Source: Acidimicrobiia bacterium (lineage in GTDB: Bacteria > Actinomycetota > Acidimicrobiia > Spongiisociales > ZC4RG35). From it: a stretch of DNA of 38,984 nucleotides. The stretch is from the NCBI GenBank assembly GCA_015488325.1, contig WFOA01000013.1, forward strand, positions 1 to 38,984, written 5' to 3'. This document shows, piece by piece, positions 1 through 38,984 of the stretch. The translations under genes and the position numbers were made by a program. Position 1 is the stretch's first letter; every line of letters begins with the position of its first letter. Under the pieces are notes generated by a model, which did not search any database, was not told the origin of the DNA, and saw only the letters and a program-made list of their open reading frames with translations.

Positions 1-2096
1 CCCCCGCCCCCGTGGGGAATGGCGAAGGTCTTGTGGAGATTCAGATGGGAGACGTCGGCCCCCAACTCCCCGAGCCGGGCCACCCCGACGAGGGCGTTCA
101 GGTTGGCACCGTCGACGTACACCTGGCCGCCGTGGCGGTGCACGATCTCACAGATCTCGACGATCCGGGATTCGAACACCCCGTGGGTGGACGGATAGGT
201 CACCATCAGCGCGGCCAGCCGGTCGGAATGCTCTTCCGCCTTGGCGGCCAGGTCCTCCACGTCGACGTTGCCGTCCTCGTCACACGCGACAACCACCACC
301 TCCATGCCCGCCATCGCCGCCGAAGCGGCGTTGGTGCCGTGGGCTGACGAGGGGATCAGACAAACCGTCCGCTGGGAGTCGCCACGGCTACGGTGGTAGG
401 CGCGGATCATCAGCAGCCCCGTCAGCTCCCCCTGGGCACCGGAATTCGGCTGGACGCTGAAGGCGTCGTACCCGGTGATCTCGGTGAGGTAGTCGCAGAG
501 CTCGTCGATGAGCTGGCGGTATCCCCCAGCCTGGTCGAGAGGGGCGAAAGGATGAAGCCCGGTGACCTCGGGCCAGGAGATCGGCTCCATCGCCGTCGTC
601 GGGTTCAGCTTCATCGTGCACGAACCGAGGGGAATCATCGTTCGGTCGAGGGCCAGGTCCTCGTCGGCGAGCCGACGCAGGTACCGGAGCATCTCGTGTT
701 CGGAGTGGTAGCGGTGGAACACCGGATGACTCAGATAGGGGGATGTCCGACGCGCCCAACGGGGGATCCCCGACTCCGACCCATCGACCGGTCCGGCCCC
801 GAAGGCGGCGAGGACCTCCGCGACGACGGCGTCGTCGCAGGTCTCGTCGAATGCCACCGCCACCCGGTCTGCGTCCACCCGCCGCAGGTTGATGCCCCGC
901 TCCCTCGCCGCCGCCACCACCGCGTCGGCCCGCCCGGGGACCGCCACGGTGACGGTGTCGAACCAGCTGTCGGCCGACGGCTCGACACCCCGGGCCCGAA
1001 GGCCTGCCACGAAGCGCGATGTGAGCCGGTGGATCCCCTCGGCGATCCGACGGAGGCCGTCCGGGCCATGCCAGCAGGCGTAGAGGGCCGACACGACGGC
1101 CAGGAGCACCTGGGCGGTGCAGAGGTTGGAGGTGGCCCGTTCCCGGCGGATGTGCTGCTCTCGGGTCTGCAAGGTCAACCGGTAGGCGACCCGGCCGGCG
1201 GCATCCCGGGAAACCCCCACCAGCCTCCCGGGGAGATGACGGACGAACCGGTCACGGGTGGCGACGTAGGCGGCGTGGGGGCCCCCGAACCACAGAGGCA
1301 CCCCGAAGCGCTGGGTCGAGCCGACGACGATGTCGGCCCCCCACTCTCCGGGAGGGCGGAGCAGGGTGAGGGCCAGGAGATCGGTGGCGACCACGGTGAC
1401 GACCCCGGCGGTGCCGGCACGTGTCAGCAGCTCGGCGTGGTCGCGGATCCGGCCCGACGAACCCGGATAGGAGACGAGGAGCCCGAAGGCGTCGGACAGG
1501 TCGAACTCGGCCGGGTCGGCCACCTCGACGTCGAAGTCGTGGGCCTGGGCCCTGGTGCGGAGGACGGCGATCGTCTGGGGATGGGTGTCGGCGTCGACCC
1601 AGAAGATGCGACCACCCCCCTTCGAGATGCGGTGGGCCATCGCCATCGCCTCGGCGGCGGCGGTGGCCTCGTCCAGCACCGACGCGTTGGCCACGTCCAT
1701 GGCGGTGAGGTCCTCCACCATCGTCTGGAACGTGAGGAGCACCTCGAGGCGACCCTGGCTGATCTCGGGCTGGTAGGGCGTGTACGCCGTGTACCAGGCC
1801 GGGTTCTCGAGGACGTTACGGCGGATCACCGGTGGGGTAATGGTGTCGTAGTAGCCGAGGCCGATGAGGGAGCGGAACGGTCGGTTGCGCGCCATGATCG
1901 ACCGCAGCTCCTCCAGCACCTCCACCTCGTCGAGGGTCTCGGGCAGCTCCAACGGTCGGGAGGAGCGGATGGCCTCGGGGACGGCCTGGTCGACCAGGTC
2001 GCCGAGGGAGGTCGCTCCAACGACGGCGAGCATCGCATCGATCTCGGACGGCCGAGGGCCGATGTGACGGGCGGTGAACGTTCTCGGGTCCAGCAT
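1..2096 (-). CDS. gcvP: Glycine dehydrogenase (decarboxylating), P-protein; 3' end cut by window edge
   Basis: P-protein of the glycine cleavage system, a cytosolic PLP enzyme that decarboxylates glycine and passes the aminomethyl group to lipoyl-GcvH. About 698 codons are visible of a family usually near 950. The N-terminus begins [14 protein letters not shown], typical of the family. The PLP-binding segment [14 protein letters not shown] is at the extreme left of the window, with its lysine as residue 689 (bases 30-32). Other recognisable segments are [10 protein letters not shown] and QPNSGAQGE. The ATG at 2094-2096 follows a purine-rich AAGGGGTGAGG, and the frame is closed upstream by a stop at 2148. 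The ORF track misses it because the frame runs off the window. A tandem glycine riboswitch lies directly upstream, which independently confirms the identity. gcvT and gcvH are not in the window. Confidence 0.96.
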
Positions 2097-2118
2097 CCTC
2101 ACCCCTTGGTCGGTCGCT

Positions 2119-2286
2119 CCCCTGCTGTCCTCGAACACCTGAGAGTTTCACCCCGTACGGGGCTTGCTCCTTCGGCGGCGACGGTTCGCCTTCTCCAGCA
2201 TCGCCTCGCCGGCACGGTCCTTTGTGCCTGAGAGATTCCGGGGAGGTTGCACCTTCGGCGCCCCCGAGATCGGGGGTCTCTCCCGC
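2119..2286 (-). promoter_or_regulatory. Tandem glycine riboswitch upstream of gcvP
   Basis: Read on the minus strand, the leader holds two aptamer copies. The first runs from GCGGGAGAG through GCCGAAGGTGCAACC to ATCTCTCAGGCACAAAGGAC. The second runs from CTGGAGAAGGCG through GCCGAAGGAGCAAGCCCC to AAACTCTCAGGTG and GAGGACAGCAG. These are the hallmark conserved blocks of both glycine aptamers. In many bacteria glycine binding turns on the glycine cleavage genes. The second aptamer ends about 20 nt before the gcvP start codon, which would fit control of translation initiation as well as transcription. I see no clear intrinsic terminator between aptamer and start codon, so the mode of control is inferred. 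Confidence 0.95.
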
Positions 2287-2307
2287 ACCGGGTCGTCGGC
2301 GGTCCCG

Positions 2308-2313
2308 ATCCTA
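2308..2313 (-). promoter_or_regulatory. Candidate -10 hexamer for the gcvP riboswitch leader
   Basis: TAGGAT on the minus strand, about 20 nt before the first aptamer, fits the TANNNT pattern seen repeatedly in this window. No convincing -35 is visible. A transcript starting about 7 nt downstream would contain the whole riboswitch. Confidence 0.4.
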
Positions 2314-2347
2314 CCGGTTCGGCGGGGCGTTCCGCCCGACCGAACAA

Positions 2348-2379
2348 CCGGTTGCAACCGGCACATACACATGTGTATG
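2348..2379. repeat. Two adjacent perfect palindromes (14 bp and 16 bp), operator-like
   Basis: CCGGTTGCAACCGG (2348-2361) is a perfect 14-bp palindrome. Two bases further, CATACACATGTGTATG (2364-2379) is a perfect 16-bp palindrome; CGCATGCG follows at 2382-2389. They lie upstream of the candidate gcvP promoter in an AT-richer patch. Perfect short palindromes without a loop are typical binding sites of dimeric regulators rather than RNA hairpins. The regulator is unknown. Confidence 0.6.
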
Positions 2380-2509
2380 ATCGCATGCGTCGGTGATGCC
2401 CCCCCACATCGCCGGCACCCCCAACCCCAACGGCAGGGGTGTGCGAGGCGGACCCTGGCAGCCCGCACCCGAACAACCCCCCTGTCGTGCTCTTCGTACG
2501 AAGGGCATC

Positions 2510-2544
2510 GCGGGGCTCCGGTTCCCCCCTTGCCGGAGCCCCGC
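2510..2544. terminator. Strong hairpin downstream of ychF, terminator-like
   Basis: GCGGGGCTCCGG (2510-2521) and CCGGAGCCCCGC (2533-2544) form a perfect 12-bp stem with an 11-nt loop. It lies about 48 nt past the ychF stop codon. ACTCTTTT follows on the plus strand, but no T-run follows on the minus strand, which is the direction ychF transcription arrives from. It therefore looks like a transcription end or 3'-end stabilising hairpin without a proper U-tract for ychF. The 12-bp palindrome CTTCGTACGAAG lies just beyond it at 2492-2503. Confidence 0.55.
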
Positions 2545-2591
2545 ACTCTTTTCCGGGTCTCCGTCGCCGCAAACCGCCGTTCGGTTCCCGG

Positions 2592-3671
2592 TCACACCGA
2601 GAAACGCACCACCATGACGTCGCCTTCGGCCATGACGTAGTCCCGGCCTTCCACCCGTACACGGTTCGCCCGCTTGGCGGCGTCCCAGCCGCCGGCGTCG
2701 ACGACGTCGGCGATCGGTGCGATCTCCGCACGGATGAACCCCCGCTCCATGTCGGAGTGGATCTTGCCGGCCGCCTCGGGGGCGGTGGCTCCCCGCCGCA
2801 CCGTCCAGGCGTGGGCCTCTTTGGGTCCGAGGGTGTAGAAGGTCAACAGTCCGAGGGCTTCGTACGCCGCCCGCACCACCGTCGTCAACGCCCCCTCCCC
2901 CAGTCCCATGGCCTCGAACAGCTCCGCCCGCTCCTCCGGTGTGAGACGAGCGCCCTCCTCTTCGATCTTCACCGAGAGAGCGACGACCGTGTCGGCGGGG
3001 GAGACGGCTTCGGCCACGGCGGCGACCATCTCCTCGGCGCCGACGGTCTCTTCGTCGACGTTCACCACCCACACCACCGGGGCCAGGGTGATCGGAGCGA
3101 GATCCCGGAATGCGGCCCGTTCGGCGTCGCCCCATTCCCGGTCCCGCAGAGGTGAACCTCCGGCCAGCCATTCGGCGGCCTCGGCGATCGCCTCGGCGGC
3201 CGGCCTCTTGGCCGGATCCGCCGTCGCCTCCTTGGCGATCCGTGGTGCCCGCCTGGAGAAGACCTCGTGGTCGGCGGCGGCGAGCTCCAAGGTGAGTTCC
3301 TCTGCCTGGTCGACGGGGTCGGTCCCCGACTCGTCGGCGGGGACGGCCGGGTCGGTGAAGGCCCGCAGGACCACGACGAGGGCCTCCATCTCCCGGAGCC
3401 GACCCAGGTAGGCGCCGGCGAGTCCCCCACCGTGCCCCGGTTTGGCCATCGCCGGGAGGTCGAGGAGCTCGAGGGTGGCGTGCACCACTTTCTTCGACCC
3501 TTCCACCCGGGCCGCCTCTTCCAGACGGGGGTCGGGGACCTTGGCCACCCCGACGTTCGGTTCGGTGGTGGAGAAGGGGTGGGGCGCGGTCGGTGCGTTC
3601 AAGCCGGTGAGGGCGTTGAAGAGGGTGGTCTTTCCGGTGTTCGGTAACCCGACGATGCCGAGTCTGGCCAT
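2592..3671 (-). CDS. ychF: Ribosome-binding ATPase YchF (Obg-like ATPase)
   Basis: TRAFAC-class P-loop protein of the Obg/OLA1 group that prefers ATP and associates with ribosomes. The G1 loop is GLPNTGKTT at residues 8-16. The usual NKxD is replaced by an N-x-x-E type segment (VVNVDEE), the signature of YchF and the reason for ATP specificity. A coiled-coil region in the middle and a C-terminal TGS domain with AHAWTVRRG and HSDMERGFIRAE complete the family layout. The 359 residues match the usual length of about 363. The start MARLGIVGLPNTGKTT is standard. A TAGCCT hexamer (3681-3686, minus strand) lies 9 nt before the ATG, so the message may be almost leaderless. Confidence 0.97.
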   Translation of the reverse strand: MARLGIVGLPNTGKTTLFNALTGLNAPTAPHPFSTTEPNVGVAKVPDPRLEEAARVEGSKKVVHATLELLDLPAMAKPGHGGGLAGAYLGRLREMEALVVVLRAFTDPAVPADESGTDPVDQAEELTLELAAADHEVFSRRAPRIAKEATADPAKRPAAEAIAEAAEWLAGGSPLRDREWGDAERAAFRDLAPITLAPVVWVVNVDEETVGAEEMVAAVAEAVSPADTVVALSVKIEEEGARLTPEERAELFEAMGLGEGALTTVVRAAYEALGLLTFYTLGPKEAHAWTVRRGATAPEAAGKIHSDMERGFIRAEIAPIADVVDAGGWDAAKRANRVRVEGRDYVMAEGDVMVVRFSV

Positions 3672-3750
3672 GGGGCGAGCAGGCTAGCGACCCCCCGACT
3701 CCCTTTTGACCGCGCGAAACGCCAAATGCTGCCCGTTTATGCTGTCAAAA

Positions 3751-3891
3751 CGCCCGGGTCGGCAGTCTTCGCGCCCGGGGTCGGCAGTCTTCGCGCCCGG
3801 GGTCGGCAGTCTTCGCGCCCGGGGTTGGCAGTCTTCCTTCGCGCCGGGGGTCAGCAGTTTTCGCGCCGGGGGTCAGCAGTCTTCGCCCGGG
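3751..3891. repeat. 22-bp tandem repeat, about 6.3 copies
   Basis: The unit GCGCCCGGGGTCGGCAGTCTTC is repeated head to tail: 3751-3770 (shortened), 3771-3792, 3793-3814, 3815-3836, then a 4-nt insert CTTC, then 3841-3862, 3863-3884 and a partial copy to 3891. The last copies vary (GGTCAGCAG, AGTTTTC). There are no spacers, so it is not a CRISPR. The array fills the gap between ychF and the DsbA-like gene, and its right end forms the last codons of that gene. The flank carries a 7-bp inverted pair TTTTGAC (3704-3710) and GTCAAAA (3744-3750). Confidence 0.9.
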
Positions 3892-4526
3892 ATGCAGACC
3901 TCACCGACCGGCGCCAGGGCCGACGAGACCAGCGGCGTGATGTCCTCGGCCTTCCGATACCCGAAGGCCAGGGGGACGACCCGAACGCCGTCGCGCAGAA
4001 AGAGGGCCGGGAACCCCTCCACCCCCATCCTTCGGGCCTCGGCGAAGTCCCGCCATGCCGCCTTCCGGCTGTCGTCCCCGATGAGGGCCTCCTCGAACGC
4101 CGCCCCGTCGACGTCGGGGAATTCGGCGACGAGGTCCGGATAGACGGCCGGGTCGGTGATGTCCACCCCTTCGGCGTAAAAGGCCCGCTGGACCCGCTCG
4201 AAGAAGGGCCATGCCACCTCAGGTGCGAACTCCCGGACGACGACCACGGCCCTCGCCGGGAGCTCGGTGTCGTAGACCCAGCCCTCCCGGTCCAAGAACC
4301 CCAGTTCGAAAGGCCGACCGGTGATCTCCGAGATCTTCGTCCAGGTGTCCCTCAGGTAGCGACGCAGCCGGTCGTCGAGGACCTGAGCCGACGGACCCGG
4401 CCGCAGGCCCCCCATCAGCACCCGCACTCCGAGCCCGTGACCTTCGGCCAGCGTCGCCAGTTCCGGACCGAACCCATAGCACCACGAACACATCGGGTCG
4501 GCGACGTAGAGGAGGTGGGCGCTCAT
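3873..4526 (-). CDS. DsbA/FrnE-like thioredoxin-fold disulfide oxidoreductase
   Basis: 217-residue DsbA-family protein with a thioredoxin-fold active site C13-S-W-C16 directly after the first beta strand (LLYVADPMCSWCYGF), an inserted helical region, and the cis-proline segment VEGFPALFL near residue 175. No signal peptide is visible, so it is probably cytosolic like FrnE-type oxidoreductases rather than a periplasmic DsbA. The C-terminal tail CIPGEDC adds two further cysteines and is encoded by the end of the 22-bp tandem repeat, so it may be a recent extension. A TACGGT hexamer (4537-4542, minus strand) lies 10 nt before the ATG, back to back with the gpsA promoter. The substrate is unknown. 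Confidence 0.85.
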   Translation of the reverse strand: MSAHLLYVADPMCSWCYGFGPELATLAEGHGLGVRVLMGGLRPGPSAQVLDDRLRRYLRDTWTKISEITGRPFELGFLDREGWVYDTELPARAVVVVREFAPEVAWPFFERVQRAFYAEGVDITDPAVYPDLVAEFPDVDGAAFEEALIGDDSRKAAWRDFAEARRMGVEGFPALFLRDGVRVVPLAFGYRKAEDITPLVSSALAPVGEVCIPGEDC

Positions 4527-4581
4527 GGTCGGACCAACCGTAACCGGCCTCCGGATGTTCCCGCGTCGGGTCCGTACCCGG

Positions 4582-4587
4582 TAGCGT
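4582..4587 (+). promoter_or_regulatory. Candidate -10 hexamer of gpsA, leaderless-type
   Basis: TAGCGT ends 7 nt before the ATG at 4595. It overlaps the upstream in-frame GTG at 4586, which argues for the ATG as the true start. Confidence 0.45.
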
Positions 4588-4594
4588 GCAACCG

Positions 4595-5590
4595 ATGCGC
4601 ATCACCGTCGTGGGAGCAGGCTCCTGGGGCACGACCGTTGCCGCCTTGGCTGCCCGTTCGAACCCCACGGTCCTCTGGGCCCGCCGGGCCGAGCTCGCCG
4701 AGAACATCAACACGAGCGCCCAGAACCCCGACTACCTCCCCGGGTTCCGGCTCCCCTACGGCCTGCGCGCCACCGCCGACCTGGCCGAAGCGGTGGAGGG
4801 GGCCGAAGCGATCCTGATGGCCGTGCCTTCCCACGGATTCCGGACGGTGGCGGAGGGGATGGCGCCGGGCGTCGCCGACGACGCCCTCGTGGTCTCGCTG
4901 ACGAAGGGGATCGAACAGAAGACCCTCGCCCGGATGACCGAGGTCCTCGCCGAGGTGCTCACCGACCACGACTCCGACCGGATCGGTGTCCTCACCGGCC
5001 CCAACCTGGCCCGGGAGGTGATGGAGGGCCAGCCTGCCGCCACCGTGATCGCGATGCGCGACACCGAAGCCGCGGCCCGCCTCCAGCACGCCCTCATGGA
5101 TCCGACCTTCCGGGTGTACACGAACCCCGACGTCGTCGGGTGCGAGACTGCCGGCGCGTTGAAGAACGTGATGGCGATCGCCGCCGGGATGGCGAAGGGT
5201 CTCGGGTTCGGTCACAACACCCTCGCCGCCCTCATCACCCGGGCCTTGGCGGAGCTGACCCGGCTGGGGATCGCCCTCGGCGGCAAGCCCGAGACGTTCG
5301 CCGGGTTGGCGGGAATGGGCGATCTCATCGCCACCTGCATGTCGGACCAGTCCCGCAACAACCAGGTGGGCATGAAGCTCTCCCGGGGCCGCCGCCTCGA
5401 CGACATCATCGCCGAGATGAACATGGTGGCCGAAGGTGTGAAGACCACCGAGGCGGTGTTGGAGCTGGCTCGGCGACACCGGGTCGAGGTGCCGATCGCG
5501 ACCCAGGTGGGGAAGGTGCTGTACGAGGGCGCCCACCCTCGGGAGGCGGTCCTCACCTTGATGACGAGACGGCCGAAGGCCGAAGTCTGA
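4595..5590 (+). CDS. gpsA: NAD(P)-dependent glycerol-3-phosphate dehydrogenase
   Basis: Cytosolic enzyme that reduces dihydroxyacetone phosphate to sn-glycerol 3-phosphate, the backbone for membrane phospholipids. The N-terminal Rossmann motif is VVGAGSWGTTVA at residues 5-16. SLTKGIE, GPNLAREV and ETAGALKNVMAIAAG (catalytic lysine near residue 190) are typical, as is the C-terminal GLAGMGDLIATC. At 331 residues it is full length. I chose the ATG at 4595 over the GTG at 4586 because the GTG overlaps the likely -10 hexamer. The PPOX-family frame follows immediately after the stop codon, in the same reading frame, and an EamA transporter follows that, so this is likely the first gene of an operon. 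Confidence 0.96.
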   Translation: MRITVVGAGSWGTTVAALAARSNPTVLWARRAELAENINTSAQNPDYLPGFRLPYGLRATADLAEAVEGAEAILMAVPSHGFRTVAEGMAPGVADDALVVSLTKGIEQKTLARMTEVLAEVLTDHDSDRIGVLTGPNLAREVMEGQPAATVIAMRDTEAAARLQHALMDPTFRVYTNPDVVGCETAGALKNVMAIAAGMAKGLGFGHNTLAALITRALAELTRLGIALGGKPETFAGLAGMGDLIATCMSDQSRNNQVGMKLSRGRRLDDIIAEMNMVAEGVKTTEAVLELARRHRVEVPIATQVGKVLYEGAHPREAVLTLMTRRPKAEV

Positions 5591-5656
5591 CCTCGGCCGA
5601 AGACGCGATACCCTCCAGCCGGTGCCTCCCGAACCGCCCCTTCTCCCCGTGTCACC

Positions 5657-6277
5657 ATCCGGCGTCTTCCGGAACGTGGGCACTACGACCGGGCGACCAT
5701 CGACGCCATCCTCGACGAAGGCTTCCTGTGCCATCTGGGGCTGGTGGTCGACGGGACCCCCCGGGTCGTCCCCACCCTGTACGCCCGCCGGGACGACCAC
5801 GTGCTCATCCACGGTTCTCCGGCGGCGGCGAGCCTCCGGCATCTCCAGGGTGGCACCGAGGTGTGCATCGCCGTCACCCTGATCGACGGTCTCGTCCTTG
5901 CCCGGTCGGCCTTCCACCATTCCGCCAACTACCGGTCGGTGATCCTCTACGGGGTGCCTCGCCGCATCGACGACCTCGCCGAACGGCGGGAGGCTCTCGA
6001 CTACCTCACCGACCGTCTCGTACCGGGCCGTCTCCCCTACCTGCGTCCGATGACCGAGCGGGAGGTCCGGGCGACAACGGTGCTCGAGGTCCCGATCGAC
6101 GAGGCCTCGGCCAAGGTCCGCACCGGTCCCCCGGGCGACGACGAAGAGGACTACACCTTCCCTGTCTGGGCCGGGGTCCTGCCGCTCCGCCTGGAGCCCG
6201 GGGAGCCCATCCCCGACCCCCGCAACCTCGACGGTCTGCAGCCGCCCGACCACGTCCGGGGTTGGAAGAGGAAATGA
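5657..6277 (+). CDS. Pyridoxamine 5'-phosphate oxidase-family flavoprotein with abnormal 5' end
   Basis: PPOX-like split-barrel protein expected to bind FMN or F420. Recognisable coding starts around RRLPERGHYDR and continues through GFLCHLGLVVDGTPRVVPT, HGSPAAASLR and an RRIDDLAERREAL segment. The frame is open from the gpsA stop to 6277 but contains no ATG, GTG or TTG until GTG 5744, which is inside the domain. A leaderless-type signal TACCCT (5609-5614) places a GTG at 5622, but that GTG is in another frame; one missing base between 5622 and about 5657 would join it to the domain. I give the start of the conserved frame (ATC 5657), not a proven start codon. The next gene overlaps the stop by ATGA. 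The substrate is unknown; the family is broad. Confidence 0.7.
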   Translation: MRRLPERGHYDRATIDAILDEGFLCHLGLVVDGTPRVVPTLYARRDDHVLIHGSPAAASLRHLQGGTEVCIAVTLIDGLVLARSAFHHSANYRSVILYGVPRRIDDLAERREALDYLTDRLVPGRLPYLRPMTEREVRATTVLEVPIDEASAKVRTGPPGDDEEDYTFPVWAGVLPLRLEPGEPIPDPRNLDGLQPPDHVRGWKRK

Positions 6278-7182
6278 GTGCCGACCGCCACGCCGTGCTG
6301 TCCACGTCCGAAGGACTCAACCGGGCCGCCTTCACCCCTTTGGACTGGGCCCTGTTCCTGTCGGTGAGCCTCATCTGGGGGTCGTCGTTCCTGCTCATGG
6401 ACATCGGCCTCGACGCCTTCGCCCCCGGGGTGATCACCTGGCTGCGGGTGGCTCTCGGTGCGGCCGTGTTGAACCTGTCTCCCCGGGCCCGGGTGAAGAT
6501 CGCAACGGCCGACCGGCTGCGGCTGGTGGTGCTGTCCTTCGTCTGGGTGGCGATCCCCTTCACCCTCTTCCCCCTCGCCCAGCAGCACATCGACTCGGCA
6601 GTGGCGGGGATGCTCAACGGGGCGATGCCGCTGTTCGCCGGGACGGTCGCCGCCCTCATGCTGCGCCGCCTCCCCCGCCGTCCCCAGCTGGCCGGGCTGG
6701 TGGTCGGATTCGCCGGGGTGGTGGCGATCAGCCTGCCCACGGTCGGTGAAGGACCCAGCGAGGCCTTGGGGGTGGTGCTCGTCCTCGTCGCCACCCTCTG
6801 TTACGGGTTCGCCGTCAACATCGCCGCCCCCGTTCAGCAGCGCTACGGGTCGATGCCCCTCATGGCGAAGATGCTCGCCCTGGCCGCCGTGTGGACGGCA
6901 CCTTTCGCCGTCGTCGACCTCGGCGAGTCCGGCTTCGCCTGGGGGCCCTTCGTGGCGATCGCGATCGCCGGGGTGGTGGGGACCGGCATCGCCTTCGTCA
7001 TCATGGCCACCCTGGTCGGCCGGGTCGGCTCCACCCGGGCGTCGTTCATCACCTACCTCATCCCCGTCGTCGCCCTGGCCCTGGGTGTCGTGTTCCGGGG
7101 CGACCGGGTGACCTCCCTCGCCCTGGTCGGTGTCGCCCTCGTCATCGTCGGCGCGATCCTCGCCAGCCGTCGCGACGTCTGA
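6274..7182 (+). CDS. EamA/DMT-superfamily inner-membrane transporter
   Basis: 302-residue integral membrane protein with about ten hydrophobic helices in two EamA halves. The first half begins FLSVSLIWGSSFLLMDIGL and the second begins around LGVVLVLVATLCYGFAVN. The short charged loop RRLPRRPQ and the ending LVIVGAILASRR are typical of drug/metabolite transporter family members that export small metabolites. Its ATG overlaps the PPOX stop codon (ATGA), so it is translationally coupled to the gpsA operon. The substrate cannot be read from the sequence. It is full length for a ten-helix DMT protein. Confidence 0.9.
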   Translation: MSADRHAVLSTSEGLNRAAFTPLDWALFLSVSLIWGSSFLLMDIGLDAFAPGVITWLRVALGAAVLNLSPRARVKIATADRLRLVVLSFVWVAIPFTLFPLAQQHIDSAVAGMLNGAMPLFAGTVAALMLRRLPRRPQLAGLVVGFAGVVAISLPTVGEGPSEALGVVLVLVATLCYGFAVNIAAPVQQRYGSMPLMAKMLALAAVWTAPFAVVDLGESGFAWGPFVAIAIAGVVGTGIAFVIMATLVGRVGSTRASFITYLIPVVALALGVVFRGDRVTSLALVGVALVIVGAILASRRDV

Positions 7183-7381
7183 GCCTGCCTCTTCGCCACC
7201 GTGCGCGGACGGAAGCTCGTGACCTGCCCGGCGGATTCACCCTTCGGTCTGCGACGCCGCCGTCCCCGTTCCCCGCACCCGGCGCCGAATACGCCCTGCT
7301 CGCGGACGGAAGCAACGCCCTCATCTCCGAGTACCGACGAAACCTGCGGCCATGCGGGCATTTCTTGTCAGAGGTCGGCGA

Positions 7382-7387
7382 TATATT
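7382..7387 (+). promoter_or_regulatory. Candidate -10 hexamer of the DUF222-HNH gene
   Basis: TATATT ends 6 nt before the ATG at 7394. It lies within ATATATTGTGTATAT (7381-7395), an interrupted palindrome with 5-bp arms that could be an operator. The 210 bp upstream (7183-7393) hold nothing else recognisable except a 13-bp direct repeat CGCGGACGGAAGC at 7204 and 7301. Confidence 0.5.
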
Positions 7388-7393
7388 GTGTAT

Positions 7394-8560
7394 ATGGACG
7401 ATGTCGCACGTTGCGCCGTGGAGCTCCTGGGGTCGGGCGTCGAGGCTCTTGCGGCCGAGCAGGTGGAGAACGCCGACGGCTTCCTGTTGGCCGAACAGGT
7501 CGCAGAGCTGCGTCGCCTCGCCGACCGGCTGGAGGCGGAGGTCCTGCGCCGGGTCCGCCGGATCGACGACGAAGCGGTGGCCCCGAGCATCGGATACCCC
7601 TCGACGTCGGCGCTGCTGCGTCACCGGTGCAGGCTCCGCACCGGCCGCGCCCGGCGGATGGTCGCCGACGCCCGCCGCCTCGCTTCGATGCCCCTCACCG
7701 ACAAGCTCTACACCGCAGGCGACCTCTCCACCGACCAGGTGCGGATCCTCATCCAGGCGGCCGAGACCGAACCCGAGGCCTTCGACCGGTGGGAACCGAC
7801 CCTGGCGGACACGGCGCACACGGTGGAGCTCTGCGACGACCTGGCCGCGGTGGTCGCCCTCTGGCGCCAGCAGGTCCATCCGCTCCCCACCGCCGACGAA
7901 CGGCAACTGTTCGAACGGCGAGCCGCGGTGATGTGGCAGAACCTCGACGGCATGACCGAACTGTGGGCCCGGTTCACGCCCGAGGTGGGAGCCCGGATCC
8001 GCCACCTCGTCGACGCCGCCACCGCTCCACCGCGGGTCGGCGACGGTCGATCGGCCGGCCAACGGCGCGCCGACGCCCTCGCCGACCTCCTCCTCGGCGA
8101 CGGCGGCGGGCGGACCGAACTCGTCGTCCACACCGACCTCGACACCCTCACCGGATCCGCCTACACGATGGCCGACCCCGAATCCGGCGGCGTCTTCGGT
8201 CGCCGGGCCTTCGATCAGGCCTGCTGTGACCCGGTCGTCACCCGGGTCGTGTTCGGGCCCGAAGGCCAGCCCGTCGACGTCGGCCGTACCCGCCGGGTGG
8301 TCCCCGGCCACCTGCGCAAAGCGGTCGTCGCCCGAGACCGGCGATGTGCCTTCCCCGGCTGTGCCCGGCCGCCCAAATGGTGCGACGTCCACCACGTGGT
8401 CCCGTGGAGCCGAGGCGGCGAAACCAACGTCGACGGCCTCGTCCTCCTGTGCCGATTCCACCACACCCTCACCCACCTACACCGGCTCGCCATCACCTGG
8501 ACGGGGGACGGTTGGAGCTTCACCGACTCCGACGGCCGCCCCTGGCCGCCGCCGATATGA
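7394..8560 (+). CDS. DUF222 / HNH endonuclease-domain protein (13E12-repeat type)
   Basis: 388 residues. The N-terminal half is a helical DUF222 domain (NADGFLLAEQVAELRRLADRLE, then TGRARRMVADARRL and LSTDQVRIL). The C-terminus is an HNH nuclease: CAFPGCARPPKWCDVHHVV, then PWSRGGETNVDGLVLLCRFHHTLTH, with CxxxC and CxxH zinc-type pairs and the HH catalytic segment. This architecture is highly multiplied in actinobacteria (the REP13E12 group of Mycobacterium) and is suspected to be linked to mobile DNA, but its role is unproven. I preferred the ATG at 7394 over the track start at 7352 because the TATATT hexamer sits just upstream. It ends 10 bp from the convergent nurA-like gene. Confidence 0.9.
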   Translation: MDDVARCAVELLGSGVEALAAEQVENADGFLLAEQVAELRRLADRLEAEVLRRVRRIDDEAVAPSIGYPSTSALLRHRCRLRTGRARRMVADARRLASMPLTDKLYTAGDLSTDQVRILIQAAETEPEAFDRWEPTLADTAHTVELCDDLAAVVALWRQQVHPLPTADERQLFERRAAVMWQNLDGMTELWARFTPEVGARIRHLVDAATAPPRVGDGRSAGQRRADALADLLLGDGGGRTELVVHTDLDTLTGSAYTMADPESGGVFGRRAFDQACCDPVVTRVVFGPEGQPVDVGRTRRVVPGHLRKAVVARDRRCAFPGCARPPKWCDVHHVVPWSRGGETNVDGLVLLCRFHHTLTHLHRLAITWTGDGWSFTDSDGRPWPPPI

Positions 8561-8570
8561 ACCCCCGGCT

Positions 8571-9476
8571 CTACCCCGCCGCTGCCTTCAAGGCCCGGAA
8601 CATGAGGTCGGGATCTCCGAGACGGCGGCGCAGCTCCCGTTCCAGACCACCGATCGGGTAGAGGTTCTGGGGGGCACGGGGGTCCTTGTGGGGTGCCGAG
8701 GCGAACCGGGGCAGGGTGGCTGTCACCCGGTCTGCCAGCCCGGCAGCCTCGGCCACGGGTCGGTCAGCCGCGACCTCGCACCGGACGATGCCGCCCGCCA
8801 CCGACCCAGGACCCAGACGGGCGTACCACGAGAAGCGACTCCATGAGGTGGTGGTGAGGAACAGCGGCGTCCGGGTCCCCGGGGTGAGGTCGTCCAGGAC
8901 GGTCCGCAGCGCAGGAGGCAGGTAATGGACCCGTCGGGTCTTCACATACCCGACTGCTCCGGGGACGTGACGGTGATGCGACAACGGTCCGTCGACCACC
9001 ACCAGGCCCGTCCCTGCATGCACCGCCGCCACCGTCCCTTCGAGTTCCCCCATCCGCTGTTGCAACCCCAGCCACAACCGCTCGGGGGTCTCCCCCACCG
9101 TCGGACGGACCTCGTAGGTCCCGTGGCGGGTCACGATCGGAGCTGCGTCCGGAGCCGACGTGAACAGCCCCCGCTCCACCACCGCGTCCACCACCTTCGC
9201 CTCTCCGTCCGTACAGCGCACCGCCCCTGCGGCGTAGACGGCGCAGAGCCCCAGCGTCGCCGGCGGACCGTGGATCCACACGTTGGCGTCGACTCGACGG
9301 ACCCCGTCGACGAACAGCACGTCGTCGACAGGGTCGGACAGGGGACGGCGGGGAGCCCACCGGTCGGCGGGGACCTCCACCGTCGGGTCGACGTTGGATT
9401 CGGGCTCTTCCAGGTCCGCCGAGCCGGGTACCCCGTATTCCGGCGCCCAGGGTTCGACGGTGTACCGGGTGGTCAT
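8571..9476 (-). CDS. NurA-like nuclease, third gene of the sbcD-sbcC operon
   Basis: 301 residues. Features that recall the NurA nuclease (partner of the HerA translocase in DNA-end resection) are a first acidic strand DVLFVDGVRRVDANVWI near residue 50, a second strand LVVVDGPLSHHRH near residue 160, and a C-terminal PQNLYPIGGLERELRRRLGD. The DGPL strand and the C-terminal YP segment match the family pattern, but the histidine I would expect after the tyrosine is not obvious, so the catalytic set may be incomplete. The ATG overlaps the sbcC stop (ATGA), so it is translationally coupled to sbcC. A HerA-like ATPase is 9.5 kb away. The call rests on motif recall plus context. Confidence 0.6.
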   Translation of the reverse strand: MTTRYTVEPWAPEYGVPGSADLEEPESNVDPTVEVPADRWAPRRPLSDPVDDVLFVDGVRRVDANVWIHGPPATLGLCAVYAAGAVRCTDGEAKVVDAVVERGLFTSAPDAAPIVTRHGTYEVRPTVGETPERLWLGLQQRMGELEGTVAAVHAGTGLVVVDGPLSHHRHVPGAVGYVKTRRVHYLPPALRTVLDDLTPGTRTPLFLTTTSWSRFSWYARLGPGSVAGGIVRCEVAADRPVAEAAGLADRVTATLPRFASAPHKDPRAPQNLYPIGGLERELRRRLGDPDLMFRALKAAAG

Positions 9477-11803
9477 GCCTCCACCCTCTCCACCGTGGCC
9501 GTGGTCGGCCCCGAACGGACCTCGAAGCGCACCGGCAGCTGGTGGGCCAGGTCCCGGACATGGGTGACGAGCCCCACCATCTTGCCGCCCGCCCCGATCT
9601 CGGAGATGACCGAAGCCACCGTCTCCAAGGTTTCGGCGTCGAGGGTGCCGAACCCTTCGTCGAGGAAGATCGAGTCCAACCGACCCGCCCCGGAGACGGC
9701 CATCGCCGAGATGTGGTCGGCGAGGGACAGGGCGAGGGCCAACGAGACGAGGAAGGTCTCACCTCCCGACAGGGACCGCACCGACCGTCGTTCGTCGGCC
9801 GCCTGATGATCCACCACCTCGAAGGCGAGGTTGGAGGTCACGGCCAGGGAGTAGCGTCCCTCCGCCAGCTGGGCGAGACGCTGGTTGGCGCCGTCGGCGA
9901 GGACCCGGAGGGCCTCGTCGAGCAGCCACCGTTCGAATCCTGCGGCCGAGAGATGACGGGCCAGTGTCTTGGCTACCGCCGCCTGGACTTCGAGATCTTC
10001 GAGGGACCGCTCCCAAGCCTGTTTGCGTTCCAGGTCGGCGGCGAGGCGGTCCCGTATGCCGCGGGCGTCGGTCAGGGCCTCCACGACCACGTCCCGCAGC
10101 TGCCCGGCCGGTTCCAAACCCGCCTCCCGGCAGCGGACCGCCAGTGCGGCTTCGGCTTCGACGTAGGACCGTCGGAGCTCTTCGACTTCGGCCCTCGCCG
10201 CCGCCAGCCGGCTCGTCACCTCCGGTGCCGTCTCGTCACGCCATCGGAGCAGACGATGCCACCCCGCCGCCGGGTCGTCGGGGTCGATGGCGGGTGGAGC
10301 GAGGGAGGCCACGGTGTCCCGGGCGGCGATGAGGTCGGTGGTGAGCCTCTTCGCCGCCTCCTCGGCCTTCTCCAATGCGCCGGTGGCGGCGTCCAGTTCT
10401 CTCCGGGCCTCGTCCCTGGCGTTGCGGGCTGCGGCCAACGCCGTCTCCGCCTCGGCGACCCGGGCCACGAGCCCCTCGAGGTCGTCGGGACGATCGGTCA
10501 GCGACGCGTCGAGCCGGGCGATCCGACCGTCGACCTCCTCCAGGCTGGTCGCCACCCGTGACCGATCCGCCTCGGCGGCGACACGTTCCTCCCGGGCGGC
10601 CGACAGGCGCTGCTCGGCGGCGGCGAGGTCGCCAGACGGCGACGCCGGGGGGACCTCGGCCACCACCTGGCCGCACACGGGGCATTCCTCCCCGGGGCCA
10701 AGGCTCCGCCGCAGGTGGGAAGCGAGGTCGGCGTCCCGCGCCGCGACCAACGCCTCCTCCGCCGCCTGCTCGGCGGCGACCGCGGCCGCCAGGTCGGCCT
10801 CGGCCCGACGCAGCTCCTCTTCCAGCCCGGCTCTCCGCTCGGCCGCCTCCTTCCGTTCCTGCGCCGCCGCCGAGGAGCAGCTGGAGGGTCTCCCCGACCG
10901 TTCCCGGCTGGAACGCTGGCTGGCGGCGGCGACGGCCTGCTCGGCCTCGGCGAGCCGACCCGTGGCGGCGGCCACCGCCTGCCTGGCGTCGGCCAGCCGG
11001 GATCCGAGCTCGTCGAGGTCCTCGGGTGCCGACAACGCGGCGAGGGCGTCGCGGCGGGCCTCGAGCTCCCTCACCCGGCCCGCGGCCTCCCGGCCTCTCT
11101 CCTCCAGCTCCGCCAGCTTCGGGGCGCCCGCTTCGATCTCGGCGAGCAGCGCCGTGAGCTCTTCGACACGGGTCTCGGCGGCGGCCACCGCGCCCGGATC
11201 GACGTCGGCGAGGTCACCGAGACGGGAACGCACCTCGGCGGCCCTGCCTTCGGCCTCCGCCTGCCTGCTGCGGGCGGCCTTCGCCACCTCCTCGTAGATG
11301 CCGAGGTCGAGGAGCGACACGAGGAGATCCTGGCGGGCGGAAGGCTTGTCGTGGAGGAATCGGGCGAACTCTCCCTGGGGTAGCACCACCGATTTGGTGA
11401 ACTGGTCGAAGTCGAGGCCGAGCAGATCGGTGACCCGTTCGGTGACCTCGGCGGCGGTGCCCGCCAGCACGTGGCCACCGGACTCCAGGCGGGCCTCGTC
11501 GGTGTTCGCCCCTCCCCGGGAGGTGCGTCGCACCACCCGCACGACGGTGTGGATCCGTCCCGCCACTTCGAAATCCAGCCGGACCTTCATCTCCAGTCTC
11601 CCGGTGCTGATCACCGGGGCGACATCCCGCCGGCCGTGTCGCGGCACCGCCCCGTAGAGGGCGAACACCATGGCGTCGATGATGGAGCTCTTGCCGCTGC
11701 CGGTGGGTCCGGTGAGGGCGAACAGGTCGACGCCGTCGAAGTCGATCTCGGTGGGTTCCCTGAAGGCGGTGAAGCCTTCCAGCTCAAGTCGTCGTGGGCG
11801 CAC
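9473..11803 (-). CDS. sbcC: DNA double-strand break repair ATPase SbcC (Rad50-like)
   Basis: SMC-like ATPase that, with the SbcD nuclease, opens and trims DNA ends and hairpins. The Walker A motif GPTGSGKS is at residues 32-39. A long Ala/Glu/Arg-rich coiled coil follows on both sides of the zinc hook CPVC (Cys374 and Cys377, almost exactly central). The signature RSLSGGETFLVSLALAL and Walker B IFLDEGFGTLD lie near the C-terminus. The 776 residues are short beside the roughly 1050 of E. coli SbcC, implying shorter arms. The track start at 11866 is upstream of the real one; GTG 11803 begins VRPRRLELEGFTAFRE, overlapping sbcD by 20 nt and giving the normal N-terminus. Confidence 0.95.
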   Translation of the reverse strand: MRPRRLELEGFTAFREPTEIDFDGVDLFALTGPTGSGKSSIIDAMVFALYGAVPRHGRRDVAPVISTGRLEMKVRLDFEVAGRIHTVVRVVRRTSRGGANTDEARLESGGHVLAGTAAEVTERVTDLLGLDFDQFTKSVVLPQGEFARFLHDKPSARQDLLVSLLDLGIYEEVAKAARSRQAEAEGRAAEVRSRLGDLADVDPGAVAAAETRVEELTALLAEIEAGAPKLAELEERGREAAGRVRELEARRDALAALSAPEDLDELGSRLADARQAVAAATGRLAEAEQAVAAASQRSSRERSGRPSSCSSAAAQERKEAAERRAGLEEELRRAEADLAAAVAAEQAAEEALVAARDADLASHLRRSLGPGEECPVCGQVVAEVPPASPSGDLAAAEQRLSAAREERVAAEADRSRVATSLEEVDGRIARLDASLTDRPDDLEGLVARVAEAETALAAARNARDEARRELDAATGALEKAEEAAKRLTTDLIAARDTVASLAPPAIDPDDPAAGWHRLLRWRDETAPEVTSRLAAARAEVEELRRSYVEAEAALAVRCREAGLEPAGQLRDVVVEALTDARGIRDRLAADLERKQAWERSLEDLEVQAAVAKTLARHLSAAGFERWLLDEALRVLADGANQRLAQLAEGRYSLAVTSNLAFEVVDHQAADERRSVRSLSGGETFLVSLALALSLADHISAMAVSGAGRLDSIFLDEGFGTLDAETLETVASVISEIGAGGKMVGLVTHVRDLAHQLPVRFEVRSGPTTATVERVEA

Positions 11804-12938
11804 CGACGTCTCCCAGCAGTTCGGCGAAGAGAGCCTCCACCCGTTCGTCCCGAGCTTCGCGTGCATCCAGGTATTCGGCGAAGAGCTCGACCGGTGTCCG
11901 CCCCACTCGGGTCGGGCCCCCGGCAGGCCGGTGTTCCCGACGTTCGGGCGTCAGGGTCACCTCGACGGCGTCGGGGAGCTCGGCCCGTACCTCGTCGGCC
12001 AGTCCCGCCCGGGCAGGCTCGTCGAGTTCGACCCGGAGGTAGGCGTCGTCGAGTCCCCGACCGGCTTCGATGACCTCTTCCAGGGTGCCGACGAGATGGA
12101 CGAGGCGCCGACCAGACGTCAGCGGCACCTCCTCGACCCGGGCGGGCACTCCCGGCGCCGCCTCGACGAGGAGGACCGCCTTTGTGTGGCCGGCCTCCCC
12201 GAAGTCGAGCTGGAGAGGCGAGCCCGAATACCAGACGGTGGAGGCCGCCGGGATCCGCTGGGCACGATGGAAGTGGCCGAGGGCGACGTAGCTGAGCCCC
12301 CCCGGGAAGGCACCGGCTGGAATCGGGTAGTCGAGGACGGTGTGGGCCCGGCGTTCGCCTCCCCCGGGCGTCGCGCCGACGACGGTGAGATGAGCGACGA
12401 CGACGTTCACCACGTCGAGGTCGGGCTCGCCGACCAGGTGGGCGATGATGCGCTGCAGCCGGGCGGCGTAGGTGCCTTCGTGTTCGGACGCCTCGCCTTC
12501 CATCAGGTCTGCGGCACGGACGATGGCTCGACGCGACACGAAGGGGACGAGGGCGAGCCGAGCCGTCTCCCCCCGTTCGGTGACGACGTCGACCACACCC
12601 CCTTCGTCCGGCCGGGCGAGGGTCGCCGCCATCGTGACCCGACCCAACTCCAGCAGCGGTGTCACCGCCCGGAGCCGCCCCGGATGGTCGTGGTTCCCCG
12701 CGATCGCCACCACCGGCGCCACCTCTGCCAGGTCGAGCAGGGCTCGGTACACGATCCGTTCGGCTTCCGCCGACGGCGCGGCCGTGTCGAACAGGTCGCC
12801 GGCCACCAGTACCAGGTCGACTCGGCGGTCGGCGGCGATCTCGACGATCTCGGTGAGTACGTCGCGGTGTTCTTCGGCGCGGCTTCGACCTCGGATGGTG
12901 CGCCCGACATGCCAGTCGGAGGTGTGGAGGATCCTCAC
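11784..12938 (-). CDS. sbcD: Exonuclease SbcD (Mre11-like)
   Basis: 384-residue metallophosphoesterase nuclease, Mn-dependent partner of SbcC. The metal-binding motifs appear in order: RILHTSDWHVG, LVLVAGDLFDTAAPS and AIAGNHDHPGR, then a GHFHRAQRI segment giving the late histidines. The C-terminal part holds the capping and SbcC-binding region. The start is a GTG whose codon is 8 nt behind a TACGAT hexamer, which suggests a leaderless message. Transcription order is sbcD, sbcC, nurA-like, all overlapping, so one transcript very probably makes all three proteins. Confidence 0.95.
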   Translation of the reverse strand: MRILHTSDWHVGRTIRGRSRAEEHRDVLTEIVEIAADRRVDLVLVAGDLFDTAAPSAEAERIVYRALLDLAEVAPVVAIAGNHDHPGRLRAVTPLLELGRVTMAATLARPDEGGVVDVVTERGETARLALVPFVSRRAIVRAADLMEGEASEHEGTYAARLQRIIAHLVGEPDLDVVNVVVAHLTVVGATPGGGERRAHTVLDYPIPAGAFPGGLSYVALGHFHRAQRIPAASTVWYSGSPLQLDFGEAGHTKAVLLVEAAPGVPARVEEVPLTSGRRLVHLVGTLEEVIEAGRGLDDAYLRVELDEPARAGLADEVRAELPDAVEVTLTPERREHRPAGGPTRVGRTPVELFAEYLDAREARDERVEALFAELLGDVGAPTTT

Positions 12939-12946
12939 GCCGGCGG

Positions 12947-12952
12947 ATCGTA
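12947..12952 (-). promoter_or_regulatory. Candidate -10 hexamer of the sbcD operon
   Basis: TACGAT on the minus strand ends 8 nt before the GTG start of sbcD, in the 37-bp gap after the desaturase gene. Confidence 0.45.
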
Positions 12953-12975
12953 CCGGTCGGGTGTGACGAAACCGG

Positions 12976-13818
12976 TCAGACGCCGACGGCCCCGTAGCGA
13001 CGTTCGAAGGCCGCCGCCTTCGCCAGTACCTGCGCGGGCAACCCCAGGAGTTTCTCCTGGAACTCCTGGGCGGTGGTGGTGAGTCCGGTCAACCCCTCGA
13101 TGTTCCAGTCGCGGATCAGAGGCCGAAGCACCCGGTCGTGATGGATCCGGAGGTTGTAGACCCCGGCTTTGGCGATGGACACCGCCCGTCGGAGGAAGTT
13201 GGGGATCCCCACCCCCGGCATCTTGAAGTTGGACAGCACCGAATAGATACGGGGGAGGACGATGGACGGGTCTTCGTCCAGCATCGCCGAGAGGACCCCC
13301 CGATAGAAGAGGAAATGGTGGTTCTCGTCGGCGGCGATCCTGCTCATGAGCTCGTAGGCGACTTCGTCGTCGGCGAGCTTGCCGGCGTTGCGGTGGCTCA
13401 CCCTGGTGGCCAGTTCTTGGGCGGAGGTGTAGACGAACAGGTCGATCGGGTCGTCGGCGTCGAACTCGTAGCCCCCGGCCATCGTCGCCAGACGGTCGTC
13501 TTCCAGCTCCACCGGGTCGCAGTTGCGGCTCACCAACAGATAGCTGCGCAAGGCGATGGCGTGCTGACCTTCCTCGGCCGTCCAGATTCCGTTCCAACGC
13601 CGCAGGGCGCCGTGGTCCCCGAGGTGCTTCTCGATCGTGGCGTGGTAGTAGGGCAGGTTGTCTTCGGTGAGGAGGTTGAGGACGAGGGCGGTACGGGTCT
13701 CGGGGCTCAACGTCGCCTGGGACTCGTCCCAGGGTTCGTCGCGGAAGTTGCGGCCCTGTTCCCAGGGGACGATCTCGTGGGCGTACCAGTGGGTGCGACG
13801 CTCGACGTGTTCGTCCAT
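12976..13818 (-). CDS. Acyl-ACP desaturase (ferritin-like di-iron, DesA family)
   Basis: Soluble di-iron fatty-acid desaturase of the actinobacterial DesA type. Iron ligands are visible in order: LLTEDNLPYY, WTAEEGQHAIAL, SAQELATRVSHRN and AADENHHFLFY. The first ATG in frame is 13818 (MDEHVERRTHW), giving 280 residues. However, the frame stays open upstream, and its translation VELLASVSPAIERL aligns with the conserved N-terminal helix I recall from mycobacterial DesA1 (LLHELEPVVEKYL). Translation therefore probably starts earlier, yet there is no ATG, GTG or TTG before the upstream stop. ATT at 13903-13905 with GGGGGTGAG 10 nt upstream, or CTG near 13854, are candidates. The coordinates given use the canonical ATG and are probably short by 10-29 residues. 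Confidence 0.9.
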   Translation of the reverse strand: MDEHVERRTHWYAHEIVPWEQGRNFRDEPWDESQATLSPETRTALVLNLLTEDNLPYYHATIEKHLGDHGALRRWNGIWTAEEGQHAIALRSYLLVSRNCDPVELEDDRLATMAGGYEFDADDPIDLFVYTSAQELATRVSHRNAGKLADDEVAYELMSRIAADENHHFLFYRGVLSAMLDEDPSIVLPRIYSVLSNFKMPGVGIPNFLRRAVSIAKAGVYNLRIHHDRVLRPLIRDWNIEGLTGLTTTAQEFQEKLLGLPAQVLAKAAAFERRYGAVGV

Positions 13819-14044
13819 GAGGCGTTCGATGGCAGGCGAAACGGACGCGAGCAGCTCGACGGATTCGGGGTGAGGAATGAGGAAACTCCAGGGCTCGGGT
13901 GGAATCTCAGCTTAACTCACCCCCACGTTTGCGCCGAAGAACCCTGATGCCGCCCGCCACACCCCTTCGGTCGGGCCCCGTCCCCGACCTGTTTCCCCAC
14001 CCGATGAAACGTCTCGTTCACGCACCGAGTCTGAACACGACGTG

Positions 14045-15484
14045 ATGGCGGATCGAACACCGCAGGGCCGAGCCCAGACGCAACCGCGTGCGCCGGCTGC
14101 CGATCGGAAAGTCATGAGCGCCGAACAGCGTGTCGACGACGCGATGCTCGGAGACTTCGACACCGCCCATCGGGCTCTGGCCGAACGTGCCCGGGAGGTC
14201 CTGGAGTCGAACTGGCTGGGACACGCCACCCGTCCGGCCGCCGGGCTGTATCCACACCAGTGGAGCTGGGACGCCGGGTTCATCGCCATCGGCTACGCCC
14301 GGTTCGACACTCGGCGTGCGGCCGCCGAACTCCGATCCCTGTTCCGAGGCCAGTGGTCCGACGGGATGCTCCCCCACATCGTGTTCAACGGCGGAGGCGA
14401 GTCGTATTTCCCCGGCCCCGACTACTGGGGCACCGAGCGCTCACCCTACGCGCCACCGCGCCCCCGCACCTCGGGGATCGTCCAACCTCCGATCCACGCC
14501 ACAGCGGCCCTCCGCACCTTCCGCCACGCCACCGACCGTGACACCGCCCGGGCGCTCCTGGAGGAGCTGATGCCGAAACTCGCCGCCTGGCACGGGTACC
14601 TGCACCGGGAGCGGGTCCGTCCCGGCATCGGCCTCGTCGAGATCTGGCATCCGTGGGAGTCGGGGATGGACAACTCGCCGCTGTGGGACGAAGCCCTGAG
14701 CCGCATCGTCCCCGCCCGGGTCCGCGACTGGGTCCGGGCGGACCTCGACCATGCCGACCCCGCCGAACGACCCACCGACGAGGACTACCTGCGCTACCTG
14801 CATCTCGTCGACCTGTTCCGAGAGCTCTCCTACGATCCGGAACGGATCCGCGCCGCCACCCCCTTCGCCGTCGCCGACGTCCTCATGAACACCCTGTGGG
14901 TGCAGGCCAACCGGGATCTGGCGTCGATCGCCGACATCATCGGCGCCGACGGGAGCCGGTTCACCGCCTGGGCCGACGAGGCAGCCGCCGCCATGGGCGA
15001 GATCTGTTGGGACGACACCCTCGACGTGTTCGTCGACTTCGACCTCGTCGCCGGTGCCCCGATCTGTACCCGGGTCGGCGCCGCCTTCGCTCCCCTGTTC
15101 GCCGGGATCCCCGACGCCGACCAGGCCCGACGCATGGTGCGCCGCCTCCACGACGAGGTCGGCGAACACCTCGGCGCCACCACCTGGATGGTGCCGAGCT
15201 TCGATCCGTCCGAGCCGGGCTTCATGCCCACCAACTACTGGCGTGGACCGGTCTGGATCAACGTGAACTGGGTCCTCTATCAGGGTCTGCGGCGGTACGG
15301 CTACCACGTCGAGGCGGCGTCGCTGCGAGCTTCGCTCCTCGCCCTCGCCGAACGCTCCGGCTTCTTCGAGCACTACGACCCGGTCACCGGGAACGGACAC
15401 GGCGCCGACCGGTTCGCCTGGACCGCCGCCCTCGTCCTCGACCTGCTGTTCGAATCGGGCGCCGACGACGCCCGGACCGCCTGA
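14045..15484 (+). CDS. mgh: GH63-family glycoside hydrolase, probable mannosylglycerate hydrolase
   Basis: Cytosolic (alpha/alpha)6-barrel hydrolase of 479 residues; no signal peptide. Segments LYPHQWSWDAGFIAIG, WSDGMLPHIVFN, EIWHPWESGMDNSP, NYWRGPVWINVNW and GFFEHYDPVTGNG match the GH63 group that includes mannosylglycerate hydrolase of Thermus and Rubrobacter, which splits alpha-mannosylglycerate into mannose and glycerate. Counted from the internal ATG at 14114, the DNSP aspartate is residue 186 and the FFEHYD glutamate is residue 419, close to the catalytic D182/E419 I recall for the Thermus enzyme. The neighbours are mannosylglycerate biosynthesis genes, which strongly supports this substrate over glucosylglycerate. 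The start is uncertain: 14042 GTG, 14045 ATG or 14114 ATG. Confidence 0.82.
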   Translation: MADRTPQGRAQTQPRAPAADRKVMSAEQRVDDAMLGDFDTAHRALAERAREVLESNWLGHATRPAAGLYPHQWSWDAGFIAIGYARFDTRRAAAELRSLFRGQWSDGMLPHIVFNGGGESYFPGPDYWGTERSPYAPPRPRTSGIVQPPIHATAALRTFRHATDRDTARALLEELMPKLAAWHGYLHRERVRPGIGLVEIWHPWESGMDNSPLWDEALSRIVPARVRDWVRADLDHADPAERPTDEDYLRYLHLVDLFRELSYDPERIRAATPFAVADVLMNTLWVQANRDLASIADIIGADGSRFTAWADEAAAAMGEICWDDTLDVFVDFDLVAGAPICTRVGAAFAPLFAGIPDADQARRMVRRLHDEVGEHLGATTWMVPSFDPSEPGFMPTNYWRGPVWINVNWVLYQGLRRYGYHVEAASLRASLLALAERSGFFEHYDPVTGNGHGADRFAWTAALVLDLLFESGADDARTA

Positions 15485-15536
15485 CGCCACCTCCCCATTC
15501 GGGACGAACGCCCATTCCCAAACCGGCCGCCACGGG

Positions 15537-15542
15537 TACTGT
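15537..15542 (+). promoter_or_regulatory. Candidate -10 hexamer of mpgS
   Basis: TACTGT ends 8 nt before the ATG at 15551, within the 66-bp gap after the hydrolase gene. It touches the TTG used as start by the ORF track (15542), so the ATG is the better start. Confidence 0.45.
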
Positions 15543-15550
15543 TGGACTTG

Positions 15551-16888
15551 ATGAGACTCGAGTACCCCCACCGGTTCGAACGTTTCGGCGCCGTCCGAAT
15601 CCATGCTCTGCAGCAGGTCATCGAGCTCGATTCGGGCGCCGACGAGGAGGCGCCGGCGACGACCATCCAGGGACGCATGGTGCAGCACGTCTCGGCCCGT
15701 CACCTGGCGAGCGTCGAGAAGCGGATGGCGATCGTCGTGCCCTGCAAGGACGAACGGCGCAAGGTGATCGAAGGGGTCCTGTCGGGGATCCCCCACGACT
15801 GTCTGATCATCCTCGTGTCGAACTCGGTCCGTGATCCGGTGGATCGTTTCGACATGGAGTGCCGCACCGTCGAGCATTTCTGCCATCTGGCGGAGCGGTC
15901 GGCCGTGGCGATCCATCAGCGCGACCCGGGTCTGGCGGAGGCGTTCCGACTGGCGGGATACACCGAGATCCTCGACGACGACGGGCTGGTCCGGAACGGG
16001 AAGGGGGAGGGGATGCTCGTCGGTCTGCTCCTCGCCTCCCTGGCCGGCCGGGACTACGTCGGTTTCATCGACGCCGACAACTACGTCCCCGGAGCCGTCC
16101 ACGAGTACGCCAAGGCCTACGCCGCCGCCCTCCACCTGGCGGAGAGTCCCTATGCGATGGTGCGCATCTCGTGGATGTCGAAGCCGAAGATCCAGGACGG
16201 ACGGCTCTTCTTCAACCGTTGGGGACGCACGTCCCAGGTCACCAACCAGTTCCTGAACCTGCTCATCGCCGAGTACTCGGGGTTCGGCACCGACATCATC
16301 GCCACCGGCAACGCCGGCGAGCATGCCGTCAGCATGGAGCTGGGGCTGCGGATGCGGATCGCCGGAGGCTTCGCCGTCGAACCCTTCGAGTTCCTCGACC
16401 TGTTCGAGCAGTTCGGCGGCGTGATCCCGTCACCGCATCCCGAAGTCCTCAAGCACACCGTGGACGTCTACCAGGTGGAGACCCGCAACCCCCATTTCCA
16501 CGAGAACAAGGGCCACGGCCACGTCCAGGAGATGCGACTGCAGGCCCTCAACGTCCTCTACCACTCCCCCATCTGTCTCGACTCGGTCCGCGACGAGATC
16601 AGGACGTTCCTCACCGAGCAGGGGGTGATCGGAGCTGAGGAGGAGCCTCCGGCCGAACACGTCTACCCGCCCCTCGTCGACCTCGACCGCAGCCGGTTCC
16701 TGGCCGCCCTCGTGGAACACGCCGAGTCCTTCGTGCAGATCAGCCGCCACCGCATCGCCGACATCGTCGTCGAGGAGCCGATCCTCCTCGACACGGGCAG
16801 ACCGATCGACGTCGAAGGGGTCATCGACCTGGGAGAGATCCAGGGCGACCTCGCCGAAGGGCTCACCGAGAGCGATGCCGACGCCTGA
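15551..16888 (+). CDS. mpgS: Mannosyl-3-phosphoglycerate synthase (GT55)
   Basis: Transfers mannose from GDP-mannose to 3-phosphoglycerate, the first step of the two-step mannosylglycerate pathway. The protein follows the archaeal and Thermus MpgS sequence closely: FGAVRIHALQQVIELD, MAIVVPCKDERRKVIEG, IPHDCLIILVSNS, HQRDPGLAEAF, GKGEGMLVGLLLA, the metal-binding DXD in YVGFIDADNYVPGA (D174-A-D176), TGNAGEHA and QVETRNPHFHENKGHGHV. At 445 residues it is about 50 longer than the roughly 390 of archaeal enzymes; the extra part is a C-terminal tail (VEEPILLDTGRPIDVEG and beyond) of unknown role. It overlaps mpgP by 14 nt, so synthase and phosphatase are coupled. Confidence 0.95.
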   Translation: MRLEYPHRFERFGAVRIHALQQVIELDSGADEEAPATTIQGRMVQHVSARHLASVEKRMAIVVPCKDERRKVIEGVLSGIPHDCLIILVSNSVRDPVDRFDMECRTVEHFCHLAERSAVAIHQRDPGLAEAFRLAGYTEILDDDGLVRNGKGEGMLVGLLLASLAGRDYVGFIDADNYVPGAVHEYAKAYAAALHLAESPYAMVRISWMSKPKIQDGRLFFNRWGRTSQVTNQFLNLLIAEYSGFGTDIIATGNAGEHAVSMELGLRMRIAGGFAVEPFEFLDLFEQFGGVIPSPHPEVLKHTVDVYQVETRNPHFHENKGHGHVQEMRLQALNVLYHSPICLDSVRDEIRTFLTEQGVIGAEEEPPAEHVYPPLVDLDRSRFLAALVEHAESFVQISRHRIADIVVEEPILLDTGRPIDVEGVIDLGEIQGDLAEGLTESDADA

Positions 16889-17681
16889 GGCGCCTCGGGT
16901 CATCCTCTTCACCGACCTCGACGGCACCCTCCTCGACCACGACACCTACCAACCCGGCCCGGCGACCGTCGCCGTGGAGAGGCTCGTCCGAGCCGAGATC
17001 CCCGTCGTGTTCTGCTCGGCCAAGACCGTCGCCGAGCAGCGGGCGCTGGCTCGGGCGCTCGGGCTGCACCCCGGCTTGATCGCCGAGAACGGGGCGGCGG
17101 TGTCGCTTCCGCCCGGGTTCGCCGGTCTGGCGTCGGGGGTGGAACGGACCTTCGGTCTGCGCTACGAGGAGGTCCGCGGCGCGATCGCCGAGGTGGCGGA
17201 GAGCCTCGGATGCTCGGTTCGGGGATACGGCGACATGTCCCGTGCGGAGGTGGCTGCGGTCACGGGGCTCGATCTCGACGCCGCCCGTCGAGCCATGGAC
17301 CGATGCTGCACCGAGACCCTCGTCGAACTCGTCGGGGCCGATCCCGAGTCCTTCGCCCGGAGTCTCGAGGCCAGAGGCCTGCGGCTGCAGCGCGGCGCCC
17401 GGTTCTGGACGGTGCAGGGACCCCACGACAAGGGACGGGCGGTCCGCTGGGTGGAGACGTGGCTCCGAGACCGGGGGACGACCCCGACGACCTGCGGGGT
17501 GGGCGACGCCGACAACGACCTGGAGATGCTGGCGGCGGTCGACCACCCCTTCCTGGTCCGCCGCCCCGACGGCTCGTGGGCGGATCTCCGGCTCCCCCGG
17601 CTCCGTCGCCTGTCCGGGATCGGCCCGGCCGGCTTCGCCGAAGCCGTCGAGGTGATCCTCGCGGAGGTGTCCGGACCCTGA
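16875..17681 (+). CDS. mpgP: Mannosyl-3-phosphoglycerate phosphatase (HAD type IIB)
   Basis: HAD-superfamily phosphatase of 268 residues that removes phosphate from mannosyl-3-phosphoglycerate to give mannosylglycerate. Motif I is LFTDLDGTLLDHDT (nucleophile Asp and acid Asp), motif II is within VVFCSAKTVAEQ, motif III lysine is in GPHDKGRAV, and motif IV is GVGDADNDLEM. LIAENGAAV is typical of the Cof/MpgP group. The start ATG lies inside the end of mpgS. A free-standing copy directly after mpgS makes the substrate assignment strong. The gene ends 80 bp before mgs. Confidence 0.92.
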   Translation: MPTPEAPRVILFTDLDGTLLDHDTYQPGPATVAVERLVRAEIPVVFCSAKTVAEQRALARALGLHPGLIAENGAAVSLPPGFAGLASGVERTFGLRYEEVRGAIAEVAESLGCSVRGYGDMSRAEVAAVTGLDLDAARRAMDRCCTETLVELVGADPESFARSLEARGLRLQRGARFWTVQGPHDKGRAVRWVETWLRDRGTTPTTCGVGDADNDLEMLAAVDHPFLVRRPDGSWADLRLPRLRRLSGIGPAGFAEAVEVILAEVSGP

Positions 17682-17749
17682 CGAAGACATCATTCGTGTC
17701 GGCCCGTCCGGGGCCGCGACGGTTCCGTCTCGAAGCCGGACGCGGCGGG

Positions 17750-17755
17750 TAGGGT
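17750..17755 (+). promoter_or_regulatory. Candidate -10 hexamer of mgs
   Basis: TAGGGT ends 6 nt before the mgs ATG. It would give the one-step synthase its own leaderless transcript, separate from mpgS-mpgP. Confidence 0.45.
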
Positions 17756-17761
17756 GCGGCC

Positions 17762-18928
17762 ATGGGCACCATGGTCGTCTTCCCTTTCAAGACCGAACGC
17801 CCCGAGGTGGTCCTCCGCAACATCAGGGTCGCCGCCGCCCACGAGGCGGTGAGCGAGGTCCTCTGCGTCGGCTACGAAGAGGAGTCGACCTACCGGGCGA
17901 TCGCCGACGCCAGCCCCGGTATCGCCAAGGCGGCCCGTACCCCGGTGACCCTCCGCCTCCAGGACCGGATCGGCACCCGCCGTCCCGGCAAAGGCGACGG
18001 CATGAACACCGCCCTCCGCCATTTCCTCGACACGCCCCACGACCGCCTCCACTTCTACGACAGCGACATCACCACGTTCGACGGTTCCTGGATCACGAAG
18101 GCGGAGCGCGGCCTCGACCTCGGCTACGACGTCGTCCGCCATTTCTTCCCTCGGGCGGCCACCGACGCCATGATCACCTGGCTGGTGACCCGGACCGGGT
18201 TCGCCATCCTCTTTCCTCGCTCCGAGCTCCCATGGATCGAACAGCCCTTGGGGGGCGAACTGGCGTTGAGTCGGCGGGCCGCCAAGGCCCTCGCTGCCGA
18301 CCATCGGGTCGCCGAACGCAGCGACTGGGGGATCGACACGATGCTCGCCTTCTCGTCGGTGCAGGACCGGATGTCGATCCTCGAGGTCTACGTGCCTCAG
18401 GGCAAGGCCCACAAGCTGTACGGACAGCTCACCGACCTGAAACGGATGCTCGTCGAATGCTTCGCGGCGGTCCGCGACCTGAGGGAGGAAACGTTGGAGC
18501 CGGGCATCGTCCACCACGTCGAATACCCCGACGTGGTCCCGCCGTCCATCGCCGAGAAGGTGGGATACGACGTCGAAGGGACGATACAGCTCCTCCCCGA
18601 GGCCTGGTCCGAACGTCAGATGGAGCTGTTGGAGTATTTCCCCATCCCGATCCGGGATGGGATGGTGGCGGCCCGGCACCGGACCACCTTCTCGTTCCTC
18701 GACGAATGCTCCTGGTACGACGCCTTCGAGGTGCTCCTCCAGCATTTCGACGAGGCCGACGAGGACTGGGCAGACCTGCTGTTCCACCTGTGGACCGTCC
18801 GGGTCCTCGCCTACACCCACGAGGCGGCGCTGCGCGGCTACTCCTACGCCCTGCGCTACCTCCACGGGATGGTGTTCCGGTACCTGTACCGGGCCGCGAC
18901 GGGGAGGGTCCTCCGGCCCGGCGAGTGA
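17762..18928 (+). CDS. mgs: Mannosylglycerate synthase (GT78, one-step pathway)
   Basis: Cytosolic retaining mannosyltransferase that makes mannosylglycerate directly from GDP-mannose and D-glycerate. 388 residues. Segments VVFPFKTERPEVVLRNIRV, TRRPGKGDGMNTALR, HFYDSDITTF, RHFFPRAATDAMITW, EQPLGGEL, RSDWGIDT and VPQGKAHKLYG follow the Rhodothermus marinus enzyme. By my codon count the DXD is D100-S-D102, the substrate-contact arginine is R131 and the metal histidine is H217, the same numbers I recall for the R. marinus structure, so the N-terminal 217 residues align without net gaps. The gene lies 80 bp after mpgP and has its own hexamer. Its 3' end is 10 bp from the convergent herA-like gene. 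Confidence 0.95.
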   Translation: MGTMVVFPFKTERPEVVLRNIRVAAAHEAVSEVLCVGYEEESTYRAIADASPGIAKAARTPVTLRLQDRIGTRRPGKGDGMNTALRHFLDTPHDRLHFYDSDITTFDGSWITKAERGLDLGYDVVRHFFPRAATDAMITWLVTRTGFAILFPRSELPWIEQPLGGELALSRRAAKALAADHRVAERSDWGIDTMLAFSSVQDRMSILEVYVPQGKAHKLYGQLTDLKRMLVECFAAVRDLREETLEPGIVHHVEYPDVVPPSIAEKVGYDVEGTIQLLPEAWSERQMELLEYFPIPIRDGMVAARHRTTFSFLDECSWYDAFEVLLQHFDEADEDWADLLFHLWTVRVLAYTHEAALRGYSYALRYLHGMVFRYLYRAATGRVLRPGE

Positions 18929-18938
18929 GGGCGTTCCG

Positions 18939-20618
18939 CTACTCGACCAGGCCTTCGAAGGGATCCTCCGGTCCGGCACCGACGGTGGGACCCACCTCCG
19001 ACGCCCGGGTGGCCCAGGCGGGGAAGGGGAACTCGACGACCATCGGCACGGGCAGCTCCGGTTGGGAGACCAGCATCGTCCCCGGCTTGATGATGGTTGC
19101 CCGCTGGCGTTGCACCGTCGGCAGGAACCCGTACTCTTCCCGGGCCGCCTCCGCCGAGTCGAGCCTGCCCACCACTCGGATCGACGAGTTGGCGATGATC
19201 CTCCGTTCCACCTCGGACGCGGTCTGTTGCGCCCCGATGAGGATCACCCCGAGGCTCCTGCCCCGCTCGGCCACGTCCAGGAGGATCTCCTTGATGGGGC
19301 TGGACCCTTCCCGGGGGGCGTACTTGTTGAGTTCGTCGAGGACCAGCAGCAGCAGCTCCCGGGACTGGCCGGCCCGTTCCTTCTCCTCGAAGGCTCTGCG
19401 TACGGTCACCCCCACCACGAATCGTTTCGCCCGGTCGTTGAGGTTGTGGAGGTCCACCACCGTCACCTGGTGGTCCAAGCCGATGCGGTGCCGTTCGGGG
19501 TGGGGCACGTCGGCCCGGATGAGCCGTTCGACGTGACGAACCGCCCCTTGGAGCCGGCGCACGAAGGCGTTGATCGTCCCCGTCCCGATGGCCGGACCCG
19601 CCCATGAGTAACGGGTCTCGTCGTCCTGGACCTTGCGGGTGATGAGGTCGGCGAGTTCCCGGAAGGTGCGGACCTCGGTGTCTTCGATGCGGACGCCGCC
19701 GTCGCCGATCGGAGCGGCCCGGTGGAGGCGGGCCATGACGTTGTAGACGACCATCGTGTACTGCGCACGGTCGTCTTCGGCGTCGGCGAACAGGAACGGC
19801 AACAGATCGTCACGGCAGAACTCCTCCAAGGTCCAGAAGAAGGAGGTCACCTGGTCGGTCCGGGAGGAGACGTCGGGAGCGGCGGAGGCGGCTCCGATCC
19901 GAGGTGGCGCCCAGATCCCCACCGACCGGAAGGGTTCGGCAGGCAACCCGAGGAGCCGGTACCGGTCCCGCTGGGTGTCGTCGAGGGCCAGGTTGGGCCG
20001 GTCGAGGTGGAGGAGGTCTTCGCCTTTGACGTTGAAGATGAGGGCTTTCGTGTTCACCGCCGAGGCCCCCAACACTCCCGAGGTGAACAGGCCGTGGAGG
20101 AGGAACGTGGCGTAGGTGGTCTTCGTCGCCACCCCGGAGATCCCCGAGATGTTGACGTGGGCGCCGCGGCGGCCGTCGATGAACTCCAAGTTGACGTAGA
20201 GGGGCTCTCCCGCCCGTGACAGCCCGACGGGCAGCCGGTCGGTCATCCGGTCGAAGAAGAGGGCCTGGTCCCGTTCGACGCCGTGAGCCCGTCTCACCTC
20301 TGCACCGGGCCGGGGCGGCACGAAGGTCTCCGGCTCGAACCGGGTGGCGGTCACCTGGGCGGCCTCGGAGACTTCGGCGGGGAGGAGCCCGTCGGAGATG
20401 AGGAAGACGTCGGAGTCGAACCGTGCCCCTTCGTGGCGGGCCCGCACCTGGGAGACCATCCCGTAGATCTTCACGGTCTCGCCGCCGGGGAGTTCCCGTT
20501 CGCAGGCGACGACGTCGTCGAGCTGGAGGTAGCAGCCGTCCGGCACCCCCACCCAGAATTCGAGGGGGGTGGCGTCCTCGGTGCCGATCACCCGGCCGAC
20601 GACGTCGGGGTTGGACAT
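18939..20618 (-). CDS. HerA-like hexameric DNA translocase ATPase
   Basis: 559 residues. An N-terminal beta-rich HAS-barrel-like region (VGRVIGTEDATPLEFWVGV to residue 100) precedes a RecA/FtsK-type ATPase core. The Walker A motif is GISGVATKTT with K166, and Walker B is LLLLVLDELN with D428-E429. ANSSIRVVGRLDS and the QRQRATIIKPGTM segment fit the HerA/DUF87 group rather than FtsK or VirB4. HerA works with NurA and Mre11-Rad50 in archaeal DNA-end resection; a NurA-like gene and sbcDC are 9.5 kb away here. TACCCT (20626-20631, minus strand) lies 7 nt before the ATG, so the gene probably has its own leaderless transcript. The SMP-30-like gene diverges from it. Confidence 0.8.
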   Translation of the reverse strand: MSNPDVVGRVIGTEDATPLEFWVGVPDGCYLQLDDVVACERELPGGETVKIYGMVSQVRARHEGARFDSDVFLISDGLLPAEVSEAAQVTATRFEPETFVPPRPGAEVRRAHGVERDQALFFDRMTDRLPVGLSRAGEPLYVNLEFIDGRRGAHVNISGISGVATKTTYATFLLHGLFTSGVLGASAVNTKALIFNVKGEDLLHLDRPNLALDDTQRDRYRLLGLPAEPFRSVGIWAPPRIGAASAAPDVSSRTDQVTSFFWTLEEFCRDDLLPFLFADAEDDRAQYTMVVYNVMARLHRAAPIGDGGVRIEDTEVRTFRELADLITRKVQDDETRYSWAGPAIGTGTINAFVRRLQGAVRHVERLIRADVPHPERHRIGLDHQVTVVDLHNLNDRAKRFVVGVTVRRAFEEKERAGQSRELLLLVLDELNKYAPREGSSPIKEILLDVAERGRSLGVILIGAQQTASEVERRIIANSSIRVVGRLDSAEAAREEYGFLPTVQRQRATIIKPGTMLVSQPELPVPMVVEFPFPAWATRASEVGPTVGAGPEDPFEGLVE

Positions 20619-20625
20619 GGCGGCG

Positions 20626-20631
20626 AGGGTA
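20626..20631 (-). promoter_or_regulatory. Candidate -10 hexamer of the herA-like gene
   Basis: TACCCT on the minus strand ends 7 nt before the ATG, in the short divergent gap shared with the SMP-30-like gene. Confidence 0.45.
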
Positions 20632-20692
20632 TCAGGAGGATGAGACAGGTCGTGGGGGGTCGCGCGAAGATGAGGGCGAGGAGGAGAGAACG

Positions 20693-21670
20693 ATGGATTT
20701 TCGACCGCAGACCTGGATCCCTCCGAAGAGCCCCGGGCTCCAGGGGGTGTACGCCCCGAACGACCGGCTCGCCGCCGCCGAGCTGTGGGGGGTGGACGGC
20801 AAGGGCCCCGAGGACGTGGTGGTGGGTCCCGACGACTGGGCGGTGACCGGGCTGGAGGACGGGCGGATGATGCGCCTCTCCCCCGACGGGATGAGCGCCG
20901 AGACCTTCGCCGAGACCGGAGGCAGACCCCTGGGGGTGGAGCTCTACGGTGCCGACTTCCTCGTGTGTGACGCCGATCGGGGCCTGTTGGTGGTGACCCC
21001 GGCCGGCGAGGTGGTGACCCTCTGCGACGCCGACGGCGACGTCCGTTTCGCCATCACCAACAACGCAGCGGTCGGTGCCGACGAGACGGTCTACTTCTCG
21101 GTGTCGAGCCTCCGCTGGTCCCTCGCCACCTACAAGCTGGACCTGTTGGAGCAGTCGGCGACGGGGCGGCTGTACCGCCGCAACCCCGACGGAACCCTCG
21201 ACTTGCTGGCAGACGGACTCTGTTTCGCAAACGGCGTCGCGCTGGCCCCCGACGAGTCCTTCGTCCTCGTCGCCGAGACGGGCCGCTACCGGATCCAGCG
21301 GGTGTGGCTCACCGGCGAACGGGCGGGGACCGTCGACGTGTGGCTGGAGAACCTGCCCGGCTTCCCCGACAACCTGACCTGCGACGGGGAGATCATCTGG
21401 TGCGCCTTTCCCCGTCCCCGGGACCCGGTCCTCGACGCCACCTATCCCCGCCCCTGGGCCCGCAAGCTGATCGCCCGTCTCCCCGATTCGCTGCAACCCA
21501 AACCCTCCCGGCACGGTTTCGTCGTCGGCTACGACCTGGAGGGGAGGGTGGTCCACAACCTCCAGGACACCACCGGCAGGGTGGCGGTCACCACCTCGGC
21601 CCGTCGCCACGGCGACCGTCTCTACGTGGGAAGCCTCTCGGCGCCCCACGTCGCCGTCTTGACACTGTGA
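20693..21670 (+). CDS. SMP-30 / strictosidine synthase-like six-bladed beta-propeller protein
   Basis: 325 residues without signal peptide. Propeller repeats are visible, with PEDVVVGPDD and the characteristic block CFANGVALAPDESFVLVAETGRYRI, then ENLPGFPDNLTCDGEIIWCAF, as in strictosidine-synthase-like and APMAP proteins. Members are calcium-dependent hydrolases (lactonases, arylesterases); plant strictosidine synthase itself is a specialised relative, so the name should not be read as alkaloid synthesis. The start ATG has a good ribosome-binding site (GAGGAGGAGAGAACG). Its stop is 3 bp from the convergent EamA gene. The substrate is unknown. Confidence 0.85.
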   Translation: MDFRPQTWIPPKSPGLQGVYAPNDRLAAAELWGVDGKGPEDVVVGPDDWAVTGLEDGRMMRLSPDGMSAETFAETGGRPLGVELYGADFLVCDADRGLLVVTPAGEVVTLCDADGDVRFAITNNAAVGADETVYFSVSSLRWSLATYKLDLLEQSATGRLYRRNPDGTLDLLADGLCFANGVALAPDESFVLVAETGRYRIQRVWLTGERAGTVDVWLENLPGFPDNLTCDGEIIWCAFPRPRDPVLDATYPRPWARKLIARLPDSLQPKPSRHGFVVGYDLEGRVVHNLQDTTGRVAVTTSARRHGDRLYVGSLSAPHVAVLTL

Positions 21671-21673
21671 CGC

Positions 21674-22507
21674 TCAGCCGGCGGCGATGAGCGCCACCGC
21701 CGCCAGGGCGGCCACCAGCCCGAACACCTGGCGTCGACGGAGTCGCTCGGCGAGGACGAACCGGGCCAGGGCCACCGTCGCCGCCGGGTACAGCGACGAC
21801 ACCGCGGCGGTGAGCGACAACAGCCCCAACCGGGAGGCGAAGAGGAAGGCGATGTTGGCTGCCATGTCCCCGACCCCGGCGGCGGCCACCACCGCCCGGG
21901 AGGAGCGGGGCGGGGCGGCGTCGCCGGCCACGAACGCGAGGAACGCCACCACCGTGATCGACATCGCCCGGGCACCGACGAGGGGCCACAGTCCGCTGGC
22001 GGCGCCGCTGCGGGAGATGAACACGAAGAACAGCCCGAATCCGACCCCGGCCACCAGACCTTCGACGACACCCGACGGTCCCGGACCGGACACCTCGTCT
22101 CCGCCGACGATCAGCCACAGGGCGGGGATCCCCACCGCCACCCCGGCGAGGGCGACCGGTGACGGGCGTTCCCCCAGACCGAACCCGACCGCCACCGGGA
22201 CGAGCGCCCCTGCCACCGCCGACAGCGGCGCCACCACCGACATGCGACCGACCGCCAGGCCCCGGTAGAGGGCGAGGAGACCGACGGCGCCCAAACCTCC
22301 CGCCGTCGCCCCCCATCCGAGGTCGGCGAGGACGAAGTCGCCGCCGACCAACGGCGCGGCCACCGAGACGATCACCAGCCCGACGGACTGGGACCAGAAC
22401 ACGACTTTCGTGACCGGCACCGTCTTCGAGGCGAGGCCGCCGGCGAAGTCGGACGCCCCCCAGGAGAGGGCGGAGATCCCGGCGAGGACGACGGCGAGCC
22501 CCGACAC
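21674..22507 (-). CDS. EamA/DMT-superfamily transporter (second copy type)
   Basis: 277-residue membrane protein with about ten hydrophobic helices. It begins with a GISALSWGASDFAGG segment (the W-G-x-S/N signature of EamA first helices) and has a second half starting around VEGLVAGVGFGLFFVFISR. It is unrelated in detail to the EamA protein at 6.3-7.2 kb. The GTG start lies 3 nt after the stop of the PQQ-type dehydrogenase (TGA GCC GTG), so the two are probably co-transcribed and translationally coupled. The transport substrate is unknown. Confidence 0.88.
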   Translation of the reverse strand: MSGLAVVLAGISALSWGASDFAGGLASKTVPVTKVVFWSQSVGLVIVSVAAPLVGGDFVLADLGWGATAGGLGAVGLLALYRGLAVGRMSVVAPLSAVAGALVPVAVGFGLGERPSPVALAGVAVGIPALWLIVGGDEVSGPGPSGVVEGLVAGVGFGLFFVFISRSGAASGLWPLVGARAMSITVVAFLAFVAGDAAPPRSSRAVVAAAGVGDMAANIAFLFASRLGLLSLTAAVSSLYPAATVALARFVLAERLRRRQVFGLVAALAAVALIAAG

Positions 22508-22510
22508 GGC

Positions 22511-23761
22511 TCAGCGGAGCGGGTCGAGGCGGTACAGGGCGTCGGTGGTGAGGACGTAGACCTCCCCGGCACCGTCGATCCCGAAGGACGTGACACCGTC
22601 GAGGCGACCCACGAGGTCGGTCCAGTCGGCCACCTCCGGCGGTGACGTCCCCTCCCAGCGGAAGGACCGGAGATACCCGGCGCAGTAGTCCGAGAACAGG
22701 TACTGGCCGCGCAGCTCGGGGATGGCCTCGCCCCGATAGACGACTCCGCCGGTGATCGCGCACGTGCCCGGTTCGCTCAACGGGACTTCGAGCACCGGGA
22801 GGGTGATGCCTTCCGGGTCGCACCCCGACGGTGGGGAGAAGCAGTGGAGACCTTCGGTGATCGGCCAGCCGAAGTTGGCGCCGCCGTCTTCGAGGGAGAC
22901 CACGTCGATCTCTTCGTAGGCGTCCTGGCCGACGTCGGCGATGTACACGAACCCGCCCGGTTCGTCGATCCAGAACCGCCACGGGTTGCGCAACCCCCAG
23001 GCCCACACCTCGGGGGCGCCGTCGACGCCGTCGGCGAACGGGTTGTCCGCAGGGATGCGGTATGGGTCGCCATCGGGGTCGATCCGGAGGATCGTGCCGA
23101 GGAGGGTGTCGGGCCGTTGCCCGTGCCCGAACTGGTCACCTGCCCCGCCCCCGTCCCCGAGACCCAGCCAGAGGAGACCGTCGGACGTCACCTGCACCAT
23201 CCCACCGTTGTGGTTCCCGGCCGGCTGGTCGATCCGGAGGAGGACCCGTTCCGATGCCGGGTCGACACGGTAGGGATCGACGAAGCGGAACTCGGAGAGG
23301 ACCGTGTCGCCGTCGGTGGCCGAGTAGTGGAGGAAGAGCCGTCCGGGGTCGCCCGGGTCGAGGGCCAGGCCCAACAGGCCCTGTTCCCCCCGGTTTCGGA
23401 CCTGGTCGCCGATGTCGAGGACCGGTTGGACCTCTCCGTCGTCCAGGACCCACACCTGCCCGTCCTTCGTGGCGAGGTAGGCCACCGGAGCTCCGGGGAG
23501 GGCGGTGAGGAAGACGGGGAAGGGGAGGCCGGCGGCGATCTCGGTGTAGCCGAAGCCGGTCGGTGCCGGAGCAGCCGTGACCGGAGGGCTGGTCGTGACG
23601 GTCGTGGAAGGGGCGAGTGTCCCCGAGGTGGGCGGCGGCGCCTGCTCTCCGGTCGGTGGCACACCAGTGGTGCCCACCGGCTCCTGGGCGGTGACGCAGG
23701 CGGCGGCCGCGAGGGCCGTCGCCGCCGCCATCGCCCACATCGTCGGTCGTCGAAGATTCAC
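22511..23761 (-). CDS. PQQ-dependent sugar dehydrogenase-family lipoprotein (GSDH/YliI type)
   Basis: 416 residues. The N-terminus is a lipoprotein signal peptide ending LAAAAC (Cys22), followed by a Pro/Thr-rich linker to residue 65, so the protein is exported and anchored to the outer face of the membrane. The propeller domain carries NRGEQGLLGLALDP, the GNHNGG histidine segment, LGLGDGGGAGD, WAWGLRNPWRF, and YIADVGQDAYEEID, all typical of soluble aldose sugar dehydrogenases that use PQQ. YLFSDYCAGYLRS follows. The GTG start is 8 nt behind TAGCGT (23770-23775, minus strand). The sugar is unknown, and no PQQ synthesis genes are in the window. Confidence 0.9.
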   Translation of the reverse strand: MNLRRPTMWAMAAATALAAAACVTAQEPVGTTGVPPTGEQAPPPTSGTLAPSTTVTTSPPVTAAPAPTGFGYTEIAAGLPFPVFLTALPGAPVAYLATKDGQVWVLDDGEVQPVLDIGDQVRNRGEQGLLGLALDPGDPGRLFLHYSATDGDTVLSEFRFVDPYRVDPASERVLLRIDQPAGNHNGGMVQVTSDGLLWLGLGDGGGAGDQFGHGQRPDTLLGTILRIDPDGDPYRIPADNPFADGVDGAPEVWAWGLRNPWRFWIDEPGGFVYIADVGQDAYEEIDVVSLEDGGANFGWPITEGLHCFSPPSGCDPEGITLPVLEVPLSEPGTCAITGGVVYRGEAIPELRGQYLFSDYCAGYLRSFRWEGTSPPEVADWTDLVGRLDGVTSFGIDGAGEVYVLTTDALYRLDPLR

Positions 23762-23769
23762 GAGGTGTC

Positions 23770-23775
23770 ACGCTA
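23770..23775 (-). promoter_or_regulatory. Candidate -10 hexamer of the PQQ-type dehydrogenase gene
   Basis: TAGCGT on the minus strand ends 8 nt before the GTG at 23761, supporting that GTG over the internal ATGs and keeping the full signal peptide. Confidence 0.45.
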
Positions 23776-23826
23776 CCGCCGTCGGAGGATTCGATCAGCT
23801 ACGGTGCCCGGGCGGAGGTGGAGACG

Positions 23827-25146
23827 ATGAAGAACGACCGGCGAACGATTTTCGGGTGGGCGATGTACGACTGGGCCAACTCGGCCTATTCGACGGTGAT
23901 CGCCGGGGCGATCCTCCCCGCCTACTTCGCCAGCGAGGTCGTGCCGGACGAAGGGTTCTGGGGGCAGTCGGGCCAGACGATCTGGGGGTTCGTCACCGGG
24001 TTCGCCGCCTTCGCCCTCTTCCTCTTCATGCCGGTGCTCGGAGCCATGGCCGACTACTCGGCCTCGAAACGCCGCTTCCTCCAGGTCTTCGCCTACGGCG
24101 GAGCCCTCTTCACGACGGTGCTGTTCTTCGCCACCACCGGCAACGTGGTCTTCACCCTCGCCTTCTTCATGCTCGCCCAGTTCGGGTTCGTCGGCGCCAA
24201 CGTCTTCTACGACGGTTTCCTCCCCGACATCTCCACCGACGACACCATCGACCAGGTCAGCTCGAAGGGGTTCGCCTTCGGCTACATCGGAGGCGGCCTC
24301 TACCTGCTGTTCGCCCTCGCCCTCATCCAGCTCTCCTCCGACGGCGCCCTCGCCGCCCGTATCGCCATCGGAGGTACGGGGCTGTGGTGGGCCGGGTTCA
24401 GCCTCTTCGCCTTCAGCCGGCTTCGGGAGACCGGCACGGCCACACCCCTCCCCGAGCGCTTCCGGGACACCTTCCGTCCCCTCGCCTACGCAAAGATCGG
24501 TTTCGGTCGGACCGTGGCGACCGGGGCGAAACTGCTCGGCTTCAAACAGCTCCTGCTGTTCGTCGTCGCCTACATGCTCTACAACGACGGGGTGCAGACC
24601 ACCATCAACATGTCGGCGGTCTACGCCTCCGACACCCTTCGGCTCGACACTTCGGTGATCGCCCTCACCTTCCTCGTCGTCCAGTTCGTCGCCTTCGCCG
24701 GTGCCCTCGGTTTCGGGTGGCTGGCGGCCCGACTCGACGTCAAACGGGCGATCCAGATCAACCTGGTGGTGTGGATCGTCGTCGCCACGGTGGCGTTCTT
24801 CCTGCCCGTCGGCCAGGCCGTGCCCTTCATCGCCACCGGCGCGGTGATCGGGATCGTCCTCGGTGGGGTGCAGGCCTTGAGCCGCAGCCTCTACGGGTCG
24901 ATGATCCCCGAGGAGGCCTCCGCCGAGTTCTACGGGTTCTTCTCGGTGTTCTCCAAGTTCTCGGCGATCTGGGGGCCGATCATCTTCGGGTTCGTCTCGG
25001 CGGCGACCGGTTCGGGACGCAACGCCATCCTCTCCATCGTCGCGTTCTTCGCCCTCGGTCTGGCGCTCTTCTCCGCCGTCGACGTCGACGAAGCCCGACG
25101 CTCCCGGGAGCGGTGGTCCTTCGCCCCTGACCCGACCGAGGTGTGA
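23827..25146 (+). CDS. UMF1 (Atg22-like) family MFS transporter, copy 1
   Basis: 439-residue, 12-helix membrane protein. The N-terminal signature FGWAMYDWANSAY and the segments NVFYDGFLPDIS, SSKGFAFGYIGGGLYLL, LLYNDGVQTTIN-like and YGSMIPEEASAEFYGFF identify the UMF1 branch of the MFS, related to vacuolar Atg22 amino-acid exporters. The track start at 23818 is a GTG; I prefer the ATG at 23827, 8 nt behind GGAGG. A paralogue in opposite orientation is at 30580-31926, and 87 bp (24892-24978) plus 38 bp (23851-23888) are identical between them. The substrate is unknown. Confidence 0.92.
   Translation: MKNDRRTIFGWAMYDWANSAYSTVIAGAILPAYFASEVVPDEGFWGQSGQTIWGFVTGFAAFALFLFMPVLGAMADYSASKRRFLQVFAYGGALFTTVLFFATTGNVVFTLAFFMLAQFGFVGANVFYDGFLPDISTDDTIDQVSSKGFAFGYIGGGLYLLFALALIQLSSDGALAARIAIGGTGLWWAGFSLFAFSRLRETGTATPLPERFRDTFRPLAYAKIGFGRTVATGAKLLGFKQLLLFVVAYMLYNDGVQTTINMSAVYASDTLRLDTSVIALTFLVVQFVAFAGALGFGWLAARLDVKRAIQINLVVWIVVATVAFFLPVGQAVPFIATGAVIGIVLGGVQALSRSLYGSMIPEEASAEFYGFFSVFSKFSAIWGPIIFGFVSAATGSGRNAILSIVAFFALGLALFSAVDVDEARRSRERWSFAPDPTEV
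24892..24978 (+). repeat. Left arm of an 87-bp perfect inverted repeat (UMF1 copy 1)
   Basis: The segment encoding about YGSMIPEEASAEFYGFF to SAIWGP is base-for-base identical to the reverse complement of 30754-30840 in UMF1 copy 2. I compared it block by block. Codons on either side differ at many synonymous sites. Confidence 0.95.
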
Positions 25147-25151
25147 ACCGA

Positions 25152-25157
25152 TAACCT
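25152..25157 (+). promoter_or_regulatory. Candidate -10 hexamer of the lapA-like/CoADR-like pair
   Basis: TAACCT ends 7 nt before the ATG at 25165, only 5 nt after the UMF1 stop codon. Confidence 0.45.
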
Positions 25158-25164
25158 GTCACCC

Positions 25165-25488
25165 ATGAACGAACAACCAGAGAAGGAACCCCGGCCGCCG
25201 GCGACCGAGCCCGGCGGGGTCCCCTGGGGCCTGGGGACGGCGCTGATCCTGGCGGTGGCCATCATCGTGTTCGCCGTCCAGAACACCCAGGTGGTCGAGC
25301 TCCGGTTCCTCGTGTGGCAGACCACCGCGCCCCTCGTCGTGATCATCGCCGTGGCCGTCGTGGCGTCGATCGTGTTCGACGAGGTCCTCGGCTGGGCCCT
25401 CCGCCGCCGCCGGCGGCGACGACTGGCCGAGAAGGAGGAGCTGCGGCGGCTGCGTGAGCTCCGCAAGGAACAGGACGAAGGGTCATGA
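25165..25488 (+). CDS. Small LapA-domain (DUF1049) membrane protein
   Basis: 107 residues. Two transmembrane helices (GTALILAVAIIVFAVQN and TAPLVVIIAVAVVASIVF) flank the LapA-domain pattern FAVQNTQVVELRFLVW. A basic and then charged helical tail RRRRRRRLAEKEELRRLREL follows in the cytoplasm. The domain is named after an E. coli LPS-assembly protein, but actinobacterial members have no such role and their function is unknown. The stop overlaps the start of the next gene (ATGA). Confidence 0.85.
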   Translation: MNEQPEKEPRPPATEPGGVPWGLGTALILAVAIIVFAVQNTQVVELRFLVWQTTAPLVVIIAVAVVASIVFDEVLGWALRRRRRRRLAEKEELRRLRELRKEQDEGS

Positions 25489-26843
25489 GGGAGCGTCTCG
25501 TCGTCATCGGCGGGGACGCAGCCGGGATGTCGGCCGCCAGCCAGGCCCGACGACGCAGGCCGCCGGAGCGGTTGGAGATCGTGGCCTACGAACGGTCCAG
25601 GTACGTCAGCTACGCGGCGTGCGGCGAGCCCTACCACGTGGCCGGCTACATCGACCCCCTCGATCGTCTGGTCGCCCGGACACCCGAGGAGTTCGCGGCG
25701 GCGGGGATCCAGGTCCACACCCGACACGAGGTGGTCGCCATCGACCTCGCCGCCCGCACCGTCGACGTGGTAGACCTCGACGGCGGCCGGACGTTCACCA
25801 CCGGTTTCGACCAGCTCCTCGTCGCCACCGGGGCGAAGGCGATCCGTCCCCCCATCGAAGGGTTGGACCTTCCCGGCGTGCACGAGCTCCGCACCCTCGA
25901 CGACGCTCGTGTTCTGCGAGCGGTCGCCGACCGCGGCAAGGGTTCGGCGGTGATCGTGGGCGGCGGATACATCGGTCTCGAAGTGGCGGAGGCGTTCTGC
26001 GTCCAAGGCTGGGACGTGTCGGTGCTGGAGGCGGCGAACTCGCTGCTTCCCCGCACCTTCGACCCCGATGTCGGGGACGAGGTCGCCAAAGCCATGGAGA
26101 ACATGGGGATCCGTGTCGAGACCGGTGATCCGGTCGTACGGCTGGTCGGCTCGGAGCGGGTGGTCGCCGTGGAGACCGAACACGACAAGTACGAAGCAGA
26201 CGTCGTCGTCCTCGGCCTCGGCACCCGACCGGAGGTCGCCCTCGCCGCCCCGGCGGGCATCCCCCTCGGCGAGACGGGGGCGATCGCGGTGGACGACCAC
26301 CAGCGGACCGAGATCGACGGAGTGTGGGCGGCGGGCGACTGCGCCGAGACCCGCCACGTCGTCACCGGACGTCCCGTCAACCTCCACCTGGGAACGGTCG
26401 CCAACAAGACCGGACGGGTCGCCGGCATCAACCTGAGCGGCGGTGACGTCGCCTTCCCCGGTGTGCTGGGCACCGCCATCACGAAGGTATGCGACCTGGA
26501 GATCGCCCGCACCGGCCTGCGCGAGTCTGACGCCCACGACGCCGGGTTCGACGCCGTCTCGGCCACCGTGTCGGGCACCACCACCGCCCATTACTGGCCG
26601 GAGGCGTCGAAGGTGACGGTGCGGGCGGTGGCCGAACGGGGTACGGGGAGGTTGCTCGGCGCCCAGATCGTCGGCGGGCCGGGCGCCGGCAAGCGTATCG
26701 ACGTCTTCGCCGCCGCCCTCTGGTCCCAGATGACCGCCGACGACCTCTCCTGGTTGGATCTGGCCTACGCCCCGCCCTTTTCCGGGGTGTGGGACATCAT
26801 CCACATCGCCGCCAGGAAAGCCGCCCAGGCCGCCCGGGGCTGA
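25485..26843 (+). CDS. CoA-disulfide reductase / NADH oxidase-like FAD flavoprotein
   Basis: 452-residue pyridine-nucleotide-disulfide oxidoreductase of the single-cysteine class. FAD-binding GGDAAGMSAA lies at residues 9-18. The redox cysteine is C46 in YVSYAACGEPYHVAG, the CoADR/Nox pattern with S/T-x-x-x-C. The NAD(P)-binding glycine loop is VIVGGGYIGLEVAEAF, the second FAD contact is GVWAAGDCAE, and the C-terminal dimer domain ends with a YAPPFSGVWD segment. It may reduce CoA disulfide or related thiols, or act as NADH oxidase or persulfide reductase; these cannot be separated from sequence. It is translationally coupled to the LapA-like gene. Confidence 0.88.
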   Translation: MRERLVVIGGDAAGMSAASQARRRRPPERLEIVAYERSRYVSYAACGEPYHVAGYIDPLDRLVARTPEEFAAAGIQVHTRHEVVAIDLAARTVDVVDLDGGRTFTTGFDQLLVATGAKAIRPPIEGLDLPGVHELRTLDDARVLRAVADRGKGSAVIVGGGYIGLEVAEAFCVQGWDVSVLEAANSLLPRTFDPDVGDEVAKAMENMGIRVETGDPVVRLVGSERVVAVETEHDKYEADVVVLGLGTRPEVALAAPAGIPLGETGAIAVDDHQRTEIDGVWAAGDCAETRHVVTGRPVNLHLGTVANKTGRVAGINLSGGDVAFPGVLGTAITKVCDLEIARTGLRESDAHDAGFDAVSATVSGTTTAHYWPEASKVTVRAVAERGTGRLLGAQIVGGPGAGKRIDVFAAALWSQMTADDLSWLDLAYAPPFSGVWDIIHIAARKAAQAARG

Positions 26844-26870
26844 CCGCCCGTTCGTGTCACACCCTCCACC

Positions 26871-26876
26871 TACGGT
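26871..26876 (+). promoter_or_regulatory. Candidate -10 hexamer of the SNase-LTD gene
   Basis: TACGGT ends 6 nt before the ATG at 26883. Confidence 0.45.
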
Positions 26877-26882
26877 GACGTC

Positions 26883-27707
26883 ATGGCACGTCCCTCGGTC
26901 CCCGGCCGTACCCGAGTCATCCTGGTCGTCTGGTTCGTGGTCGCCGCCGCCTGCGCCGGCGGGGATCCCTCGTCGGCGGTCCCCGTCCCCGTCACCGTCG
27001 TCGAGGTCATCGACGGTGACAGCCTGGTCGTCCGCACCGCAAACGGGGAGATGGAGGTCCGCCTCGTCGGGGTCAACGCCCCCGAACACGACGAGTGCTT
27101 CGGGCCGCAAGCCCGACGGATCCTCGAGGAGGCGGTGTCGGGTCCGGTCCGCCTCGACCAGGTCGGGACCGATCGGTTCGGACGCACCCTCGCCCGGTTG
27201 ACGGTCGCCGGCGGCGACGTCGGCGACGAGCTGGTCGGCGCCGGTGCCGCCCTCGCCTTGTCCGGGGACGGCGACTACGCCCGCCGTCTGATCGCCTCGG
27301 AACGTGACGCCCGGAAGGCGAGACGGGGGCTGTGGAGTCCGGCCGGTTGCGACGCCTCGGCGCCCCCCATCGCCGATGTCGTCGACATATCCGACATCCG
27401 ACCGGATCCGCCTGGACCCGACGAGGACCGTCTCGAGGACGAGTGGGTGGAGCTCACCGCCCGGGCGTCGGTGGATCTCGGCGGCTGGGTCTTGCGGGAC
27501 GAGTCGTCCCGTCACCGGTTCCGCTTCCCCGACGGTTTCGTGCTCGCCGCAGGTGAGCGTCTCCGAATCGTCTCCGGATGCCGACCGCCCCCGGGTGCGC
27601 TGGCATGGTGCGCCCAAGGCCCTGTGTGGAACAACGACGGCGACTCGGTCCTCCTGGTCGACCGGTGGGGCAGGGTGGTGGCCCACCGTCGCTACGACCC
27701 GGGTTGA
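26883..27707 (+). CDS. Lipoprotein with thermonuclease (SNase) and lamin-tail (LTD) domains
   Basis: 274 residues. A signal peptide with lipobox ending VAAAC (Cys24) anchors it on the outside of the membrane. Residues about 36-150 are an SNase fold: VVEVIDGDSLVVR, MEVRLVGVNAPEHDE and DRFGRTLARL supply the usual acidic and arginine positions. Residues about 180-270 form a lamin-tail domain: DEWVELTARASVDLGGWVLRDES, FRFPDGFVLAAGERLRI and VWNNDGDSVLLVD. Extracellular SNase-LTD proteins are thought to degrade or bind DNA in the environment or at the cell surface. The order signal peptide, nuclease, LTD is clear; activity is inferred. Confidence 0.9.
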   Translation: MARPSVPGRTRVILVVWFVVAAACAGGDPSSAVPVPVTVVEVIDGDSLVVRTANGEMEVRLVGVNAPEHDECFGPQARRILEEAVSGPVRLDQVGTDRFGRTLARLTVAGGDVGDELVGAGAALALSGDGDYARRLIASERDARKARRGLWSPAGCDASAPPIADVVDISDIRPDPPGPDEDRLEDEWVELTARASVDLGGWVLRDESSRHRFRFPDGFVLAAGERLRIVSGCRPPPGALAWCAQGPVWNNDGDSVLLVDRWGRVVAHRRYDPG

Positions 27708-27753
27708 TCGGGTGCTCTACGCTTGGAGGAGTCGAACGACTGTGAGGTGAGGC

Positions 27754-28188
27754 ATGGGTATCGGTGACACGCTCAAACGCTGGTTCGGTCGCGCCAAGGA
27801 AGAAGCCGCCGAACTCGGCGAGAAAGCCAAACCCCTCGTCGAGAAAGCCAAAGAAGAAGCCGCCGAACTCGGCGAAAAAGCCAAACCCCTCGTCGAGAAA
27901 GCCAAAGAAGAAGCCGCCGAACTCGGCGGAAAAGCCAAACCCCTCGTCGAGAAGGCGAAGGAGAAGGCCGGCGACGCCTTCGAGAAGGTGAAGGACGTCG
28001 CCGAGGAGACGTGGGACAAGGTCGAGGACAAGATCGAAGACCTCAAAGGCGAATCCGCCGACTCCACCGCGGCGACGTCGTCCGGAGACGACGCCGAAGC
28101 CTCCGAGAAGCCGGAACCCCCGGCGACGGAGACACCGGCGGCCGCCGAGTCCACGTCGGGAGACGAGGCGACCGAGCCAGAGTCCTGA
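27754..28188 (+). CDS. Repeat-rich charged helical protein (LEA/YtxH-like appearance)
   Basis: 144 residues. An 18-residue unit [18 protein letters not shown] occurs three times in a row at residues 14-67, followed by a further Lys/Glu-rich amphipathic helix ([19 protein letters not shown]) and a Ser/Thr/Glu/Pro-rich disordered tail. It has no signal peptide and no cysteines, and resembles late-embryogenesis-abundant or YtxH-type stress proteins; no function is proven. The repeat region uses AAA and GAA codons far more than its neighbours, so its GC is locally lower. TACGCT lies about 30 nt upstream, and GAGGTGAGG is a good ribosome-binding site, so this gene has an ordinary leader. Confidence 0.8.
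27793..27954 (+). repeat. 54-bp coding tandem repeat, three copies
   Basis: Copies at 27793-27846, 27847-27900 and 27901-27954 differ by only a few bases (for example GGCGAGAAA, GGCGAAAAA, GGCGGAAAA). Near identity at the DNA level indicates recent duplication or ongoing slippage. Confidence 0.95.
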
Positions 28189-28207
28189 ACCGACGTTTCC
28201 GACCGAG

Positions 28208-28243
28208 CGACCTCCGACCGGTATCGTGACCGGTCGGAGGTCG
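28208..28243. repeat. Perfect 15-bp inverted repeat centred on the aminotransferase promoter
   Basis: CGACCTCCGACCGGT (28208-28222) and ACCGGTCGGAGGTCG (28229-28243) are exact reverse complements around ATCGTG. The candidate -10 hexamer TATCGT (28222-28227) sits in the centre, and the GGAGG ribosome-binding site (28236-28240) lies in the right arm. It could be an operator for the aminotransferase gene, or a terminator hairpin of the upstream gene. Confidence 0.85.
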
Positions 28244-28246
28244 CAC

Positions 28247-29437
28247 ATGTCACGAGTCTCACAACGGGTCGGATCGATCCCGCCGTCGGCGACGATGGCG
28301 ATCAGCTCCCGGGCCAAGGCGTTGCGCGCCCAAGGTCGGGACGTCATCGGGTTCGGAGCCGGGGAGCCGGACTTCCCCACCCCCGAGCACATCGTCGAGG
28401 CGGCCGTCGCCGCCTGCCGGGAACCACGCAACCACAGATACACACCGGCGGCGGGACTTCCCGAGCTTCGAGAAGCCGTCGCCGCCGTCACCAAGGCCGG
28501 CTCGGGCGTCGACGTGGAAGCGTCGAACGTGGTGATCACCAACGGCGGCAAACAGGCCGTGTACAACACCTTCGCCGCACTGCTCGACCCCGGAGACGAA
28601 GTCCTCGTCCCCTCCCCCTACTGGGTGACCTACCCCCACGCCATCGCGCTGGCCGGCGGTGTGCCGGTACCGGTCCCCACCGACCGCACCACGGGTTTCC
28701 GGGTCTCCCCGGAGGACCTCGAACGGGCGGTCACCGACCGCACGAAGATGCTCGTCTTCGTGTCCCCTTCCAACCCCACCGGCGCGGTGTATCCCCCCGA
28801 CGAAGTCCGCGAGATCGGCCGCTGGGCCGCAGAGCGTGGCCTCTGGGTGATGACCGACGAGATCTACCAGCATCTGGTCTACGGCACGGCCACCTTCACG
28901 TCGATGCCCGGGGTGAGCCCGGAGCTGGAGGACCGCTGGGTCATCGTCAACGGCGTCGCCAAGAGCTACGCCATGACCGGGTGGCGTGTCGGCTGGCTGG
29001 TAGGCCCCCCCGACGTGGTCGCCGCCGCCACCACCTTGCAGTCCCACTCGACCTCGAACGTCGCCAACGTGTCCCAGCGGGCCGCTCTGGCGGCCCTCAC
29101 CGGCCCCTTCGAACCGGTGGAGCGGATGCGAGCGGCCTTCGACCGCAGACGCCGAACCATGTACGAGATGCTGCGCGACATCCCGGGAGTCGAGATCGTC
29201 GAGCCACAAGGCGCGTTCTACGCCTTCCCCGACGTGTCCGCCCATCTGGGCCGGGAGATCCGGGGGCGCCGGTTCCGCAGCGTCGGCGATCTCGCCGCCT
29301 TCATCCTCGACGAAGTCGAAGTGGCGATCGTCCCGGGAGAGGCCTTCGGGGCCCCCGGGTACGCACGGCTGTCCTACGCCCTCGCCGACGCCGACCTGGT
29401 GCGAGGGGTGGAACGCCTGCAGCGGCTGCTGAGCTGA
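28247..29437 (+). CDS. Class I aminotransferase, aspartate (or aspartate/prephenate) type
   Basis: 396-residue fold-type I PLP enzyme. N-terminal [19 protein letters not shown] and [62 protein letters not shown] and the PLP lysine K239 in [15 protein letters not shown] match the Ib-subgroup aspartate aminotransferases of Thermus and actinobacteria; some also act on prephenate. The arginine that binds the alpha-carboxylate is in YARLSYA near the C-terminus. I chose ATG 28247 over the track GTG 28226, because that GTG overlaps the -10 hexamer while the ATG has GGAGG 6 nt upstream. Confidence 0.92.
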
Positions 29438-29500
29438 CCGCGGATTCGGGCACCGCGGCACCCTCTACACTGCCACCGGACGGGGGGATCGAGACCGACG

Positions 29501-30574
29501 ATGGATGGCGTGAAGGCGATGGTGTTGGTGGAGCCCCGCCGGCTCTCGGCGATGGTGCTTCCCGCACGATCCGTCGAGCGAGGCGGCTGGCTGGCCGTGG
29601 AAGCGACCGGGCTGTCCGGACTGGAGGTCCAGGCCTGGAAGGGGGAACGCCGCGACCTTCGCTACCCCCTCATCCCGGGACAGCACGTGGTCGGGCGCAT
29701 CGCCGACACCTTCGACGACTCGATCCCCTACGAGATCGGCACCCGTGTCGTCGTGGAGCCGGTGATCCGGTGCGGCGAATGCAAGTCGTGCCGTGACGGT
29801 CTGGCATCCTGTACCCGACGGCGCCCGATGAACGTCTACGGCGGGCTCCCGTCCACCGAGCCGCCCGGCCTGTGGGGTGGGCTGGCCGAACGCCTCTACC
29901 TCGACCCCAACGCCCGACTGCACGAAGTCTCCGACGACATCCAGGCCGAAGTCGCCACCTTCGCCCATTCCCTCGCCGCCGGATACACGTGGGCCGTCGA
30001 GATCCCCCGCCTGCAGCCCGGGGAGAACGTGCTCGTTCTCGGGCCCGGCCCCCGCGGGTTGGCCTGTCTGCTCGCGGCTCAGGCCGCCGGTGCCGGATGG
30101 CTGGGGATCAGCGGACTCGACGTCGACGGCGACCGGCTCGACCTGGCCGACCGTCTCGGCGCCCACCTCACCGTGGACGTCACGACCCGGGACCTGGGGA
30201 CGGCGGTGGCGAACAGCCTGGGCACCCGTCCCGACGTGGTGATCGACGTCACCTCCGACGACCCCGAAGCGATCTTCTCCGCCATGGACCTGGTCCGCCC
30301 CGGAGGCCGGGTGGTCCTCGCCTCCACCAAGGGAGGACGCGCCCTCGGCAACTTCTTCTCCGACGTGATCATCTCGAAACAGCTCCACGTCGTCGGCGCC
30401 CTCGGAGCCAGCTCGACCGCCTACGCCTGGGCGACCCGCCAGCTGGAGACCGACCCCCGCATCGACGACATGGTCAGCCACGAGTTCCCCCTCGAGGAGG
30501 CGAACCGCGCCATCCAGGCCACGGCCGGCATGTTGGGACACGACGAGCTGATCTCGGTGGCGGTCACCTTCTGA
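29501..30574 (+). CDS. MDR/alcohol dehydrogenase-family oxidoreductase with altered catalytic zinc site
   Basis: 357 residues of the medium-chain dehydrogenase fold. The structural zinc lobe is intact (IRCGECKSCRDGLASC, four cysteines). The Rossmann loop VLVLGPGPRGLACLLAAQ is present. The catalytic zinc ligands are not: where the family has CG-T/S-D the protein has LSGLEV, where it has GHE it has PGQHVVG, and the later EPxxC position reads FAHSLAAG. Thus Cys, His, Glu and Cys appear replaced by Ser, Gln, His and Ala. It may be a zinc-independent reductase or a non-enzymatic relative. The substrate is unknown. It ends 5 bp from the convergent UMF1 copy 2. Confidence 0.85.
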   Translation: MDGVKAMVLVEPRRLSAMVLPARSVERGGWLAVEATGLSGLEVQAWKGERRDLRYPLIPGQHVVGRIADTFDDSIPYEIGTRVVVEPVIRCGECKSCRDGLASCTRRRPMNVYGGLPSTEPPGLWGGLAERLYLDPNARLHEVSDDIQAEVATFAHSLAAGYTWAVEIPRLQPGENVLVLGPGPRGLACLLAAQAAGAGWLGISGLDVDGDRLDLADRLGAHLTVDVTTRDLGTAVANSLGTRPDVVIDVTSDDPEAIFSAMDLVRPGGRVVLASTKGGRALGNFFSDVIISKQLHVVGALGASSTAYAWATRQLETDPRIDDMVSHEFPLEEANRAIQATAGMLGHDELISVAVTF

Positions 30575-30579
30575 CCCGC

Positions 30580-31926
30580 TCACTCGATGGTTTCGGCTTC
30601 GGCACCTTCGAACCGCCACCGGCTGCGGGAAGCCCGAGCGGCGTCGACGTCCAGGAAGGCCAAGACCACCCCGCCCAGCACGAAGAAGACGACGATCGAC
30701 AGGATGGCGGACCGTCCCGAACCGGTCCGGAGGCTCACCCACCCGAACAACAGCGGCCCCCAGATCGCCGAGAACTTGGAGAACACCGAGAAGAACCCGT
30801 AGAACTCGGCGGAGGCCTCCTCGGGGATCATCGACCCGTACAGGCTGCGGCTCAACGCCTGGGTCCCACCGAGGACGAACCCGACGGCGGCGGCGAGGAG
30901 GTAGAAGCCCGTCGACGCCCCGGCCGGCAGGAAATAGGCGCCGACGGCGATCCCCACCCACATGGCGAGGGAGACGAGGATCGCCTGTTTGGTTCCGATC
31001 CGCACCGCCAACGCCCCGAACCCGAGGGACCCGCCGAAGGCGATGAACTGGACGACCAAGAAGCCGATGATGATCGTGGTGGCGTCGAGCTCGAGGGTCT
31101 GGTCGGCGTACGCGCCGCTGATGTTGATCACCGTCTGGACACCGTCGTTGTAGAGGAGGAAGGCGACGACGAAGAGCAGGAGCTGGGGGAAACGAACCAG
31201 CCGAACCGTCGTGCCGAAGGTCCGTCCGAACCCGATCCGCGCATAGGCGACAAGGCGCGACATCCGGCCACCGTCGGGGGACGTTCCCGCCTCCCCCGTC
31301 TCGGGGAGACGGCGCAGCGCGACGACGGAGAATCCGGCCCACCACAGGCCGGCTCCGAAGATCGCCGCCCGCACCGCGGTGTCCTGGCCGATCGGGAGGA
31401 CCCCTCCATCCCCCGATGCCAGGATCACCCCCAACGCGACGAGCAGGTAGAGGCCTCCCCCGATGTACCCGAAGGCGAAGCCCTTGGAGCTGACCCGATC
31501 GATGGTGTCGTCGGTGGAGATCTCAGGGAGGAACCCGTCGTAGAACACGTTCCCCGCCACGAACCCGATCTGGGTGAGGAGGAACAGGAGGAGGAACGGC
31601 ACGACCCCGCCGGCGGGCACGAACGGCATGAGCAGGGTCACCGCCGCCCCGAAGAGGGCGAACCCCCGGAGGAACCGCCGCTTGGCGGCCGAGTAGTCGG
31701 CCACCGCACCCAACACCGGCATCGCCAGGAACAGGATGAACGTCCCCACGGACACGAGGAACGCCCACAACGCCTCGGCCGACATCCCCAGGAAACCTTC
31801 GGGGGGAACGATCTCCCGGGTGAAGAACGCAGCGACGATCGCCCCGGTGGTCGTGGCGTAGGCCGAGTTGGCCCAGTCGTACATCGCCCACCCGAAGATG
31901 GTGCGCGGGTCGTTCTTCGGGGCCAC
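30580..31926 (-). CDS. UMF1 (Atg22-like) family MFS transporter, copy 2
   Basis: 448-residue, 12-helix protein paralogous to the transporter at 23827-25146: RTIFGWAMYDWANSAY, NVFYDGFLPEIS, SSKGFAFGYIGGGLYLL, LLYNDGVQTVINISGAY and SMIPEEASAEFYGFFSVFS. The GTG start is 3 nt after the stop of the ADP-ribosylglycohydrolase-like gene (TGA GCC GTG), so both are probably co-expressed. An 87-bp stretch is identical to copy 1 although most of the gene differs at synonymous sites. The substrate is unknown. Confidence 0.92.
   Translation of the reverse strand: MAPKNDPRTIFGWAMYDWANSAYATTTGAIVAAFFTREIVPPEGFLGMSAEALWAFLVSVGTFILFLAMPVLGAVADYSAAKRRFLRGFALFGAAVTLLMPFVPAGGVVPFLLLFLLTQIGFVAGNVFYDGFLPEISTDDTIDRVSSKGFAFGYIGGGLYLLVALGVILASGDGGVLPIGQDTAVRAAIFGAGLWWAGFSVVALRRLPETGEAGTSPDGGRMSRLVAYARIGFGRTFGTTVRLVRFPQLLLFVVAFLLYNDGVQTVINISGAYADQTLELDATTIIIGFLVVQFIAFGGSLGFGALAVRIGTKQAILVSLAMWVGIAVGAYFLPAGASTGFYLLAAAVGFVLGGTQALSRSLYGSMIPEEASAEFYGFFSVFSKFSAIWGPLLFGWVSLRTGSGRSAILSIVVFFVLGGVVLAFLDVDAARASRSRWRFEGAEAETIE
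30754..30840 (-). repeat. Right arm of an 87-bp perfect inverted repeat (UMF1 copy 2)
   Basis: Reverse complement identical to 24892-24978. A second exact match of 38 bp pairs 31859-31896 with 23851-23888. Confidence 0.95.
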
Positions 31927-31929
31927 GGC

Positions 31930-32907
31930 TCAGTCGATGTACTGTTCGGGCCGCGGCAGGATGAAACGTTCCTCGACGGCGTAGGGGACCGGCAGGTCAC
32001 GGACCTCCGGGTTGTTGGCGGCGAGACGCCGACCGATCTCGGCGAACCAGGTGTCGTTCGGCACCACCCACGGCCACCGTCGCAGACCCACCCGTGCGCC
32101 GACGATGCCGCCGACGAGGGCGCCCACGACGCTGCCACCGTAGACGCCGCCGGCCTCGATCGCCTTGATCGGGTCGACGGTCATCGGTGCCGCCACGGTG
32201 AGACCGAAATAGACGCCGTCGGTTCCCTCCACCTTTCCGTCAGGCGCGAACCGCTCCACCTTGTCGGCGATCGGCAGCTCCACGATCTCGGCGAGCTCCC
32301 GTAGCCGGCCGGGGATGCCACGAGCCTGGTCGACGGCGCCGAACCGGTACCGTTCCTCGTCGATGCGGGCGAGGGCCCATTCGGCGGTCTCGGCACCGGC
32401 GAACAGCAGATCCCGGCCGCCCTGCGCGAAACACGCTGCCGCCACCGCCGCGGCGGCGGCAGCGGCCAGCACCACGGTGGAGGCGTCCAGATGGGTCATC
32501 CGCGCCACCTCGACGGCTGCCACCACCAGGTCTTCGGGTTTGCGCCGGAGCCACACCGCCAGCGGCGCCACCCGGGATGCGGGTTCCGCCGACGGCTCCG
32601 TCCAGGCGGCCGCTTCGCCCTCCTTCGCCGAGTCGAGCCACGAGCGCAGCTCTTCGGAGACACCCCGCAGCGTCGGTACGTCCCCTTCGAGGTGCCCGTC
32701 CATCTCCAGGAACTCGTGCTCCAGCGCCGAACGGTCGACCTCACCTCGAACCATGATGTGGTAGGCGACGACGGTGGCGCACTGGGTGACCGCCGAGTAT
32801 CCCGTGGGGTCGGCGCCGCCGGCGACGTCCCCAGCCACGGCGGCCAGCATCGAGCCCTCGCCTTCCCCGAGGGGCAACGAAAAGAGCGGTTCGTTGGGAT
32901 CGGTCAT
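31930..32907 (-). CDS. ADP-ribosylglycohydrolase-like protein with altered metal motifs
   Basis: 325 residues. The fold signature is recognisable: MLAAVAGDVAGG near the N-terminus, a helical core with a DASTVVLAAAAAAAVAAACFAQG segment, and a C-terminal GGSVVGALVGGIVGARVGLRRW. In active enzymes the first block is followed by TDDT and the last is preceded by DTDT, supplying the two metal ions. Here the matching places read GYSAVTQ and GGVYGGSV, so the metal-binding aspartates seem to be missing. It could be an inactive or altered branch of the family. I chose ATG 32907; the longer track ORF runs antisense through the neighbouring kinase gene. It is co-transcribed with UMF1 copy 2. Confidence 0.78.
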   Translation of the reverse strand: MTDPNEPLFSLPLGEGEGSMLAAVAGDVAGGADPTGYSAVTQCATVVAYHIMVRGEVDRSALEHEFLEMDGHLEGDVPTLRGVSEELRSWLDSAKEGEAAAWTEPSAEPASRVAPLAVWLRRKPEDLVVAAVEVARMTHLDASTVVLAAAAAAAVAAACFAQGGRDLLFAGAETAEWALARIDEERYRFGAVDQARGIPGRLRELAEIVELPIADKVERFAPDGKVEGTDGVYFGLTVAAPMTVDPIKAIEAGGVYGGSVVGALVGGIVGARVGLRRWPWVVPNDTWFAEIGRRLAANNPEVRDLPVPYAVEERFILPRPEQYID

Positions 32908-32938
32908 CGTCGAACGCGGTTGACGGACGGCACCACGG

Positions 32939-32944
32939 TAGCCT
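32939..32944 (+). promoter_or_regulatory. Candidate -10 hexamer of the lipid-kinase-like gene
   Basis: TAGCCT ends 8 nt before the ATG at 32953, back to back with the ADP-ribosylglycohydrolase-like gene. Confidence 0.45.
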
Positions 32945-32952
32945 GCGCCGCC

Positions 32953-33888
32953 ATGGATCGTCTTCTTCTCGTCGCCAATCCGGCGGCTTCGGGGTTCACC
33001 GGGGGGCTCCACCGGACCATCTGCCGGATCCTGTCCCGCCGCTGGGAGGTCCACCCGGCATGGCCGCAGTCGGCGGACCATGCCCGGGCGTTGACGGCCG
33101 AAGCGGTCCAGGCGGGTTGCCCCCTGGTGGTGGCGACCGGTGGTGACGGGATCGTCCACCACGTGGCGCAGGCCGTGGCCGGCACCGAGACGGTGCTGGG
33201 GATCATCCCCGTCGGCACCACGAACGTCTACGCCCGTCTCGCCGGCCTCCCCCGCCGACCGTCCGCCGCCGCCAAGATGCTGGCGTCGGGCTACGACGTC
33301 TCGCCGACCCCCGTGGTCTGGGTGACGGCGGAGAGCGGCGACGGGAACGCGGCCCGTTGGGTGACCCTGTTCGCCCTCGGCGTCGGCCACGACGCCGAGA
33401 TCGTGCGGCGAGCCGAAGCAGAGCCGTACCGAAAATACCGGTTCGGTTCGCTCCACTACGCCCGGACGGCGGTGGCGACGGTGTGGTCGGAGCTGCGACG
33501 GGTGCCCCTGCGGCTGCATCTGGAAGGCGACGGCGTCGAGACCGACACGGCGGGACTGATGGTCCAGTTCCACGACACCTACACCTTCTTCGGGCGTGCC
33601 CCTCTGCGGCTGGGCCCACGCGGAGGACCTCCGATGACGGTGCTGGCGATCGACGCGCTCCGCCTGCGCCGAACCCCCGTGATCCTTCGCCGCATCCTGG
33701 CCGGTGACGGGATGCAGGGGGTGAAGGGGATTCGGGTGTGGTCCGGGGTCAGGCGTCTCACCGTCCGGGCCGAAGATCCCGTCCTCACCCAGGCCGACGG
33801 TGAGCTGCGCGCAGCGTGGCGAAAGCTGGAGCTCAGATACGTACCGGACGGTCTGGCGGTGGCGACCCCGCCGTCTCCGACCGGGTGA
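32953..33888 (+). CDS. Diacylglycerol kinase-family lipid kinase
   Basis: 311 residues of the DAGK catalytic family (DgkB/YegS-like). The N-terminal VANPAASG, the nucleotide loop VVATGGDGIVHHVAQAV and LGIIPVGTTNVYARLAGLP are the diagnostic blocks (GGDG and the GT-x-N motif). FALGVGHDAEIV and a VLTQADGEL segment near the C-terminus complete the fold. It is likely cytosolic and membrane-associated, phosphorylating diacylglycerol or another lipid with ATP. The track start at 32491 is an antisense run-through. The last 56 bp overlap the 3' end of the convergent GTPase gene. Confidence 0.92.
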   Translation: MDRLLLVANPAASGFTGGLHRTICRILSRRWEVHPAWPQSADHARALTAEAVQAGCPLVVATGGDGIVHHVAQAVAGTETVLGIIPVGTTNVYARLAGLPRRPSAAAKMLASGYDVSPTPVVWVTAESGDGNAARWVTLFALGVGHDAEIVRRAEAEPYRKYRFGSLHYARTAVATVWSELRRVPLRLHLEGDGVETDTAGLMVQFHDTYTFFGRAPLRLGPRGGPPMTVLAIDALRLRRTPVILRRILAGDGMQGVKGIRVWSGVRRLTVRAEDPVLTQADGELRAAWRKLELRYVPDGLAVATPPSPTG

Positions 33889-35251
33889 GGACCAGTTCGA
33901 ACTCGGTGAACGCGGCCAGGGCGGAGCCACGGCGGCGCAGCACGTCCCTCACCCGGCGACCGATCTCCTGGTCGAGTCGCCGTCGGAGCCGTGCCTCGAC
34001 CTCCGCCCGTCGTTCCTCCATGCGGTCGCGGATCCGTCGGCGATCCCAGGATCGGACCACCGGGCCGACCACCCACACCCCCACGACGGCGACGGCGCCG
34101 ACGACCGCCCATCCGACACCTCCGCCGACTCCGAGACCGACGGCGAGGGCCGCCGAGGCGACGACGACCCGCAGCCACCGTGTCACCGTCGCCGCCTTCG
34201 ACGGGATCGGTGCGACCCCGACCTCGGCCACGCAGCGCCGGACCTCGGCGGCCACGTCCACCGCCGCGAGTTCTTCACCGGCCTCGCCGCCCACCTCCCC
34301 CGCCACCGCGGCGACCAACTCCTGGATCTCCTCGACGCCCCTCCACCAGTCGCCGACCCTCCCGGGGTCGAGACACGCGGTGGCGAGATGTTCGGCCGCG
34401 TCCGCCAAGGTCCCTTGCCAGCGGTGCCCGAACCCCGTCCCTCTGTCCGCTCCGGCGGCAGCCGCCAGCGCTCGGGCGGACCGTCGGAGCACCGTGGTGG
34501 CATGCCGCCACACCAGCGTCTTGGCCTCCCATCGTGTCTCCAGCTCGGCGACGAGGGTGTCGATCCCTTCGGGGTCGCCGAGCTCGGGGTCGGCGGCGGT
34601 GAGGACGATCGGCGGCTCGACGAACCCGGCCACCCGAAGCGAAGCCCGCAAGTCGGCGGCCACCGCCTCCACCTCGTCGGTGGTGAGCCGGTCGACCTGG
34701 TTGAGGACGAACACGAACCGGTGCTGGTCCCCGACGAGGGACGCCAGATAGTCGAGGTGGATTCGGGCGTCCTGGTACTTCTCCGGATCGAAGACCCAGA
34801 CCACGGCGTCGATCCGTGACAGCAGTGCGTCGACCTGGAGGGCGTGCTCGGTGACGAAGGAATCCAGGTCGGGGAGGTCCACCACCGTGAGCCATCCTCG
34901 GTGGCCCTCGCCGACGCGGTCGGTGATCCCCAGATCGTCGAGCAGTCGTACGATGCCGGGCTCGGGATCGGCCGGCAGCCAGGCAACGGGGCGTTCGGTG
35001 GTGGGTCGTCGGGGCGAGACGGGTGCGACCTCCCGACCGGCGATGGCGTTCAGCAGGCTGGTCTTGCCCGATCCCGTGCCTCCCGCCAAGGCGACCACCA
35101 GCGAATCGCCCAGGTAGCCGAGCCTCCGTCGAACGTCCCGTCCGATCGCGGCGGCCTCCTCCACCGTCCCGGGAGGGGCGACGTCACGACAGAGGGCGAC
35201 CAGCCGGTCGTAGGCGTCGAGGATCGCCAACGCGTCAGACGGAGCCGGCAC
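33833..35251 (-). CDS. Dynamin-like membrane GTPase, second of a pair
   Basis: 472 residues. G1 is GGTGSGKT at 57-64. G3 is VVDLPDLDS (the usual DxxG glycine replaced by Asp), and G4 is VLNQVDRL. After a helical middle region, two close hydrophobic segments (VVVASAALAVGLGVGGGVGWAVVGAVAVVGVWVVGPV region, about residues 375-415) would insert in the membrane, followed by a long basic amphipathic helix. Such GTPase pairs are common in actinobacteria and recall YfjP/dynamin-like proteins; a role in membrane remodelling or cell-envelope work is plausible but unproven. Start GTG 35251 overlaps the end of the first GTPase by 17 nt. The 738-residue track ORF is this gene plus antisense-frame sequence. 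Confidence 0.85.
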   Translation of the reverse strand: MPAPSDALAILDAYDRLVALCRDVAPPGTVEEAAAIGRDVRRRLGYLGDSLVVALAGGTGSGKTSLLNAIAGREVAPVSPRRPTTERPVAWLPADPEPGIVRLLDDLGITDRVGEGHRGWLTVVDLPDLDSFVTEHALQVDALLSRIDAVVWVFDPEKYQDARIHLDYLASLVGDQHRFVFVLNQVDRLTTDEVEAVAADLRASLRVAGFVEPPIVLTAADPELGDPEGIDTLVAELETRWEAKTLVWRHATTVLRRSARALAAAAGADRGTGFGHRWQGTLADAAEHLATACLDPGRVGDWWRGVEEIQELVAAVAGEVGGEAGEELAAVDVAAEVRRCVAEVGVAPIPSKAATVTRWLRVVVASAALAVGLGVGGGVGWAVVGAVAVVGVWVVGPVVRSWDRRRIRDRMEERRAEVEARLRRRLDQEIGRRVRDVLRRRGSALAAFTEFELVLTRSETAGSPPPDRPVRI

Positions 35252-36680
35252 GGCGTCGCTCCTCGACGACGGATACGGCCTGTCGGAGCGCGACGGTGCG
35301 TGCCGGCGGGTCCCGACGGGCGAGGGCGACGGCGACGATGCCGTCCCGCTGTCGCTCGAACAGCTCCCCCACCACGGCGACGAGGCGGGCACGCGCCGAA
35401 CGTCCACGCCGGTCGGTTCCCCCCGGTTCGGTGAGGGCGGCGAACGCCGACCGTTCGACCGACGAGCGGGTCCACCGCCGGGACCGGTCCGCCACGTCGG
35501 CCAGGTCGTCGAGCCAGACATCGACCGCCCGGCGGACCTCGGCGGTCCCCACCCCGGGCACCGGAACCAACTCGTCGCCGCCCGGATGCCGGGACCACGC
35601 CGCCTCCGTCGCTCGGCGGGCTGCGGCCAACCGGGCCGCCACGGCCCGGACCAGCTCTTCGGACCATCGGACCGCCCCGACGTCGGAGGCCGACCCCATC
35701 TGCACCGACGTCCCGTGGCCGACCGCTTCGGGACGTACGAGGTCGGCGCCTTCGAGATCCAGAACGAGGTCTTCGAGATGGGCTTCGTGGACTTTGGCGA
35801 CGATCGAGACCAGCTCCTCCGAGGTCGCCTGGTGCTGTTCCAAAGCCGCCAGCAACCGCCGGCCCCCGGCGACCACCTCCTCCAGGGTGGCGGCGAAGGC
35901 GGCGTCGACGAACTCCCGGCGGTCTCGTGCGACGCCTTCGAGCAGTGAGGCGAGCCGACGAAGCGACGGCCGCGGGAGCAGCCGTTCATCCCCCTGGAGC
36001 CGCTGTTCTTGGATCTCGACGATCCCCCCGAGGGGGACGACCCCGGCACGGTCGAGGAGACGAGCCAGGTCGCTGCGGACCGCCTGGGTGCGTCGGCTCA
36101 TCCGGTTGAGCACCACCATGAGCGCCATGCCTCGCCGTCGCAGCCGTTCGAGCATCTCCCAGGGGGCGGCGTCGGCGTACCGCTGGGGGGTGGTGACGAA
36201 CATCGCCAGGTCCGCCCGGTCGACCACCGCCTCGGCGATCCGACGGTGGCCGCTGACCTGGGAGTCGATGTCGGGGGTGTCCACCACCGTCAGGCCCCGC
36301 AGCAGCGGGTGGTCGTCGAGACGGGTGTCGACCGACAGGTCCTCGAGGTCGGGAAGCTGGGGTGAGTCCCGATGTCGCCAGACGACGGGGCGGCCCGTCG
36401 TCGGCCTCAGCACCCCCGCCGGGCTGATCACCGCTCCGGCCAGGCTGTTCACCAGCGTCGACTTGCCCCCTCCGGTCGGTCCGACCACCGCCACGGTGAC
36501 GGGGGCATCTCCGGACACGAGACGCGGCATCAGGTACCGCCGGACGACCTGCACGGTCCGATCCCGGAGCGCACGGTCCGCCGGCTGGGTGGGGCCCGCC
36601 AGGTCGAAACGGAGGGCGGCTGCGGCGTCGGCGAGAGCGTCGAGGGCCGCCCCGAGGTTCGGTGCGTTCGAGATCGACAC
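35235..36680 (-). CDS. Dynamin-like GTPase, first of a pair
   Basis: 481 residues. G1 is GPTGGGKS at 67-74, switch threonines follow in RPTTGRPVVW, and G3 is VVDTPDIDS, with the same PD-x-DS form as its partner. The G4 position reads VLNRMSRR and lacks the usual aspartate, so guanine specificity may be weak. The C-terminal half is helical with no transmembrane segment. I chose GTG 36680 because the upstream 78 residues of the track ORF are low-complexity and overlap the nuclease gene, and GACAAT lies 8 nt before this GTG. It is co-transcribed with the second GTPase and may form a hetero-oligomer with it, by analogy with paired bacterial dynamins. Confidence 0.85.
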   Translation of the reverse strand: MSISNAPNLGAALDALADAAAALRFDLAGPTQPADRALRDRTVQVVRRYLMPRLVSGDAPVTVAVVGPTGGGKSTLVNSLAGAVISPAGVLRPTTGRPVVWRHRDSPQLPDLEDLSVDTRLDDHPLLRGLTVVDTPDIDSQVSGHRRIAEAVVDRADLAMFVTTPQRYADAAPWEMLERLRRRGMALMVVLNRMSRRTQAVRSDLARLLDRAGVVPLGGIVEIQEQRLQGDERLLPRPSLRRLASLLEGVARDRREFVDAAFAATLEEVVAGGRRLLAALEQHQATSEELVSIVAKVHEAHLEDLVLDLEGADLVRPEAVGHGTSVQMGSASDVGAVRWSEELVRAVAARLAAARRATEAAWSRHPGGDELVPVPGVGTAEVRRAVDVWLDDLADVADRSRRWTRSSVERSAFAALTEPGGTDRRGRSARARLVAVVGELFERQRDGIVAVALARRDPPARTVALRQAVSVVEERRRAGSV

Positions 36681-36810
36681 GGGAGGGGATTGTCGCACAC
36701 CGGCGAGATGACGGTCGGCCGGAGCGTCGGCTGCGTTCCCGGGATGCCTCCGGGCGGTTCGCCTCCCACCGATCCCGGTGACCGATACCGACGAACGGCT
36801 CGGGTCGGCT

Positions 36811-37599
36811 TCAGCCGGGTCGGGGACCTGCACGGTCGATGATCGACGCGGCCGACCTCCCTTCGGGGCAGGTGTCGAGGACCGGACAGTACCGGCACCA
36901 TGGTCCCGCCTCACGCCGGAGGTCCGACCCTCGCTGCCAGGCCCGGCGCACCTCCCCCACCAGCCGTGACACCGCCTCGGCGACCCGGGTGAGGCCTTCG
37001 ACGGTCGGCCGGGCCTCGTAGCGTTCTCCCGTCCTCACCGACAGCGCCTCCACCACCTGCGGTGCCCGGCCCCGCTCCAGGGCCCAGGTGAGGGCGTAGA
37101 AGTCGAGCTGATCCGCCGGGTCGCCGAGGCCTCCCGTCTTCCAGTCGACCAGGCGCACCCCCGTGGGGTCTTCGAACACGGCGTCGACGGCGCCGACCAG
37201 GGTCACCCCGGTGGCGGGTTCCGCCGACACCGACACCTCCACCCCTTCGGGACGTCCCGTCGCGAGGCGTCGGAACCGGCGGTAGAGGTCTCCGACCTCG
37301 TCGATGACCTCCCGGAGCTGGGAGGGCCGCAGACCCAGGTCGGACATCTTCGGGTTGAGGGCGGCGCCGATCTCTTCACGACATACCTGTTCGAGCATGG
37401 GGTCTTCGACCGGGCCCCGTAGGAGATGACGGGCGAACACCCTGTGAGCCAAGGCTCCCACGAAGCCGTGCCGGGTCTCCGGCCCGTAGTGGCCGTCGAG
37501 GCGCGCCCGGGCCGATTCGGGGCAGCGCCGCCAGGTGACGAACGTGGTCGCCGACACCTTGACGGGGTCGCCCGGGGGCGGCGACGGGAACGGAATCAT
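36811..37599 (-). CDS. RecB-type PD-(D/E)XK nuclease with four-cysteine Fe-S motif
   Basis: 262 residues, a stand-alone nuclease domain of the RecB/AddB/Cas4 type. Motifs appear in order: GALAHRVF (GxxxH), VTLVGAVDAVFE (GxxD), VRLVDWKTG (D-x-K) and QLDFYALTWAL. Cysteines at 26, 235, 238 and 244 (C, then CxxCxxxxxC) match the Fe-S staple that ties the ends of AddB- and Cas4-type nucleases. No helicase domain and no cas genes are nearby, so it is probably a DNA-repair exonuclease rather than CRISPR-related. The start ATG is 7 nt behind TAGGAT (37607-37612, minus strand). The two GTPases follow after 130 bp on the same strand; that gap shows no clear terminator. Confidence 0.88.
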   Translation of the reverse strand: MIPFPSPPPGDPVKVSATTFVTWRRCPESARARLDGHYGPETRHGFVGALAHRVFARHLLRGPVEDPMLEQVCREEIGAALNPKMSDLGLRPSQLREVIDEVGDLYRRFRRLATGRPEGVEVSVSAEPATGVTLVGAVDAVFEDPTGVRLVDWKTGGLGDPADQLDFYALTWALERGRAPQVVEALSVRTGERYEARPTVEGLTRVAEAVSRLVGEVRRAWQRGSDLRREAGPWCRYCPVLDTCPEGRSAASIIDRAGPRPG

Positions 37600-37606
37600 C
37601 GGTCCG

Positions 37607-37612
37607 ATCCTA
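37607..37612 (-). promoter_or_regulatory. Candidate -10 hexamer of the RecB-type nuclease gene
   Basis: TAGGAT on the minus strand ends 7 nt before the ATG at 37599, divergent from the vanW promoter. Confidence 0.45.
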
Positions 37613-37642
37613 CGGTGCGCCCCCGGCGATCGGGAAGGTGAT

Positions 37643-37670
37643 TTGTGACAGAACCCTTTGGGCGTAGACT
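37643..37670 (+). promoter_or_regulatory. Candidate -35/-10 promoter of the VanW-family gene
   Basis: TTGTGA (37643-37648) and TAGACT (37665-37670) are separated by 16 bp. The start codon is 25 nt downstream with AGGGAT between, so this gene would have a short leader with a weak ribosome-binding site, unlike the leaderless-type genes around it. Confidence 0.5.
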
Positions 37671-37695
37671 TCCCGCCCCCAGGGATCGTCTATCC

Positions 37696-38984
37696 ATGTC
37701 CCGCCTGAACGGCATCCTGTCCAAGAGTCTCGTAGGGATCGCCGCGGCCCTGCTCCTGGTCGTGGGCGGTTTCGTCGTGTCCAGGGCCCTGTCGTCCGGG
37801 GAGGTGATCGCCCGGGTGACGGTCGGATCCACCGACCTCGCCGGCCTCTCCCGTGACGAAGCCATCGCCGCCGTCGTCGCCTACGAGGATCTCCTCACCA
37901 CCACCCCGGCTCGGTTCATCGTCGACGGCGCCGAGGTGGTCCTCGACCCGGTCCAAGTCCGCTTCGACCTCGACGAGGAGGCGATGGTCGACCAGGCGAT
38001 GACCTTCGGCCGCGAAGGCAACATCTCCGAACAGTTCCGCTGGTGGCTCACCCACTTCTTCCGAACCGAGACCCTCCCGGTCGTCGGATCGATCGACGAA
38101 GCGGCCCTCGATCAGGTCCTCGAGGTGTGGGACGCCGACGTCGTCGGAGACCCTCCCTTCGATGGTGCCGTCGAGATCGAAGGGACGCGGGCGGTGGCCC
38201 GCTACCCGCAACCGGGACGCATGGTGGACCGCAGCGCCGCCGCCGATCTGATCCTCGCGCAGCTCGTCACCGAGGACCGTGTCCCCGTCGAGCTGCCCAT
38301 CGTCCACGCCGCCCCCCGCCTCACCGACGCCGACGTCGACGCCGCCGTCGCCGAAGCGAACCTGTGGCTGTCGGCCCCGGTGACGCTGGTGTCGGCCGAG
38401 GGGAACCCGACGGTGGAGTTCTCCGTCGCCGACATCGCCCGGGCGCTCCGGTCCGAGACCCGGGACGGGCGCATCGAGCTGTCCCTCGACACCGAGGAGG
38501 TCGCCCGTCGGCTCGAGGCCCTCCGGGACGAGATCGAATCCCCGCCGGTCGACGCCCGCCTCGAGGTCGTCGGATACGACGTGGTGGTGGTAGCCGGACG
38601 TCCCGGCACCCTCATCGACCCCGAAGAGACCGCCCGCAACCTGGCGATCGCCGCCGGGACCGCGTCGCGGCGGGGCGTCCTTCCCTTCGAAGAGGGTGCT
38701 CCACCCGAGGTCACCGCCGAAGAGCTCGAGGCCCTCGGCATCAAACATCTGGTGTCGGCCTTCACGACCTACCACCCCTGCTGCCAGCCGCGGGTGAACA
38801 ACATCCAGCTCTTCGCCGACATCGTCAACGGTGCCATCGTCATGCCCGGCGAGACCTTCGAGCTCAACGAGTACGTCGGCGAACGGACGGCCGAACGCGG
38901 GTTCGTCCCCGCCGGCACGATCATCGGTGGGGAGCTGGTGGACACGGTGGGAGGCGGCGTCAGCCAGTTCGCCACCACCTTCTA
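37696..38984 (+). CDS. VanW-family cell-envelope protein; 3' end cut by window edge
   Basis: About 429 residues are visible. One N-terminal transmembrane helix (LVGIAAALLLVVGGFVVS, about 12-30) anchors an extracytoplasmic protein. Two repeats of a YoaR/PG-binding-4-like domain follow (VTVGSTDLAGLSRDEA with a DPVQVRFDLDEEA segment, then EFSVADIARALRS). The VanW domain begins around residue 380 with VNNIQLFADIVNGAIVMPGETFELN and continues with GGELVDTVGGGVSQFATTF to the window edge. VanW proteins occur near vancomycin-resistance genes in some bacteria but are widespread elsewhere; this context gives no sign of resistance. A role in peptidoglycan binding or modification is inferred. Confidence 0.92.
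   Translation, partial: MSRLNGILSKSLVGIAAALLLVVGGFVVSRALSSGEVIARVTVGSTDLAGLSRDEAIAAVVAYEDLLTTTPARFIVDGAEVVLDPVQVRFDLDEEAMVDQAMTFGREGNISEQFRWWLTHFFRTETLPVVGSIDEAALDQVLEVWDADVVGDPPFDGAVEIEGTRAVARYPQPGRMVDRSAAADLILAQLVTEDRVPVELPIVHAAPRLTDADVDAAVAEANLWLSAPVTLVSAEGNPTVEFSVADIARALRSETRDGRIELSLDTEEVARRLEALRDEIESPPVDARLEVVGYDVVVVAGRPGTLIDPEETARNLAIAAGTASRRGVLPFEEGAPPEVTAEELEALGIKHLVSAFTTYHPCCQPRVNNIQLFADIVNGAIVMPGETFELNEYVGERTAERGFVPAGTIIGGELVDTVGGGVSQFATTF

Follow-up and report, generated by a model that had tools for sequence, protein, structure and literature searches.

Genes at the locus

We analysed a 38,984-nucleotide stretch of DNA from an uncultured Acidimicrobiia bacterium (GenBank assembly GCA_015488325.1, contig WFOA01000013.1, positions 1 to 38,984), the whole of which is referred to here as the window. 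It carries four minus-strand genes that we assign to nurA, sbcC, sbcD and herA. Between sbcD and herA lie a desaturase gene and a group of plus-strand mannosylglycerate genes. The features are as follows.

8571-9476 (-): nurA, predicted 301-aa NurA nuclease of bacterial type
9473-11866 (-): sbcC, Rad50-like ATPase (Pfam AAA_23 1.1e-20, SbcC_Walker_B 6.7e-12, TIGR00618 5e-85)
11784-12938 (-): sbcD, Mre11-like nuclease (TIGR00619 3.8e-55, above its cut-off; Metallophos 5.3e-14)
12976-13818 (-): fatty acid desaturase type 2 (Pfam FA_desaturase_2 3.4e-57), ~37 bases upstream of sbcD
14042-18928 (+): mannosylglycerate cluster between sbcD and herA (NCBIfam and Pfam matches), containing the next four genes
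14042-15484 (+): glucosylglycerate-hydrolase-like enzyme (NCBIfam NF047898, below cut-off)
15542-16888 (+): mannosyl-3-phosphoglycerate synthase, MPGS (TIGR02460)
16875-17681 (+): mannosyl-3-phosphoglycerate phosphatase, MPGP (TIGR01486)
17762-18928 (+): one-step mannosylglycerate synthase, MGS (Pfam MGS_GT/MGS_C)
18939-20618 (-): herA, predicted 559-aa HerA translocase with a HAS-barrel N-terminus

An earlier note on this DNA had claimed four such open reading frames, and all four were present on the minus strand where it had placed them. The note had further described the nurA-like gene as fused into the sbcDC operon. The start of nurA overlaps the stop of sbcC by 4 bases, but nurA is a separate gene and not a fusion. 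The overlap between sbcD and sbcC is 83 bases when counted from the first ATG of sbcC, or ~20 bases from a GTG at 11803. This GTG lies close to the beginning of the family matches and is likely to be the true start of sbcC. The distance from herA to nurA, which had been put at 9.5 kb, was measured as 9,480 bases. Most of the ~6 kb that separates herA from sbcD is taken up by the mannosylglycerate cluster and, because these opposite-strand genes intervene, herA in the window cannot share a transcript with sbcD-sbcC-nurA. Three minus-strand reading frames in this gap (14441-16324, 16863-17693 and 17690-18979) had no family matches and were rejected as shadows of the plus-strand mannosylglycerate genes. 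The cluster holds both known mannosylglycerate routes, the one-step route (MGS) and the two-step route (MPGS and MPGP). The same block is present in one other genome (G001, locus L090), and an MPGS-like gene also lies between herA and sbcD in two more (G016 and G019).

Other genes of the window were noted in addition. A DUF222-HNH endonuclease gene at 7352-8560 (+) is convergent with nurA, and two adjoining GTPase-like reading frames occupy 33833-36914 (-), the upstream one matching Pfam Dynamin_N. The Fe-S RecB-type nuclease reported earlier at 36.8 kb was recovered at 36811-37599 (-) as a stand-alone RecB/Cas4-type PD-(D/E)XK nuclease (Pfam PDDEXK_1 1.1e-19); cysteines clustered at its C-terminus suggest an Fe-S site. 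We found no link between this gene and the HerA set.

Assignment of the four proteins

To assign the 301-aa protein, we used a family profile, which, like that for HerA, was built from an alignment of 22 relatives. The NurA profile matched only two solved structures in the PDB, Deinococcus radiodurans NurA (7f6d_H, E=1e-45) and Thermotoga maritima NurA (TM1739; 1zup_A, E=1.2e-20), in line with the NurA relationship that had been proposed. The earlier note had staked its reading beforehand on the NurA RNase-H-like fold. The AlphaFold model of the window protein (pLDDT 89.5) matched NurA structures first in Foldseek (7f6d, 1zup and 2ygk), the archaeal NurA 2ygk being the more distant match, and the refuting condition set out there did not arise. 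The single-sequence Pfam NurA match was weak (E=0.008; 16.1 bits against a curated cut-off of 21 bits), and we therefore base the identification on the profile of the family and on the fold. At E-values up to 0.1, 19 of the 22 family members matched Pfam NurA, the best at 7.5e-07. D57, E146, D162, K179, H263 and R267 are invariant in the family alignment, and D57, K179 and R267 map to D53, K201 and R309 of D. radiodurans NurA. Near the N-terminus, an invariant Trp10 is followed by a conserved Tyr-Gly; by comparison with the Deinococcus complex, the Trp would lie near the pin motif, and together these residues may be the counterpart of the pin region in Deinococcus. By sequence profile and predicted fold the protein is NurA, with a predicted nuclease function.

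The HerA family profile matched D. radiodurans HerA (7f6d_B) over nearly its full length (E=4e-190). The AlphaFold model of the window protein (pLDDT 83.8) aligned to 7wrw_A in Foldseek with E=1.9e-66, 49% identity and a TM score of 0.88. Its P-loop reads GISGVATKTT, with K166 and T167 in it. The stretch GISGVATKT, which does not have the usual Gly before the Lys, is identical in Deinococcus HerA, so the missing Gly is a family trait. Walker A K166 and Walker B D428-E429, as first reported from the sequence, were correct and align with K175 and D487-E488 of D. radiodurans HerA. The wider mapping pairs T167, D201 and the pore residues R436 and R493 with T176, D220, R495 and R552. In both NurA and HerA, every mapped residue that had been mutated or given a role in the Deinococcus pair (PMC9960219) is conserved. 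Judged by profile and model, this 559-aa protein is a HerA of the HerA/FtsK superfamily, a predicted translocase with a HAS-barrel and a RecA-like ATPase domain.

We considered whether unrelated RNase-H-like and FtsK-like proteins had been misassigned as NurA and HerA. Single-sequence Pfam scores below the cut-offs would fit such an error: the HAS-barrel match of the window HerA was weak (E=0.015), only 6 of the 22 HerA relatives matched that model, weakly, and few matched DUF87. However, the family profiles aligned with most of the length of the NurA and HerA structures and the folds concur, and we rule misassignment out on these grounds.

The remaining two proteins are clear family members by sequence: SbcD belongs to the phosphoesterase family, and SbcC is an ATPase with the Walker A motif GPTGSGKSS and a predicted zinc hook (CPVC at residues 395-398).

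Distribution of the cluster

We examined the occurrence of the genes in 60 related genomes. NurA and HerA were each found in 51 of the 60 and SbcD in 50, all with strong scores, and the identity of NurA to the window protein was ~40-80%. In most of the 51 NurA-positive relatives, HerA and SbcD adjoin or lie near NurA, and the four-gene grouping is far from chance. Eight relatives had none of the three proteins and three had partial sets, two of them at contig ends (G024 and G052) and one with sbcC broken off (G027). Gene order followed one of two patterns in the thirty loci examined. The family of the window and some of its sister families have HerA-SbcD-SbcC-NurA; other families have NurA-HerA-SbcD-SbcC. 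In the relatives herA usually adjoins sbcD or lies close to it, and only in some lineages do other genes separate the two. The mannosylglycerate cluster and the desaturase gene split the two in the window and in a relative of the same genus; other genomes have varied gaps or none.

A HerA search listed the 80 named loci most like the window. Nearly all of those with enough flanking sequence had HerA-SbcD-SbcC-NurA in the same order and on the same strand; as the search kept the most window-like matches, the other order is under-represented among them. The named loci include cultured Actinoplanes, Paractinoplanes, Longispora and Actinocatenispora, and in Salsipaludibacter the cluster order was seen as far as the contig extends.

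Co-occurrence of the four genes across actinobacteria was supported in a sample of 296 Actinomycetota genomes. HerA was present in 58 of these and a strong NurA in 56, every one of them HerA-positive, leaving two genomes with HerA alone (Fisher p=6e-50, with related genomes counted as independent). Seven further genomes had NurA only, as weak, diverged matches that all came from one family. In 50 of the 58 HerA-positive genomes, herA, sbcD and nurA were clustered on one strand, and most of the remaining eight had the genes on different contigs. sbcC lay between or beside the other three in the loci examined. The one locus read from the seven NurA-only genomes is from another Actinomycetota family (f29; genome G070, locus L180, 2581-10899) and holds a strongly diverged set, NurA-HerA-(265-aa ORF)-SbcD-SbcC; with diverged HerA and SbcCD beside NurA, this locus is no exception to the co-occurrence.

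The cluster also occurs beyond Actinomycetota. It was found in metagenome-assembled genomes labelled Gemmatimonadetes/Gemmatimonadota and Dehalococcoidia/Chloroflexota, the phylum being that of the label only. A cyanobacterial plasmid record has four adjacent genes, annotated as two hypothetical proteins, sbcD and sbcC, with HerA and NurA matches there. Within Actinomycetota, the Streptomyces plasmid NZ_CP134205.1 (locus L186) has four adjacent genes annotated as ATP-binding protein, SbcD, SMC family ATPase and hypothetical protein. The HerA-NurA-SbcCD set thus looks more widespread in bacteria than is usually stated.

Scores against an SbcD profile linked HerA to one type of SbcD. Operon-type SbcD was present in 57 of the 58 HerA-positive genomes, and HerA was absent from all 47 genomes whose SbcD matches were exclusively lower-scoring. 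The profile was itself derived from operon SbcDs, so the pattern is an association with a clade and not proof of joint inheritance. In four Actinomycetota genomes (L176, L177, L178 and L179), operon-type SbcCD has no HerA-NurA beside it, so the two pairs can separate. At one of these loci (L177, genome G098), sbcC is instead followed immediately by a gene for a UvrD-type helicase.

This separation is one of the observations that would suit HerA-NurA and SbcCD being merely neighbours, that is, two DNA-end nucleases under shared regulation with no hand-over of substrate. The existence of two gene orders (30 and 20 of the clustered genomes) points the same way, as does the position of herA kilobases away from the rest of the set in the window and in two other genomes (G109 and G130). 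However, the four genes are close together in Actinomycetota, in a cyanobacterium and in Oceanithermus (PMC5448004), and archaeal Mre11 has been reported to interact with HerA (PMC2288612). We regard a purely neighbourly relationship as rather unlikely.

Proposed role in DNA-end processing

Taken together, herA, sbcD, sbcC and nurA probably encode a bacterial DNA-end-processing module, a reading drawn from sequence comparison and predicted structures. SbcD-SbcC, which are Mre11-Rad50-like, would bind a double-strand break, a hairpin or a protein-blocked end and then clip it. The opened end may be handed to the HerA hexamer, which would pump duplex DNA into a NurA dimer, where the pin would split the strands. 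The RNase-H-like sites of NurA would then cut, with preferential degradation of the 5' strand leaving a 3' tail for RecA, and the module would have a role in recombination repair. Given a conserved four-gene bacterial cluster, the simplest reading has SbcCD opening or marking the ends on which HerA-NurA would act.

The closest known system is the NurA-HerA pair of D. radiodurans (PDB 7F6D, 7WRW/7WRX). It belongs to the same two families, its HerA is ~49% identical to that of the window, all mapped functional residues are kept, and 7f6d is a solved complex of homologues of the window HerA and NurA. For this pair, complex formation, translocation and digestion of the 5' strand during translocation have been described (PMC9960219). 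D. radiodurans strains deleted for nurA or herA have weak damage phenotypes or even withstand damage better (PMC9960219), which speaks against the proposed role. The literature consulted does not link the Deinococcus pair to sbcCD, a connection stated as open (PMC4663267), whereas here sbcD and sbcC are part of the cluster. The archaeal mre11 operon (herA, mre11, rad50 and nurA; Sulfolobus, PMC4351679, PMC2288612) brings the same four functions together, and S. islandicus requires each of the four genes for viability (PMC4351679). The archaeal arrangement, with four genes on one strand, recurs in relatives of the window genome but not in the window itself, where herA stands apart. The earlier description of the set as archaeal-style therefore holds for the four functions but not for the type of protein. 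The set is bacterial and Deinococcus-like and uses SbcD/SbcC, and archaeal HerA and NurA are only ~11-14% identical in fold matches (14% for HerA). That this bacterium has a machine related to the archaeal one is supported by identity, fold, residues and clustering, with resection itself as the inferred part.

AdnAB and RecBCD would carry out the same proposed step, end resection, with unrelated proteins, a UvrD helicase and a PD-(D/E)XK nuclease. An AdnAB-like helicase-nuclease is also encoded in the source genome (UvrD helicase and PDDEXK, with a second PDDEXK ahead of it), so the HerA-NurA-SbcCD module is not its sole resection route. Ku, of the competing end-joining route, was not detected in this genome. 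PDDEXK_1 was discarded as a proxy for the absence of AdnAB, since 272 of the 296 genomes match it. It is possible, though we would not call it probable, that a single four-component HerA-NurA-SbcCD assembly resects ends in several phyla in parallel to AdnAB/RecBCD and is largely inherited as a unit with its own SbcCD type.

Alternatively, the cluster could be an anti-invader nuclease in which HerA-NurA destroys phage or plasmid ends, SbcCD opens protected or hairpin ends and repair is a side role. HerA relatives act in defence complexes (Sir2-HerA and DUF4297-HerA) that appear among the more distant fold matches, and TdpAB, which likewise pairs a HerA-family motor with a nuclease or effector, comes lower in the NurA fold-match list. 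On the Streptomyces plasmid, TIGR02680/TIGR02678/DUF2397 genes that resemble the Wadjet anti-plasmid system lie a few kb from the cluster, and a 2026 paper argued that the archaeal complex fits an antiviral role and not end resection (PMC12977600). In contrast, the known defence complexes and TdpAB have other partners, weak sequence similarity and no SbcCD. The defence HerAs are 10-15% identical in fold matches, against 49% for Deinococcus HerA. PADLOC gave no support for a known anti-phage HerA system, with no NurA match and only weak, partial HerA matches, and the neighbours are SbcCD, not Sir2 or DUF4297. Unlike many defence genes, the cluster has been kept stably in most of a family, and it is seldom found on plasmids (6/72,556) or phages (2/50,697). 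We consider a primarily anti-invader role unlikely and favour DNA-end processing.

Bacterial HerA-NurA is known, and linkage to sbcDC has already been reported for Oceanithermus profundus, where the same four-gene cluster (nurA-hepA-sbcD-sbcC) is given one sentence (PMC5448004). What stands out here is the unexpected breadth. Oceanithermus is a single genus of Thermales, whereas we find the cluster in Actinomycetota, a cyanobacterium and metagenome-assembled genomes of other phyla, and in a second order, herA-sbcD-sbcC-nurA. Our literature search, which did not cover older comparative genomics and so does not fully judge priority on the bacterial linkage, turned up no earlier description of the cluster from Actinomycetota.

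In the literature consulted, HerA-NurA is described as archaeal plus Deinococcus-Thermus, and whether it acts in resection or against viruses is disputed (PMC12977600). The cluster suggests functions for nurA and herA genes, which often carry no annotation beyond 'hypothetical protein' or 'ATP-binding protein'. Roughly one in five of the sampled Actinomycetota carry it, among them the culturable Actinoplanes, Longispora and Actinocatenispora, which offer isolates in which both the link to SbcCD and the choice between resection and antiviral roles may be addressed.
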